From Sparassis latifolia (taxonomy: Eukaryota > Basidiomycota > Agaricomycetes > Polyporales > Sparassidaceae): a stretch of 64,000 nt of DNA. The position numbers were made by a program, and so were the translations under genes. This document shows, piece by piece, positions 1 through 64,000 of this stretch (position 1 is its first letter; the number at the start of each line of letters is the position of its first letter). The notes under the pieces were generated by a model. It saw nothing but the letters and a program-made list of their open reading frames with translations. It was not told where the DNA came from and did no database searches. The DNA lies in contig CM031557.1 of NCBI GenBank assembly GCA_018466975.1, positions 2,728,001 through 2,792,000 of the forward strand. Direction: 5' to 3'.

Positions 1-984
1 GCTGGCACCGCAAGGGCTCGGTATCCAAAGGGCTGGGTCGAAGATCCGTGGCGGCGCTGCACACCTCCTCTTCCTCGGGAAGCCGGCCACAACGATAACG
101 ATAGCCATCCAGCGAACCTCATCGCGTTCCTGATAGTTAGGCGAAAGGAAGCTCTTCCGACGGTAACTCAGGATGGGGGGTATCGGCATGACATGCCGGA
201 GAACCACAAGAGAGTATGTCCCTGACAGAAGCGGCCGTTTTGGTCGAGGAAGATCGGCGGCAGAACAAGACCGTGTGCCCGCTGCCTGCCAGGCGACCAA
301 GATTAGCTGAGACGGCGCGAACAGAATGGCGGGCTCCATACACGAGCTTCATCGTCTGATCGTCATCCCCCCAACACAGCTTGGCCACCATGACGTGTAT
401 CAGGCCCGTACACACGGGTTATCTGTAAGATCCTGCAGCGAATCGATGCCGCGTCAGAAACCCACAAACTTGACAAGTCACCGCGGCACAGCCGCGCACA
501 CGTAGCAAACGCTCCACCCTCGCGCGACAACACTCGCGCACGATCATGCGAAACACTCACCGTCAGACTCGTTCGTGAGCCCTTAATATCTCCGCCGCTC
601 AAAAGATCGTCTGCGATGATAGATCAGCTCCGATAAGCCTATCGGCCAGGCATCTGAGAAAACAACGAGCACGGCGGAACATGCTGCGCACCCACCGTCA
701 GCAGGCCCAAAACACGAGGAGGGAGACGACGCAGATGGAATGGGTTTGAAGTTTGAACAACAGAACGATGTGGGCGGGGACAAACCCTGCAGCAGCCTGT
801 GCCCGCGCCACCGGCGTTGCGCGGTGGCGTGATCGAATCCGATAATCGATCTCCAGATCCGGCATTTTCCACGACACCTACCACATCCGGTAGTCTACCT
901 GATTTGTTTGGACGACGCGGCGAACGCTTGGTCGCGAGCCGACGGAGGTCATCGTCTGTACACTCTCTGCATGCCGAGTAGGCG
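1..984. other. left-flank sequence, no gene recognised
   Basis: No reading frame here shows a recognisable domain, a start in good context or a consistent intron pattern. The open stretches are GC-rich and overlap on both strands, as expected by chance. The segment ends at the target duplication of the MITE that starts at 991. Confidence 0.5.
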
Positions 985-990
985 TGCCAC

Positions 991-1394
991 CAGGACCCCC
1001 GACAATTGGTGAATAGGCCTGATCTGGAGAGGGCAAAAATGTCCGTTGGGAAAAGGCCGTTTCGGGCCCAAAATGTCCGCCTCACCACATTTTTTGCCTC
1101 CGCGGTCCACGTTTCTCTTCAGGTTTTAACCCTAAAAAGGTAATTTTGGGCGCTTCTGAGCCGGCGGCTATGCCGCCTCCTCCTCGGCCCTGCGCGCTCT
1201 CCCTCGCCGGCCTTCCACAAGCGTTTGTCCGGCCTCGAATCAGGCCGCTGCCTCCCCGATGTCCGCGAAATGGCTCAGGCTATCCGGCGGTCAACCCCCC
1301 TGATTTGTCCGTGAATACCAGGCATGAGGCTCTCGAAAGTTCAAAATTTGTCCGTAACTGGCTCAGGGACCTTCCCCAATTGTCGGGGGTCCTG
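991..1394. mobile_element. 404-bp MITE with 19-bp TIRs and 6-bp TSD
   Basis: The left end at 991-1009 reads CAGGACCCCCGACAATTGG and the right end at 1376-1394 is its exact reverse complement. The flanks are TGCCAC at 985-990 and TGCCAC at 1395-1400, a 6-bp target-site duplication. The interior has no credible gene. It holds several copies of a short motif of the form TTTGTCCG or ATGTCCG (near 1039, 1070, 1225, 1258, 1300 and 1348), which could be subterminal transposase sites. Size, perfect terminal repeats, target duplication and lack of coding capacity make this a non-autonomous DNA transposon. The superfamily is not identified. The ends differ from those of the 12.9-kb element at 7442-20333, although both have a 6-bp duplication. 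Confidence 0.85.
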
Positions 1395-1400
1395 TGCCAC

Positions 1401-2243
1401 CCGAGTGTAGACGGCAGCATTCAGACCCGATTACGGTTAGCGTACTTGAGTTAGACACCGCGGGGGCTTGAAGGTCCGGAATATGCAAATCACTTAGTCG
1501 CTGTGGCGGTAGTGCGACGAGAACTCCGACAAGGAACTCCTCAATCTGACTCGCGCAGGAAGGCACTCTCGCCCGCCCGCTGTGTCACGAGCCACAAATG
1601 ATGCTAACTGGATCACACTCGTTCAACAATTCCGAGTACACTTGATCATTCATTTGTTGTGAGTACAGTACACTGTACAGTCTATGGAACACTACAGACA
1701 GAACACGGGGGATTGCGTATGCGACGAGAGCGACGGTATGCTACGGGAGCCAGAATAACTTATACCAACTACGCACGCTAGCCACTGCCCACCACTCTCG
1801 CGTGGAGGCAATGGAAACGCACGGGCTATATCTGTAAAGGCGGGATATCGAGATCGAGAGAATACGAGGATTGGTACGGAGGAGCGGGTATGGTACAACA
1901 GTCTATGGTCGTGAAGTCGTCGCGGAGAGCCGAAGGAGGAAATAGCCATAAGTAACCAGAATTAGAACACGAAGGCGAGCGAGAAAGCGGGGGAGTACAG
2001 AGCAATCGTAAAGAGTCCGGGATCAGCGTCCATGTTGGGGAAGGGTCTTGTGCCAAATAACGATAACTGATTATTAGAGTCACGTGGACTGGGGGTGTTG
2101 GGGGAGAGAGGGTGTGCGGGAAGTGCTGTGGTATGAGGGGACAAAGACATTGCGGACACATTGTGGAGCGCGGCAGACGCGTCGACCGGAAGAGCCAAGT
2201 GGCGAGGGCGGCGGCGGGCGACGGTGGCGTCGGGCCGAGCCGA
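1401..2243. other. intergenic, no gene recognised
   Basis: This is the segment between the MITE and the stop codon of the DUF6699 gene. Its 3' part is presumably the downstream region of that minus-strand gene. Nothing else can be supported. Confidence 0.4.
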
Positions 2244-3065
2244 CTATCGCACAAACAACGACCAGACCTGGCCGACCTCCTTCCGACTGTCGCCCTCCAT
2301 CTGAGGGTGGTACGCGACGAGCGAGAGCCCTGCGAAGCGGCTCATCTCCATCAGGCAGTCCACCCGTCTAATTCCCTTCCGCGCGTCGTCCACCGTCGTC
2401 GCCCTCGCCTTGAACGCGCCCTCTACACGCACGTACGTCCCAGATTCCTCCGCCCATCGCAGCTCGCCACTGCGCACCGAGTTGCGCAGGTTGCGGTAGA
2501 GGCAGTAGAGCACGTCGCCGACGGTGACGTACGGGTCAGGCGGGCGGGCGCCTCGCACGCGCGGCGGCGGGGACCACGCCGCCTGGGGGACAATGGAGAC
2601 GTCGATGGACCACGCGAGGTACTCACACACGATGAGGAGGGAGCTGCGCGGCGGGAACGTCGCGGACGCGGCGAGCTGCTCGTCGGTGAGATGCAGGTAC
2701 TGCCCATTGGGGGCGCGGAAACGCGCGTGGTCGGGCGACTGTCTGAGGTCCCATTCGAGGGAACATGGGTACTGCGGATGCGCGCTGGTGAGGAGGGGGT
2801 GAAGGTACGGGGAGTATGGGAGCGGCGCCGCCCGAGCCTGCGCGAACGGCGAGCCCCACAGATTTGTTTGCGAGGGGAAAGGATGAGCGTGTCGGGGAAT
2901 GTATGGCAGGGAGACTGGCGTCACGTAGTCCGGCGGGGTGCGAAGGGTCGGGGAGTCCATCGAGGAGCGCGACGACGACGGCGAGGAGGCCATCATGGGC
3001 GGGAGCGGGGACTGGTCCTCCTCGCAAGGTTCCCTGAAGCGAACGTGTTTGGATGTGGAAGGCAT
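2244..3065 (-). CDS. DUF6699 domain protein (273 aa)
   Basis: A single uninterrupted exon encodes 273 residues, starting MPSTSKHVRF, a start typical of basidiomycete DUF6699 proteins. The first about 100 residues are rich in Pro and Ser and probably disordered. The conserved domain occupies roughly residues 100-270. Family hallmarks are visible: a Trp-bearing strand (LEWDLRQSP), a central DVLYCLYRNLRNSV helix, and the end motif KGIRRVDCLMEMSRFAGLSLV, here quoted in part. The biochemical role of the family is unknown. A TATA-like box lies about 75 bp upstream. A second member of the family is at 45724-46577 on the other strand. The two share the domain but little else, so they are old paralogues rather than part of the recent repeat. 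Confidence 0.85.
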   Translation of the reverse strand: MPSTSKHVRFREPCEEDQSPLPPMMASSPSSSRSSMDSPTLRTPPDYVTPVSLPYIPRHAHPFPSQTNLWGSPFAQARAAPLPYSPYLHPLLTSAHPQYPCSLEWDLRQSPDHARFRAPNGQYLHLTDEQLAASATFPPRSSLLIVCEYLAWSIDVSIVPQAAWSPPPRVRGARPPDPYVTVGDVLYCLYRNLRNSVRSGELRWAEESGTYVRVEGAFKARATTVDDARKGIRRVDCLMEMSRFAGLSLVAYHPQMEGDSRKEVGQVWSLFVR

Positions 3066-3140
3066 TGTGAGTAGGATTTGTGGAGGAGAATAGTTGGTAG
3101 CTGTGTGGGTGAAGGGAGGATGAGAGACGGGAGAAGGGGC

Positions 3141-3147
3141 TATTTAA
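3141..3147 (-). promoter_or_regulatory. TATA-like box of the DUF6699 gene
   Basis: On the minus strand this reads TTAAATA, 76 bp before the ATG at 3065. It fits a core promoter for the DUF6699 gene by position and sequence only. Confidence 0.45.
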
Positions 3148-3720
3148 GCCGGAGGAGAATAAGCTTCAGACCTTCGAAAGGAGGGGCCATATATTTGATG
3201 AAGCCTTTGTCGGGTGCGACATATGTCATGTTGCGCACAGCAAGGTAGACGCTGGATACCGTGATTGAACCAGAATCGACAGGAACTAGCTACCGGTCAC
3301 CAAGACATGACTCGACCGCGGAGTATCTCCAAGCACCGCCAGCACCAGCGAGCCACAGATCCTAGTATCCCACGCGTGGCACTCCGGGCTAGAAGCGTGT
3401 GTAGACCGCAGAAAGGAATTCAATTCAGGTGCAGAAGTTCTGGAGAGGAAGGGGCGCTCACAAGAGAGGAAAGGTGGCAAGGGAACCGTAGACGCCGATG
3501 TCACGGTTACGAACTTGGATCTTCACAGCCGCGGTCACGCCGGTGGCTGCCGCGCCGCCCATCACCTCTTGCAGCAGCTGGGGCTCGAATTGCTGGGCCC
3601 TCTTCCGTCTATCCTCCGCCTCTTGATCCGTTTTCCCCTCGTTTTCGCGAGGCAGTTCCTCTTTCCAAGCCAGGGCCGCGACACCTCACAGCACTCATTC
3701 TTCCAGATCGCAGTGATTCC
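3148..3720. other. intergenic, no gene recognised
   Basis: This lies between the DUF6699 promoter and the left edge of compound-repeat copy 1. No motif or conserved frame was found. The repeat starts where similarity to the opposite strand around 38020 begins, near the sequence caccaccattgttctcag. Confidence 0.4.
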
Positions 3721-5711
3721 ACCACCATTGTTCTCAGATCTTGATTCGTTCGCGCAGCAGCGACGCGCATTATGTCTCAAGTTGCTTTCTGGCACTTTGT
3801 ATCGTGTAAATGTCCATCGCGACGGAGATCTGCATGAATCAATGCCAAGGGTGTCTTGTTCTTGCAGTGTGCCCAGCGGAAATTGCCACCGCACGCGCCG
3901 GTCCCGGTGGCTCATCAGTACACGTATTTCCAAGCTGTTCTTGCCATCTCATGGCATAGAGTTCAGGAGACACGAGTTCGATGGCGCGTCACGTCACGCA
4001 ATGCAGTCCTCGCGCGCCAGTGCCTGCATTATCCTGTCCCCGCTGGAAAGTTGCTACCGCAAAAAGGGATCTAGTCTAGCCTGCTGAAGAGCGACAAGGG
4101 TCGAAGAATAGGACTAGTCTGAACCACCCGCAGCAATTAGAAATTCAGGAATGACTCGCACTCTACACGGCCACCCCGCCCCGGTCCACCACACTGGCCA
4201 ATACATCCATACAAGTCCAGAGTACGATACCCGGGCGTTCTCACTATCTTAGTATCTCGGACTTCTCCCGCTTCGACTTCTCTGCATACGCCCCGTGCCA
4301 TGCGCGCCTCGGCATCCGCAGTGTCCAGAGATGGCCTTTAAGCTACCTCCGGCATTCGCCTTGCCACTGCCAGCACAGTGATCGTGATCAGAGCGATCGG
4401 GACAGCGAAGGATGCTCTTCGGTGACTGCTGCCCCATCTCGCCAACGTCGTAGTAGCTATTCGGCGCAGTACCCCTTCCCGCGTCCTCACTCGCGGCAAC
4501 GGGATTGCCGCCGCTGCAGCCACCGATGGGCCCGCCACCTTTGTCGTTGACGTCTCGAGTATCAAGATTTCTCCGCGTGACTTTGTTATCATTGTTCCGT
4601 GCGGTAACGCTGCGGCAGAGTGAGTGGCTGCACAAGGTCAATGATTCTTCCTTTACGCGTCCATTGTACTGTAGGTGCGCCACAAATCCCCGACCTTAGA
4701 ATCGTACGTTCATTCTTGGCCTGCGCGTGCTGATGGCCCCGGTGAATTCCGCCGCAGCGGTCCCACAGTGCTGCGCCATCGGGGTGTTTCATTTGCGCTC
4801 GACTTTCAAACGCCACTGACAACAATCTCTGGGCAGCGTGACCACCTCGTGTGGCAACTCTATCTCCTCTTTGTCCATCTGCGCCGTCTTGTCCGCAAGC
4901 TGCACTGCGTGGTTTCCGCCTTCGCAAGCAACGCCGATACCAGTCGCCCGACGCCCCCGACTGATACAGGCATAAATTTCTCCATGTTCCACGTTCCACC
5001 CTCGCAATGTGAGCGCGGGTAGTCGTGTTTGATTTTCGTTGATGGCAGCTCGATAGGGCGCCTATTATGGCTCAACACCGGCTGCCCGTGCCACGCAACG
5101 TGTTGTACCACAACACGTCCAGAGAACAAAGCTGCTCGTCATCGCCATCACGCGTGCTCCGCGTGAGCAAAGTTTCAACGTGCGGTGCATAGGCCGCCGG
5201 CGTGCTATCGCGAGCTATCGTGCCTGCGTGTGCCACCCGTGGTGGGCGGTTGGCTCAACGCGTGCGTGTCACCGCATGACGTAGGCGTAAATCGCGCCAC
5301 ATTCCTGCCAGCGCCCTACGGCTGTATGCCATAGGCTAACCTTCATTACAGTTCGATCGCACGCTACCGAGCGCGGCGCCGGTGGTGGTTGGTGGCTCAA
5401 GACTACCACACGCGCAGCACTGTGACGCCTCCAGAGGCGGGTGTAGTCGGCTCTCCATACATCCCCCCTTTTTTCTCATCTTGATCCACTTGACTGGGTG
5501 CCGTTTCCTCCAAACTACCTCGTTAGGGCCTGCGGGAGTCCGACCCCGCTTAGTGTTCTGCACGAGCTAGCCTGTATGGGCCAGTTATCAGCACCAGCTC
5601 CTCTTTCTAGCGAGAGAGGAGGCTCAATGTCTTCGGAGCTATTTCCGAGCGTTCCAGACGCCGGTGATTTCGGCCGTCTACAACGTAGCGTTCTCTACGG
5701 GCTATCCCATA

Positions 5712-5805
5712 GCCCATCTAGCTCAATTGGATAGAGCGTCAGAATCCTATCCCAATAGCAAGAGCTACTGCTGTGAAGGTTGGGGGTTCGAAATCCTCGA
5801 TGCGT
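5712..5805 (+). pseudogene. tRNA-like sequence, intron-containing, copy 1
   Basis: An A box (TAGCTCAATTGG) is followed about 50 bp later by a B box (GGTTCGAAATCC, one base longer than consensus). The D arm GCTC...GAGC pairs. The 5' acceptor strand is GCCCATC, but the 3' strand here is GATGCGT, so the stem is broken. The layout of TCAGA, a loop containing TCCTA, an insert of about 20 nt, then TGTGAAGG, resembles a nuclear tRNA-Arg (CCT) with an intron after position 37. The copy on the minus strand at 36171-36267 has the opposite defect. This is probably a tRNA relic or a tRNA-derived SINE head, not a working gene. Confidence 0.55.
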
Positions 5806-5937
5806 TAATGCGAGCGATTTGTTGCAGCTTCAGGTCCCAACCGATCAGTAGGAGGACCCTTCTGCATTGCTGAGATTTATTTTCTGTTGAAAATATCCAC
5901 TTCAGACTCCAGTGTTACGAAGGATGTCAGTTTTCTC

Positions 5938-6290
5938 CTTACTTCCACATCGTATTGACATGGGTCCGCAGCCAGCTCCGCGGGAAGAGAAAGGTGCTGG
6001 GATATTTTCCTGCACCACGACGGGAAACAAAAAATCTTTCTAGCGGGAATACCTGCCTTTCACACCCTCCGGTGTTTCGAACCTCAGCGGAGGCGACAGT
6101 ACGCCGAATTCTTTTTCCTTCCACATTGTATTAATGCTGTGATTCAGAACCATCGCCGCGGGAAGAGAGAGGTGTTACTATCGCTATCAGACTCTTCTGC
6201 GTTGCGTCACCCTCGGTCAACCTGTACCCCCGCGTCGCAGCAGGGCCGTTCGCGGCCACTGCCAGTGCCGCGGGAAGAGAGTGCCCTTGT
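5938..6290 (+). repeat. degenerate direct repeats around CCGCGGGAAGAGA
   Basis: The 13-mer CCGCGGGAAGAGA occurs three times, near 5978, 6158 and 6269. The first two lie in a longer similar context (cttccacat[c/t]gtatt about 30 bp upstream), spaced about 180 bp. The same arrangement appears in the reverse copy around 35660-36010, so it predates the duplication. Function unknown. Confidence 0.5.
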
Positions 6291-7441
6291 GATTTTCTCT
6301 CTGTATTGTGTCCCCCACTCCTCGGTGGATATAGCGAGGCTCTGTGAAAGCGTCAATCATTGGACCGTTCCAGACTGTAAGCGTCAATTGCGTAGAGCTT
6401 AAGTGATGCAATGAGGAATAGCTACTTACCACCGCTCCGCGTTTACCAACGACACCAAAATTTCATTAGTCGGCCACCGCGCTATTCGACTTCGCTCAAG
6501 GTATTCGGTCTAGCCAGCGAGGAACGACCCGGGGCAAACCTTCCGCGGCACTCAGCTTGAAATTGCGTCTCCTCTCCCACCCCGGCGGCTATCAGTCATG
6601 CATCACTCTTCCAGGAGATGGCTTGATCTCTGGCACTGGCCTGGTAGGCAGTGATCTGACGTGTTAGTGCTTCAGGACAATGAGATAGGGAACCCTGGCC
6701 CCCGATTGGTCGCTCGCGGCGCGGTGCAATGTATTCGTCGTTCGTGTTTCGCCGCTGAGTGGACGCTGGGCGGTGCACTCAGTTGTGTTCTGGATTCTTG
6801 CCTTGTGTGGCCCATTCCCGCGTCGATGCGTACGTCGACCTCCATGTATGCGCCGGACCAACAGAACACTATTGGAGCCGTAGGAGCGCGACAGCCTCGA
6901 GCGACCAACACAGTCTTGTTCAACTTAATTGGCCCGCGGAAATCGCTTTGAAATATCGTTGCCCAAACACTCCAAACGTCCGCGGATGGGCGAACGGGCT
7001 TGGGGTTTTGCCATACTTTTCTCTGTTGCAATTGTTTTTCTTAACGATGCAGTAGTCTATCCTATTGGCTTTCGCTATGCCCGAATTGGAGGCGCCAGCT
7101 CTTAGCCTCCAACAATGCGGACTCCCCTCACCGAAATTAATGAACGACGGAACGATGAGCGCGCGCAAGCAAGCTTTTGCGCGTAAATATCCTCAACAAA
7201 GGCGCCCCGAGACATCAAAGGCATTTTCCGCTGATGGCACTGACGTATCCGCCCTGCTTCTTGTCGTCGTTCGTACTTTACTCAAGTCACCATCGTTTCA
7301 GGTGGAGCGCAGTCGGTGATGACACGAGAAGCAAACGATAGAACAAAGATACAAGAACACGAGCGTGGGAATCACCTTCACCTTCCCTCCCTACACGTAT
7401 CAGGGTCTCGTGTCAACCTTAGCAGCTCAAGAAAACAGATG

Positions 7442-7528
7442 TATGGTGGCATTTAGGTGACGGTTCAATTTCTGACACTAGCGCCTCCTTATCGGTTCGG
7501 TTGGCTGTTACCTCGCTCGATCAGCATG
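7442..7528 (+). repeat. left TIR of the 12.9-kb element
   Basis: Compared with the reverse complement of 20247-20333, the outer 29 bp are identical. A 13-bp stretch (7479-7491) is diverged. The next 32 bp, which include GGTTCGGTTGGCTGTTACC, are identical again, ending in GCATG. The preserved inner block may be a subterminal transposase-binding site. The adjacent target duplication CAGATG is at 7436-7441. Confidence 0.9.
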
Positions 7529-7689
7529 TTAAACCCCCAGTCACTCCGTAGGACTGCATGCCGAGCAAGTAGAGCTTTGTATCTCATATAGCAACCGTGG
7601 CTGGGCAGATAGTGTAGATACATAGTAATGACTTCAGTGGTAAACATATATGCATTCCTCGGCCCACTCCTACTGTCAGCAGCAGAACC

Positions 7690-9660
7690 ACATCCCACAG
7701 AAGAAATTGAAAAACATCGGGAAAGATGTGTCCAGGACCATGTTGCTGAAGCATCTGCCGTGGCCCTCGTGGTCTTCCGCACTCATGGTCCATAGCTCTT
7801 TCTTCAGCCGCACGATATCCTGCTCCTCCAGAGAGATAAGCGCCTCCCATTTTTTTTTAAAATGCCGCCTGAGTCGGTGTCAAGTGTGACGTCTTCAGTG
7901 CGTAGATATCAGCGATGGGGGATGTCTCGTCGACGACGTTCTCGACGGCCTGGTAGAGCGGATGAGCAAGGAGCAGAACACATGGAGAATAAGCTTACTT
8001 TGCGATATAGCATGCACGACGTAGCACTTGCCGCATTGCCACACGTCGTCGATCCTAGGAGGCAAGAACGACTCTGACCGAGGTAATTCTTCAAGATCTT
8101 CCACAGTGCTGCCTTGTTTCTTGTCTGCCGAGTTTCGTTGTGAGCTGGAGCCCCGAATTCGCCGCATCATGTAACCAGCCATGTCGTTCTGAGCTACGAG
8201 CAACGCCCGCACCTCATTCCGTGCGGCGGGTACACGCACGACCTACCTTGCGGCGGGTACACGCACGACCTACCTCGCTCTGTGTGTAGTACAGCAGGCC
8301 ACTCGGTACCTCAGTCCCGTAGCGCTCCGCCATCAAGAGAGTGTAGAGCATCGTCTGCGCGCGGTGCTCCATCCCGGTCACAGCACGGCCTGTCTTAATC
8401 TCCAGTGGCATCGTCCAGTTCTGCGTAGTGCACATTGGTGAGGCTCCCGTGAACGGACTTGAATCTCCGTCGATCTCGGAGATGACAGCTTGCACCGACG
8501 CGTCGACCTTGCCTTTCAGGCCGTACGTGGGTGACCAGATATCTTCTTCGACATCATGCAGCTGATAAATGGCAAGCAGGGATGTATGCGATTGCGAGGA
8601 TCGCGTATTCGTCAGGACCACACTAGGCTGCAGAGAGTTAGAACCAAGATGATGACTAGCGGGACGGTACCTACCTTCGGCTCCTGGCTAATGTGTTTCT
8701 CAGCAAACACTTTCAGCCCCTTCGCCCGGGCCTTCATCTCGGCCTTCGCCTGATCGACGCCCATGTCGATCCTGATGAGCTCACCGAGTCCCCGCCCTAC
8801 CACATCCGTGATCTGAGCGTCCACCCACCGCTCATCCCAGCGCCCCTCTGCAAGACACGTCTGCATCACCTCGTGCAGCATATCGCCCCACACGAGCGCC
8901 GAGCGCGGACGTCACATCCAGCGAGCGCCGCGTCAGGTTCGACACGAGCGCCTTCCGCCGACACTGGGGCGCGCCCGATAGCGAAGTCGCAGTGATGAGT
9001 AAATCTCGGTGTAGGATGAATAGGTTGACTTTCGCGGAGACAGTGATTGAAAGCATAGGTCCGCTTGACGACGATGACAGAGATGGCTCGAAGATGACGT
9101 TGACAATGTCGCCTGCAGATGCGGGCCTTGCCGTGAGATGGACAGTACTGTGAGTAGGCAACGATACTCACCGACACGGACGTCTGCATCTGCCCAGTCA
9201 TCTCTGAGGATGACGCACCTCCGCTCCTGGCCAGGAACTACTTCAACAGCGAGTGTCTGAGATACATCAGATCAGAGAAGCATTAAACGAGGTGAAAGGG
9301 GAAAAAGACGCGATGCCAGATTATGCATAATGTATCAGGCGACACTCACCTTCTGATAAGGGTGTGTCGTGGGTACTTCGTCGACTCTTATCACGTTGCA
9401 GCGGTTGCAGGTTTGTGGAGTGTACTTACTGCAGCAGAGGTGAGCGAAGCGAAGGTGAGTATAGAGGAAGACCCTACTGTTTTCTTTGGCGATTTAGGCT
9501 TCTTCGGACTCATAAAGTCGGAGTTCACGTCGTCCCAGTCTCGATCTTCGGCGCCCGCGACAAGTTCGTCCAAGTCAACACTTCGAGGTGTCAACATTTT
9601 AGTTGGGGTTTTGGGTATCACATTGAAATGCTTTTTGTGAGGAGAAGGAGGATGATGCGA
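7690..9660 (-). pseudogene. dna2: dna2 helicase/nuclease fragment, nuclease part only
   Basis: Read on the minus strand, the pieces line up in order with the N-terminal nuclease half of DNA2: a linker (VDLDELVAGAEDRDWDD), the nuclease core (WGDMLHEV; DIWSPTYGLKGK; PLEIKTGRA; EHRAQTMLYTLLM) and the iron-sulphur cysteine region (CGKCY, CMLYRK). The helicase half is absent: similarity stops near 7700. At least four lesions are visible: a 7-bp tandem duplication (8893-8906) that shifts frame before WGDMLHEV; a 27-bp tandem duplication (8223-8275); a loss of about 8 bp between CGKCY and CMLYRK near 8020; and an in-frame stop at 7857-7859 in an A/T homopolymer. It lies just inside the left end of the transposon, as expected for a captured host fragment. 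Confidence 0.85.
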
Positions 9661-10743
9661 CGTTGAAAAAGGAATTATCGAGACGAGATAGTAGATCGTC
9701 CAGGAAATCGACTTCTTCGCGCTCTGTATGTGTGACGGGTGGCATCGCAGCAGGTCTTTACAGAATTTATTCAATCTGAATAAGAGAGAGAGCACAGTAG
9801 AAAAGCTGTGAAGATTGTTCAAGAAACAACGAAAAGACAAGATGACATGCTCTGTACCTGAAATAGGCTCCAGGTAAAACCATATATCTTGTTGTAATAA
9901 TTGTCATAACTCTCTTAGTAGAGGTGTCGCCGCAAGGATTTAGTGGTCTTTCTCCGCTCCCAGTGCCTGCAGTCAGTGGGTACTTCCATATCGTCCGGAA
10001 GTCAGCGACCCAGATGACTATCACTGCCTGCCACCACGACAGGCCCACACCGAGGATGCCCGACACGAGCGTCCTGCAAGCGACCCCAATCAGTCAACCT
10101 AAATCAACCTGCAATTGGTCAGACGGTGGCGGGTGCACCAGTACGGCAGGGGCAGCTCGAGAGTCTGAAAATAGCAACGCACCGTTCACGGTCGTAATGA
10201 TTTTGGCTAGTTCTAGAGATCGTACAAAGTCATCTAGCCCACTCCTTTGAACGCGAAGTATTGGAAACAATACGGCTAGTATTGGGTGCAAAAGCAACGC
10301 TCACTTACTCGGTCAATCACAGAGGTTTTCGGAGTTTCAATCAGCTTACAAGCTGAGCGCAGATGAAGATCGTCTCCTGCAGGAAGGTAGGGCATAATTT
10401 TGTAAGGTATAATTAGGACAGTAGTGTAGGACTCTAAGAATAGTTCTCACCTTGCTGTATGTCAAAAATCAATCATCGTCAATGATTCCTGCTGTACCCT
10501 TTGTTGAGAAGGATGGCCCGGGTCACTGTATCTAGCACCTACTTACGGCGACTGCTAGATGTATGGGCACTCCAGCAGGTGAGGTTCTAATCCCTACGCT
10601 AGAGATACCACTTATATAGACTACTTTGCGCCTTGGTATGTCGCGTAAATATGTTTCCTATGGCTTGATTGGTCACCAAAAAATCGCTGTATTCACATTC
10701 GTACGCCTACGGGCTACAGGGCAAGACTGAGTATAGGTCCTTT
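9661..10743. other. transposon interior, unassigned
   Basis: This lies between the dna2 remnant and the 3' end of the integrase gene. A minus-strand frame at 9767-10066 has a hydrophobic stretch (WWQAVIVIWVADF), and another sits at 10094-10297, but neither shows a recognisable family or clean splice signals. They may be another degraded captured gene. No RNA gene was seen. Confidence 0.35.
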
Positions 10744-12596
10744 TCAGTCCGACGCATCACTAAGATCGTCATCCGTCCATTCACAAAATCCCAACTCCTG
10801 CGTACCATCGGAGGAATTCCCTGCGTCATGATCATCCTGCATAACAGGACTGGTAGTTGACCGTTGAGTTGTCGGCCCTGCACCTTGCATAGCAACTGCC
10901 CCCCGAGGTCGACGAAGAGGAAGCACACCTATCTCATTTTCGCCATCACTGACACCTCCAGGGGTCAACGCCATATGCTCCGCCACGGCACCTTGAATTT
11001 CTGCATCATCTGCAATTGCACAGATTTGCTCCAACACTGCATTGTAGACATCCCAGACGTTCTCACGGCTGATTGCAGGTGACCCGATTGCAGCATAGAT
11101 AGAGTCAGCATGCGCTGCAAAAGCAGGTGGTACGAGATGGAACACCGGGTGGTTGGGAGGAGCGTAGGTGTCGCGGACCTCTTCGAGATGGCTTGCGTCA
11201 ATCTTGACCTGTGTTCAGCATTACGTATGAGTACAACAAGATCAGTGAAAAGATCAAGCGGATGCTTACTGAGAAGTCTAGGGAACCATAATCTTTCGGA
11301 TAATTGAAGATCTCAACGGGTCTTCCTCTGGGAAGCAGCTTATGCCTGTTATGGCGTGGCTTCGTGTCGTTGAACTGCTCTACGTAGTTATCCAGCTCGG
11401 ACTGCAGCCAGGGAATGAAAACATAATGGAAGACGAGGCTAGCAGTGCAGTTAAGTCAGTCTATCTCGAGCGTAGTGACCACCAAAAAAAACACTAACCG
11501 TTCCAGGGGATCATCAGGGTCATAGAACCCATCTTGCATGCCCTGCTCAAGAAGAGCTTCAAATCCAGGAGTCCAGCTTTGTCGCAGCAACCGCCAACAG
11601 ATTTCCGGTTTGATATTGCGTAACTTGGCACGAAACTTGTGCTGAAGTGTGTCGGACAGTGTAGGATCGAGCCGATGGCGAAGGATGGTCTGTGCATTGG
11701 CAATACCATTGTTTTCAGTGCCAAGGTCACTTTGTGTCAATAGAGGGATCACTGGTGGAACGTACAGATTCAAAACATTTTCGATACGTGAATCAGTAGT
11801 ATATGCACGTACCTCCCAGAGACTCTACTGTGTCACAGTACCACCCACAAACCACACGGGGGTTTCGATTAGTCCACCAAATTTTCAACCACAATAGTCG
11901 ACCAGAAAAGGGCTCCATGCCAAGATGTAGAAACAACTGATAACGCCGCCACTTATCGTGTTGGTCCATGCACCAGATATCATTGACGCCAGCGGTCCAG
12001 AACAACTTCCGGACAAGACGATGTCCACGCCTGTTATCGACCTCATCGGGGTGATGCATTCTCATGTACTGGCGTATTAGTTCCCTGAAAATTCAAGTTG
12101 CAGTCACATGCAGGAATCAAAACGATGCAAGACGCACTTCGACACAGAAATCTTCTCCTCACGAAGTAATGTGTTCTTCATGTATCCTGCACCGTGACCA
12201 GGAAAGCGTTCGCGCACACGCTCTATTGCAGGGCCTACACTGTCGATGGTGTGCTGTTGTCCTCGACTGGCATACAGCTTCCATGTAGCACGCTTCTTCT
12301 TTAGCAAGTCGACACTGATGTCAGTTAGAATCAATTAGCACTGAGTATTCCTCTGGAAGAGGAAGAGAGAACGAGATACATGCCTTACATTGTACAGATC
12401 AGTGTCATAATGACGTCGCAGACGATTCACTATCTCTGGATTCTTGAATCCGCGTGCAACATAGTGTTCAATCCAAGGTCGAATTTCTTCTTCCGGTGCT
12501 GTGTCAAGATAACCATGAGATGGATAAGCAAATTGAGCAGTGTATGGCATGCTTACGGGAAGGTTTGTGCCCATTGGCTCCTTTCGGATTCGGCAT
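10744..12596 (-). CDS. integrase-core domain protein, candidate transposase (492 aa)
   Basis: Seven exons can be joined without a stop: 12557-12596, 12396-12498, 12138-12314, 11813-12084, 11499-11751, 11270-11438 and 10744-11208. The start MPNPKG leads into an N-terminal helix-turn-helix-like region (residues about 15-100). The integrase core then shows IWCMDQHDKW with the first Asp, WLKIWWTNRNP, and LTQSDLGTENNGIANAQT with the second Asp. The C-terminal tail is acidic and ends DLSDASD. This matches the basidiomycete integrase-core family, a DDE-type integrase fold known mainly as uncharacterised transposon-like genes. Six of seven exon edges use good signals. The exon 2/3 junction uses a weak GTACAA donor. 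As the only intact DNA-rearranging enzyme inside the 12.9-kb element, it is the likely transposase (inference). Confidence 0.82.
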
Positions 12597-12904
12597 GATG
12601 ATTGCAAGTTCAAAAAGAGAATTGAGGCATTGAGAGATGAGGGTTGGATATCATAAAGAGACTTAAGGATCCAGAGGTATTGAGAGACGAGACTCAGAGT
12701 TGTCGAGAGACCAGAGCGTCAAAGTTCATCAAAAGCCGATCGATTGGGTGCGAATAAGATTCATTGTGGATGCTTAATTTAGACGGTATTGACGAGAGGA
12801 AATTAGGCTTACAATATGGTAGGAGCACATGTAGCACGTCTCCTGGTGATACATCACAATGTTGACGTTCAATGCCACGGGCATCGACGAGCCGCGTGGT
12901 GTTG

Positions 12905-13690
12905 GCCCAGCTGGTGCAGAAGAAGATGGGGGAGCTGCACTGAAGGGGCAGAGAGAGGTGGTGCATCGGGAAGCAAGAGCAAGCCAAGCACACCAACGCA
13001 CATCAAGTCAGTCCACTTCAATGCGAAGCTGGAGCATGTGAAGCTGTTTCTTGCTGAGCAGAGGCCGCTCACAGTCTCGTGTGATGGGAGCCCGACTGAG
13101 GACACGAGCGGGATGGAGAGTGACTTCCCCACGTTCATTTATGGGCCCGACGAGTTGCAGATGGGAGGGAAGCTCTCTATGTGGGTCGTGACCATGCCTG
13201 TGCATGTGCGCATGGATGGAGACATCATGTTGGAGGAGCTCACACTCTCGCAGGATGGCACGATTGTGCACGGGCGGGTGCGGATGGGCAACGTTGCATT
13301 CAAAAAGTGGGTCATGGTCCGGTTGGTCCGGTTTACCTTCGACTGGTGGCAGACAACTAGTGTGGTCACTGCCCAGTATTTCAAGTTTCTGGAAGGTGGC
13401 AAGTTCGACTGGTTCATCTTCACGATCTGACTGAACGACATGCTCATGCGGATTGACGAAAAGACACTGTTCTGTGATACAGGGTCATCGGGCAGGATAT
13501 ATGGGATAACAATGGCGGGAGCAACTATCAGGTCAAGTTCTCTAGGGTGAGGCCGCAGTCACTTCCAACTGCCGAGAAGGCTGATGCTGGTATCGCCAAC
13601 CTAAAAAGCAAGCTGGAGAAAGTCACAGTCAGTCGGGAGACATTAGGCTTTGCCGCATGGAGATGATTTCAGGATCACGTGTTCGCCTTG
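12905..13690 (+). pseudogene. CBM21 glycogen-targeting PP1 subunit fragment
   Basis: The translated strand contains a CBM21 module typical of protein phosphatase 1 regulatory subunits (Gac1/PPP1R3 type): SVHFNAKLEHVKLFL, then VRMGNVAFKKWVMVR and FTFDWWQTTSVVTAQY. It is broken by TGA at 13428-13430 inside the conserved FTI-R-LND segment, where a C-to-T change would explain CGA becoming TGA. The reading frame changes downstream, where IWDNNGGSNYQVKF continues in another frame. No start codon or N-terminal RVxF phosphatase-docking motif is seen. This is a second captured host fragment in the 12.9-kb element, placed between the integrase and the alpha-kinase gene. Confidence 0.8.
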
Positions 13691-13955
13691 ACGCCAACGA
13701 TGTCCCAATCCTTCCTGTCCAGTACTACTATTAGACTTCAACCTTCAACCTTCAGCCTTCAAACCTGACTGCTGTCTCACTTTCCTGATGACATCTGATG
13801 GCTGCATCTCAGATCTTGCGGGTCACCGCGCGATTCCAGGAAGCCCCAATTGTAGCACATGTACGAATTTTCATCGGACTTAGATACTTCATGACCAAGT
13901 CTCTGCTTTGGATTCACCCCTCTCGGCCTGCAGTGCATCTGCAGGATTTTTGAAC

Positions 13956-16916
13956 ATGGATCTTAACTTCACTCCGGCTCAACCACCTCCCGACTTTCAG
14001 TTGTGTGGTAGATGCCGACAACCGTATGGTCTCGAGGTGAAGTTTGTATATGTTGCGGGCCCCCCCGGGTCTCCAGGCCGACTCTGTTGCCCGGAATGTG
14101 CTGAGCACTATGCCGAAAAACGACGCGGAATGCACCAGCAACCTGGTGGCAGTGTCCAACCGAGGAGTCAGGCTAATATAAATGGTACGTCTTTGAGATT
14201 TGAGTATTTGCATTAAAATCATTTGTGCATGATACTGCAGCATTCACGGAAGTATCTGACCGCACTTTGAAGAAGGCGACTTCAGCAGCACAGCGTGGAG
14301 GTATGCAATCTTGCTAGCATACCTTGTGTGGCAGCTGACTCGGTTTGATATATTGAATTTGATGGCATACTAGTCGCTTATCCAGTCAGTCGCTTTACTC
14401 CAGACAGTTCAGCTAGTAGTAGTCGCGGACATGACAATACAATGCCGCCACCTCTGTTGCCTGGTTTCAGCAGGTCTGGTGGTAACTCCTCCACGTCTGT
14501 CTCCCGTCCTGGATACAGCAGCAACCATCAACGCTACAAGGAGTTACGCCAGAAGATGCTCCTTCAGGCCATTGGAACACGGCTAGTGACTGTTGGTTTT
14601 GCGTTGCATTACCTCAAACCTGAAGGGAAGTCAGGAACATTGCTCGTTGGTGTGAGTAATTTGATTCACATCCTCTGTTGACGGTATCAATTTATTGGCA
14701 CTGCTATTTTACAGAACATTGAGCGTGATCACGAAATTCCGCCTTCTATCACGCGTGCAGAGCTGCGTACCACTATTGTGAACGTTCTCCTGCCATTATG
14801 GGAGGAGTGGTCTTATGGCTATTCCTTGCCTATCGATGACTTGGAGCTTCGCAAATCTCCCAAGCTTATCTTATATGATCCGCGAGAGCCAAACGCAGAT
14901 CCTGAAGAACAAGTTATCTACCGTTTCTTCTACCGTGGTACAGCTAAAGACCCGACACCGAAGTTTCAAGCTTCCACTCGTGTCAATCTTTTACTTGTTA
15001 TGAAGACCAAGGTATACGAGGATGCACTGGAATGGAAGAGCAGCATTCTTGAGGTTCGTTTCGCTGCACTCGTGCATAGAACAATCTGACCTATGGTGCA
15101 TAGTCCAATGACAATAACTCACTCAGCGTCAAGACTGATGGGGATGAACTGATGGATAGTGTGAGTTTTCCCGATCAGATCGTGGTAATCCATCTTGTAT
15201 ATAAGTCATTAAACTCTGCAGGTATTTAAATCGGTGATGAGCGGCAGAAAGCCTGGCCATTCAAACAGGTCTACCCTTGGTGCGACCAAGGGCAAACAGT
15301 CTCTCGAGGAGCAGTGCAATGTTGCAGTGCCATCTGCAGGTTATCGTGGTGATCAATTCGGTGCAGTCGGCCCCCTCATTGATCCTTCCCGCGCCACTCA
15401 TTCCGCAGTGCCAGCACCCTCTTCATCACGCACTTCATATTCGGGAGACATTGGCGTCCAGGGTGACCATGATGAACACGTCCCTGAAGATGACATTCAA
15501 GCCCCCAGGATCAAGCGAAAGCGCACTGCTGTGGAGAGAGGCCATTCAACGAACCTATCACATGATCTAGCGAAGTCCATGCACGGACATGCACCCCAGA
15601 CGGCCCACATTGAGCCCGGGTTTGAAATCAGTGAACCCTCACGCTACATCCGCACACCTTTCGCTCGGCCAGATGTTGCTAAAGTTGAGCAAGCACTTGC
15701 GATGCAGAGCCAGGTTCGTCGGCAAGCCAAGCCGCTCCGTGAGTTAGGCTCTACTTTACTGTCTTGATCTACTGAAAATTCTGAGAACGTGCTTCTTGGC
15801 AGTAAAACAAGAGGCATCAATGATACAACTCTTTCCCATTCCATGCACTCCCTTCGATGTGCTCCTAGAAAAATGCCGCTTCGTGATCAATTTAGATGAC
15901 ATGACCAATCGCACCTTGGCTAAGTTGTTTGTGAACACAGACTCGAGCGCTATGGTTGGGCCTCCTGGGAGCTTCAAGACATGTCACGTCGCCTCACTTG
16001 AACGAGCACCGCTGATGCCCGGTGCTGAATCTATAGAGGGGCTTACTGAGATCGTTGCCAAACGATGCTTTTTCAGACTACCCGCAATCGTCAATGGCTC
16101 GTCTACATCCACTCCCCGACCGAAGCGCCAGCGATTCAACCTTCACGATGAACTCGAGAAGATGCTTGCCGAAGCGAATTGTTTGTTCTGGGGTATATCT
16201 CTGATGGATCTGGTTTACAGCTTCATCGATGATGCCTTAGATAACAAGTCTTCGGAGGAGGGACCTCACATCGAGATACCTCGTATGCGTTTTGTTCATG
16301 CAGGTCTCGCTGTCCCATTGGAGAAGGAAGGAGCTGTCTATCTACTGGAGGAGAGGATCGAAGGGGCATTCGTGAAGTATATCCTCAACAGTAGTGCAAA
16401 ACCGATCGCAGATCTGGACACCAGGGAACATGACCGTGCTCTATTTCTCTGCTTCGCCCAGCATGTCCAGTATGATCTGTCGAGTAAAAAGGTTTATCTT
16501 TCAGACTTTCAGGGTGAGTTCTTTTAGGGTGGATACATTGGATTTGTTCACTAACGAGAGTACGTTGGATGGAACCAGGGGGTAACACGCTCTTGACCGA
16601 CTGTCAAGTTATCACCTGCGAGTAAGTTCTCCAAGATCTAAAGTCCCCTGAAGGCTCATATTGGCACATTTGCAGGGCATACATGAATAATTTTGCTGAA
16701 GGGAATCTTGCACATGTGTTTGAATGCTTCGAGGAAGAACATGAATGCAACAAGTACTGTTTGTATTTCAGTCTCGCCGCCTTTACTCCCATAAAAAAGG
16801 ATGTGGTGGCGAGATCAGACAGTCCATCTTCCGGTGATTTATTACAGTCTCATGACCGCAGTAACTGGGGAGAACAAGAGATGGAGATGGAGACGAGGGT
16901 GACAGACGCACCGTGA
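13956..16916 (+). CDS. alpha-type protein kinase family protein (824 aa)
   Basis: Nine exons join in frame: 13956-14184, 14241-14300, 14374-14651, 14715-15053, 15104-15160, 15222-15738, 15803-16513, 16579-16622 and 16677-16916, all with GT-AG introns of 50-73 nt. The N-terminus has a CxxC...CxxC pair (C17, C20, C45, C48), probably a zinc ribbon. A linker rich in Ser, Pro and basic residues follows. The kinase domain covers about residues 530-790, with GSFKTCH (K552 as the candidate nucleotide-binding Lys), DELEKMLAEAN (from 609), the catalytic-site region SDFQGGNTLLTD (727-738) and the end motif HVFECFEEEHECNKYC. Alpha-kinases phosphorylate Ser/Thr. Agaricomycetes carry many copies of unknown role. 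This copy has no stop or frameshift although it lies inside a transposon, so it is either recent or selected cargo. Confidence 0.88.
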
Positions 16917-19900
16917 GGACTTTGGTTCCAGCTCTCAGATCCATCACCGAGTGTATTATTTTCTTGGTCTGGTATACAAATTTCGAGTCATAGTATGGTT
17001 TGAATCAACATAGTCGATGGACCCAAGTGCCCGACAAGTTTCGCGCATTTGAGGCTCAAAGGAAGATATGAACGCTGAGCGAGCGCTGAGCACTGAGCAC
17101 TCAAGACACTTGTGATCAATGAACGAACTCGAACATTTGGATGGCTACAACCTTCACCGGTATTCTTCTCTGCGTCGGATCCACTAGTGCTAGAAACTGT
17201 TCACCATCAGTCTCTTCCCCACCTCGTCCTCACATAGGTGTCGTGTTTCAAGCTTGGGCTGGCGCTCGCGACCTGCGGAAGACATTCAGTTCCACGGCCG
17301 TTCTCTACAACTGCAGCTGGTGCAGTGTCATTGCACCAAAAGCACGAAGCAAACTCATACATTGGCACCCATGTTAACTTCCCGTTCGTCCCTATGTACT
17401 GCGAATTGTCTTCGAAATTACAGCTAAATTTGCTGTCTCGTTGCATGCCAACAGCACTTCATAATGCATGGTCTCCCATCCTCGCTGGTCTTTTCTCTGT
17501 TAACACCATTGTCCTCAAATACTCCAAATGTATCGTCTGGTCCTCCAAAGTTTTCGTGAGTGTCATCAAGGAATGTCTCTGCGCTTGTGGACACAACTCA
17601 GACCTTGTACCGGTTGGTCCATGTTTTGCTTTTCCACTTCAGCATGTAACTGATTGCAAATAAGTGCACGAAGGAGTTGCACCAAGACTCCATGCTCTCA
17701 AATGCGAACAATGGGTTCGTGCCCGCTGTCGACGTCTGCGCAATGATCAACGCGGGCCAGCTCACATATCTTGATCTCGTCGTAGCCGCAGCGAATGATG
17801 GCCGTGCGCGTCGAGGTCGGAGGGACCGCGATCGAGCATGTGTACAAGGAGGACAGCTTGTACTTCCCCGACCATTGTCGGTGATGTCGATCTGCAGTTG
17901 CAGATTGCCTAGGACAAAAGTAAGTATCACAACACCATGACCTCTGGTCAGGGCTCCGTGGGCTGCAAAGTGAGAGTGTAACCCGAAGGTGATCATCAGG
18001 GATCGGTTCGGGTGGCTGGTGCAGACATCCCCCCCGAAGCCGCTAGACTACCCCATGCAGTCGAACGTGCCTCAGCACACTCATAGATTGTCTTGTCGCT
18101 GGCTCCTTGGTGTTCAGGAGTCATCGGACGGGTTTGAACGCATGAGTTGTATTCTCCGCACTCATAAGTCCGCTAAATGATTCGGGCGATGTCTCGCGGT
18201 TGTAGAAGGTGCGTGCATATCGTATTACCGTTCCCCCGTGTAGCCGTGACGATATGCTACTTGCAGAACGGATGGTGTAAGTGCCACTGAGGATGCTTCT
18301 CGGTGGATATTGACCATGTGGAATCTCCCAGTTCTTGAATGAGCTCATGTTATGGTCGGCGAACAACGGTTTGTTGACCAGGTGAGAGATTCCTTGCGTC
18401 TTCCCTGGTGATGAAGCACTGATGGCCATGTAGCGTTGTTTCTGTTTCTGTTATCATCCTCGTACGCATCCCGATCTGCTGATTGCGTGGCATTACTGAA
18501 CTTATAACCCCGGTCTGGGCAGTTCGTAGCAGTGCACGATCTGGTCTACTTTGGGGTGTACATCATCCTCAGCAAGCGTATGTGGTGCCCGACTAACTGC
18601 TTCCTTCTACATCTGACCCGAGTGCACCCTGAGCGTAGTGCACATCAACGCCCTCCTCGCAACGTAGGTCATCTCCGAATTCTTCGGTCACACCCTGCTC
18701 ACATGCTGAATTTCCCGATGCTCTGGTTTCCCCGCATTCCAGCCTGAACCAGAGGAAGGTGATCCGCGGCCGCGGCGTCGACGACGATGACACGGATATA
18801 TCGGGCTGGCGTGCATCGGGCAACGGTGCGACTCGCGAACGCTCGTTACCGACATTCGACTTTGGGGACTGGAGCACGAAGAGGACAGATGCCCCGGTGG
18901 GTAGCCCTTGTGCTGTGTTTCTGCTGGTGACGTTTATGGTGACGGTCTCCGTGCAGACGCAACCATCTTTGGGCGGCGTGCGTGTCGTCACCACAATGAT
19001 GACGGATCGGACGCTGGATCTTTGTTCTGGTGAGGATAGGGATGCGGTCTCCGCCATAGAGGACGGGTTTGTGGCGAGGGTGCGTCATAAATTCTATTTG
19101 GTATGACAAATGGTTCTGAGCTCATGATCTGTACTTGCAGCCGGAAGGTCTAGAAAATGCTCTCGCGGCGACAGATGAAGAGCATCGCACACGGAGCACA
19201 GGACTGTAAGCTCACAGAGCTACTTGTACGTTTACTACGCCACTATTCGCCCACTAATGTGTCCTCGATCTGCTATGCGTATCCCGTAGTGCGTGCAGGC
19301 GCAGAGTCTCGTTGGGCATCAAGTGAAGTCGAGCATCGAATTGCGCTCGGTAGGTCGGCTCGAAGTCCATCATTGCTGTACCATCCTGACATTACGCCGT
19401 AGCTCTCCATCGCACACGCCGTCCACAAGCTCCCCCTCGTCGCGCTTAGGCTGTGCCATGGCGATCGCTGGCCCACTGCCTTGGACTGCGACATCTCACG
19501 CCTCCAGTGCATTGCGCGGGAGGTCGCGGCGGTACTCCCGACATTGAAGGGACGTCGGATTCGATGCGCCGTTGCTTCTCCCTCGTCATGACGTCTGCCG
19601 TTGGTTCCGTGTGATGGACAGAAATGGAGATACTCCCCAGCTCCGCTTGCTTTCTCGACAGGAGGGTGATGGGCTAGAGGCGCAGCTAGCAACGATGGGC
19701 CCTGCTTGACGGCCAACCACCGTGTTGGCCTCACGCTTCATCCGGATAGATTTCCACCCGACTCTGCCGTCCTACGCGCGTCCCATTGCCCACCATTTCT
19801 TGGTCATTGTCCGTTTTCCCTGCACGTATATTCTAACTCACCGCAGTGCCTAGCATCAAGAATGTTCGCCTTTTCAGATTTTCTTTCGGCTGTACATCGT

Positions 19901-20246
19901 CACTTCGTTATACCGCTATCTCCTTCCCGTCTAAGTTGTCTATGCTGTGAGTGTGACGGAGAGGGGAAGAGATTCAGTTATAGTATATGCCTACATTCTG
20001 TCACAGCTTGAGCCGGAGAGTATGACATGCACGAAATAAAGAACTCACCCAATATTCGGCCGTTCACCCTCGTTCAAGCTTGAAAAGACTATAAAGACAC
20101 TATAGAGGATACCTACGACGTTGCTAAAGGGAGAGACCAAAGTAGAGGGAGATTATACGCAGGTGCCGAGTAGAGGGGTGCGCCAACTGAACGGTCAGGC
20201 ATAATATAGAGTGATCAATGTGTGTGGAAGTGGCAAGGGTCTTTGC
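16917..20246. other. transposon interior, unassigned gene debris
   Basis: There is 3.3 kb between the alpha-kinase stop and the right TIR. Two short stretches look like old coding sequence: a plus-strand frame near 17793-17880 reading VEVGGTAIEHVYKEDSLYFP, then frameshifted to DVDLQLQIA and a stop; and a frame near 19400-19560 reading VHKLPLVALRLCHGDRWP. I cannot name either family. A plausible short intron (GTAGCC...GTGCAG) lies near 18900-18957. No intact gene is supported. Confidence 0.35.
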
Positions 20247-20333
20247 CATGCCGATCGAGCGAGGTAACAGCCAACCGAACCGATGAGCTGATGGCAATGT
20301 CAGCAATTGAACCGTCACCTAAATGCCACCATA
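20247..20333 (-). repeat. right TIR of the 12.9-kb element
   Basis: This is the reverse complement of the left TIR (7442-7528), with the same 87-bp length, identical outer 29 bp and an identical inner 32-bp block. The target duplication CAGATG follows at 20334-20339. Confidence 0.9.
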
Positions 20334-21133
20334 CAGATGGTCAAAGTTGATGGGACGAATTATGGTTAAATAATTCGCCGAATCAACTTGGATCATCTAC
20401 ACTTCCGTGAATGCCTTTAAATTTAGCTTGTTGCTATCTTGCTACTGCATTTTGCCATCTTTGTCCTCTCGAAGCTGCCTTGAAGCACATCTCAGATTTT
20501 CCACAAAGCTAAGGCTATGAAGGGAGCGACTGTGATCTATGATTTCATTTTCTCATTGTAAAGTTTCTGCTTGCCTATTAATTAATACTTTATGTACGCG
20601 AGGGGGGCACCTGCACTCCTTACTACATAATGTCTTTCGAGTCATACCTATCGCGTTTTTCTGCGACCAGCTGGCGACAGCCCGCGGTCACTGCAACGCC
20701 GCACTTCTGCTTCTCCAAATTCCGAGCTTGGCGTGTTACAAGTAAACGCGTGACGTCACAAACTTCGCGATCACATGCCACTCGCTCCGCGCACGCGTCG
20801 CGCACGCAAACAACATGAACCGTTGGTATCACCAAGAAACAACAGAAGACCAATGAATACAAGTGCCGCCGAACACTTCAAACACTCTCAAATCCAAAAA
20901 TTGCACGAACTTTCCTGCACGACGAATATCTCCAGCAAACCCTCAACTAATACCATTGACACCAATAACACACTAACAATTGAGTCATGCGACTACGCTC
21001 GAGTGCAAAGTTACCACCGCACCACACGCTGAGCTGTCAGAAGCAAGCTGACCGGCTCTAAGACTGAACGAAAAATCAGCAAGTATGATCTCACGCGAAC
21101 ACACTCTGACAAGCACTCACCAGTGACCGCTTT

Positions 21134-21486
21134 TTAAGGCAAAGGGAAAGAGCATGCGTATTCATCGCCGTTCGCAGAGCAAACGTAACCAAGCTGGTAA
21201 AATGGAGATTAGAGAAGAATACAGCTCATGGATAAGTTCAGACATACGTCGCACGCGGTTCCGGAGACACCATTGTCTACCTGCCCATCTTTACAGTAAA
21301 TGATGTCCTGGCCGTCGCACGTACTATGACGCATACAATAAACCGATGTGATACACCAATCAGAGACATTACGCACTATCCAGTGTAGGCCGCAGGGCAC
21401 TGAGCCTGCCGGCGGGAAAGACTCCCAGTCGTAGCCCTAGCAAACGCGACGAAGGCAGCAAGAGCGAGAAAAGTGTACGAGCGCAT
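21134..21486 (-). CDS. small secreted cysteine-rich protein, copy 1 (81 aa)
   Basis: Three exons: 21377-21486, 21248-21323 and 21134-21193, with introns of 53 and 54 nt (donors GTGCGT and GTATGT, acceptors ATAG and CCAG). The protein begins with a clear signal peptide, MRSYTFLALAAFVAFARA, then SLSRRQ, where the Arg-Arg pair could be a Kex2-type processing site. The mature part of about 50 residues has six Cys, spaced for three disulphides, and ends FPLP. There is no match to hydrophobins (eight Cys) or to another family I recognise. A TATA box lies 55 bp upstream. The paralogue at 33268-33608 has the same signal peptide, introns and Cys pattern but a heavily changed mature sequence and a C-terminus four residues shorter. 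The product is probably exported. Its role (effector, antimicrobial or signal) is unknown. Confidence 0.82.
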
Positions 21487-21540
21487 GACTGTAGAGCGAT
21501 GCTTAACACAAGTGGGGAAAGAATTGCTGAACAACTCGGC

Positions 21541-21548
21541 CTTTTATG
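21541..21548 (-). promoter_or_regulatory. TATA box of secreted-protein gene copy 1
   Basis: On the minus strand this reads CATAAAAG, 55 bp upstream of the ATG at 21486. The surrounding promoter of about 130 bp is nearly identical to that of the paralogue, where the same box is at 33207-33214. Confidence 0.6.
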
Positions 21549-22735
21549 CATGCGCGTCCCGCTGTGCGCCGACTCGGACGTGCTCGTTAGAGTGTACTCC
21601 CATGGGCCCCAAATTTTCATTCAAATTCATCCAATTTCGCTTAGGCTAAAAGCTTCTCTCTCAGTACTGATGGCGAAGCGTCATGACAACTTCGCTCGGC
21701 TTTTCCGGGACATTGGGCAAATTACCTTGAGCGCGTGTGTGGGACCGCAAACCTTCGCAGAGACACCTTAGCCTTCTGAGACTAGCTGGAGCTCGAATAA
21801 AAAACACATACTCGTTACATGCAGTGTATGCATCCTCTTCCACAAGCAGCCACGCGGTGGCGTGAATTTCGGCTGCAAACTCGGCTGAGACTAATAAGTA
21901 CGCACAGAAAATCTGATGCATCCAAGTATAGACGAAACACGTTGGAAACCTTCGTAGTGCCGTTAGAAGAGCTCTTGCTCGGCTGTGGTAGAAGTGTTTT
22001 AGTTGCGGATCGATAGAGCTACGGAAGAAGTATGGTGGGGAGTCTCGCAGTCTCAGAGTGACCTCAGAGACTTACTCTGGTGATGGACTAGGCATGTGGA
22101 GAGCGAGAGCATTCATCGGCGAGTCTGTCTGAAAGACGGTGGGCCAAAGCATAAACATGTGTATGACTGCACCAAAGTGGGGCTGCGGGGATCTTGTTTC
22201 AATGTACCAGATCTATCTGATTGTATAATCCCGTTTCAGCACGACCTGTGTTGAGCACCCTCCGGAGGATTCGCGTGGCAAGATGATGTACCTGGAAAGC
22301 GATAGAATCAGTATAACCACCCCGTCGTACGATTATCGCCAGGGATTTTGCTTTCTGGCTGATCCCAGTGCGCCAAATGATACGGATGAGTCAGATAATT
22401 CTGAGCAGATCTGCGACCAATATACCCAGAATGTAATCTGTCAGTTGCAGCTGAAACATCCGAGTAACGGTGTTGCCTTCTGACCAGTTCGACAATGTGG
22501 CTCATACGCTTGGAGTACGTACACTCCCGTCAGCCGGAAAGCACTGATACTTATGAGATGCGCTATGCATGATTCTAGTGTTACGGTATGCCGGCTTTTC
22601 TACCACAGATCATAGGGTTGCTTGTAGACGACCAGTGAGTGCGGCAAAACACGGGAGGCCGGGGAGCCGGGGATATGTTAAGATGCTTTAAATGTTCCTT
22701 TCCGTTTCGACATCAGTTCGAACGGTGCACGGCGG

Positions 22736-23053
22736 GCTTGCTCCTCATACTCAGGTACTTCCTGCAACCAGCTTCCGTCTCACCAGCTTGCGAATATATG
22801 CATGCCCGTATCTGAAGAGCGCTGGCTACTTGGCAGGTGTGCATCTAGAACTCTTCGACCGCTTCAGTTGCTGGTACTATTGAGGTGATAAGGTATTCCC
22901 TTCTTCCGCTGTTATAGAGCGATGATGATTACTGTCCCGAAATCAGGACATGTCCCATTGAGGGAGAACCTGTACCAGCCGCTAACAAACGCACTCTTGG
23001 AAAATGCAGACATCCTCCAATACAGTCACGACTGCTCGGTATCTGTAATTCAG
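22736..23053 (+). other. segment q, inverted relative to its context in copy 2
   Basis: Blocks Q and R on either side match copy 2 in reverse complement. This segment alone matches copy 2 (31583-31980) in the same orientation. Shared landmarks include ctcaggtacttcc, the run taacaaac[g/a]c[a/g]ctcttggaaaat and acagtcacg. One of the two copies therefore carries an exact small inversion. No gene is recognised in it. Confidence 0.7.
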
Positions 23054-23348
23054 TATATGCGATTCGTGGACTTAATCAGACGAAGAAAGTGCTCTATAGG
23101 TGACCTACAAAAATGATGCGTAACCGGGCCGTAGGAACGACTAGTGCTCTAACTTCCAGGTCGGTAGATGCTACCCTAGCAATAGAAGCAGGTCATTTAG
23201 GGAAACGAAGCAGTAGGAATGAATGACACAGCTTGAATTTCCCGAGATGATCTATCTCTCGTAGACGCCACGAACCGCTCTGAAAGAGAAGGATCGTCAT
23301 GGGGTAGACAGCTCTCATAAGCGTTTCATAAGGCGACACCCATAGCGC

Positions 23349-23428
23349 TACAGTAGTTGAGCACCACAGTAGTTGAGTGCCACAGTATTTGAGCGCCACA
23401 GTAATTGAGTGCCACAGTAGTTGGGCCC
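23349..23428 (+). repeat. 16-bp tandem repeat, five units
   Basis: Five imperfect units of the form CCACAGTAGTTGAGYG lie head to tail. The homologous point of copy 2 (around 31450) has a single unit-like sequence, so the expansion is specific to copy 1. No function can be assigned. Confidence 0.7.
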
Positions 23429-24163
23429 CATCCACTTCTCGGCGCTGCAGTGCGAACAGGTGGCTCTCCATGTTGTGCGTGCCGTTTTCAGAGGTCAGCG
23501 CGAACCAAGCGTTGGTAGAGTTAAAAGGAATCTCAAGCAGACAAACAAATGATGCTAGGACAATGCCAATACATGAGTGCCGCGATATTGGGGACATAGA
23601 AAGACATTCGTACATACATATATCGAAGTTGTCGACGCCATCTTCGGAGGCGCGGAGAGCGGCCTCCGCGTTGAACGGAAACACTTCAGCGCCTAATCCG
23701 GACAATGCCGACAACGTACGAATTTCCTTATCCCGTAATTCTCACTCAAAAGGTAGGTCTCATAAAACATATGTCACATGATTTATTAAAACCCTGGGTT
23801 TTCGCCCGGAAATCCTTCCAAGTTGAGGGCCTGCAGGAAAATTGCTACCAGGAACCATTTTTCTGGGGTTTCGCCGGTGTCCACGGGCCAAAGGGACAAT
23901 TTCGGGGATGTTGTGCACGTAATTAAGTTGTACAGGCTTTTCGACCATTTTCGGGGGAAGGTCAGGCCTGCAGCGGGATTCAAGTCATAGGGGATGGCGG
24001 GTAGTCCTATGTTCACTCCTAGCACCCCACTCTTCTGAATCCTCTGTGCAGCATCCACGATACGAAAGCGTCGAGTAAGTGGCTTAAACCCCGTGAAAGC
24101 ATTGAACCATATTCGTCTACAGAGATCCACGTCACCTCAGCCCATAGTCGTACGCGAAAGTTC

Positions 24164-25830
24164 ATGGGTAACGCCCAGAGTGCTGTATGTGCCCCAACTC
24201 TTCTACTCGCACGTCCAATTCTAACATACAAATGCAGGAACAGGAGGGCCACGAGAGATGGCAGGCTGAAGAACGCGCTCGCGAGGAGCAGCGCAGGCGC
24301 GAACAGGAGGCCCACGAGAGATGGCAGGCTGAAGAACGCGCTCGCGAGGAGCAGCGCAGGCGCGAACAGGAGGCCCACGAGAGATGGCAGGCTGAAGAAC
24401 GCACTCGCGAGGAACAGCGCTGGCGCGAACAGGAGGCCCACGAGAGGTGGCAGGCTGAGGAACGCGCTCGCGAGGAGCAGCACAGGCGCGAACAGGCTGA
24501 ACACGAAAGATGGCAGGCTGAAGAGGCACGGCGCCGCGCAGAAGAGGCGCGCCAACAAGCAGAGCATGAGAGGTGGCGCATGGAGGAAGAACAGAGGCGC
24601 ATTGAGAATGAACGACGGGAGGCGGAAGAGAGCAGAAGACGTGCCGAGGAGGAGCTCCGCCGTGTCGAAGAGGAGCGGCAACGCGCCGAGGAGGAGAGGC
24701 GACGTGCGGAACACGCGAAGTGGGAAGCAGAGGAACAAAGGAGGCGTGCAGATGAGGAGCGCCAGCGTGCAGAGGCTGAGCAATGGCGTGCAGAGGAGGA
24801 AAGGCGTCGCTCGGACGAAGAGAAGCAGAGAGCGCAACAGGAGAAGGAACGTGCAGAGGAGGCAAGCCGGGTGGCTGAAGCTCAGAGGCGCCAGGCCGAT
24901 GAAGAACGGAGACGTGCAGAAGAGGCTCAACGGCTGGCGGAGGAGGAAAGACGGCGAGCCGAAGAAGACAGCAAGAGAGCGGAGGAGGAGAGGCGGAAAG
25001 CGGAGGAAGCCAAGGAGAAGGCAAGGACTGCTCAAGAAGACGCAGAACGAGCCTCTGCAGCGGCTGAGAGTGCGGCGGAAGAGGCTCAACTCGCACAGCA
25101 GGAGGCCGAGAAGAACTTGAAAGCCGGAATACGTCCTGTCATATGGCCGACGGAGGAGGAGATCCGCATTCACAAGGAACGGCTGCAGTACCATGAGGGG
25201 AGGCTACACTTCGCGGTCGCTGGCATTGCAGGTAGTGGCAAATCCTCGCTCATCAATGCTCTCCGAGGGATCAGCAACAGTCACAAGGACGCGGCGCCCG
25301 TCGGAGTCACGGAGACAACAAAGGTCATCTCGCGGTATCAGGACTCCAATCCCGAGAGGCTATTCGTCTGGTACGACGTGCCCGGCGCGGGGACGTTGGC
25401 TATACCCGGCTGGCAGTACTTCAACGACTATGGCCTCTACATCTTCGACGCCATAATTGTGCTCTTCGACAACCGCTTTACCGAGACAGACATTGCTCTA
25501 CTGCGGAACGCTGCGCTTTTCCATATCCCGACATACATCGTGCGGTCTAAATCGACTCAGCACATCGCGAATCTTATGATGGACCTGGATTTTGGGGAAG
25601 ACGAAGACGAGGGCCGTTGCCGCGCGACCGCGCGCCAGACCTACATTACGGAGACTCGAGACAGCGTCGCGCACAATCTGTGCGAGGCAGAACTTCCTGG
25701 ACAGAGGGCCTACCTTATCACGGCAAAAGAGATCCTTTGTGAGGTGGTCAAGGGCGGCATGCCGAAGGACATCATCGACGAGGCCGAGCTGCTCAGCGAT
25801 ATGCTGCAGGAAGCGCATTCTCATCGTTAA
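24164..25830 (+). CDS. IRG-like GTPase with myristoylation motif and coiled coil, copy 1 (537 aa)
   Basis: Two exons: 24164-24184 and 24238-25830. The 53-nt intron has donor GTATGT, branch CTAAC and acceptor GCAG. Using the intron gives the start MGNAQSA, a good N-myristoylation signal (Gly2, Ser6). A start without the intron would lose it. Residues about 8-310 form a charged coiled coil that begins with four 21-residue repeats. The G domain follows: P-loop GIAGSGKSS (336-344), switch I VGVTETTK and G3 DVPGAGT (387-393), all as in immunity-related GTPases (IRG/IIGP). The expected (N/T)KxD motif is SKST (444-447), so the guanine-specifying Asp is absent. A membrane-tethered, self-assembling GTPase is a fair inference. 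IRGs act in cell-autonomous immunity in vertebrates. The fungal role is unknown. Confidence 0.82.
24238..24489 (+). repeat. 63-bp coding minisatellite, four units
   Basis: Four nearly identical 63-bp units encode the 21-residue heptad-type repeat (E-Q-E-A-H-E-R-W-Q-A-E-E-R...). The paralogue has three units (41010-41198). This accounts exactly for the 21-residue length difference, so unit number is changing by slippage or unequal exchange. Confidence 0.9.
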
Positions 25831-26692
25831 GGCCGTGCTGGAGTCGATGCCTTCGCGTTTCGCCTTGTGGCTGTCACAATACCGGTGACCTCTCTATTAC
25901 TCGTTTACTTTCCGGTCTTGCGAACACAGTAGCGTCTTGTCGTGCGCTTGTCGTATGCTACGAGCATTGTGAAAATGCCATAGTCTATGCACCAAACATT
26001 GACACTGTATGTTTGGTGCATCGAAAATGGCACAGGCGAAAGCTCTTGGAAGCACTCGTGGCCATTCTGAGTGCATCTCTTAGTAGTTATGTAACTTGGT
26101 GAGCTGGACGTTTCTAACAACTCACAAAGATTTCTTTCGCAGCCTACCGTGGCCTGCTAACCAAATTCTGCTGGACCTATTTTCAAGAGTAGCCTCCATG
26201 TTCTCATGCGGTACAGACCTACCACACGCCTAAATTTGTCGTGGCTAAGCGTCACGGCGCAAATATCAAGGAGGGCATTCTTCAAGCTCCTGGTATCGCT
26301 GTGAGGTGCTGCGGCCTAGCAACTGCAGTGTGATTCTAACATGAACCTACCACGACCTACCTTGACCTACCTTGTTGCGATGCTGACAGCGGGCTAGCTT
26401 CACAGGAGAAGAGAGGACGTCGCTCTGCGCTATCTCGTGGATCAATTGATCGCTCCTCTTATTGATTCTGAGGTTGACTCGCCACTGTACGGTCAGTTTT
26501 TCATTGAACTCGTATCCGCATTTACGCACGTGGTCACGGACCTTTTCTTGTCTGATCTCCACTCCTCAGATGGGTGCCGCTCCGGAATCTGTACCCGAGC
26601 AACCACAGGTTATCGATTTATCTCTGCGCTTCCATGACCATAAAGAAAGTCGCGTTCTCCCACCAATCAAATAATCCCAGGGGCGAATGACG
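25831..26692 (+). repeat. compound repeat, GTPase trailer and block S, copy 1
   Basis: The 3' flank of the GTPase gene to about 26240 matches 39271-39668 in reverse complement. Block S (about 26250-26692) matches 38020-38452 in reverse complement. In copy 2 about 820 bp of other sequence separates the two. S contains short direct repeats of the form GACCTACC (26343-26371). No intact gene was seen. Similarity stops after gaatgacg at 26692. Confidence 0.75.
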
Positions 26693-26940
26693 CGAGAATC
26701 TCATTTTATGTCCCGTACTGACCACCGTGTGGATTTTCCTAGTCGGCGACGGACAGCGAGCGAGAGACCCCGGTGCGAAGATGCTGTGACGCAGCACTAC
26801 GACCTGCCACAAGTGCACAACTGTAGCCAGTAATTAAATACATTAAGTAGGAAATAAAGATACAGAATATCATATGCTCCGTGTGGATGAGATGGTGACT
26901 ATTGGCATCGTTCTATAGTGCAGCGAGCAGGGTTATGCCG

Positions 26941-27920
26941 TCAACTCTCCAACGCCCTGTCGATCTCGCGCACCGTATGTTGCCACAGCCGCGTCTTCGC
27001 CTCCTCTGACCCGAAGTACCTCGCCTTCCCGATGTCCTCGCCGCTCTCGTTCCTGCGATACGCGCCTCTGTCTCCTTGCAGCAGGCTCCACAATATATAT
27101 TCGGCACAGGTTTTGGGGGAGAGGGAGATGGGGTATTTCAGAAGGGATGCGACGGCGAAGAAGGGGCTCAACGCCCAGTGCGGCGCCTTCACGTAGGACG
27201 TGCGGACGACCCCGGGGTAGACGTGGGTGAAGGCGATATCGGGGTGCGTGTCTGCAAACGACTGCTCGGAGACCAGAGTCAGAGCGGACAGCGCTCACGC
27301 AATCCCGAGCTACGACTCACCTCGACCATCAAGTCGTTGTACGTCGACGCCGCGGCGGCGACGGCGGAGAAGCTGTAGCGCGTCTCGAGCCCGAGGTTTT
27401 CGAGATCTATTGGCCCGCCCTTCCCCGCGCCGAATATCGTGACGACCTTGGCGTCCTCCCACGAAGACTTTGCCTTCCGCAGCAACGGAATGAGGTCGTA
27501 TATGAACTTCCACCGGCCATAGTAATGCAGCGCGAGCTTGTAGTCCAGCCCCTCCGGCGTCTCTGTGCGCCCCGCCACGGTGAAGACGCCAGGAGAGAGA
27601 ACGAGGAAGTTCAGTCGACCGAGACGCGCCTGCAGGGCCTCCGTCGTCGCTGCGACGCTCTTGATCGACGAGACGTCGCAGTGGACAAACTCGTGGGTTG
27701 CGTCGGGCGAGGTGGGAGTCGGGAAGGACGCGATGATGGATTCTGCCGCTGCGCTGTTGCGGCCGCAGATGATGATGTGCGCGTTGCCGTGGGTGTAGCG
27801 GGCGAACGCTTCGGCGACGGCTCGTCCGATTCCCGACGTGCCCCCGACGAAGAGCGCCACGGGGAGGTAGTGTGGCGCGAAGTCTGCGTTGCTCGCCCGA
27901 ACCGTGACCAGCGAGGGCAT
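26941..27920 (-). CDS. short-chain dehydrogenase/reductase-like protein 1 (306 aa)
   Basis: Two exons, 27321-27920 and 26941-27261, with a 59-nt intron. The protein has an N-terminal Rossmann nucleotide-binding loop, GGTSGIG (26-32), then HIIICGRN, HCDVSS and NFLVLSPG, in the order of classical SDRs. The usual catalytic YxxxK is not intact: the best candidate is TYNDLM (Tyr194), with Met where Lys should be. The C-terminal exon has the YPGVVRT substrate-loop motif and a conserved tail GAYRRNESGEDIG. This fits a large fungal group of SDR-like proteins whose reactions are unknown. The start matches the paralogue's MPSL start and lies 31 bp after a TATA-like box. The neighbour at 28345-29327 has the same intron position and length, so the pair is a tandem duplication. 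Confidence 0.85.
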
Positions 27921-27950
27921 CTTCCACAGTCGCGGTCCGTGCACCTGGAG

Positions 27951-27957
27951 TTATATG
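27951..27957 (-). promoter_or_regulatory. TATA-like box of SDR gene 1
   Basis: On the minus strand this reads CATATAA, about 31 bp upstream of the ATG at 27920. Assigned by position and sequence only. Confidence 0.4.
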
Positions 27958-28344
27958 TTGCGGAGTGCCAGCACGTAGGCGTCTAGACCGCAGAGCCACG
28001 GTTTTTCTGGAAAACATCTCGGAGAACAGATTCTGAACAATGCAGATCACCGCAAAATGATGCGTCTTCCCAATCGTAGTTTATACCACGTGAGCGCGCC
28101 GACTCTTGTCAGAAATGTTGCTTATGCTTCGCCGGACTTCCTTCATTCTTACCACATGCAATCGTGATGTGGCACTCACTAGAAGTATCGTATACGGTCT
28201 CGCGCAGCATCACCTTTTAAATATAAATGTTCCGAATTGACATTCTGTTAGTACAATAGCAAGACACGACGCTTCGGCGAGTAGCTTAGGCATCGCACGC
28301 AGCGCCAACGGAAGATACGCGTTACCAGAGACCGCGCAAGACCA

Positions 28345-29327
28345 TCAACCCTGTGACGCTCGGTCGACTTCCTCCACCGTATGATCCCAGAGGCGAGTCC
28401 TTTCCTCGTCTGAGCCGTAGTAGTTCTTCTTCCCGATGTCATCGCCATGCTCGTCTCTGCGATACGCGCCCTTCTGCCCTTGCATCAACGCGTACAGCAT
28501 GTACTCCCCACAGGTCTCGATGTCCACAGAAAAGGGATAAGTAGCATAAGTGACGGCCGCAGCAACTGGACGGAGAAGCCAGTGCGACGAACTGAAGAGG
28601 CCGGTACGAACGACGCCGGGATAGCTATGTGTGAATGCGATGTTGGGCTGCTGCTGCGCGAAGGACTGGATACGATGACCAGATGAGCACGCCACGATGT
28701 CACTGATACATAAGTCAATTCGCGCACCTCCACCATCAAGTCGTTGTACGTCGTCGCCCCGAGCGCGGCGTTCTTGAGGCTGAAAGTCTTCTTCAGCCCC
28801 AGATCGTTGACATCAATAGGCCCGCCCTTGCCAGCAGCCAACACCGACAGCACCTTCGCGTCCTCCCCGCCGTCCTTCGCCTTCGCCAGCAGCGGAAGCA
28901 GGTCGCGCGTGAACTTCCACCGCGCGTAGTAGTGCAGCGCGAGCTTGTAGTCGATCCCCTCCGGGGTCTCGTTGCGCCCCCGCATCGTCATGATCCCCGG
29001 CGAGAGCACGAGGAAGTTGACCTTCGGGAGGCGCGCGCGCAGCTCCTGCGTCGTCGCCTCGATGTTCTTCATGCGCGAGGCGTCACATTGCACGAACTCG
29101 TGCAGCGCGGAGGGCGAGGTGGGTTTAGGGAAGGAGGCAATGATGGCCTCGGCCGCTGCGCGGTTGCGGCCGCAGAGGATGATGTGTGCGTTGCCGTGGG
29201 TGTGACGGGCGAAGGCTTCAGCGACGCCTTGGCCGATACCTGAAGTCCCGCCGACGAAGATTGCGACCGGGATGTACGATGGGGAGAATGCAGCATTGGC
29301 TGCGCGTACGGCGGATAACGAGGGCAT
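28345..29327 (-). CDS. short-chain dehydrogenase/reductase-like protein 2 (306 aa)
   Basis: Two exons, 28728-29327 and 28345-28665, with a 62-nt intron at the same codon as in SDR gene 1. Exon lengths are identical (600 and 321 nt). The protein has the same nucleotide-binding GGTSGIG, a NFLVLSPG strand, the LALHYYARWKF helix and YPGVVRTG. It also has the same substitution in the catalytic motif (TYNDLM, Met for Lys). If it is an enzyme it uses another base; otherwise it only binds cofactor. The two genes are separated by about 420 bp and share a strand. They differ at many scattered residues, so the duplication is older than the compound repeat. Confidence 0.85.
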
Positions 29328-29376
29328 TATGGGGACTGTTCTAGAGGGATGATGCATTGATGCCCTCAGCTTTCAA

Positions 29377-29383
29377 TTATATA
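29377..29383 (-). promoter_or_regulatory. TATA box of SDR gene 2
   Basis: On the minus strand this reads TATATAA, 50 bp upstream of the ATG at 29327, a good core promoter match. Confidence 0.55.
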
Positions 29384-29994
29384 GTCTCATGTTGTCTTCT
29401 TTGTCAGAAAATTGGCTAGCCTAGCCGCAGAGTGACGCGGCGTGCAGGCGCTAGAACGCCGAGGTGATAAATCGCGTACTGGACGGAAGCAAACCTTCCT
29501 GGAGCCTGAATGAAATCTCTGAGCGAGTACACAAGAAACTCAAAAAGATATGTACAGTGCGCCACGCGACAAATCAAAGTTTGCAGCATTTTTCTTGGGG
29601 TAATTACAAGCAACTGCTCATACGCTCAAAAATCCTCGCTGACTCGCACAAAGCGGCCATTCGAAGTACGCAGATTGTTCGGTCAGTGTGACCGACGCAG
29701 GTACGCTCGATCGATATCGAGCCCTAGTACGTACCCGGGAGCGTGCTGCGGGATCGATTCACTAATCTTCAGCCTCGGGGAAGTCATGTTCAGGTAGACA
29801 CACTCGTCTTGGCTTGTTCTAAAACTATAGGGAATTGCAGGACTGAGCCATATACACGATAGAGGAGGCCCGGGCTCGACAAGCACCTCCCGAGGTTCCA
29901 GATGTCGAGACCAGCAAACCCCAGTCAGCCTTGTGTGACGACGGTATCGGTATGTTGTTTTATGAAAAGCCACGTGCGAGCAGGTAACAACCCC

Positions 29995-30310
29995 AAGACA
30001 GCATATTTGCTCACCTTTATCATCTGTTCCTCGTACGTCGGCGCAAACAACGCCGCATCCCACGCGGTGAAGTTCAACCCGAAATCATACAGGTCAATCT
30101 CTGATACCTTGGCATCCTCCCAGCAGGTCGCACGTGAATTTCCACCGCGCATAGTAGTGCTGCGAGAGCTTGTGGTCGATCCCCTTCTCGTGTCGCGTTG
30201 CCAGCCTCATTGCGGCGGAATAGGATAGTGCGTGCATTGCCTCGGGTGCAATGGACCAACACCTTGGCCAATACCTGAGGCTCCGCCAATGAAGATCGTG
30301 ACCGGAAGAA
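29995..30310 (-). pseudogene. third SDR copy, truncated and decayed
   Basis: The minus strand holds the nucleotide-binding loop FIGGASGIGQGV near 30280-30305. After frameshifts it continues with KLSQHYYARWKFTCDLL near 30150 and then WEDAKVSEIDLYDFGLNFT and EEQMIKV down to about 30015, in the order of exon 1 of the neighbouring SDR genes. The segment between the loop and the helix is mostly deleted and the second exon is missing. This is a dead third member of the tandem cluster. Confidence 0.8.
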
Positions 30311-31111
30311 GAGCGGGGGAGCAAGCAGGCGCGTACGGAGCGCACTGTGAGCGAAATTCAGAAAGCAGGCTCTAGCTGACAGTCGAACGAGACGTGCCTC
30401 CATTTTGTAAGCCTCTGGTAGAATGGTCGCTCCTTGTAAGCGCGAAGGAAGGAGGATCGTGTCAATACACGAAGTCGTTGAACTGCCCGGACAGTATCTG
30501 CATGTTTGTTATCACGATGAGATGTAACGTGAACATCGTGCATGTCATCACTCATAGGGACAATAAAAGCGGAAAATTCACATATGTGCCTACTTTTACC
30601 GTCGCGATCACTGCGATCGGGTTAGACACGACACACAATCGGGTGTTCTCAAGTCATGCATGCATTTTCCAAATTTTAGAACTCCTCCGGGAACCAATAC
30701 CAGTTCTGGATGACAAGTGCAGGCCAGACGTTTGCGGCAGAAGTAGAATGTACCTGGTAGAATCAAAAGACACAGCGAGTGTGGACGGTTCTACCCTCCC
30801 TCTGGATATTGGTGTCGCTAAGTGAACGATGTTTGCAATTGCTTGAACGTTGTTTTCTAGAGCTGTGTACTTTGCACTAATGATGCACGAGAGAGTACTA
30901 GTCTCCGGATCAAGAACCGCTAGGACGTCTTGTAAGCAATCTGGTGTCGGTGGAGTGATGCAGGACACAGTCTGGCTCATCAAGTGCGTATAGCCTGAAC
31001 TAACAGTTAAATGACTTCATCGGCATTCTACGCGCAGGAAAATTGGCTGGCTAAGAGCGTCGTGAAGGCAAAGTTGATCTGAGCTCGAGAACGAAGTTCT
31101 TGAAAGCAGTG
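30311..31111. other. no gene recognised
   Basis: This lies between the SDR remnant and the start of compound-repeat copy 2. Only short frames without domain signatures are present. Confidence 0.4.
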
Positions 31112-33206
31112 CTTCGGCATTATCCGGATTACATAGTTCCAGCGCTTCATCAGCGCTCCCATGAGTGTTTCCGTTCAACGCGGAGGCCGCCCTCTGCGTG
31201 TCTGAAGACGGCAGCGATATACGTACGAATATTAATATCTTTCTGTGTCCCCAATATCGGTGCTCATGTATTGCTATCGACATAGCATCATTTTTAGTCT
31301 ACTTGTGAGACTCCTTTTAACTCCAATCACTAACGCTTTATTTGCGCTGATCTCTGGAAAAGATGCACAACATGGAGAACACCCCCAAATCTCAATAACA
31401 TCATCTGTTCGTACTGCAGCGCCGAGGCGTGAATGGGGCCCAACTGTTATGGGGTGACACCCTATGAAGCGCCCGTGAGGGCTGTCCGCCCCTTTTCTTT
31501 CAGAGCCGTTCGTGCTATGGTGGGTGCTCGGGTAAATCTATGGAAAAATTCAAGCTTTGTCGTTCATTTCTACCACATTTTGTGTTGGTAAGCTTGCTCC
31601 ATCTACTCAGGTACTTCCATCCTGCAACCAGCTTCCCTCTCACCGGCTTGTGAATACATGCATGCCAGTGAGTACTGGCTGCTTGGCAGCTGTACTTCAA
31701 GATGCCTGGATTCTCTTCGACTGCTTTAGTTTCTCGTACCGTCGAGGTGATAAATATTTCCTTCTTCCACGATTATAGAGTGATGATCATTACTACCCAT
31801 CAGAGCATTTTCCATTGTAGGAGAACTTGTGCCGGCCGCTAACAAACACGCTCTTGGAAAATACAGCTCTGTAGGGTAAGTAGATGCTTTCGTACCCTTT
31901 CTGCTTTGGTTATGGGTGCGTGCATATTTTTAAATGCATATATCCTCAAAAACAGTCACGGATACTTGCCGCTGTAATACATGCACCATTCAAACTAATG
32001 TCGAAACGGAAAAGAACAGTTCAAATGTCTTAACATTGCCCCGCCTCCTCGGCCCTCCCGTGTTTTGTCGCACGCACTCATTGTCTACAAGCTATCCTAT
32101 GATCTGTGGTGCAGAAGCCGCGTACCGTAATGCTAGAATCATGAGTGCCGCTAACCCCAATGTGATTCGGCTGACGGAAATCTACGCACTCCAAGCGGAT
32201 GAGCAATACTGACAGTCGAACTGGTCAGAAGGCAACGCCGCTATAGGTTATTTCAGCTGCAGCAGACAAATTACGTTGTGGGTGTATTGGTCGCAGATCT
32301 GCTCAGAATTATCTGAGACTCATCCGTATCGTTTAGCGCACTGGGATTAGCCAGAACGTAAAATCCCTGGCGAGAATCGTACGACGGGGTAGTTATTCCA
32401 TCACTTTCCAGGTACATCATCTCGCCATGCAAATCCTCCAGAGGGTGCTCAACACAGGTCGTGCTGCAACGGGATTATACAATCTGATAGATCTGGTACA
32501 TTGAAACAAGATCGCCGCGGCCCCACTTTGGTGCAATCATACACGCGTTTATGCTTTGGCCCACCGTCCCTCAGACGCTGGGAGTCGCAAATGAATGCTC
32601 TCGCTCTCCACATGCCTAGTCCATCGCCAGAGTAAGTCTCTGAGATCACTCTGAGACTGCGAAACTCCCCACCATACTTCTTACGTAGCTCTATCGATCC
32701 ACAACTGAAACACTTTCACTACAGCCGAGCAAGAGCCTTGAGCGCAGGTTACACGATCTCCCACTCATCTAACGGCACTACGAAGGTTTCCAGCGTGTTT
32801 CGTCTATACTTGGATGCATCAAATTTTCTGTGCGTACTTATTAGTCTCAGCCGAGTTAGCAGCCGAAATTCACGCCACCGCGTGGCTGCTTGTGGAAGAG
32901 GATGCGTACACTGCATGCAACGAGTATGTCTTTTTTATTCAAGCTCCAGATAGTCTCAGAAGGCTAAGGTGTCTCTGCGAAGGTTTGCGGTCCCACACGC
33001 GCGCTCAAGGTAATTTGCCCAATGTCCCGGAAAAGCCGAACGAAGTTGTGAAAGTGCGTACTTTAGTTGGTTTGCCGGACGCTTCGCCATCAGTAACACT
33101 GAGAGAGAAGCTTTTAGCCGAAGCGAAATTTTGAACGAAAATTTGGGGGCCATGGGAGTACACTTTAACGAGCACGTCCGAGTCGGCGCACAGCGGGACG
33201 CGCATG

Positions 33207-33214
33207 CATAAAAG
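33207..33214 (+). promoter_or_regulatory. TATA box of secreted-protein gene copy 2
   Basis: CATAAAAG, 54 bp upstream of the ATG at 33268, conserved with copy 1 (21541-21548). Confidence 0.6.
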
Positions 33215-33267
33215 GCCGAGTTGTTCAACAATTCTTTCCCCACTTGTGTAAGCATCACTCTACAGTC

Positions 33268-33608
33268 ATGCGCTCGTACACTTTTCTCGCTCTTGCTGCC
33301 TTCGTCGCGTTTGCTAGGGCTACGACTGTGAGTCTTTCCCGCCGGCAGGCCGAGTGCCCTGAGGCCTACACTGGATAGTGCGTAATGTCTTTGATTGGTG
33401 TATCACATCGGTTTATTGTATGCGTCATAGTTTGTGCTACGGCGAGGAGATCATTCTCTGTCAGAATGGGGAGCCAGACAATAATTACTCCGGAGTCGAG
33501 TGTAACGTATGTCTGAACTTATCCATGAGCTGTATTCTTCTCTAATCTCCATTTTACCAGCCTGGTTACCTTTGCTGGGCGACCAGCGATGAATACGGAT
33601 GCTCTTAA
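33268..33608 (+). CDS. small secreted cysteine-rich protein, copy 2 (77 aa)
   Basis: Exons 33268-33377, 33431-33506 and 33561-33608, with introns of 53 and 54 nt at the same codons as copy 1. Signal peptide MRSYTFLALAAFVAFARA, then an Arg-Arg site, then a mature domain with six Cys at the same spacing as copy 1. Intron 2 is identical to copy 1 over 54 nt and intron 1 differs at one base of 53, yet exon 2 differs at 22 of 76 bases, 21 of them amino-acid-changing. The protein stops four residues earlier than copy 1. The conserved frame, splice sites, promoter and cysteines argue that both copies are active. The mature surface has evidently been under selection to change. Target and function are unknown. 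Confidence 0.85.
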
Positions 33609-33840
33609 ATAGCGGTCACTGGTGAGTGCTTGTCAGAGTGTGTTCGCATGAGATCGTACTTGCTGATTTTTCGTGCAGTCTTAGAGCCGGTCAGCTTGCT
33701 TCTGAAAGCTCAGCGTGTGGTGCGGTGGTAACTTTGCACTCGAGCGTAGTCGCATGACTCATTTGTTAGTTTGTTATTGGTGTCAATGGTATCAGTTGAG
33801 GGTTTGCTGGAGATACTTATTCGTCGTGCAGGAAAGTTCG

Positions 33841-34070
33841 TGCGATTGTTGGATTTGAGAGTGTTTGAAGTGTTCGGCGGCACTTATGTTCATTGGTCTT
33901 CTATTATTTGTTGGTGATATCAACGGTTCATATCGTTTGCGTGCACGAAAGTTTGTGCGATTTTTGGATTTGAGAGTGTTTGAAGTGTTCGGCGGCACTT
34001 ATGTTCATTGGTCTTCTATTGTTTCTTGGTGATACCAACGGTTCATGTTGTTTGCGTGCGCGACGCGCGC
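33841..34070 (+). repeat. 115-bp tandem duplication, two units
   Basis: Units 33841-33955 and 33956-34070 both carry tggatttgagagtgtttgaa, then a run ending in ggttcat and gtttgcgtgc. Copy 1 of the repeat (20810-20920) has a single unit, so this duplication is specific to copy 2. Confidence 0.8.
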
Positions 34071-34536
34071 GCGGCGCAAGTGGCATGTGATCGCGAAGTT
34101 TGTGACGTCACGCGTTTACTTGTAACGCGCGCCAAGGCTCGGAATTTGGAGAAGAAGCAGAAGTGCGGCGTTGCAGTGACCGCGGGCTGTCGCCAGAAAG
34201 ACGCGATAGGTATGAATCGAAACACATTATGTAGTAAGGAGCGCAGGTGCCCCCCTCGCCTGGACAACTACGGTGTACATAAAGTAAGTATGAATTAACA
34301 GGCAAGCTGAAACTTTACAATGAGAAAATGACATCATAGATCACAGTCACTCCCTTCATAGCCTTAGCTTCGCGGAAAATCTGAGATGTGCTTCGACGCA
34401 GCTTCGAGAGGACAAAGATGGCAAAATGCAGTAGCAAGATAGCAACAAGCTAAAATTAAAGGCATTCACGGAAGTGTAGATCATCCAAGTTGATTCGGCG
34501 AATTATCTAACCATAATTCGTCCCATCAACTTTGAC

Positions 34537-37500
34537 CATCTGCTTTCTTGAGTTGCTAAGGTCGACACAAGAGACCGTAGTTGGGCTTGGAGACTCTGAT
34601 ACGTGTAGGGAGGGAAGGTGAAGGTGATTCCCAGGCTCATGTTCTTGTATCTTTGTTCTGTTGTTTTCTTCCCGTGTCATATTGATTGTGCTCGACCTGA
34701 AACAATGGCGACTTCAGCGAAGTACGAACGACGACAAGAAGCAGGGAGGATATGTCCGTGCCATCAGCGGAAAATGCCCTTGATGTCTCGGGGCGCCTTT
34801 GTTCAGGATATTTACGCGCAAAAGCTTGCTTGCGTGCGCTCATCGTTCCTTCGTTCATTAATTTCGGTGAGGGGAGTCCGCATTGTTTGAGGCTAAGAGC
34901 CGGCGCCTCCAATTCGGGCATAGCGAAAGCCAATAGGACAGACTGGTGCAACGTTGCTAGACGAAGCTAGAAAAAAATTGCGACAGGGAGGAGTATGGAA
35001 AACTCCAAGCCTCTTCGCTCGTTCGCGGACGTTTGGAATGTTGTGACAGTACTATTTCAAAGTGGTCTCCACGAGCCAATTCAGTTGAACGAGACTGTGT
35101 TGCGGTCGAGGCTGTCGCGCTCCCGCGGCTCCAATAGTGTTCTGTCGGTCCGGCGCATACGTGGAGGTCGACATGCGGGAATGGGCCAGACAAGACAAGA
35201 ATATAGAACACAACTGAGCGCATCGCCCAGCGTCCACTCAGCGGCGAAACACGAACGACGAATACATTGCACCGCGCCGCGAGCGACCATTCGGGGATCA
35301 GGGTTCCCTATCTCATTCTCCTGGAGCAGCAACACGTCAGATCACTGCTTACTAGGCCAGTGCCAGGGATCAAACCATCTCCTGGAAGTATGATTGATAG
35401 CCGCCGGGGTGGGAGCCCAATTTCAGGCTGAGTGCCCCGGGAGGTTTGTGACCGGTCGTTCCTCGCTGGCTAGACCGAATACCTCGAGCGAAGTCGAATA
35501 GCGTGGTGGCGGACCAATGAAACTTTAGTGTCGCTGGAAAGCGCGGAGCGGCGGTAAGTAGCTATTGCATCACTTTCGCTCTACGCAATTGACGCCTACA
35601 GGCTGGAACGGTCCGATGATTGACGCTTTCACAGAGCCTCGCTATATCCACCGAGGAGTGGGGGACACAGTACAGAAAGAAGATCACAAGGGCACTCTCA
35701 TCCCGCGGCACTGGTAGGAGCCGCAAATTGCCCTGCTGCGACACGGAGGTACAGGTTGACTGAGGGTGACGCAACGCAGAAGAGTCTGATAGCGATAGTA
35801 ATACCTCTCTCCTCCTGCGGCGATGGTTCTGAATCACAGCATTAATACAATGTGGAAGGAAAAAGAATTCGGTGTACTGTCGCCTCCGCTGAGGTTCCAA
35901 ACACCGGAGGGTGTCTAAGGCAGGTATTCCCGTTAGAAAAATATTTTGTTTTCCGTCGTGGTGCAGGAAAAGATCCCAGCACCTTTCTCTTCCCGCGGAG
36001 CTGGCTGCGGACCCATGTCAATACGATGTGGAAGTAAGGAGAAAACTGACGAACTTCGTAGCACTGGTGTCTGAAGTGGATATTTTCAACAGAAAATAAA
36101 TCTCAGCAATGCAGAAGGGTCCTCCTACTGATCAGTTGGGACCTGAAACTGCAACAAATCGCTCGCGTTAGCCCATCGAGGATTTCGAACCCCCAACCTT
36201 CACAGCAGCAACTCTTGCTTTTGGGATAAGATTCTGACGCTCTATCCAATTGAGCTAGACTTCGGGCTATGGGATAGCCCGTAGAGGACGCTACCTTGTA
36301 GACGACCGAAATCCTCGGCCTCTGGATCGCTCCGAACCAACTCCGAAGACACTGAGCCTTCTCTCTCGCTAGAAAGAGGAGCTGGTGCTGATAACTGGCC
36401 CATACAATCTAGCTCGTGCGGAAGACTAAGAGGGGTCGGACTCCCGTAGACCCCAACGAGGTAGTTTGGAGAAAACGGCACCGAGTGAAGTGGATGAGAA
36501 GAGGGGGGTGGCGCGATTTACGCCTACGTCATGCGGTGACCCGCACGCGTTGAGCCAGCCGCCCAGTACGGGTGGCGCAGGCAGGCACGATAGCTCGCGA
36601 TAGCACGCCGGCGGCCTATGCACCGAACATTGAAACTTTGCTCACGCGGAGCACGCGTGATGGCGATGACGAGCAGTTTTGTTCTCTGAACATGTTGTGA
36701 TAGAACACGTTGCATGGCACGGGCAGCCGGTGTTGAGCCATAATAGGCGCCGTATCGAGCTGCCATCAACGAAAATCAAACACGACGACTGGCGCTCACA
36801 TCGCGAGGGTGGAACATGGAACATGGAGGGATTTATGCCTGTATCGGTCGGAGGCGTCGGGCGACGGGTATCGGCGTTGCTTGCGAAGGCGGAAACCACG
36901 CAGCGCAGCTTGCGGACAAGACGGCGCAGACGGACAAAGAGGAGATAGAGTTGCAACACGAGGTGGTCACGCTGCCCAGAGATTGTTGTCAGTGGCGTAT
37001 GAAAGTCGAGCGCAAATGAAACTCCCCGATGGCGCAGCACTGTGGAACCGCTGCGGCGGAGTTCACCGGGGCCATCAGCACGTGCAGGCCAAGAATGAAT
37101 GTACGACTCTGAGGTCGGGGATTTGTGGCGCGCCTACAGTGCAATGGACGCGTAAAGGAAGGCCGGAATCATTGACCTTTGCAGCCACTCATTCTGCCGC
37201 AGCGTTACCGCTCGGAACAATGATAACAAAGTCACGCGGAGAAATGTTGATGCTCGATACGTCGACGACAAAGGTGGCGGGCCCATCGGTGGCTGCAGCG
37301 GCAGCAATACCGTTGCCGCGAGTGGGGACGGGGGAAGGTACTGCGCCGAATGGCTACGACGTTGGCGAGATGGGGCAACAGTGGCCGAAGAGCATCTTTC
37401 GCTGCCCCGATCGCTCTGATCACGATTACCGCACTGGCAGTGGCAAGGCGAATGCCGGGGGTGGCCATCTCTGGAAACTGGGGACGCCGGACACGCATGG

Positions 37501-38020
37501 CACGGGGCGTTGGCAGAGAAGTCGAAGCGGGAGAAGTCGAGATACTAAGATTGTGAGGACGCCCGAGTATCGTACTCTGGACTCGTATGGATGTACCGAC
37601 CGTGACAGTGTAGTGGACCGGGGCGGGGTGGCCGTGTAGAGTGCGAGTCATTCCTGAATTTCTAATTGCTGCGGGTGGTTCAGACTGGTGCTATTCTCCG
37701 ACCCTTGTCCCCCTTCAGCAGGCTAGATTAGATCCGGTTTTGCAATAGGAACTTTTGAGCGGGGGAGGATAATGCAGGCAGCGGACACTAGCATAACTCG
37801 TGTCTCTGAAGCCTGAACTCCATGAGATGGCAAGAACAGCTTGGAAATACGTGTACTGATGAGCTACCGGGACCGCAAGAACAAGACACCCTTGACATTG
37901 ATTCATGCAGATCTCCGTCGCGACGGACATTTACACGATACAAAGTGCCAGAAAGCCACTTGAGATATAATGCGCGTCGCTGCGCGAACGAATCAAGATC
38001 TGAGAACAATGGTGGTGCGT
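34537..38020 (-). repeat. compound repeat, block P, copy 2
   Basis: Reverse-complement match to 3721-7441. Here block P is joined without a gap to Q at the CAGATG site (34537-34542) and to S at about 38020 (gaatgacg|caccaccattg). In copy 1 those two blocks lie about 23 kb apart at opposite ends. A decayed tRNA-like sequence is at 36171-36267. A 277-codon frame at 36809-37639 is open here but interrupted in copy 1 and resembles no family, so I do not call it a gene. Confidence 0.85.
36171..36267 (-). pseudogene. tRNA-like sequence, intron-containing, copy 2
   Basis: Counterpart of 5712-5805. The A box, D arm and B box are conserved. Here the 3' acceptor strand is the intact GATGGGC, while the 5' strand has gained 3 nt (GCCCGAAGTC). 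The loop reads TCTTA instead of TCCTA, which would turn the CCT anticodon into CTT. The acceptor stem cannot form seven pairs, so a working tRNA is unlikely. Confidence 0.55.
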
Positions 38021-39668
38021 CATTCGCTCCCGGGATTATTTAATTGGTGGGAGAACGCGACTTTTTTTATGGTCACAGAAGCGGAGAGATAACCTGTGGT
38101 TGCTCGGGTACAGATTCCATAGCGGCGCTCCCATCTGAGGAGTGGAGATCAGACAAAAAAGGTCCATGACCATGTGCGTAAATGCCGATACGAGTTCAAT
38201 GAGAAACTGACCGTACAGTGGCGAGTCAACCTCAGAATCAATATGAGGAGCGATCAATTGATCCACAAGATAGCGCAGAGCGACGTCCTCTCTTCTCCTG
38301 TGAAGCTAGCCCGCTGTCAACATCGCAACAAGGTAGGTCAAGGTAGGTCGTGGTAGGTTCATCCTAGAATCACACCGCAGTTGCGAGGCCGCAGCACCTC
38401 ACAGCGATACCAGGAGCTTAGAGAATGCCCTCCTTGATATTTGCGCCGTGCTGGTGCGATGTGTCCGCCACACCCCGACATGCACCGCGCTCAGATGCTG
38501 TGCGACGCCCACATTCGCTGCTTTAGTCTTGAACGCTCCAAGGTCGGCGCTACGAGGTACACTCGACAAACCCCTCGCAACCCTGCTGTTGAGCAGGGTG
38601 ATCCGGCGTCGCAGATGGCACTGGCTCACCGTCATCGACCTCTTGTATCTGGTATTTGGTCTGTGGTCTCGCACGCCGCCATGACCTGTGTCAGCAGATA
38701 GATTCCATCTACGCGCCTTCTCGGGAAGGCCCTCCGACATCGAACACATCGCTGATGTCATGACTCGATACGACTGGGCACCTGGACAGGTGAGATGACT
38801 CGACGTAAATTACGTGCGCAGGGGAAGTGCGTCACAGAGGATAATGACTCAACTGAACGCCTTCCGCGAGGACGCCCTACGTAGGTGATGCCATACAGCT
38901 TGCCGCTATGTCCTGGCGCTCCTCGGAATAGCGCCCAACCTCGCGGATACCCTGGGACGCCTAGTGCTTCGCCTTCGCGTGGCTATCCCATGGGAACCAT
39001 GAAGTACTCGTCGAGTCATGGCATATCGCCGCAGAGTAATACATGTGGGATGCAACAGCAGTAGGTCCGAATATTTTGCATCTAGCAGACAATGTTGTAG
39101 GTCCAACGGAAGAGACGGTGCTGGTAGCCAAGGGCGTCTGGGATATAACGAGGCAGGTGTTTGCGGACAGCGAGCCGATCCCACTCAGCCCAAGTGTGCT
39201 AGACCCGCTGAGGATCTTCGCAGAAAAAGCGCCAACGCTGCGGATACAAATGAACTCGGGTACGCGCATCCATGAAGCCATGACAAGGTAGGCATGTGGA
39301 TGGTACGTACCGCACGAGAAAACGGCCAAAGGCTGGCCTTGAACTAGGTCCGACAGAAATTGCTAAGCAAGACAGGGATTGTGATAGTAGTCTGCGAATG
39401 AATCTCTGTGAATTACGAATTAGAAACGCCCCGCTGGCCGAGTTACATAGGTAAGTAGAGTGGCCAGGTGTACTTCCAGGAGCTTTCGCTTGTGCCATTT
39501 TCGATGCACCAAACATACGTTGATGCATAGAATATGGCCTTTTCACCATGCTCGTACCATACGATAAATGCACGACAACAAGATGCTATTCACAGGACCG
39601 GGAAGTAAACGGTCACCAGTACTTTGACACGACAGAACGGGAAGGCATCGGCCCTCGACGGCGTGGCC
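38020..39668 (-). repeat. compound repeat, block S and GTPase trailer, copy 2, with 0.8-kb extra segment
   Basis: S is at 38020-38452 and the GTPase 3' flank at 39271-39668, both matching copy 1 (25831-26692) in reverse complement. The intervening 38453-39270 is absent from copy 1. It contains a plus-strand frame at 39043-39291 (VGPNILHLADNVVGPTEETV...) that looks protein-like but is unassigned. No terminal repeats or target duplication were found at its ends, so a deletion from copy 1 is as likely as an insertion here. Confidence 0.65.
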
Positions 39669-41272
39669 TTAGTGATGAGAATGCGCTTCCTGCAACATAT
39701 CATCAAGCAGCTCGACCTCGTCGATAATGCCCTTCGGCATGCTGCCCTTTACCACTTCACAAAGGATCTCCTTTGCCGTAATGAGGTAGGCCCTCTGCCC
39801 AGGAAGTTCTGCCTCGCAAAGATTGTGCGCAACGCTGTCTCGAGTCTCCGTAATGTAGGCCTGGCGCGCAGTCGTAAGACAACTGCCCTCGTCTTCGTCT
39901 TCCCCAAAATCCAGGTCCATCATAAGATTCGCGATGTGCTGAGTCGATTTGGAGCGCACGATGTATGTCGGTATCTGGAAAAGCGCCGCGTTCCGCAGTA
40001 GAGCGATGTCTGTCTCAGTGAAACGGTTGTCGAAGAGCACAATTATGGCGTCGAAGATGTAGAGGCCATAGTCGTTGAAGTACTGCCAGTCGGGTATTGC
40101 CAATGTCCCGGCCCCGGGCACGTCGTACCAGACGAACGGCCTCTCAGAATTCGAGTCTGGGTACCGCGCGACAATCCTCGTCGTCTCGGTGACGCCAACG
40201 CGCGCCGCGCCCTTGTGACTGTTGCTGATCCCTCGGAGAGCATTGATGAGCGACGACTTGCCACTACCTGCAATGCCAGCGACGGCGAAGTGTAGCCTCC
40301 CCTCATGGTACTGCAGCCGTTCCTTGTGAATGCGGATCTCCTCCTCCGTCGGCCATATTACAGGACGTATTCCGGCTTTCAAGTTTTTCTCGGCCTCCTG
40401 CTGTGCGAGTTGAGCCTCTTCCGCCGCACTCTCAGCCGCTGCAGAGGCTCGTTCTGCGTCTTCTTGAGCAGCCCTTGCCTTCTCCTTGGCTTCCTCCGCT
40501 CTCTGCCTCTCCTCCTCCGCTCTCTTGCTGTCTTCTTCGGCTCGCCGTCTTTCCTCCTCCGCCCGCCGTTGAGCCTCTTCTGCACGTCTCCGTTCTTCAT
40601 CGGCCTGGCGCCTCTGGGCTTCGGCCACCCGGCTTGCCTCCTCTGCACGCTCCTTCTCCTGTTGCGCTCTCTGCTTCTCTTCGTCCGAGCGACGCCTTTC
40701 CTCCTCTGCACGCCACCGCTCAGCCTCTGCACGCTGGCGCTCTTCATCTGCACGCCTCCTTTGTTCCTCCGCTTCCCACTTCGCGTGCTCCGCACGTCGC
40801 CTCTCCTCCTCGGCGCGTTGCCGCTCCTCTTCGACACGTCGGAGCTCCTCTTCAGCACGTTTTCGGCTCTCTTCCGCCTCCCATCTTTCATTCTCAATGC
40901 GCCTCTGTTCTTCCTCCATGCGCCACCTCTCATGCTCTGCTTGTCGGCGCGCCTCGTCTGCGCAGCGCCGTGCCTCTTCAGCCTGCCATCTTTCGTGTTC
41001 AGCCTGTTCGCGCCTGCGCTGCTCCTCGCGAGCGCGTTCCTCAGCCTGCCACCTCTCGTGGGCCTCCTGTTCGCGCCAGCGCTGTTCCTCGCGAGTGCGT
41101 TCTTCAGCCTGCCATCTCTCGTGGGCCTCCTGTTCGCGCCTGCGCTGCTCCTCGCGAGCGCGTTCTTCAGCCTGCCATCTCTCGTGGCCCTCCTGTTCCT
41201 GCATTTGTATGTTAGAATTGGACGTGCGAGTAGAAGAGTTGGGGCACATACAGCACTCTGGGCGTTACCCAT
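39669..41272 (-). CDS. IRG-like GTPase with myristoylation motif and coiled coil, copy 2 (516 aa)
   Basis: Two exons, 41252-41272 and 39669-41198, with a 53-nt intron identical in position and signals to copy 1. The start is again MGNAQSA. The coiled coil has three 21-residue repeats (four in copy 1). P-loop GIAGSGKSS begins at residue 315, G3 is DVPGAGT and the G4 position is again SKST. Differences from copy 1 are mostly conservative substitutions spread over the coil and the G domain (for example DAAPVGV versus GAARVGV next to switch I). Both frames are open from end to end, so both are probably functional. As in copy 1, the antisense strand of the repetitive coil is also open, a by-product of its composition. 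Confidence 0.82.
41010..41198 (-). repeat. 63-bp coding minisatellite, three units
   Basis: Three units of the 63-bp repeat encode the start of the coiled coil. One fewer than in copy 1 (24238-24489). Confidence 0.9.
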
Positions 41273-42009
41273 GAACTTTCGCGTACGACTATGGGCTGAG
41301 GTGACGTGGATCTCTGTAGACGAATATGGTTCAATGCTTTCACGGGGTTTAAGCCACTTACTCGACGCTTTCGTATCGTGGATGCTGCACAGAGAAGAGT
41401 GGGGTGCTAGGAGTGAACATGGCAGGGCGACTATATAGTTGACGGAGATGCGCGAGAACCATGGAACATGCATATGTCGCGTTGCAAACCTTCCAGGATA
41501 GTTGGAGCCTCATGTCCACCTCTGCATGCACCAGCACAATTTGAGAACAACGAGAGGAGCATTTTCGACATCCTGTGCCGTCGATCAGGCGAACCGGAAG
41601 CTGCACATCGAAATATGAGAAACACCGTTAAGTGAAGTAGGGAACGACGTCGGCAGTATTTGACAAAAGTAGCGTTTACGACCCTATGTAGCGCCCGCCA
41701 TATACTCTCACGCAGCCTAGCCAGCGTGCAAGAGAGCTCCCGTTCGTCCGTTAGGGCGTGATTACCATAAGCCGTCATTCATGGCTCCAGGCTCCGTGCC
41801 AGTCACGAACCGCACAGGTACACTCGCTGCGCGGGCAACCCGCAGCGGAGAGGTTTGCGCGCAACGATGCCACGCGTCTCGCAAACGAAGTTTCGTGATA
41901 GAGTTTTTTGCGCCATGGCCAATTTCAGGAGGTGGGCTCACCATCACTGCCATGCGTGACCGCATACTTGCTACCTAATTCCGAACTTACTGAGTACCGA
42001 CAAATAACG

Positions 42010-42220
42010 CACAGATCGGGGTCGTCCTCGCAAACGCCGTTCTCGACTATGTCGCGGATAAAGTGGTATCGAATATGGATGTGTTTCGTTCGGGCATGGT
42101 GGGCGTCGTCCTTGGTGGGTGCGATGGCGGACTTGTTGTCGCTGTGTAAGCGCACGGCGTAGCAGTGAGCGTCGGGGCGGAGGATGTCGGCGAGAAGGGA
42201 ATGGATCGTGTCGACGACCG
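42010..42220 (-). pseudogene. Ty1/copia retrotransposon fragment (RNase H end)
   Basis: The minus strand reads SLLADILRPDA, LHSDNKSAIAPTKDD, HARTKHIHIRYHFIRD and IVENG, the signature end of a copia-type polyprotein RNase H domain. Only about 70 residues remain. No reverse transcriptase, integrase or LTR was seen nearby. It is an isolated, dead fragment. Confidence 0.85.
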
Positions 42221-45200
42221 GTCGGGCCTGCATACAAGTGAGCATGCAGAAGACGTTGATCAACAAGAAGTTGCCGGTCCCAAAGTGCGAGGGTGCACTG
42301 TCCTTATAGTTCCTCCTCTCTTCCTCGCGTCCGATTATGTTGCCCCACTGATATTGCAGCCATCACATCATCGGCGACGACCTCCGTCACGTCCAGCGAC
42401 ATTGAAGAAAATTTCTGTATGCGTGCTTCCTCCTCTGGTTCGTGCCACGGACGGTGCAGATAATTAAACACTGGTGATTAACAGCCCCAAATTGCAAGGT
42501 GCAGATTGTGCCCGATCTGCGAACATGCCCAGATGTCAGGAGTGTTAGTCACTAATGAGAAGTACGTACCTCGGGAGCTAGCAACGCCAAGGACGAAGAT
42601 CCAATAAGAGATGATGGCGCCGCCCATGTTCTTCGTGCGATGTTCCGCTGATGTGGATTCTGAACGGATGGTTAGTAATAAGAGTCTTCATACCCCCTGT
42701 TGAACGTGGCTGGACGTAAATATAGAGGACGGGCCGAAAGCGAAGGCGAAGCGTAACAAGGACACGAGACCCTCTGCTGAGAGCGGCAGATAGCGATCAC
42801 CATGCACTTGAGATCAACTGCAACTTGCTGATCACGCAAATGCTAGACGGTGCACTAGTATCACAGTGAAACGATTTCTGATATACGTGAGCACGAACGG
42901 AGCACGGGGCTGGCAGAAGCGCAGCATGTAGAAAGACACAGGGCACACAGACGCTAACTTCGACATCCGAGACACTCCACGGAGACTGAGCAGTAGACCG
43001 GCACTACAAGTGTTACCGAGAAATCCAATACGTATCTTTGCGGTCGTAAAGAACACAATGATCATCTCTGACACACAGGTAATAAGGCAACCAACGACTG
43101 CACGGTCGGCAGGTGATGTGGAGTAGATGAGTTCCACCATGCGCAGCCATCCAACAAGTAGGGAAGTCTCGGCCCAGCCTAACAAGCAGGAATATCGGAA
43201 GCCTGGGGATGCGCAAACAAGGTAGCTGTGAAATAGATGGATTCCAAGGACGACGCAATTGACTCAAAAGGGATCCAAAACAAGTAAGATGGTCCAGGAC
43301 GGAAGAGAGTTGCCCCGACAGCGTGAAGATCCCGAGAATACCGGACATGAAAGCCAGTGAAGGGGGAATCAATCTCAAGATTAGGATGCCCAACTGAGCA
43401 CGGTCCTAGTTCAGCGCTCGTGAGACATTAACTGTGGGCCCCCGAGCCTTACAAATGGATATTTGCCCTACAATTCTCTCGATACGTAGCTCCATGATCC
43501 TTCTTGCTAGGCATAGTGAGGTAACCGTGAACCCCGAATGGTACGGGATAAGTGATATCATGCGGCTTGAAGACAGCGCCTTCAAAGTTCGCTTACGCCG
43601 TTGGTATTGCGGATCGGCTCGTACCCTCAGTATTTCTGCAAAGCAGAGGAGAGGAAGGTACAAGAACTACACACCCGCGTAAGCTAACACCTGCTAGGCA
43701 CCGATGCGGTGTAAACAACAGGCTCGGGATTGTTCCGGATCCTTTAAGATACGCCACCTTCGAGAATTACGGTCACGGCACAACTCCGAGATCGCAGCAG
43801 CAGAGCAACAGAGACACCTTGTCCTGGCAGAAATGGGCGATGAGGAACGGAAGCAGCCTTGCATGCAGCTCGCTTTATCGCGCTGTGGTAGTTCGAGGAT
43901 ATGTCCCCCGATAGCCTGCACAGGAGGGCAAGTGAAATAGGGTTCAGAAAACTTTCGTGATGTCGGCGGTGCGTCAGCCTTCAAGCTTCAGGAACGTGTT
44001 TCCTGGTCAACATCAGAAGGATCCGAAATGGCGGTGAAGGCCAGTTTGACTGCCAATGGCACCACAGCAAGAAAGAGATTGTGGACCTTCCAACAGGAAT
44101 GATCCTTGCACACCCCGCGCGTGACAAACTCCGAAAATGAATGGGTAGAGATTCAAGAAGATCCGGGCGCGTGAATTGTGGAGTTCCGAAGTTCATAGCC
44201 TCCAGCGTCCGAACTGGAACGAGGACGAGAAATTGCATCAATTCAAAAAGAGGTATTGTGAAGGTTGGATAGGATGGCGCGGCCAAAGTGAGTCCTAGCG
44301 CCCGAAGGATTTAGACTTCGATATGTATGTCCTTTTACATACATACCAATCCACATTGTTTCTCGTCCTGGTCGTCCGTGTTTTGCCTGCAAGGAGTGCA
44401 CAGCATGGTCTGTTACGGTGTGTTGGCCGGGTCGCAGGGCAGTACCGTAACGATTTCGCAAATTGCCGATCAGTGGCAACGCGTCTTCCACGCTCAGCTG
44501 TGGCGGGCGGTCATCGTGCTGCGGCGTAGAAGTCCTCCTCAGAATCGAAAACACTCTACTAGTACCTCATTGATGTTTCATGATGCCCGACTGATTTTCA
44601 CTGAATAGAGAGTAAAGAGGAAATACGTCATATTCGCACTGAATCCTGCTTTCAGCAACGGCGCAATTGCTGTACCACCCCGGCGAGCGAGCGGGAGGCC
44701 GCAGCCATTTCTAGCAGACCTTGTCCCTAGCCACTCAGTAAGGGATTCTCTTGTATCCTGCTTACATAATGCAATGTACAGAGAACCTCAATTTCGAACC
44801 AGCGACTTCCTGGTAGTCTCGATCCACATTCGAGTGGTGCCATGTTTCCTCTTGCCCTCTCATGTGAGGCTGGAGTTACGGAAATGAAAACCTACTTTTA
44901 GCTGAACAAACTCGTTGCCAGCATCTCAACATTCTGGCAATTGAGAACTAACGTTCATTTGGACAATCTATCCTATGGAGTTCCCTCTTTTCTTCCGAGA
45001 GGTAAGTACCCCCGTCGTGTCTGCCGATTTGCTGATGAGATATTGCCCAAGATTCAGGACGTCTTCTCTGGTCTGGTCGATCGTGACCGTACATATGCCG
45101 CCGGCTTGATGTTTGGACGGATCTCGCAACCTGGACCTCATGCAGTGCGTCCTCAGAAAGGCAAGTGCAGAGGGTTTTGTGTACTAGTTTGAAATTCCTC

Positions 45201-45723
45201 ACCGCAATCATAGCCAGCCTCTCTATGGGTAAACTCTGCACCTGTCTGTCTGTTGTAATATTTTTTTCGGACCGTCCTGTCAATCCGAATCCGCAATACC
45301 GCGTCATCTTTCTGTAATATCCATCGCTCAAAGGTATTGCAAAGCCTCAGGTAGACATGTCTCGAATCTTTTATAGTCTTAAAAAGACAAAGGCGGTGCG
45401 GCCGCCACTGATGACTTGCCTTCTACAGCCTCCCTAGCCAGTCCGCCGGCTGTCCTACTGCCACACCGTGCTGTATCCCGTCATTGGCTGAGTGCGTCGG
45501 ATGATGTGCGAGTATTATCTTATCGTTCTACTAGGATCACAGCTATTATTACACGCAAGAGGTCGTATGCCTTCGCAAAAACGCGAGAATGACTAAGACA
45601 TGGAAAGTGTTTGGTCTGGTGTGTATATTGCTGCGTGCGCCCTGAAACAACAAAGGCGTATAAGCAAGTCTCATAACTCAGCCAAAACCCCCTCGCTGAC
45701 ACCATACTTTCTTTCCACTACCC
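42221..45723. other. degraded intergenic sequence
   Basis: No intact gene was identified. A pair of overlapping minus-strand frames at 42832-43393 has several hydrophobic stretches (AVVGCLITCVSEMIIVFF) and may be a frameshifted membrane-protein gene. A plus-strand frame at 44941-45192 (FADEILPKIQDVFSGLVDRD) looks protein-like but is unassigned. Neither has usable splice or domain support. Confidence 0.35.
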
Positions 45724-46577
45724 ATGGTTCACAAGCACGTACACTTCGCGACTCTTTCCGACTCGTCGACGTCAAAGCCGGCGTCACCTTATCCAGACGA
45801 TCAATCTTCCTCCAGCGACGAGCTGAAGCCCCTCACCACCGAAAGTGTCGTCAGCCACTCTCACTGCACGGAAGACGCACAGAAGCAATGCAGAGCCCGT
45901 AAGCCCTGCTGTGATGCCTCCAACTTCTCTTCCTGACTTCATCCTCCTCTCCCTCAGCGGCAGACCCAACGACGACTGAGACTTTGTCGCCGGCGCCATC
46001 TCAGCCACTGCCCCTCGGGACGTTCGTTGTTCCTTTGCCTACAGTGTGTGGTTCCGGAGTCTCCTCCGCCGTTCTCCCCTCGTCGTCGATACCTGAAGGA
46101 GAGCAATTTTCCGCACCTCCAGATATGTCTGCAGTATCCCCCATTGTCGTTCCTGTTCTGAGCGATCCTACCTTCCGATGGGACATCAGCGAACACCCAC
46201 ACAGGGTCTTTGAGAAGGCTGCGTTCGTCTATGAAGCCGCTACGGAACCTGCGGCGAGTTCGATTATTGTCCGCATCAAAGTTGAGAGCCTCATTTGGGA
46301 TATTACAGTCGACGGGTCCCCATTTGTCACTGTCGAGGAAGTGTTGGCGGCAGTTTACCGCTGCATCAGGGCATTTGTTACTCCCGCTGAGTACGACAAG
46401 TTGGCCGATAACGAGCTCCTGTTCGATCAGACGAATGCATCGTGTACGGAACGCCACGCCGTGGATGGAGGACGCGGAGGGGTGCGGAGGATCGACCTCC
46501 TCGACACCCGGATTTTTGACGGATTTGCACCGGCTGCTGATGGGGCATGGCTGGTGAAGACGCGAGGGGCGCTGTGA
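45724..46577 (+). CDS. DUF6699 domain protein, two exons (264 aa)
   Basis: Exons 45724-45898 and 45958-46577, joined across a 59-nt GT-AG intron. The phase fits exactly. The start MVHKHVHFA resembles the KHVRF start of the other DUF6699 protein. A Ser/Thr/Pro-rich N-terminal region is followed by the domain (about residues 130-260), with FRWDISEHP, the DGSPFVTVEEVLAAVYRCI helix and the terminal GGVRRIDLLDTRIFDGF motif. Function unknown. It differs from the 2244-3065 gene in having an intron and on most residues outside the motif. Confidence 0.85.
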
Positions 46578-49500
46578 GCCTTCTCGACGGCGAGAGCACT
46601 CACATCCTTCTTGTCGTCTTCTCTCTCGTCGCTGTGAGCGGTCATCACCAGTGGTTGTTTTGTTGCTCACGATACTGTTGCTCTTGATGTCTGCCGTGTT
46701 CTGTGTTGCTGCTTCTTTAGCTTTGTGTCTCGTGTCTCGTTGTCACGGTCCTTGCAGTGCATATACTGAGCATAGTATTCATTATAGTCCTGCATGGCAC
46801 ATTGTATTGTGCATCTTGATCCCACGCACCTAGACCATGGTGTCTCTGTACTTATAGCATCGTTTTCTCTTCATACCTGCTTAAGTGGCAAATATATCAG
46901 TTATTTCGCACTTCGTGGAGCCTCTAGATGATCTGTACTACGCGTTTTCACAAGTTTTGCGAGCGAGCGGAGCATTGATCGACTTCTAAATTTAGAGAGG
47001 ATTGGCTAGCTCTAGTGCTACAAGCACGACAGGTGAGCGATAGTCGAAGTCATTCTCGGAGCGGAGCGACGATCCTCCGATATAGACTGAGCTCGAACGA
47101 CACATAACCCCTGCAAACGCTTAAACAGATCTAGAGTTACAGTGACCTCAGCGACAGCGTCAATGCAGTGCATGTCCCTCCATTCGTGCACCCCATCTCG
47201 CGGCCTGTGTCAAAGCAGGTCGGATGGGTCGAAGATAGCACAATCAATCATAGTACGGAAAATAGTTCGAACAATCGTTCTACTAGAAGTTCCACTACTG
47301 CAGCGTCGACCAGATCAGTCCACCTCCCGGTACAGACCTTTAAAAGTTAACAACTTCGCCACAACCAATGGTATGCGACATATATATCGTTTACGCACAA
47401 GCCTGCCGTCATTGCGGCTGAGGATAAAGACAAGGGCTCAAGAGACTTGTTGCTAGGCGTAGGAAAAGCGCAACATCGAAGGCAGTTCAGAGGACAGCAA
47501 GATCGAGATGGGCGAAGTGGGTGCACGCAAGGATTACTGTACAAGTTTCGACGAGACCAACAGAGCAATTCAAGAGACCATTGCAGGATGATGGACGTAA
47601 GGCTAGAAGCAGAAAATCTCAGTATTCGAGGAAATAGAGAGCGTGTGGAACGGAGATGCAGATCGTGCGACAGCTGCGGGAAGTAGCACCCTTAGTCGCG
47701 CTCCAGTTAAGCAGATCTACAAACAGCACGTGAGCCGGATCTAACCTTGCGATGATTCATTGGAACATACACACTTCTACGACCACGGCGTCGGGAAATG
47801 TTTCGCTGTCGACAGTAAAGAGCACAGTCCGAGAGCATCATTCACCTCAACTTGACAAGCCAACAGGAAAGCTTTGAAGCGCCCGGACTAAGAGTGAATG
47901 CTCCGCGGTCCATGCACATTTCGAAGCACACTATCGTATCATACATTGGGAGCTCTGCTTCTCGGAAGAAATCCACCGGAAGGGCTGTCTCTGATTTGAC
48001 AACCCAGCCGAAATTCGCTCTATGGTGAGAGATGCAGACCCGCAGGCATTAGTGGCGTCTGTATTTATGTCGGACTTTGCGCGCGCGGATACCTTTCCCG
48101 AGACTGCTTCAACATATCCAGGCTAGCTGTGAGGATCTACCGAACGCATTCGAGATCAACGGAAAGCCTGATGATGTGTCGTTCTTCGAGGTTGTACTAG
48201 ATTATCTCTGGTGACCACAGGCCCGTATTTCGCAGCAAGATCGGCTCGGCGATTCGGCCCAATGTCCGTAGACAACAGGCAACTAGGTAAGAGATACGGA
48301 GCGACCAGATGTATTAGAGGTAGAACGCCTCATGGCACTTAGTATGATAGCATGGAATGATCATCAGCATCTTAGAATTTACAAAAACCCGTTTATATCC
48401 TGAACGTACCAAGTGTATGGACTGGGATGTTGTCTTCCTCAGCATGTAAGGACATGCAGGGCTGCCTGGTATCTAACATAGATAACTGGCTGACGCGTCG
48501 AGTAATGGCCCGCAGAAGCTTGTTTAGCTATTCTGATCCCGATGACACAGACTTCTGGGTCGAAGAATCAAACTTCGGGATGCCGTCAACTGACTTCGGA
48601 GCCACCTTGTCATTGTTCAAGAACGTCTTACAACATTCTGGCGGCCCCGGTTTCCGACAGAGGGTGTCGAAGAAATCGCACAGCCATTTTATGGTCCAGA
48701 CTTCGCAAGTCAGATAACAGGACACGTTCATGGCTGCGCTCGTCGTATCTATGTAGGTCAACAGCTAGCCGGACTGTCACATTGTCGGACTTGAGAAAAT
48801 CAAGAGATCTAGGTGAATAACTCTTGAGTCGAACATAGTTGAAGCTTGATGGGGCTTTGACACTCACAGCTGCACAATGATATGTCGCAGAGCGTAGTGC
48901 GCTGCGGTGGTGGCTTCAACGCTACGCGTTCAAACATGTCGAATTGAGTGATGTGACGCGCCAATGTCCATCAACTTCGAGTATACGCTCTGAGAGAGCC
49001 ACATATGGTTATCACCAACGAGAACGCACCAGAAGTATCTCTGTTCTTCTCCGCTCTTCTACGTCAACGTCAATTTCCTGCTACATGAACGTCACGTTGA
49101 GCATAACAGTACACACTTTGTATGTGGCTCGGAGTGTATAATCCACTTCGGCGGTACCGAGGCACCCCTCCACGCAAACACGAGGCCCATACACGTAATG
49201 CACGAAGAGTGAAGGACCGCTGACCCGGGTGATTCGAAGCAGTCAGTCAAAGCCAATTGGCAGCAGACCAAAGGAACAGCCGCTCTTGCAGATTCAAGTG
49301 CGCATCGTTGATTGATAATACACGGCACCTCCATCCGTGGCGGTCGGCCATCTATCAGGTGGAAATCACCAAGCAGTCATTGCTCCTGATAGTGGATTGA
49401 TGACGCCAGCAGAACAACAATACACCAGGACCGCCGATGATAGTATCGTGAATCGATAACGCACCAATTCAGCAGGGGGAGATAATGGATCAGTATTGTA

Positions 49501-51777
49501 CGGAGTGTGCGCTTGTCATGCACTGCCATACGGTACTTGAATTCTTCCGCAATATGCAATAATTGGATGCAGGTGCTGCACCTATCTAACATCGAGGGAC
49601 TTGTGCCAAGAGTTTATTCGCAGCTAAGGGCGACGTATTCCTGAGGAAATAATGTCATTCCTGTCTCGGTTCAGATACACACTAGCTGAAAGAGGTAACA
49701 AAAATAGGAAGAGTCCGTGGAGTGAGGATACTAAGAAGCCCATCCTGAAGTAACACTGAAAGTCACGACGGCGATGAGGACGAGGCCGATCTGGAAGAAC
49801 AAAAAACGACGTCAGCAAATAGGCAGGATGTCAGGCATGCATCGCATACATAGGTACATAGACGCACGGGATTCCGCGGCGAGCACAATTAGCGCAAGTT
49901 TGACGGCCATCACATTTCAACTTGCGTCCTACAGTTAAGGATCGTGGGTTAGTGACTACGTACCTAGGATATACGAGACACACTCACCTCTGCAGAATTG
50001 GCAAGCCATAGGCGTCCTCCGCGAGACTCTGTTAGCCTCAGTCAGAATATCTTGACTGCCCGCTTGATCCTGTGAGGCCTGGTTCTGCTGCTGCGATAGA
50101 AACTTATAATGATGAATATTGACAGTTATGAACGATGCGTACATTCGTGGAGGTCATTTGAAGAGTAAGTTGATCAGTTCAGTTCTAGGATGGGTGAGCG
50201 ATCTGTACAGAAGCCACTGCTATATACACAATCCAGCGCACTCAGTGCCGGAACAGCGGAAATATAGTCACTGTGTGATGGTTAGCCTAGGACACAAACG
50301 AGATCAGCGGCCGTCATCATACAGTACGGCATCACTCAAATAAGAAGAGTCAGTCCGGCTGGCAAGCTGCGACTTCCATGGCGTTCCGCGTCCGAAATGA
50401 AGCAATGTGTTGCGGGTCGACTGAATTGGGGACTGGTAATACAATTGGGTCCGCGACTGTGATCAACCGGCAGTGGGGGTCCAGCCCACTACGAGAGATT
50501 TCAATATTCCGCTAGCTGCGGCTCGGTTATATGATAGCTTACCTGCGATCCTGAAGAGCAGCAATCTAGAACCATTCTCCTCGTTGGAGTCTTGATTTCT
50601 AGAAGTGAAACCAAAAGAAACAACGTACAGGCTTTCCATGACACGGAGCCTAGCCAGGTGGTGCGGTCGTAAGCCACAGCTGCCGGTATGCAGTTTAGTC
50701 AAGCTTCAGGGTATCGATCGCTCTTCTACGCGCGCGTAGCGATCCTGTGAAGCCCAGAACTTCGAAAATTGACATAGAACAGGGTCTTTGAGCCATATCA
50801 GTAGCTGTGCAACAGATAGGGTTCGATGGATGTCGCAGCGACATCATGTGAATAATACAAGAGCCACGCATATGTCATTCATTGAAGATGTCCGAACCGG
50901 GACGAGGTCAGGAAACGAGAAACAGACTATGGGGATAAGGTCCCAATGACAGTGCGCTCAGTACTCTGCACAATCAGCACAAGGAGACAAGGCTAGCGCG
51001 TTCAGCGTTCGGTGAGTTAGCCGCCGTGCTGCCACCCGTCAACACGCCAAGACAACAAAGACATCCTCCTTTCGGGCCGTTACAGTTCATCCCAACGCTT
51101 AGCATCAGTTAAGTCGAGACGCTCCCGACGAGTCCACTAACTAACCTTCCGGAGGTCTTCCTCGATAGACGAAACACACCCCGCACGCCTGTACTGTTAT
51201 AAATGGTCTTGTGAGACCACTACCTGGCCAGTGGTCACCCAGCAATACGAGACGTATTGAATGTCTGCTCTTGACGCCGACAGTTTCTGACCCGCAGTCA
51301 TGAAGCACATGCATATAAAGACGCGATTATTTCCTTGGCTCGTTGTCAATTCCTGTTAATTTGCAGTCATTTTAAGCGTTGTAGATAATCGTCTGTGATG
51401 ACTTGCTCACATTCTGAATGTATATTCGACGAAGATCCCTGCGTCATCCCTGAGTATCAGAGATTTGAGCTCCGTATAAGAATGCGAGATGTGCTGGCAT
51501 CGCGATTAGGTCGGGGAGTGGCCGCATCACCATTATTTAAGTAGAGGAGAGACTGGGTTGAACTTGGACTTCTGCGTGTGGAGACAGCGCTGTCATACGT
51601 AATTGCAGAAGACCCCGATCACTCCTTTGCGCTCGTAGAGGGTCCAGGACTCAAAATACGTCGGTGCTGGGTGTATAGGGTCTAAACAACATGCAGGGAA
51701 CCCCATTACAGCAATTACAATACAAATTCGGACGGCTGTAATAAGCCCCGAATCTACCAGCCTTCATCGAGGAGCGG
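46578..51777. other. 5.2-kb stretch without a supported gene
   Basis: Only short frames occur on either strand, none with a recognisable family. The longest protein-like stretch is at 48427-48717 on the plus strand (FWVEESNFGMPS...). A hyphenated palindrome (gagaccactacctggccagtggtca) lies near 51211. The first few hundred bases are probably the 3' region of the DUF6699 gene. The composition is close to that of the decayed repeats, so old transposon debris is likely. Confidence 0.35.
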
Positions 51778-54446
51778 TTATGCAAGCTTGCGCCGCTTGC
51801 CGCGTTCGTTCAGCAGCACTGAAAGTTGCAAGAGGTCATTGTATAGAAAAGAGGACAAGCCTATTAGTAGGATGAAGCTTACGTTCTGCATCCATAAGTG
51901 GCCTGGTATTGGATCGGGCCCTGCCATCCTCGCACTGGGGATTGACAGAGAGATCTTCCTTCGCGATCCTGGTTAAGCTCTCGCTGTCGTTCATTGACAC
52001 GGCTTCGAAATCGAACTGGAATGGTCGGCCCTCATCAACATCCTTCGAATCGCTGTCTACCTTCATTGGGAGCCGCACCTGAGCGGGTAGCCCTCCACTA
52101 GCACTATCCAATCTGGTCGGAGTGTCCTCGCCCTCCCTTTGCAATTGCGAATCCACGCTTCTCGATCGGACTAGCAGACACCCGCTCTCCGCGTCGAAGG
52201 ACACATCCTCTGTTTCGCGTTTGACTTTCAGCTCGTCCAGTATGTCGTTGACCTCCTGTTCACTTTGCGCCTCCTCGTCTTCCTCGTCTTCCAGACCTTG
52301 TGGCAAGCCGTCGCTCTCGTATTCGACCGGCACGCCCTCCGACTTAAGGCGTGATAGTCCGCGCGTCTTCGCACGACCCACATGAAATTGTAGTGGTCTG
52401 GTCTCCGGATAACTCCTCGACGAACCGCTTGGATGATCATGCATATTCGCTTCTGGATTCGTGAATACGCCAGAGCAGTCGGAGCCGTACTCCACATCAT
52501 GTGTCACAAGTTCTTGGTCAGGATCTGTAGCTTCGTCTTCCAATCGCTCTGCTTCTAACTGGGCTAACATCTTCTTGCGGAATGCGAGTCCTACGTTCAT
52601 TTGGTCCCGCAATTCGGACATCTTCGGATCTTTTGCAGGGCGTCCACGTCTTCCAGACTGGTGCTGAATTGTGTGTCATGCAATCGATTCGTTAGCAAGC
52701 TCCAACATATCGCGAGTAAGACGACTCGCCTTCCGCCGCCTTCCCCTCTGTGCAAGTGAGGAGTCAAGCATGTTCTCGACTTGAACATGAACTTGCGTGT
52801 AACCGAAACTCATCTTACACGGCGAATGTCGTCCATCCAGTGCCAAATCCTGCGAGCAATGGTCGTCAGTGTGACTTCACTCTTAGAGATGCCAAGGGAG
52901 TCAATTACACCACGTCCGCCTTGGGATAGCCATTCTCTCGGAGGCCTCGCACGGATAACAGAGTATATCTTGAATCCGCCTTGCGAATACACGAAAATAG
53001 GCAAATACGTATCATTCTTGTTGCGTAATTTTCGTGGATCGTAATGATAAGGCTCCCCTACCAATGGTACTGTTAATGCTGGGCTCGTCTCGCGGATAGA
53101 TTGTAATGCCCTTACCAATGGTATGTTTCCGATCAAGCAAACCCGCAGAATACAATTTGTTATAATAAGCACCAGAGACCCGCACCTTCTGTTTATGATA
53201 GACATGCACGAAGCACGACATGTAGTTCGCGTACGCCTTGTGACCGAACTGCAGCGGATTTGTGGAGTTCGGCGAGCTTGCGACACGTTCCAGAAACTCG
53301 AGAGAGTTCCATTGCTTCATGTACGAGACGATTCCGTCTCTGAAAGTCTCGTACAGCTCGTCTTGACACACGAGGTGTGCTGGAGTACCAGGCCACAAAC
53401 CAAGCTCGTGCAGCAGGTCGTGAGCGATGCGACGGCCGAAGCCGTTGAAGACACACTTCTTGTCGCACATAGTGTACACAATGGGATAGCGAGCGGAGAT
53501 ACCGCCGATTTCCTGGAGTATTGAGTCTCTCCATTCAAGAAGACGCTGTTCTGCGGCGTGAGCCTCGTCAATCCAATCTGGGCCGTGGTCAGGACTCCAT
53601 ATGGACTGCCACAACTGAGAGCAAAGGTAAAATCAAATGCGAATGTGGATCGCTGAAGGTACTCGCCTGGGACTGCGGGTCAATATCTGATTCTTGCCAG
53701 TGACGACCGAGACTGATGACGCTGATATTGACAGAGTCGGCGAAGTCTATTACAACGTAGGAGAAAGTGGCACAGTTGACAGCTGCAACAATGTTCATAC
53801 GATCGATGCCCGGTATCCTATTTGAGTCTCGTGGCATGAAGGCGTTTGAGGTAAGGAAGGATCCAATTCGGTCACGGTTCAACACGTTTCCGCTTGTCCC
53901 GGAGATGGCTTCTGATACACTGGCAAGGTTATCATTCCCAAAGCGCAGCATGCATGCATCGACGCCAAGGTTCATCCTCACTCCATGCTATGAACCGCTA
54001 TCAGAGCAGGCTCTAGAAAAGGTAAAGAAAATTACTCACATATCCGCAGGCCAGGAACAACTCGTTGCCTCTCACTTTCGCGATGACGTTCCCCTGATGC
54101 AGAGGTTTCGAAAGGTACGACCAAGGTTCATCTTCTGTTTGAGCGGCCTCGTTCGCGTCTGACAGGAAACCTTCAGGAACTAGCTCCAGATAATTTTCAT
54201 ACTCTCTCAGATGGACAGTACAGTTGAAAGCGTGACCGCCGTCTGTGTTCACTCCCAATTTCGGTGGAAATAGCTGTAGGTGGCCTAAAAATCACATATC
54301 GTCCAGCGTGAGATTGGAACAGAAATCAGACAGCGAGGGCGCGCCTGTTACTGACCTGTTAATGGTTTGTTGTAAAGGGACTCGTGGTAGCGTTTTTCCT
54401 TCTCTAGGAGATTGCAGAGGGCACGGAGAACATCCGTTTCAGCCAT
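51778..54446 (-). CDS. AT-hook protein of unknown function (about 723 aa)
   Basis: Proposed exons: 54356-54446, 54040-54284, 53667-53987, 53186-53614, 52819-53088, 51883-52657 and 51778-51818. The start MAETDVLRAL and the first three exons are well supported. Intron 3 is of GC-AG type (GCGAGT...TCAG). Residues about 454-461 are GRRGRPAK, an AT-hook for minor-groove DNA binding. The following about 250 residues are acidic and the protein ends RGKRRKLA, a likely nuclear signal. The N-terminal 450 residues form a globular region I cannot name. The exon 4/5 junction is doubtful: either a 97-nt intron with a GAG acceptor, or the frame continues (YYNKLYSAGLLDRKHTIG) and a one-base shift near 53066 breaks the gene. 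Nuclear location is inferred. Confidence 0.65.
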
Positions 54447-55275
54447 CCCAACCGTTGAGAGAGTCGGTCACTCTCAGTCACAGGCGCGAGTCGGGTGTGA
54501 CACAGACATGACTTTGTCACGGACGCGTCCGTGACCGTTACACGACGCGTTATTCTGAATCCAGTTATTAATTGGTCGTCGCGCGCTGCTCTTGTCCAAC
54601 GGTGTTCACGGTTGTGATAGGAAACTGAGGCGAGGTTTCCGTTGGGATACCACTGGAAGATCAACGTGAGCCTAGCGTAAAATAATAGCTTTGCGATGGA
54701 GGACCGAAGCGTCCGACTACTACTAGTATGCATATCAGGGTCAGAGACTAACGTGGGTGAGATGGGCCCAGCAGATATCGTGAGCCTCTGCAAGCATTGA
54801 TTCATTGTAGACGACGTCCAACTCTCAAGAAAACCTGGAGCAGAGTTAACATTGCTGCGGAAGTCCGGTAGCCTGATCATTGGCGTTCCGGGCACGCACC
54901 GAGATCAACGGTCATGAACGTGTAGATGGCACCATGCAGAACAATTGAGCTCAGGGACACATGGGACTGCAGATCATCCAGAAAGGCGCGTCGCCGAATT
55001 CGACTGCCGAGGAAAGCGCGAGACTCCCAAATGCGGTGTAGGCACAAAACAACCGCTTTCCTTTCACATTATGGCACCAGCTCCAAGCGACATGAAGTAG
55101 AAAGCTCCAAACATCGTCTGCTGTACGCCACGAAAATCACAATCAGCACCATCGTAAATACAAAGGAAAAAAACGAGAAGCACCGTGGAACTATCACCTG
55201 CACAGCGTACCGAGTCCTATAAGACACGAAACCTCACTAGCGGATCCAAGTCCTCCTCTTGTTGCACATGCTCCG

Positions 55276-55786
55276 ATGGATCCCATTCCCCGTCGTCTAT
55301 CGCGCTTGATGGCGCTCGAGCGTACTGCCAGGTGGGTCGAGATGCAGGCTGCGGAGTCCGACCACGCGCCACGGCCTCCTTCGCCGTCCTCCACGAGGCA
55401 GTCGCCCTCAACCCGCACCACCACAACCTCTGACAGAAAGTCCCTCCCGCAACACCCATCGCCACCTAATCCGGCGCCCAGCATGCCACGCCGACACAGC
55501 GACGCCCCCGCGAAGAGTGCTGCTCTCCTCCCGTTCCCTCAGAGCCCGCCGGGATCAGGGTATCCAATGTCACTTGAGATGGGGCCACCGAGGGCGGACG
55601 TGGACAGCGATAAGGCAAGTAGCGCGGACCGGGGGTGCCACCGGACGTGACTGAGCTAGTTTCTAGGCACAGAGACGGGTATTGAAGAAGCGGCGAGGCT
55701 CATTCTTCAGCTCCTTGGGTTCGCCATCGGTGTATTGGAGGCGAGAGGAGCCGAACAAACGTGACCGGCCTGCATCGTCGTCGTGA
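55276..55786 (+). CDS. small basic protein of unknown function (152 aa)
   Basis: Exons 55276-55614 and 55667-55786, with a 52-nt GC-AG intron (AAG|GCAAGT...TTCTAG). The frame runs cleanly across the junction into a tail with AQRRVLKKRRGSFFSSLGSP and a TGA. The first exon is rich in Ser, Pro and Thr and probably disordered. The second is strongly basic, like a nuclear localisation or nucleic-acid-binding tail. No domain is recognised. The gene converges on the arrestin gene, with 126 bp between stop codons. Further 5' exons cannot be excluded. Support rests on frame continuity and the good splice signals. Confidence 0.55.
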
Positions 55787-55912
55787 GGCAAGGAGGATAA
55801 CTGGGTAAGACGTCCAAGCACTGCGGGAGAAAACAAGGGTTGATTGACTGCTGAATGAAGGACGTCCAAATGAAGACAGGAAACACCCAGACTTTGCTCC
55901 GTCGTGGACAAC

Positions 55913-57331
55913 TTATTTTGCCTCGTAGCCGTCATACTCGCTGTCCTCTTTGCTGTCATGCCAATCATTAGTTGCCCAGTAGGACCTTGAAAAACAATGA
56001 GAAACTACTACGTCGGATGATGAAGGACATGAAACTCACGGGGGAAGATCCAATGTCGTCCTATTACCGCCTGACGATGATGTGCCTTCAGTAGACGACG
56101 AGAGCGAGGCAAAATCCGTCTGAACTGAGGACGGAAGTAGTCCTGAAACGACTCTGATAGGGAAGTCGGCATACAGCTTGTTGAACAAGCCGCCAAAATT
56201 CAGCTGGACCTGCAACCGATACTGACGGCCAATATAAGTATCCCTGCCAGTCAAAGCAAGAACATATCGTACCTCATTCTTCAGAATACGAGTTTGGAAT
56301 GTCGGGGGACATCTAAGAACAAACTTCGAGGAGAAGGTCACTTCCTGTTTCCACGTCCCCTTCTCTTTATCGTCCGAAGGAATCCAAACGTTTTCCAGGC
56401 GAGTCGACTCCAGGGAGCTGCTATCCACCGTCAACCCAGACGCAAATGGCGCTCGCTCCCCCAAGCGCGAATCAAATGCATGGGCACGAACGTACACGCT
56501 GCGCCTCAACTCAAACTGGATCTCTTCGGGATACTGCGGCGGGGTAGGGAAGATCGGCTTATCTTCCGGCGTGTTTTCTCGTTTCATGGGCTTTGAAATC
56601 GTGACGATCCTGATCGAGAAGGGAATGGGGGTAAACAGCGGAAACTGTATCAGATCAGGAAGTCGCAGCTACACCAGCGGCAAGTCAGAGACAAAATCGC
56701 ACGAAGAGAAAGACACTAACGATCATCTTCACATGGGCATGATCGCCCCAGACGCCCTTACGGACCCGTTCTTCTCTCGTCAACGTTGCCCACGCACCCC
56801 TCCAGCCATTCTGCACCGCAGTTCGCAGAGAGTGTCCTGTTGTATCGGACGGTACAACCGCGAGAGGGACTTGCATCCGTCTGTTCCAATGGAACGTTCC
56901 CCGGCGGACACCAACCACTTCAAGCTCGTAGGAAACCGAGCCACCGACGTTGAAACCGTTGAAATGGAAGGACGGTGGGAGGTGCGTGGGAAGCGCGAAC
57001 TCGAATGGAAAGCTCAGCGTGTGAGAGCCCGGCGGAGGATACGCTGTGCCTCGTCGCCAAAGAACCCTGTCTTCCCGTAACAGGTGCACCGACTCCCTGA
57101 TCATGGTGTTATTCCGATAGATGTTGCTGTACGAGCACGTCATTGCACTACTCGCGGTCTGACAAGTGATGAAACCCACGTTTTTACGGAACCACTAAGC
57201 TTCACATGGACCTCCTCGATGTCGTCTTCCTGTGCGAGTGGGAAGTTCAGCTCGACCTCGCCCTGAACGGTACCGCCAGCCACACATAGCTGTCGTGAGA
57301 AGTGCAGGGTAATAGGGCGCTTGCTCGACAT
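55913..57331 (-). CDS. arrestin-domain trafficking adaptor with PPxY motif (426 aa)
   Basis: Exons 57180-57331, 56721-57147, 56040-56668 and 55913-55985. The N-terminal arrestin fold (LHFSRQLCVAGGTVQGEVEL; VHVKLSGSVKT; RGTAYPPPGSHTLSFPFEF; LPPSFHFNG) is followed by the C-terminal arrestin half (RIVTISKP; YVRAHAFD; LRCPPTF). The last intron splits a PPSY motif (402-405), the type bound by WW domains of Rsp5/Nedd4 ubiquitin ligases. In fungi such adaptors direct plasma-membrane transporters to ubiquitination and endocytosis. The acidic tail ends EYDGYEAK. The first intron as read is only 32 nt, below the usual size here, so exon 1/2 may be joined differently or carry a frameshift. A TATA-like box lies 38 bp upstream. 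Confidence 0.82.
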
Positions 57332-57368
57332 GACAGAGATATGGTTTGCAGTCGCAGCCCCGCTGCGC

Positions 57369-57375
57369 TATTTAA
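57369..57375 (-). promoter_or_regulatory. TATA-like box of the arrestin gene
   Basis: On the minus strand this reads TTAAATA, 38 bp upstream of the ATG at 57331, the same heptamer as before the DUF6699 gene. Confidence 0.45.
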
Positions 57376-58206
57376 CTGCACTTCAAAGTATTCAGACGCT
57401 GTCAGCCATCAAGAGACGTCAACGGCGGCCTAGCGCTGAGCGCGAATGCACGAGATAGGCCATCGACTTACGGAGCAGCAGCAACAGCTTACAGTTGGAA
57501 CCTGGGCACGAGATCTAATTTCCGCGAGGCTCCGTGCCTGCTGATGATGTAGTTGACGAAGCAGAATAACGAGGACGTGACTAGAATATCTTAATAGTTG
57601 TATTCTTGGGACCGTGCGCGTGCAGGGGAGGGCTGAACAGTGAATGGACGTGACTCATGTGGTAAGTAGAACCTGCAGGCGATCAGTATATACACTCTAG
57701 TCTCACTACAGTATGAGATAAGCATTAAAGTAGAAAGGTGTAATGAGTGGGTTCCGTATATAAATCCTCACTACAAGTTAATTATTTTCTGCCTCACTAC
57801 CGCCGCCACTGGCACACCTCGGACCTGGCTCGGGCATTTCCAAATGCCACTGCATACGCCACAAGACCTATAACTTGACAAATATTGCAGGCACGGGCGA
57901 AGCGCACATCATTCTCTGACAAAGGTCTCTAGTTTCTACGTATCTCCGCCAATAGCGAACTGCGAAAATCCTGATTTCGGACGATATCCCGCTCCGATTA
58001 CCATCGGGTGGGTGAGGCGACCTTGTCATACGAGATGTTAAGCTAACCTGGTCGCGGGGAGGTAGTATGAGCTGCAAACATCCCCAGCAAGTCGAGATCA
58101 AAGTGATCATTGGGGAACTGAGGCGTCAGACGGCGGACTTGCAGAAGTTACGCGAGCTGCTCATTCGCCTGATACGGTCTTCCCCTGGTTATACAGTGAG
58201 CAGCCT
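57376..58206. other. intergenic between divergent genes
   Basis: This is the upstream region shared by the arrestin gene (minus) and the F-box gene (plus). A plus-strand frame starting at 58067 (MSCKHPQQVEIKV...) reads like a coiled-coil N-terminus but is out of frame with the F-box gene, and no intron fits between them. It could be a lost first exon. Confidence 0.4.
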
Positions 58207-59715
58207 ATGCATTCCGATAATGGAACCATCTTTCAACAGCCTGTGCAGGAAGTCATTCGTGAAGCCGTGGAGTCCTGCGCAGAACGAGTCAATTGTGATG
58301 ATGGGCATAGCAAGGTTGTGTACGAATTGATCTACAAATTACGCCATACCGACGAGAGTCTCCGACGTCTGGATTGGAAGATCACGGAGCTAGAAGCTCT
58401 CCTCGCGCCTATGCAGTATCTTCCCGACACGCTGCTACTGGCCATCTTCAAGGCAGGTTGCAGGCAGCCACGTCCAGAGCCGGACGTATGGTTACCTTTT
58501 CCTATGCTCGTTGCCTCCGTGTCGCGTCGCTGGAGAAATCTTACTCTTACCACGCCCACCCTTTGGACGAACCTGCATATTTCCATGGAGGGACCCCGTT
58601 CTTGGGCGAGTCTTGCACTCACACGATCTGCAACGCACCTGCTGGACATCACTATCGACGGTCGTGTAGAGTCCACCAGTCGACTAGAGGAGATTGCGAC
58701 ACATGGACACGCAGAGGCTCCTCGCCGCACGCCGACAATAGTTTCGCGCTTGAACTTGCTCGTCCCGCACAGCAATCGCTGGCGCAAATTCACGGTCATA
58801 ACCCATCATTCCATCGACATCAAAGTAGTAGGCGAAATCATAAAGAACGTGCAATCGCCTTTCCTCGAGCATCTCCGACTGTCTCTCACTGGCAGCGGTC
58901 CCGCGGGTAACCAGGAGGTTCCCCTTCCTGCTATCCTCGGAGGGGGCGCGCCCATGCTGTCTGCTGTGCGCTTGGACAGCGTCTCCCTCCCGTGGAGATC
59001 TATGCCCCTCTCTGGTCTGTCGGCGATCGACATTCGCTGGATGTGGGATCGAACCAAGCTGATGTATCCCCAATTCCGCGACCTCCTAGCAGATTCACCC
59101 TCGCTGCAGCGGCTTATCCTGCGAGGCCGGCACGTCGAGCTCCGCCCCAGCTCGACGTACGAGTCTATCCATGTACCCTCTCTCCGCTACCTGGAATTGT
59201 CGGGTGATAACATCTGCCGCCTGTCCTCGATCCTCATCACACCCGAGCTCGAGACGCTGGCGCTCGTGAATGTGGACGAGAGCGAGTTCCGCGAGTTCGT
59301 CGGCTCGTTGTCGTCAGTCAAGATCCGCTACTCTGCATTGCGCTTCCTCATCTTCGTTAACGTCACCACCTGTGACCTGTCGTCAGGGTTCACGGAGGCG
59401 TTCCCCAACATCGTACAGCTCACGATCATTAATTCGCATGCTAATCATTTTGTTGAACTCATGCTGAGGAAGCATGACAGCATGTACCCTGGCCCCGACA
59501 CGGGCATCTGGCCATTGTTGAACACGATTGTGCTGATAGCTGACGATGTGAATTACGACAGACTCCGTCAGATGCTCCTCAAGCGCACTGCGGAACAGCT
59601 GGCGGTGCAGCGTTTGATTTTGAATGGGATCTACACACACAATCATCAATATGTGTCACCGTTGATGGATTTGGTGAAGGTTGATGGTATCTCTGTACTG
59701 GAAGGAGATATGTAG
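58207..59715 (+). CDS. F-box protein with leucine-rich region (502 aa)
   Basis: A single exon. Residues about 10-68 are a helical segment typical of agaricomycete F-box proteins. The F-box runs about 69-123 (YLPDTLLLAIFKAG, then LVASVSRRWRNLTLTTPTLW). The rest has irregular leucine-rich strands (LRYLELSGDNICRL; LETLALVNVDE; LRFLIFVNV). F-box proteins recruit substrates to SCF ubiquitin ligases through Skp1. The leucine-rich part would choose the substrate, which is unknown. The ATG at 58207 is the first in frame after a stop-free stretch, and a longer N-terminus with a shifted frame lies just upstream. Such genes are very numerous in these fungi. Confidence 0.85.
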   Translation: MHSDNGTIFQQPVQEVIREAVESCAERVNCDDGHSKVVYELIYKLRHTDESLRRLDWKITELEALLAPMQYLPDTLLLAIFKAGCRQPRPEPDVWLPFPMLVASVSRRWRNLTLTTPTLWTNLHISMEGPRSWASLALTRSATHLLDITIDGRVESTSRLEEIATHGHAEAPRRTPTIVSRLNLLVPHSNRWRKFTVITHHSIDIKVVGEIIKNVQSPFLEHLRLSLTGSGPAGNQEVPLPAILGGGAPMLSAVRLDSVSLPWRSMPLSGLSAIDIRWMWDRTKLMYPQFRDLLADSPSLQRLILRGRHVELRPSSTYESIHVPSLRYLELSGDNICRLSSILITPELETLALVNVDESEFREFVGSLSSVKIRYSALRFLIFVNVTTCDLSSGFTEAFPNIVQLTIINSHANHFVELMLRKHDSMYPGPDTGIWPLLNTIVLIADDVNYDRLRQMLLKRTAEQLAVQRLILNGIYTHNHQYVSPLMDLVKVDGISVLEGDM

Positions 59716-59907
59716 CTGCCTAGTTGCAGTGTTGTGTAAGTCTGAGTATTGTGTCCTCTCAACTCATTCTGATTCTTCGCCCCCGTGCCGGCCTAGTTGA
59801 TGTTGTCAAGGCCTACTTTGTACTGGAAAGTCATGTCTATGCTGCTTAGCAATGCACCCTCTCAAAGTCTTCACGAGCTGCCGCTGCGCCTTGCGAAAAT
59901 CCATGTT

Positions 59908-61706
59908 CTACAGACATACCTCGATTACTGCACTGAGATTTGAAGGAACTATATGCTGCTCACCATATTCCCAGAGGTTGTTCTGCCCCTTGTCTCTCGC
60001 GTGTTCTTGCACCCTTCTCTTTGCCCATGGGCCCTTGAAGCCCAGCTCTGGAGTAGGTGCAGAGTGTGGTGCAGGGCCTAACGCAGAGAAAAACATGTAT
60101 GCGTCTTCCCACCCCTTCAAGAAACCGTCACTAAATCTCCAATGCTCATAACTGCCTGGGTACTGCAACCAGTAGGAGGAGTGTTGACCTCGAAAAAATG
60201 ACCTATATGAGTCCCTTGCAAGTTGCCGTCGTCAAATACTCACCAAGTGCCAGATCTCTTGCCGCATCTCTCCTAGCACTGTGGTCCGTGTCGTATATCA
60301 CCGACGTGCGCGCTACCAGGCCTACTGAAGACGGGAAATTTCCAGCATCCACAGCATCCCGCAGTGACCACCCCCTATCTCCCCTATGTTCCTTTTTGTA
60401 CGTCCAGAAAAACCAGCCTGCACAATACCGATCATACAGCTGTATTTGGGCTTCCACGTACTCGCGCTTGGCCCGATTCTCGTCGTCCACGCACTGCAGT
60501 GAACCAGGATTGAGCGCACCAGACCATTCTGCCACGACGAGCGCACACCCGGCGCCTTCCAGCTTCTGCGACACCCTCGAGAACATTTGCGGAGCCCACT
60601 CGTTCGGATCTCTGAGGGCGTGCGTGTGTTGTGACACGGGCGTCGAGGCATCTCCGGGTGTGAAGCAGCGATAGAGATGATGGTCCAGCACGGCAAAGTG
60701 CACCGCGGCGCCGCCTAGGAAGTCCGCATACTGATCCGTCATCCATGCGTCACCGATATACAGCGGCACGCCGGGGTCGATCGTCCGCATCTCGCGGAAC
60801 GTGTCGAGGTACCACTTTTGTAGCGCGCTGTTGTGTGACTGCGGTTGGGGCTCGTTAAGCAGCTCAATGCCAACGAGGTTCGAGAGCGGCGGAGCGTGGG
60901 AGTTGGCAAACGCAGTCAAGTGGGAGAGGAATGTAGACAAGATGTGGGTAGTGTGCGGCATGTTATATGAGTTCGTGAAAAAGGACGGGTTAGACGAGGA
61001 AGTTCCGGAGTGAGAGTCTGCGTTCTGTTTTCCTGGTGCAGCATGTAAATCTGCCCCAATTGTAAGTGGGGCTCTCGACGATAGGTGGGGGAGAGACTTG
61101 CCAAACAGTACCCCGATACCGTATCGGTGCGCGGTAGCGAGCGCGTTGGTGATTCTGGCCCATGCGCCTCGGAACACATGTTCAAAGTTCGCAAAGTCTG
61201 TTCCTTGCAAGACTGAGGGGTCGGCCCCGCATATGTGGTAGTAGCCGATCTGAGTAACTCGTCGGTACATGACATTCTACATTGTCCGGGCTGAGAGAAT
61301 GTCGCCCACCGGAATGCGGACAGTGTTGATTCCCCTTGCAGCAATCCAAGCCCAGTCTTGTTCTGTTATCCAAGTATCCCAATGGTGTTCCAACACTTCC
61401 TGAGCCCTGGAGCCCTGTGCAACATCGAGGTCACTCTGAGCAGGGCCGTTGGCGAAACGGAAAGGCATATCTGTGATCCATCGCTCAAGAACGAACCACG
61501 AGCCTGGAATATTCAGCATCCAAACATTCTTCAACCTGTCCGGAAAGGTGGGAATACATACCTAGGTTTACACCTCGCTGCTTGCGGTAGCGGTAGAAAT
61601 CTGCCTGACTAGGCAGAACAGCAGGCGGGCATAGAGGGACTGAGACCTGTGACTGGACCACTACAGAATTGGAATGGTGCTTTAGTAAGTTTGACAGTTT
61701 GTGCAT
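59908..61706 (-). CDS. GH5 family glucan 1,3-beta-glucosidase-like (524 aa)
   Basis: Exons 61562-61706, 61310-61503, 61102-61249, 60244-61050 and 59908-60188. Motifs: GVNLGSWFVLERWI, GINTVRIPIGYYHI, DLHAAPGKQN, GIELLNEP with the proton donor Glu229, and VVAEWSGAL with the nucleophile Glu337, followed by AGWFFWTYK. This matches the exo-beta-1,3-glucanase branch of GH5 that acts on cell-wall glucan. No signal peptide is visible at either possible start (61706 or 61769), so a cytosolic or unconventional location is possible. Intron 3 is GC-AG (GCAAGT...GGCAG), 51 nt and in frame, so it could also be retained. The last acceptor is GAG. A variant 3' end using a 42-nt intron would add a different tail ending at 59806. 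Confidence 0.85.
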
Positions 61707-61942
61707 GGCAGCAGGTAGTAAGAGCCCTGGCCGCCGCGCTGCTATGATGTCAGAACCTTGGCGGGTCACCTGATATGAACGCGATAGGTCACACAGTTGT
61801 CACGACAGTTGGTCACGCGAGGTGCATCTGGCGCAGTACAAACGCACCGACAAACCATGAAATAGCAACACAGCAGTGTCAATAACACAAAAATGTCTGC
61901 ATGTAACAAGCCCAGTCCGCAATTATCCGCCAGCGCCTGCAT

Positions 61943-64000
61943 CTACGGTAGCGACAAGAACAGCTCAAGCAGCTTGGGGAAATTTGGAGTGCCGACTCCC
62001 GTAACGGGATCCCAACCAGGTTGCGCGTGGTACCCATCTATGCCGCAGCCGGGATTTGTCCCGTTCGTGATGTCGTTGAATGCCGCCATACCGCGGGCAG
62101 TATAGATCTGCATTGTCCACAGATAAGATGGGTGAACACGCCATTATGCACGCGCGAGCCACAGAGGGATACGCACGGTCGGATTAATGAAGCCCACAGG
62201 GCCTTTACCCAGAGCGAGGCGCGCGTCATTAACGGCGGACAGGATGGCAGCGGAGACAGGGCTCGCGCAAGAGGTTCCATACACCAACAAGAACGCACCC
62301 TGTACAGCGACGACGTAGTTTGCGCTGCATGTTCAGCGCGTTAGTACACGCGCACGCGCATGGGAGCAGGTGTAAACGTACCCATTCGCAGCGATGTCAG
62401 GAAATGCACGCGACGTGCTGGTCGAGTTCCAGATGTCCGCAGGGTACGGCGGCGGGTACTGCGTGAGGTACGACTCGACGGCCGTCTTCTGGTACGAAGA
62501 CATGGCGAACACGTTGGACCACCCGCCGCCTGAGTAGATTACTTGCTCGCATGCACTCTCCGGTTCAAAGACCTGCTCGAGTGCTCTCATCAATTCGGGG
62601 CGTACTGGGATGGTGAACTACGGACGCACAGATGCCCCGGGATTGACCTGCGTGGCGCCAACGCTCGTCACGTACGGACAGGTTGAGGGAAACTTAGGGT
62701 TGAAGATCGTCCCACCGTACGTCTGCGACCCGTTGGGGTTGAGGCAAATACCACCGGCTCCGGCAACGCCGTAGTCACCCGATGAGTAGAGGATCGTAGT
62801 ACCCATGAGGCCGAGCTGCCACACACTGCAAGTTAAGTATCACTGTCTTCAGCGAGGAGAAAATATATAACCTTTGCGTACTCGGCACACTGGCGTTCCA
62901 TGTAGAAAGGCGTCAAATTCGCTTCTTCGTGTGAACAAGAAGTGGACAGGATGTAGGCGGGCGTAACAGTGCCGCATGCCTCGGGACCTACAGACGCTCT
63001 CAGAAAAGGCGCGGGAAAAGATCAAAGCGCCGCACCTTGATAGCCTCCGTAGGGATCGGGATAAATACCGTCAAAGGACGGATCGTCGCCTCCCTCAAAT
63101 GTGCAGTATGACCCGTCCAAAGCGTCGAGGAGGTTGTTGAATGACTCGGAGGCACCTGTGCATTGGCAACATTAGATCGCATATTCATTGGGCGCATCCA
63201 CTCACCCTCAATTTCGTCCCCCACTTGGTACAAAGTGACGGTCTGTTCCGAGCCGACGAGTGACATGGAATATTGAAGATCGAGGTTCGATTCACCGTTG
63301 ACAAAGAATCCTGAATTATTCGCGTCCAAGTAACCTGTGATTCATGAGCGACGTCTGGAGGACATAGCGTAAGAAGTTGAGGCTCACCTCCATCGATGGA
63401 ATTCAAATTTGGCCTTTCACCAACCTGGCTGGGGGAGAAGTTGGTGAAGAACATGTCGAGATCGGCTCCAACGTAAGCCTGAGGAGTGTACTCAGCTGGA
63501 CAACAAAGGTCAGGGGCGGGAGGTATAGCGAGGCTTGATCTATACTCACCGACCGCCAAGGAGTTTTTGTGGGGGGCGACGGGAACATACTGAAATTCGT
63601 ACAAGGCACGCAGGCAGTTTGGAGTAATCTGCTGATCGCAATCCTCGAGCTCGTTCTTGATTTCCTGTCCCAGAATCAGTGTCGCGAACGGAAGACGAGA
63701 AAAGATCATTTCAGACAGACCTGAATTGTTCCGGTCGTCTTAGGGAAGCTGGCACCAAAACCAGGCTGGCCTGCATTCTTCGCCGAAACATCGCGTGACC
63801 CTAACTTACGATGAGTGTCGCGCTTATGCTTGACATCGAAGTGGAGTGTCGGGGTGATAAGTTCGACATGCTTGGAGACGTGGTCAGGGAGGTGATATCG
63901 ATCCGCACATGTAATGTGCTCGCGACCGTCCTCCTCCCCGAACTGGTACATATAGTACTCAGTGTCGAGTAACCACTCGGCCTCCTCGATCGTCACATTG
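61943..64000 (-). CDS. sedolisin (S53) tripeptidyl peptidase, 5' end outside the window
   Basis: Ten exons are visible: 63721-64000 (continues beyond the edge), 63550-63664, 63388-63495, 63206-63334, 63036-63155, 62872-62987, 62630-62815, 62382-62572, 62177-62324 and 61943-62107. Exons 1-2 carry the pro-domain (EAEWLLDTEYYMYQF, then NCLRALYEFQYVP). The peptidase domain has the Glu/Asp pair in NGESNLDLQYS, the oxyanion Asp in SSGDYGVAG and the catalytic Ser in GTSCASPV, followed by the calcium-site region FNDITNGTNPGC and DPVTGVGTPNF. Sedolisins are secreted acid proteases that remove tripeptides and help fungi feed on protein. The signal peptide would lie outside the window. All active-site residues are present. 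Confidence 0.92.

What the first reader, a model, noticed from the sequence alone, without database searches (positions are those of the whole stretch)
7436..20339. A 12.9-kb TIR transposon with a clean target duplication and a preserved empty site
Seen: 87-bp imperfect inverted ends (29 bp identical at the tips), CAGATG on both sides, and the same locus on the other repeat arm (34537-34542) with a single CAGATG and no insertion. This defines the element to the base. Its size, the integrase gene, captured host fragments and an intact kinase gene do not match a standard fungal DNA transposon. It may be an undescribed class of large gene-capturing element.
Basis: partly seen in the sequence, partly recalled or inferred. 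Interest (0 to 1): 0.92.

Follow-up and report, generated by a model that had tools for sequence, protein, structure and literature searches.

The report
IS3EU jumping gene with alpha-kinase
A 12.9-kb jumping gene in a mushroom-type fungus, cleanly bounded and present in several shorter versions in the same genome, turns out to be a new member of a known transposon superfamily (IS3EU) that carries a transposase, an alpha-type protein kinase and pieces of host genes.

Summary
The element is window 7442-20333 (12,892 bp): tips identical for 29 bp, CAGATG on both sides, empty site at 34537-34542. Four further two-ended copies (3.4-9.0 kb) lie in the same genome, each with its own 6-bp duplication. 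'Undescribed class' fails: 6-bp TSD, TIRs over 30 bp, TAYGG..CCRTA tips, and a transposase with an oppositely oriented alpha-kinase are published IS3EU features (PMC12730594, passages). The 'integrase' is an open 496-aa rva_4 protein; among 35 relatives tested, the only NCBIfam models matched at E 0.01 are IS481 and IS3. The kinase is an open 814-aa alpha-kinase. 9 of 19 kinase relatives share species and contig length with a listed integrase relative. Two copies are internal-deletion derivatives that kept the kinase's 3' end and moved after the deletion. Captured DNA includes part of a DNA2 gene and a CBM_21 fragment. New member of a known kind; the kinase's role is the open question.

The parts
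7436..7441 (.). left target site duplication CAGATG
7442..7528 (+). left terminal inverted repeat, starting TATGG
7720..10005 (-). captured piece of a DNA2 gene, about 90% identical to C8:937809-940120
10744..12596 (-). transposase gene (rva_4), 7 exons, 496 aa, no stop
12967..13638 (+). fragment with a CBM_21 hit, 82% identical to C4:3123749-3124422, between the two genes
13956..16916 (+). alpha-kinase gene, 9 exons, 814 aa, no stop
10440..16546 (.). stretch missing from the C7 and C8 deletion derivatives
18069..19284 (.). stretch 89% identical to C2:625868-627105 (likely captured; gene not identified)
19322..19950 (.). stretch 95% identical to C8:539981-540608 (likely captured; gene not identified)
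20247..20333 (-). right terminal inverted repeat, ending CCATA
20334..20339 (.). right target site duplication CAGATG
34537..34542 (-). empty paralogous site with a single CAGATG on the inverted repeat arm

Best explanation
It is a DNA transposon of the IS3EU superfamily, most likely cut-and-paste. Its own DDE transposase (minus strand) would bind the TIRs, excise the element and join it to target DNA with a 6-bp stagger, giving the 6-bp duplications. The alpha-kinase, transcribed divergently from the transposase, is a long-standing second gene of this lineage, probably helping transposition or countering the host (inferred). The element has picked up pieces of host genes (DNA2, a CBM_21-domain gene, probably two more). 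Internal-deletion copies were presumably moved in trans. Shown: ends, TSDs, copies, empty site, two open reading frames, deletion derivatives, homology to the DNA2 locus. Inferred: catalysis, kinase function, the capture mechanism, movement in trans and present activity.
For: TATGG..CCATA tips and 6-bp TSDs in 5 of 5 two-ended copies match the published IS3EU description. The transposase has 7 exons, GT-AG introns with one GC-AG, and no stop, and hits rva_4 at 3.9e-12. Of 120 listed relatives (157 found) I picked 35 by hand for an alignment; scanned one by one at E 0.01, they match two NCBIfam models only: IS481 (9 of 35, best 5.8e-8) and IS3 (6 of 35, best 1.9e-8). Pfam gives rva_4 in 35 of 35, HTH_21 in 8, DUF6597 in 3 and HTH_32 in 2. 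The alpha-kinase is open and opposite to the transposase, as published for TET-bearing IS3EU. 9 of 19 distinct kinase relatives share species and longest-contig length with a listed integrase relative, four of them on contigs under 300 kb. The C7 and C8 copies lack 10440-16546 but keep the kinase 3' end, have different TSDs, are 95% identical to each other and share 96 differences from the DNA2 locus in the captured piece, so the deletion came before at least one transposition.
Against: The window transposase itself matches no IS model (only an unrelated hit at E 0.24); the IS3/IS481 link rests on its relatives. Profile comparison with one IS3 protein is not significant (probability 2.2%) and no better than with IS30 (1.9%). 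tblastn of one relative, P0076, against plasmids found nothing. No Repbase IS3EU sequence was at hand, so no tree was made. 10 of the 19 kinase relatives show no contig match. The second alpha-kinase/integrase neighbourhood (C9:224586-227853) has both genes on one strand, its kinase is not detectably similar to this one by tblastn, and no TIR/TSD pair was found there.
Confidence: 0.93

Rival explanations
1. A new superfamily of large gene-capturing transposons.
For: Size, captured fragments and kinase; the window transposase alone shows no IS-family hit.
Against: Tip motif, TSD length and the transposase/alpha-kinase layout are those published for IS3EU; the tested relatives match only IS3 and IS481 models.
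Confidence: 0.04
2. A Polinton/Maverick-like or Ginger-like element with a retroviral-type integrase.
For: Large size, integrase-type gene, and a 6-bp TSD, which Polinton also makes.
Against: Ginger1 and Ginger2 make 4- or 5-bp TSDs. No polymerase or capsid family appeared in the 19 of 35 listed reading frames scanned plus the two spliced genes. Relatives match IS3/IS481 models.
Confidence: 0.02
3. The alpha-kinase is only a captured passenger, not a working part of the element.
For: The element carries other captured host pieces; no test of kinase function exists here; 10 of 19 kinase relatives show no contig match to a listed integrase.
Against: It is open over 9 exons, was present before the deletion derivatives arose, the pair recurs in other Agaricomycetes, and the same pair is reported in rust IS3EU.
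Confidence: 0.3

Closest known systems
IS3EU families of Pucciniales with a TET gene (Kojima 2025, PMC12730594; abstract and passages seen)
   Same: 6-bp TSD, TIRs over 30 bp, TAYGG..CCRTA tips, transposase and alpha-kinase in opposite orientations
   Different: Those families have a TET/JBP dioxygenase gene between the two genes. Here no TET hit appeared in the frames scanned (19 of 35), and the gap holds a CBM_21 fragment; the host is Agaricomycete-like, judged from its protein relatives.
Styx of Zymoseptoria (PMC10853768; passages seen)
   Same: A fungal TIR transposon derived from an IS3EU ancestor that gained extra coding sequences
   Different: A different host phylum (recalled: Ascomycota) and other added genes; its sequence was not compared.
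hAT elements carrying histone H3 pieces in Pseudocercospora fijiensis (PMC6710886; passages seen)
   Same: A fungal TIR element of about 9.5 kb that captured a host gene
   Different: hAT transposase, 20-bp TIRs and 8-bp TSDs.

Membership tests
IS3EU | 6-bp target site duplication | tested here: met
   5 of 5 two-ended copies; one with 11 bp of extra tip inside the left duplication
IS3EU | TIRs over 30 bp ending TAYGG..CCRTA (TA..TA) | tested here: met
   87-bp imperfect TIR, TATGG..CCATA; definition
IS3EU | DDE transposase related to IS3/IS481 | tested here: met
   Met through relatives: IS481 in 9 of 35, IS3 in 6 of 35, no other NCBIfam model at E 0.01. Not met by the window protein alone; single-sequence profile comparisons uninformative
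IS3EU | alpha-kinase in opposite orientation to the transposase (reported for the TET-bearing families) | tested here: met
   transposase on minus strand, kinase on plus strand; report
IS3EU | TET/JBP gene between the two genes (only the TET-bearing families, not defining for IS3EU) | tested here: not met
   no TET hit in the scanned frames (19 of 35); the frame scanned between the genes hits CBM_21
IS3EU | tree position with Repbase IS3EU transposases | not testable with these tools
   Repbase sequences not held
Ginger1/Ginger2 | 4- or 5-bp TSD | tested here: not met
   6-bp TSDs; definition
Polinton/Maverick | 6-bp TSD | tested here: met
   definition
Polinton/Maverick | DNA polymerase B and capsid genes (recalled) | tested here: inconclusive
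   no such Pfam hit, but only 19 of 35 listed frames and the two spliced genes were scanned
Zisupton (KDZ group) | 8-bp TSD | tested here: not met
   6-bp TSDs; definition

The most novel reading that the evidence does not exclude
Fungal IS3EU elements are built on a two-gene core, a DDE transposase and a divergently oriented alpha-kinase. The kinase is a true transposition or anti-silencing factor kept across Basidiomycota, and the stretch between the two genes is a slot where cargo is taken up (TET dioxygenase in rusts, a host gene fragment here).
Probability: 0.4. Interest if true: 0.55.

Novelty: new member of a known kind. Interest (0 to 1): 0.36.

Why it matters
It ties a group of unnamed 'integrase core domain' proteins of mushrooms (rva_4) to a concrete element with exact ends and TSDs, and it shows that an alpha-kinase gene in such a fungus can be a transposon gene. 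A protein kinase kept beside a transposase is unusual and testable. Of the papers listed in my searches, only Kojima 2025 (PMC12730594) was seen to link alpha-kinase genes to fungal DNA transposons (one search listed 20 of 22 papers; one other paper, PMC4469406, mentions alpha-kinase once and was not read).

Tried and rejected
Polinton, Ginger and Zisupton were considered and set aside on TSD length, domains or transposase type. Rfam: no family reached its cut-off in 7000-21000. Profile comparisons with single E. coli IS3 and IS30 proteins were uninformative. tblastn of P0076 against plasmids: no match. Solved-structure sequence search with the family alignment: two weak unrelated hits, no transposase. 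A scan of the C9 neighbourhood for TAYGG..CCRTA tips with a TSD printed none. A first transposase splice and a first kinase splice gave stops because of wrong splice sites; other exon limits gave open frames. No base was changed.

Full report
Observation. The window has an element at 7442-20333 with inverted ends identical for 29 bp, flanked by CAGATG. The other inverted repeat arm keeps the uninterrupted site with one CAGATG, and the joined flanks align to it with no gap at the junction. Of 29 20-bp inverted pairs in the window with equal 6-bp flanks, 28 have palindromic 6-mers inside the long arms and are automatic; the element is the only other one. The arm sequence 34000-37100 matches, besides itself, the other arm and a 64-bp stretch beside it in this window, and one 92-bp stretch on C11 at 75%. 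So the empty site is a local paralogue on the same contig. The insertion most simply came after the duplication; an assembly artefact of the arms was not excluded.

Family in the genome. The 20-bp tip has 15 matches at up to 3 mismatches, 11 of them with 0 or 1, against 2 for the reversed control. Five two-ended copies were delimited: C6, this one (12,892 bp, CAGATG); C7:211590-219952 (8,363 bp, CGGATG); C8:2914069-2923107 (9,039 bp from tip to tip, GTTCAC, with 11 bp of repeated tip outside the left tip); C5:3744822-3749423 (4,602 bp, AATAGA); C4:1510435-1513869 (3,435 bp, CTGAGG). Two further ends have no partner tip in the fetched DNA.

Genes. The transposase gene on the minus strand (12596-10744) has 7 exons and 496 aa without a stop and matches PF24764 rva_4 at 3.9e-12. 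A protein search found 157 relatives and listed 120, the best from Grifola frondosa at 63%; nearly all named ones are Agaricomycetes, with some from Calocera (only the 7,999 candidates sharing most words were scored). An alignment of 32 sequences shows conserved blocks around DQHDKW, QSDPGTEN and N.KPE..W; I read D151, D210 and E251 as the likely triad (inference; E300 is also nearly invariant). In an alignment of 35 hand-picked relatives the NCBIfam models matched at E 0.01 were IS481 (9 of 35) and IS3 (6 of 35) and no other; Pfam gave rva_4 in 35, HTH_21 in 8, DUF6597 in 3 and HTH_32 in 2. The window protein alone matched no IS model. The kinase gene (13956-16916, plus strand) has 9 exons and 814 aa without a stop and matches PF02816 Alpha_kinase at 3.6e-14.

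The pair is old. Two kinase searches gave 8 and 17 hits, 19 distinct (the second scored only the 7,993 candidates sharing most words). Nine of the 19 have the same species and the same longest-contig length as one of the 120 listed integrase relatives: Grifola frondosa (locus tags A0H81_05042 and A0H81_05045), Suillus occidentalis, Boletus edulis, Favolaschia claudopus, S. clintonianus, S. subluteus (two contigs), S. ampliporus and Serpula lacrymans. Two of the nine kinase relatives, both from S. subluteus, carry no precomputed Alpha_kinase domain. Four of the contigs are shorter than 300 kb; for the five above 1 Mb the coincidence alone is weak evidence, though the Grifola locus tags are three apart. 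The other ten show no match. Distances and tips on those contigs could not be read. In this genome the Pfam search found two alpha-kinase loci: the element, and C9:224586, about 2.5-2.7 kb from a distant transposase relative. There both genes are on one strand, tblastn of this element's kinase does not detect that kinase, and no TIR/TSD pair was found, so that place does not fit the standard layout.

Deletion derivatives. The C7 and C8 copies lack 10440-16546 (transposase gene and most of the kinase gene) but retain 16547-16919, the kinase 3' end. They are 95% identical to each other over the two long aligned blocks. In the DNA2 piece they share 96 differences from the DNA2 locus that this copy lacks; taking that locus as ancestral, most of their changes are C to T or G to A (92 of 146 and 87 of 136; 29 of 64 in this copy). 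So the kinase was already in their common ancestor with this copy, and the deleted form moved at least once, presumably in trans.

Captured host DNA. 7720-10005 is 90% identical (blast alignment with gaps) to C8:937809-940120. The fetched locus (about 1.5 kb on each side) has no exact TIR tip and continues into reading frames with helicase motifs, recognised by eye from recall; together with the Dna2 Pfam hit in the captured fragment I read it as the host DNA2 gene. 12967-13638 matches C4:3123749-3124422 at 82%, and the frame there has a CBM_21 hit. 18069-19284 and 19322-19950 match C2:625868-627105 (89%) and C8:539981-540608 (95%). None of these four places is among the 15 tip sites.

Comparison. 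Kojima 2025 (PMC12730594; abstract and passages) describes TET-bearing IS3EU of rusts with 6-bp TSDs, TIRs over 30 bp, ends TAYGG..CCRTA, and transposase and alpha-kinase in opposite orientations with a TET gene between them. PMC10045372 (passages) gives TA..TA ends and usually 6-bp TSDs for IS3EU. PMC10853768 (passages) derives Styx from an IS3EU ancestor that gained genes. PMC8955403 (one passage) reports IS3EU in Ganoderma leucocontextum. PMC6710886 (passages) reports a fungal hAT element carrying histone H3 pieces, so gene capture by fungal TIR elements has precedent. The element meets the general IS3EU features that could be tested; a tree with Repbase members could not be made.

Verdict. 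A real, well-delimited transposon and a new member of IS3EU. Its interest lies in the conserved kinase, the deletion line that kept moving and the captured fragments, not in a new class.

Noticed in passing
window 3757-26546 and 32390-41394: Local inverted duplication, blocks about 89-97% alike, including a pair of frames with an IIGP (interferon-inducible GTPase) domain at 24172-25827 and 39672-41264; the order of segments differs between the two arms.
   Followed up: partly
window 24238-24552 and 40975-41198: 63-bp tandem repeats inside the long open frames that carry the IIGP domain.
   Followed up: no
L066/L067 (C9:224586-227853): The only other alpha-kinase locus found in the genome lies about 2.5-2.7 kb from a distant transposase relative, on the same strand and without recognised TIRs.
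   Followed up: partly
L025 459-469 (C8:2914058-2914068): An 11-bp extra copy of the tip stands between the TSD GTTCAC and the left TIR.
   Followed up: partly
C7 and C8 copies (L024, L025), DNA2 piece: C-to-T and G-to-A excess against the DNA2 locus (92 of 146 and 87 of 136 changes), suggesting methylation-linked or RIP-like mutation of the deletion derivatives.
   Followed up: no
G000, ten loci, such as C2:1423224 and C10:1492980: Ten further rva_4 integrase loci, possibly other elements of this kind; their ends were not examined.
   Followed up: no
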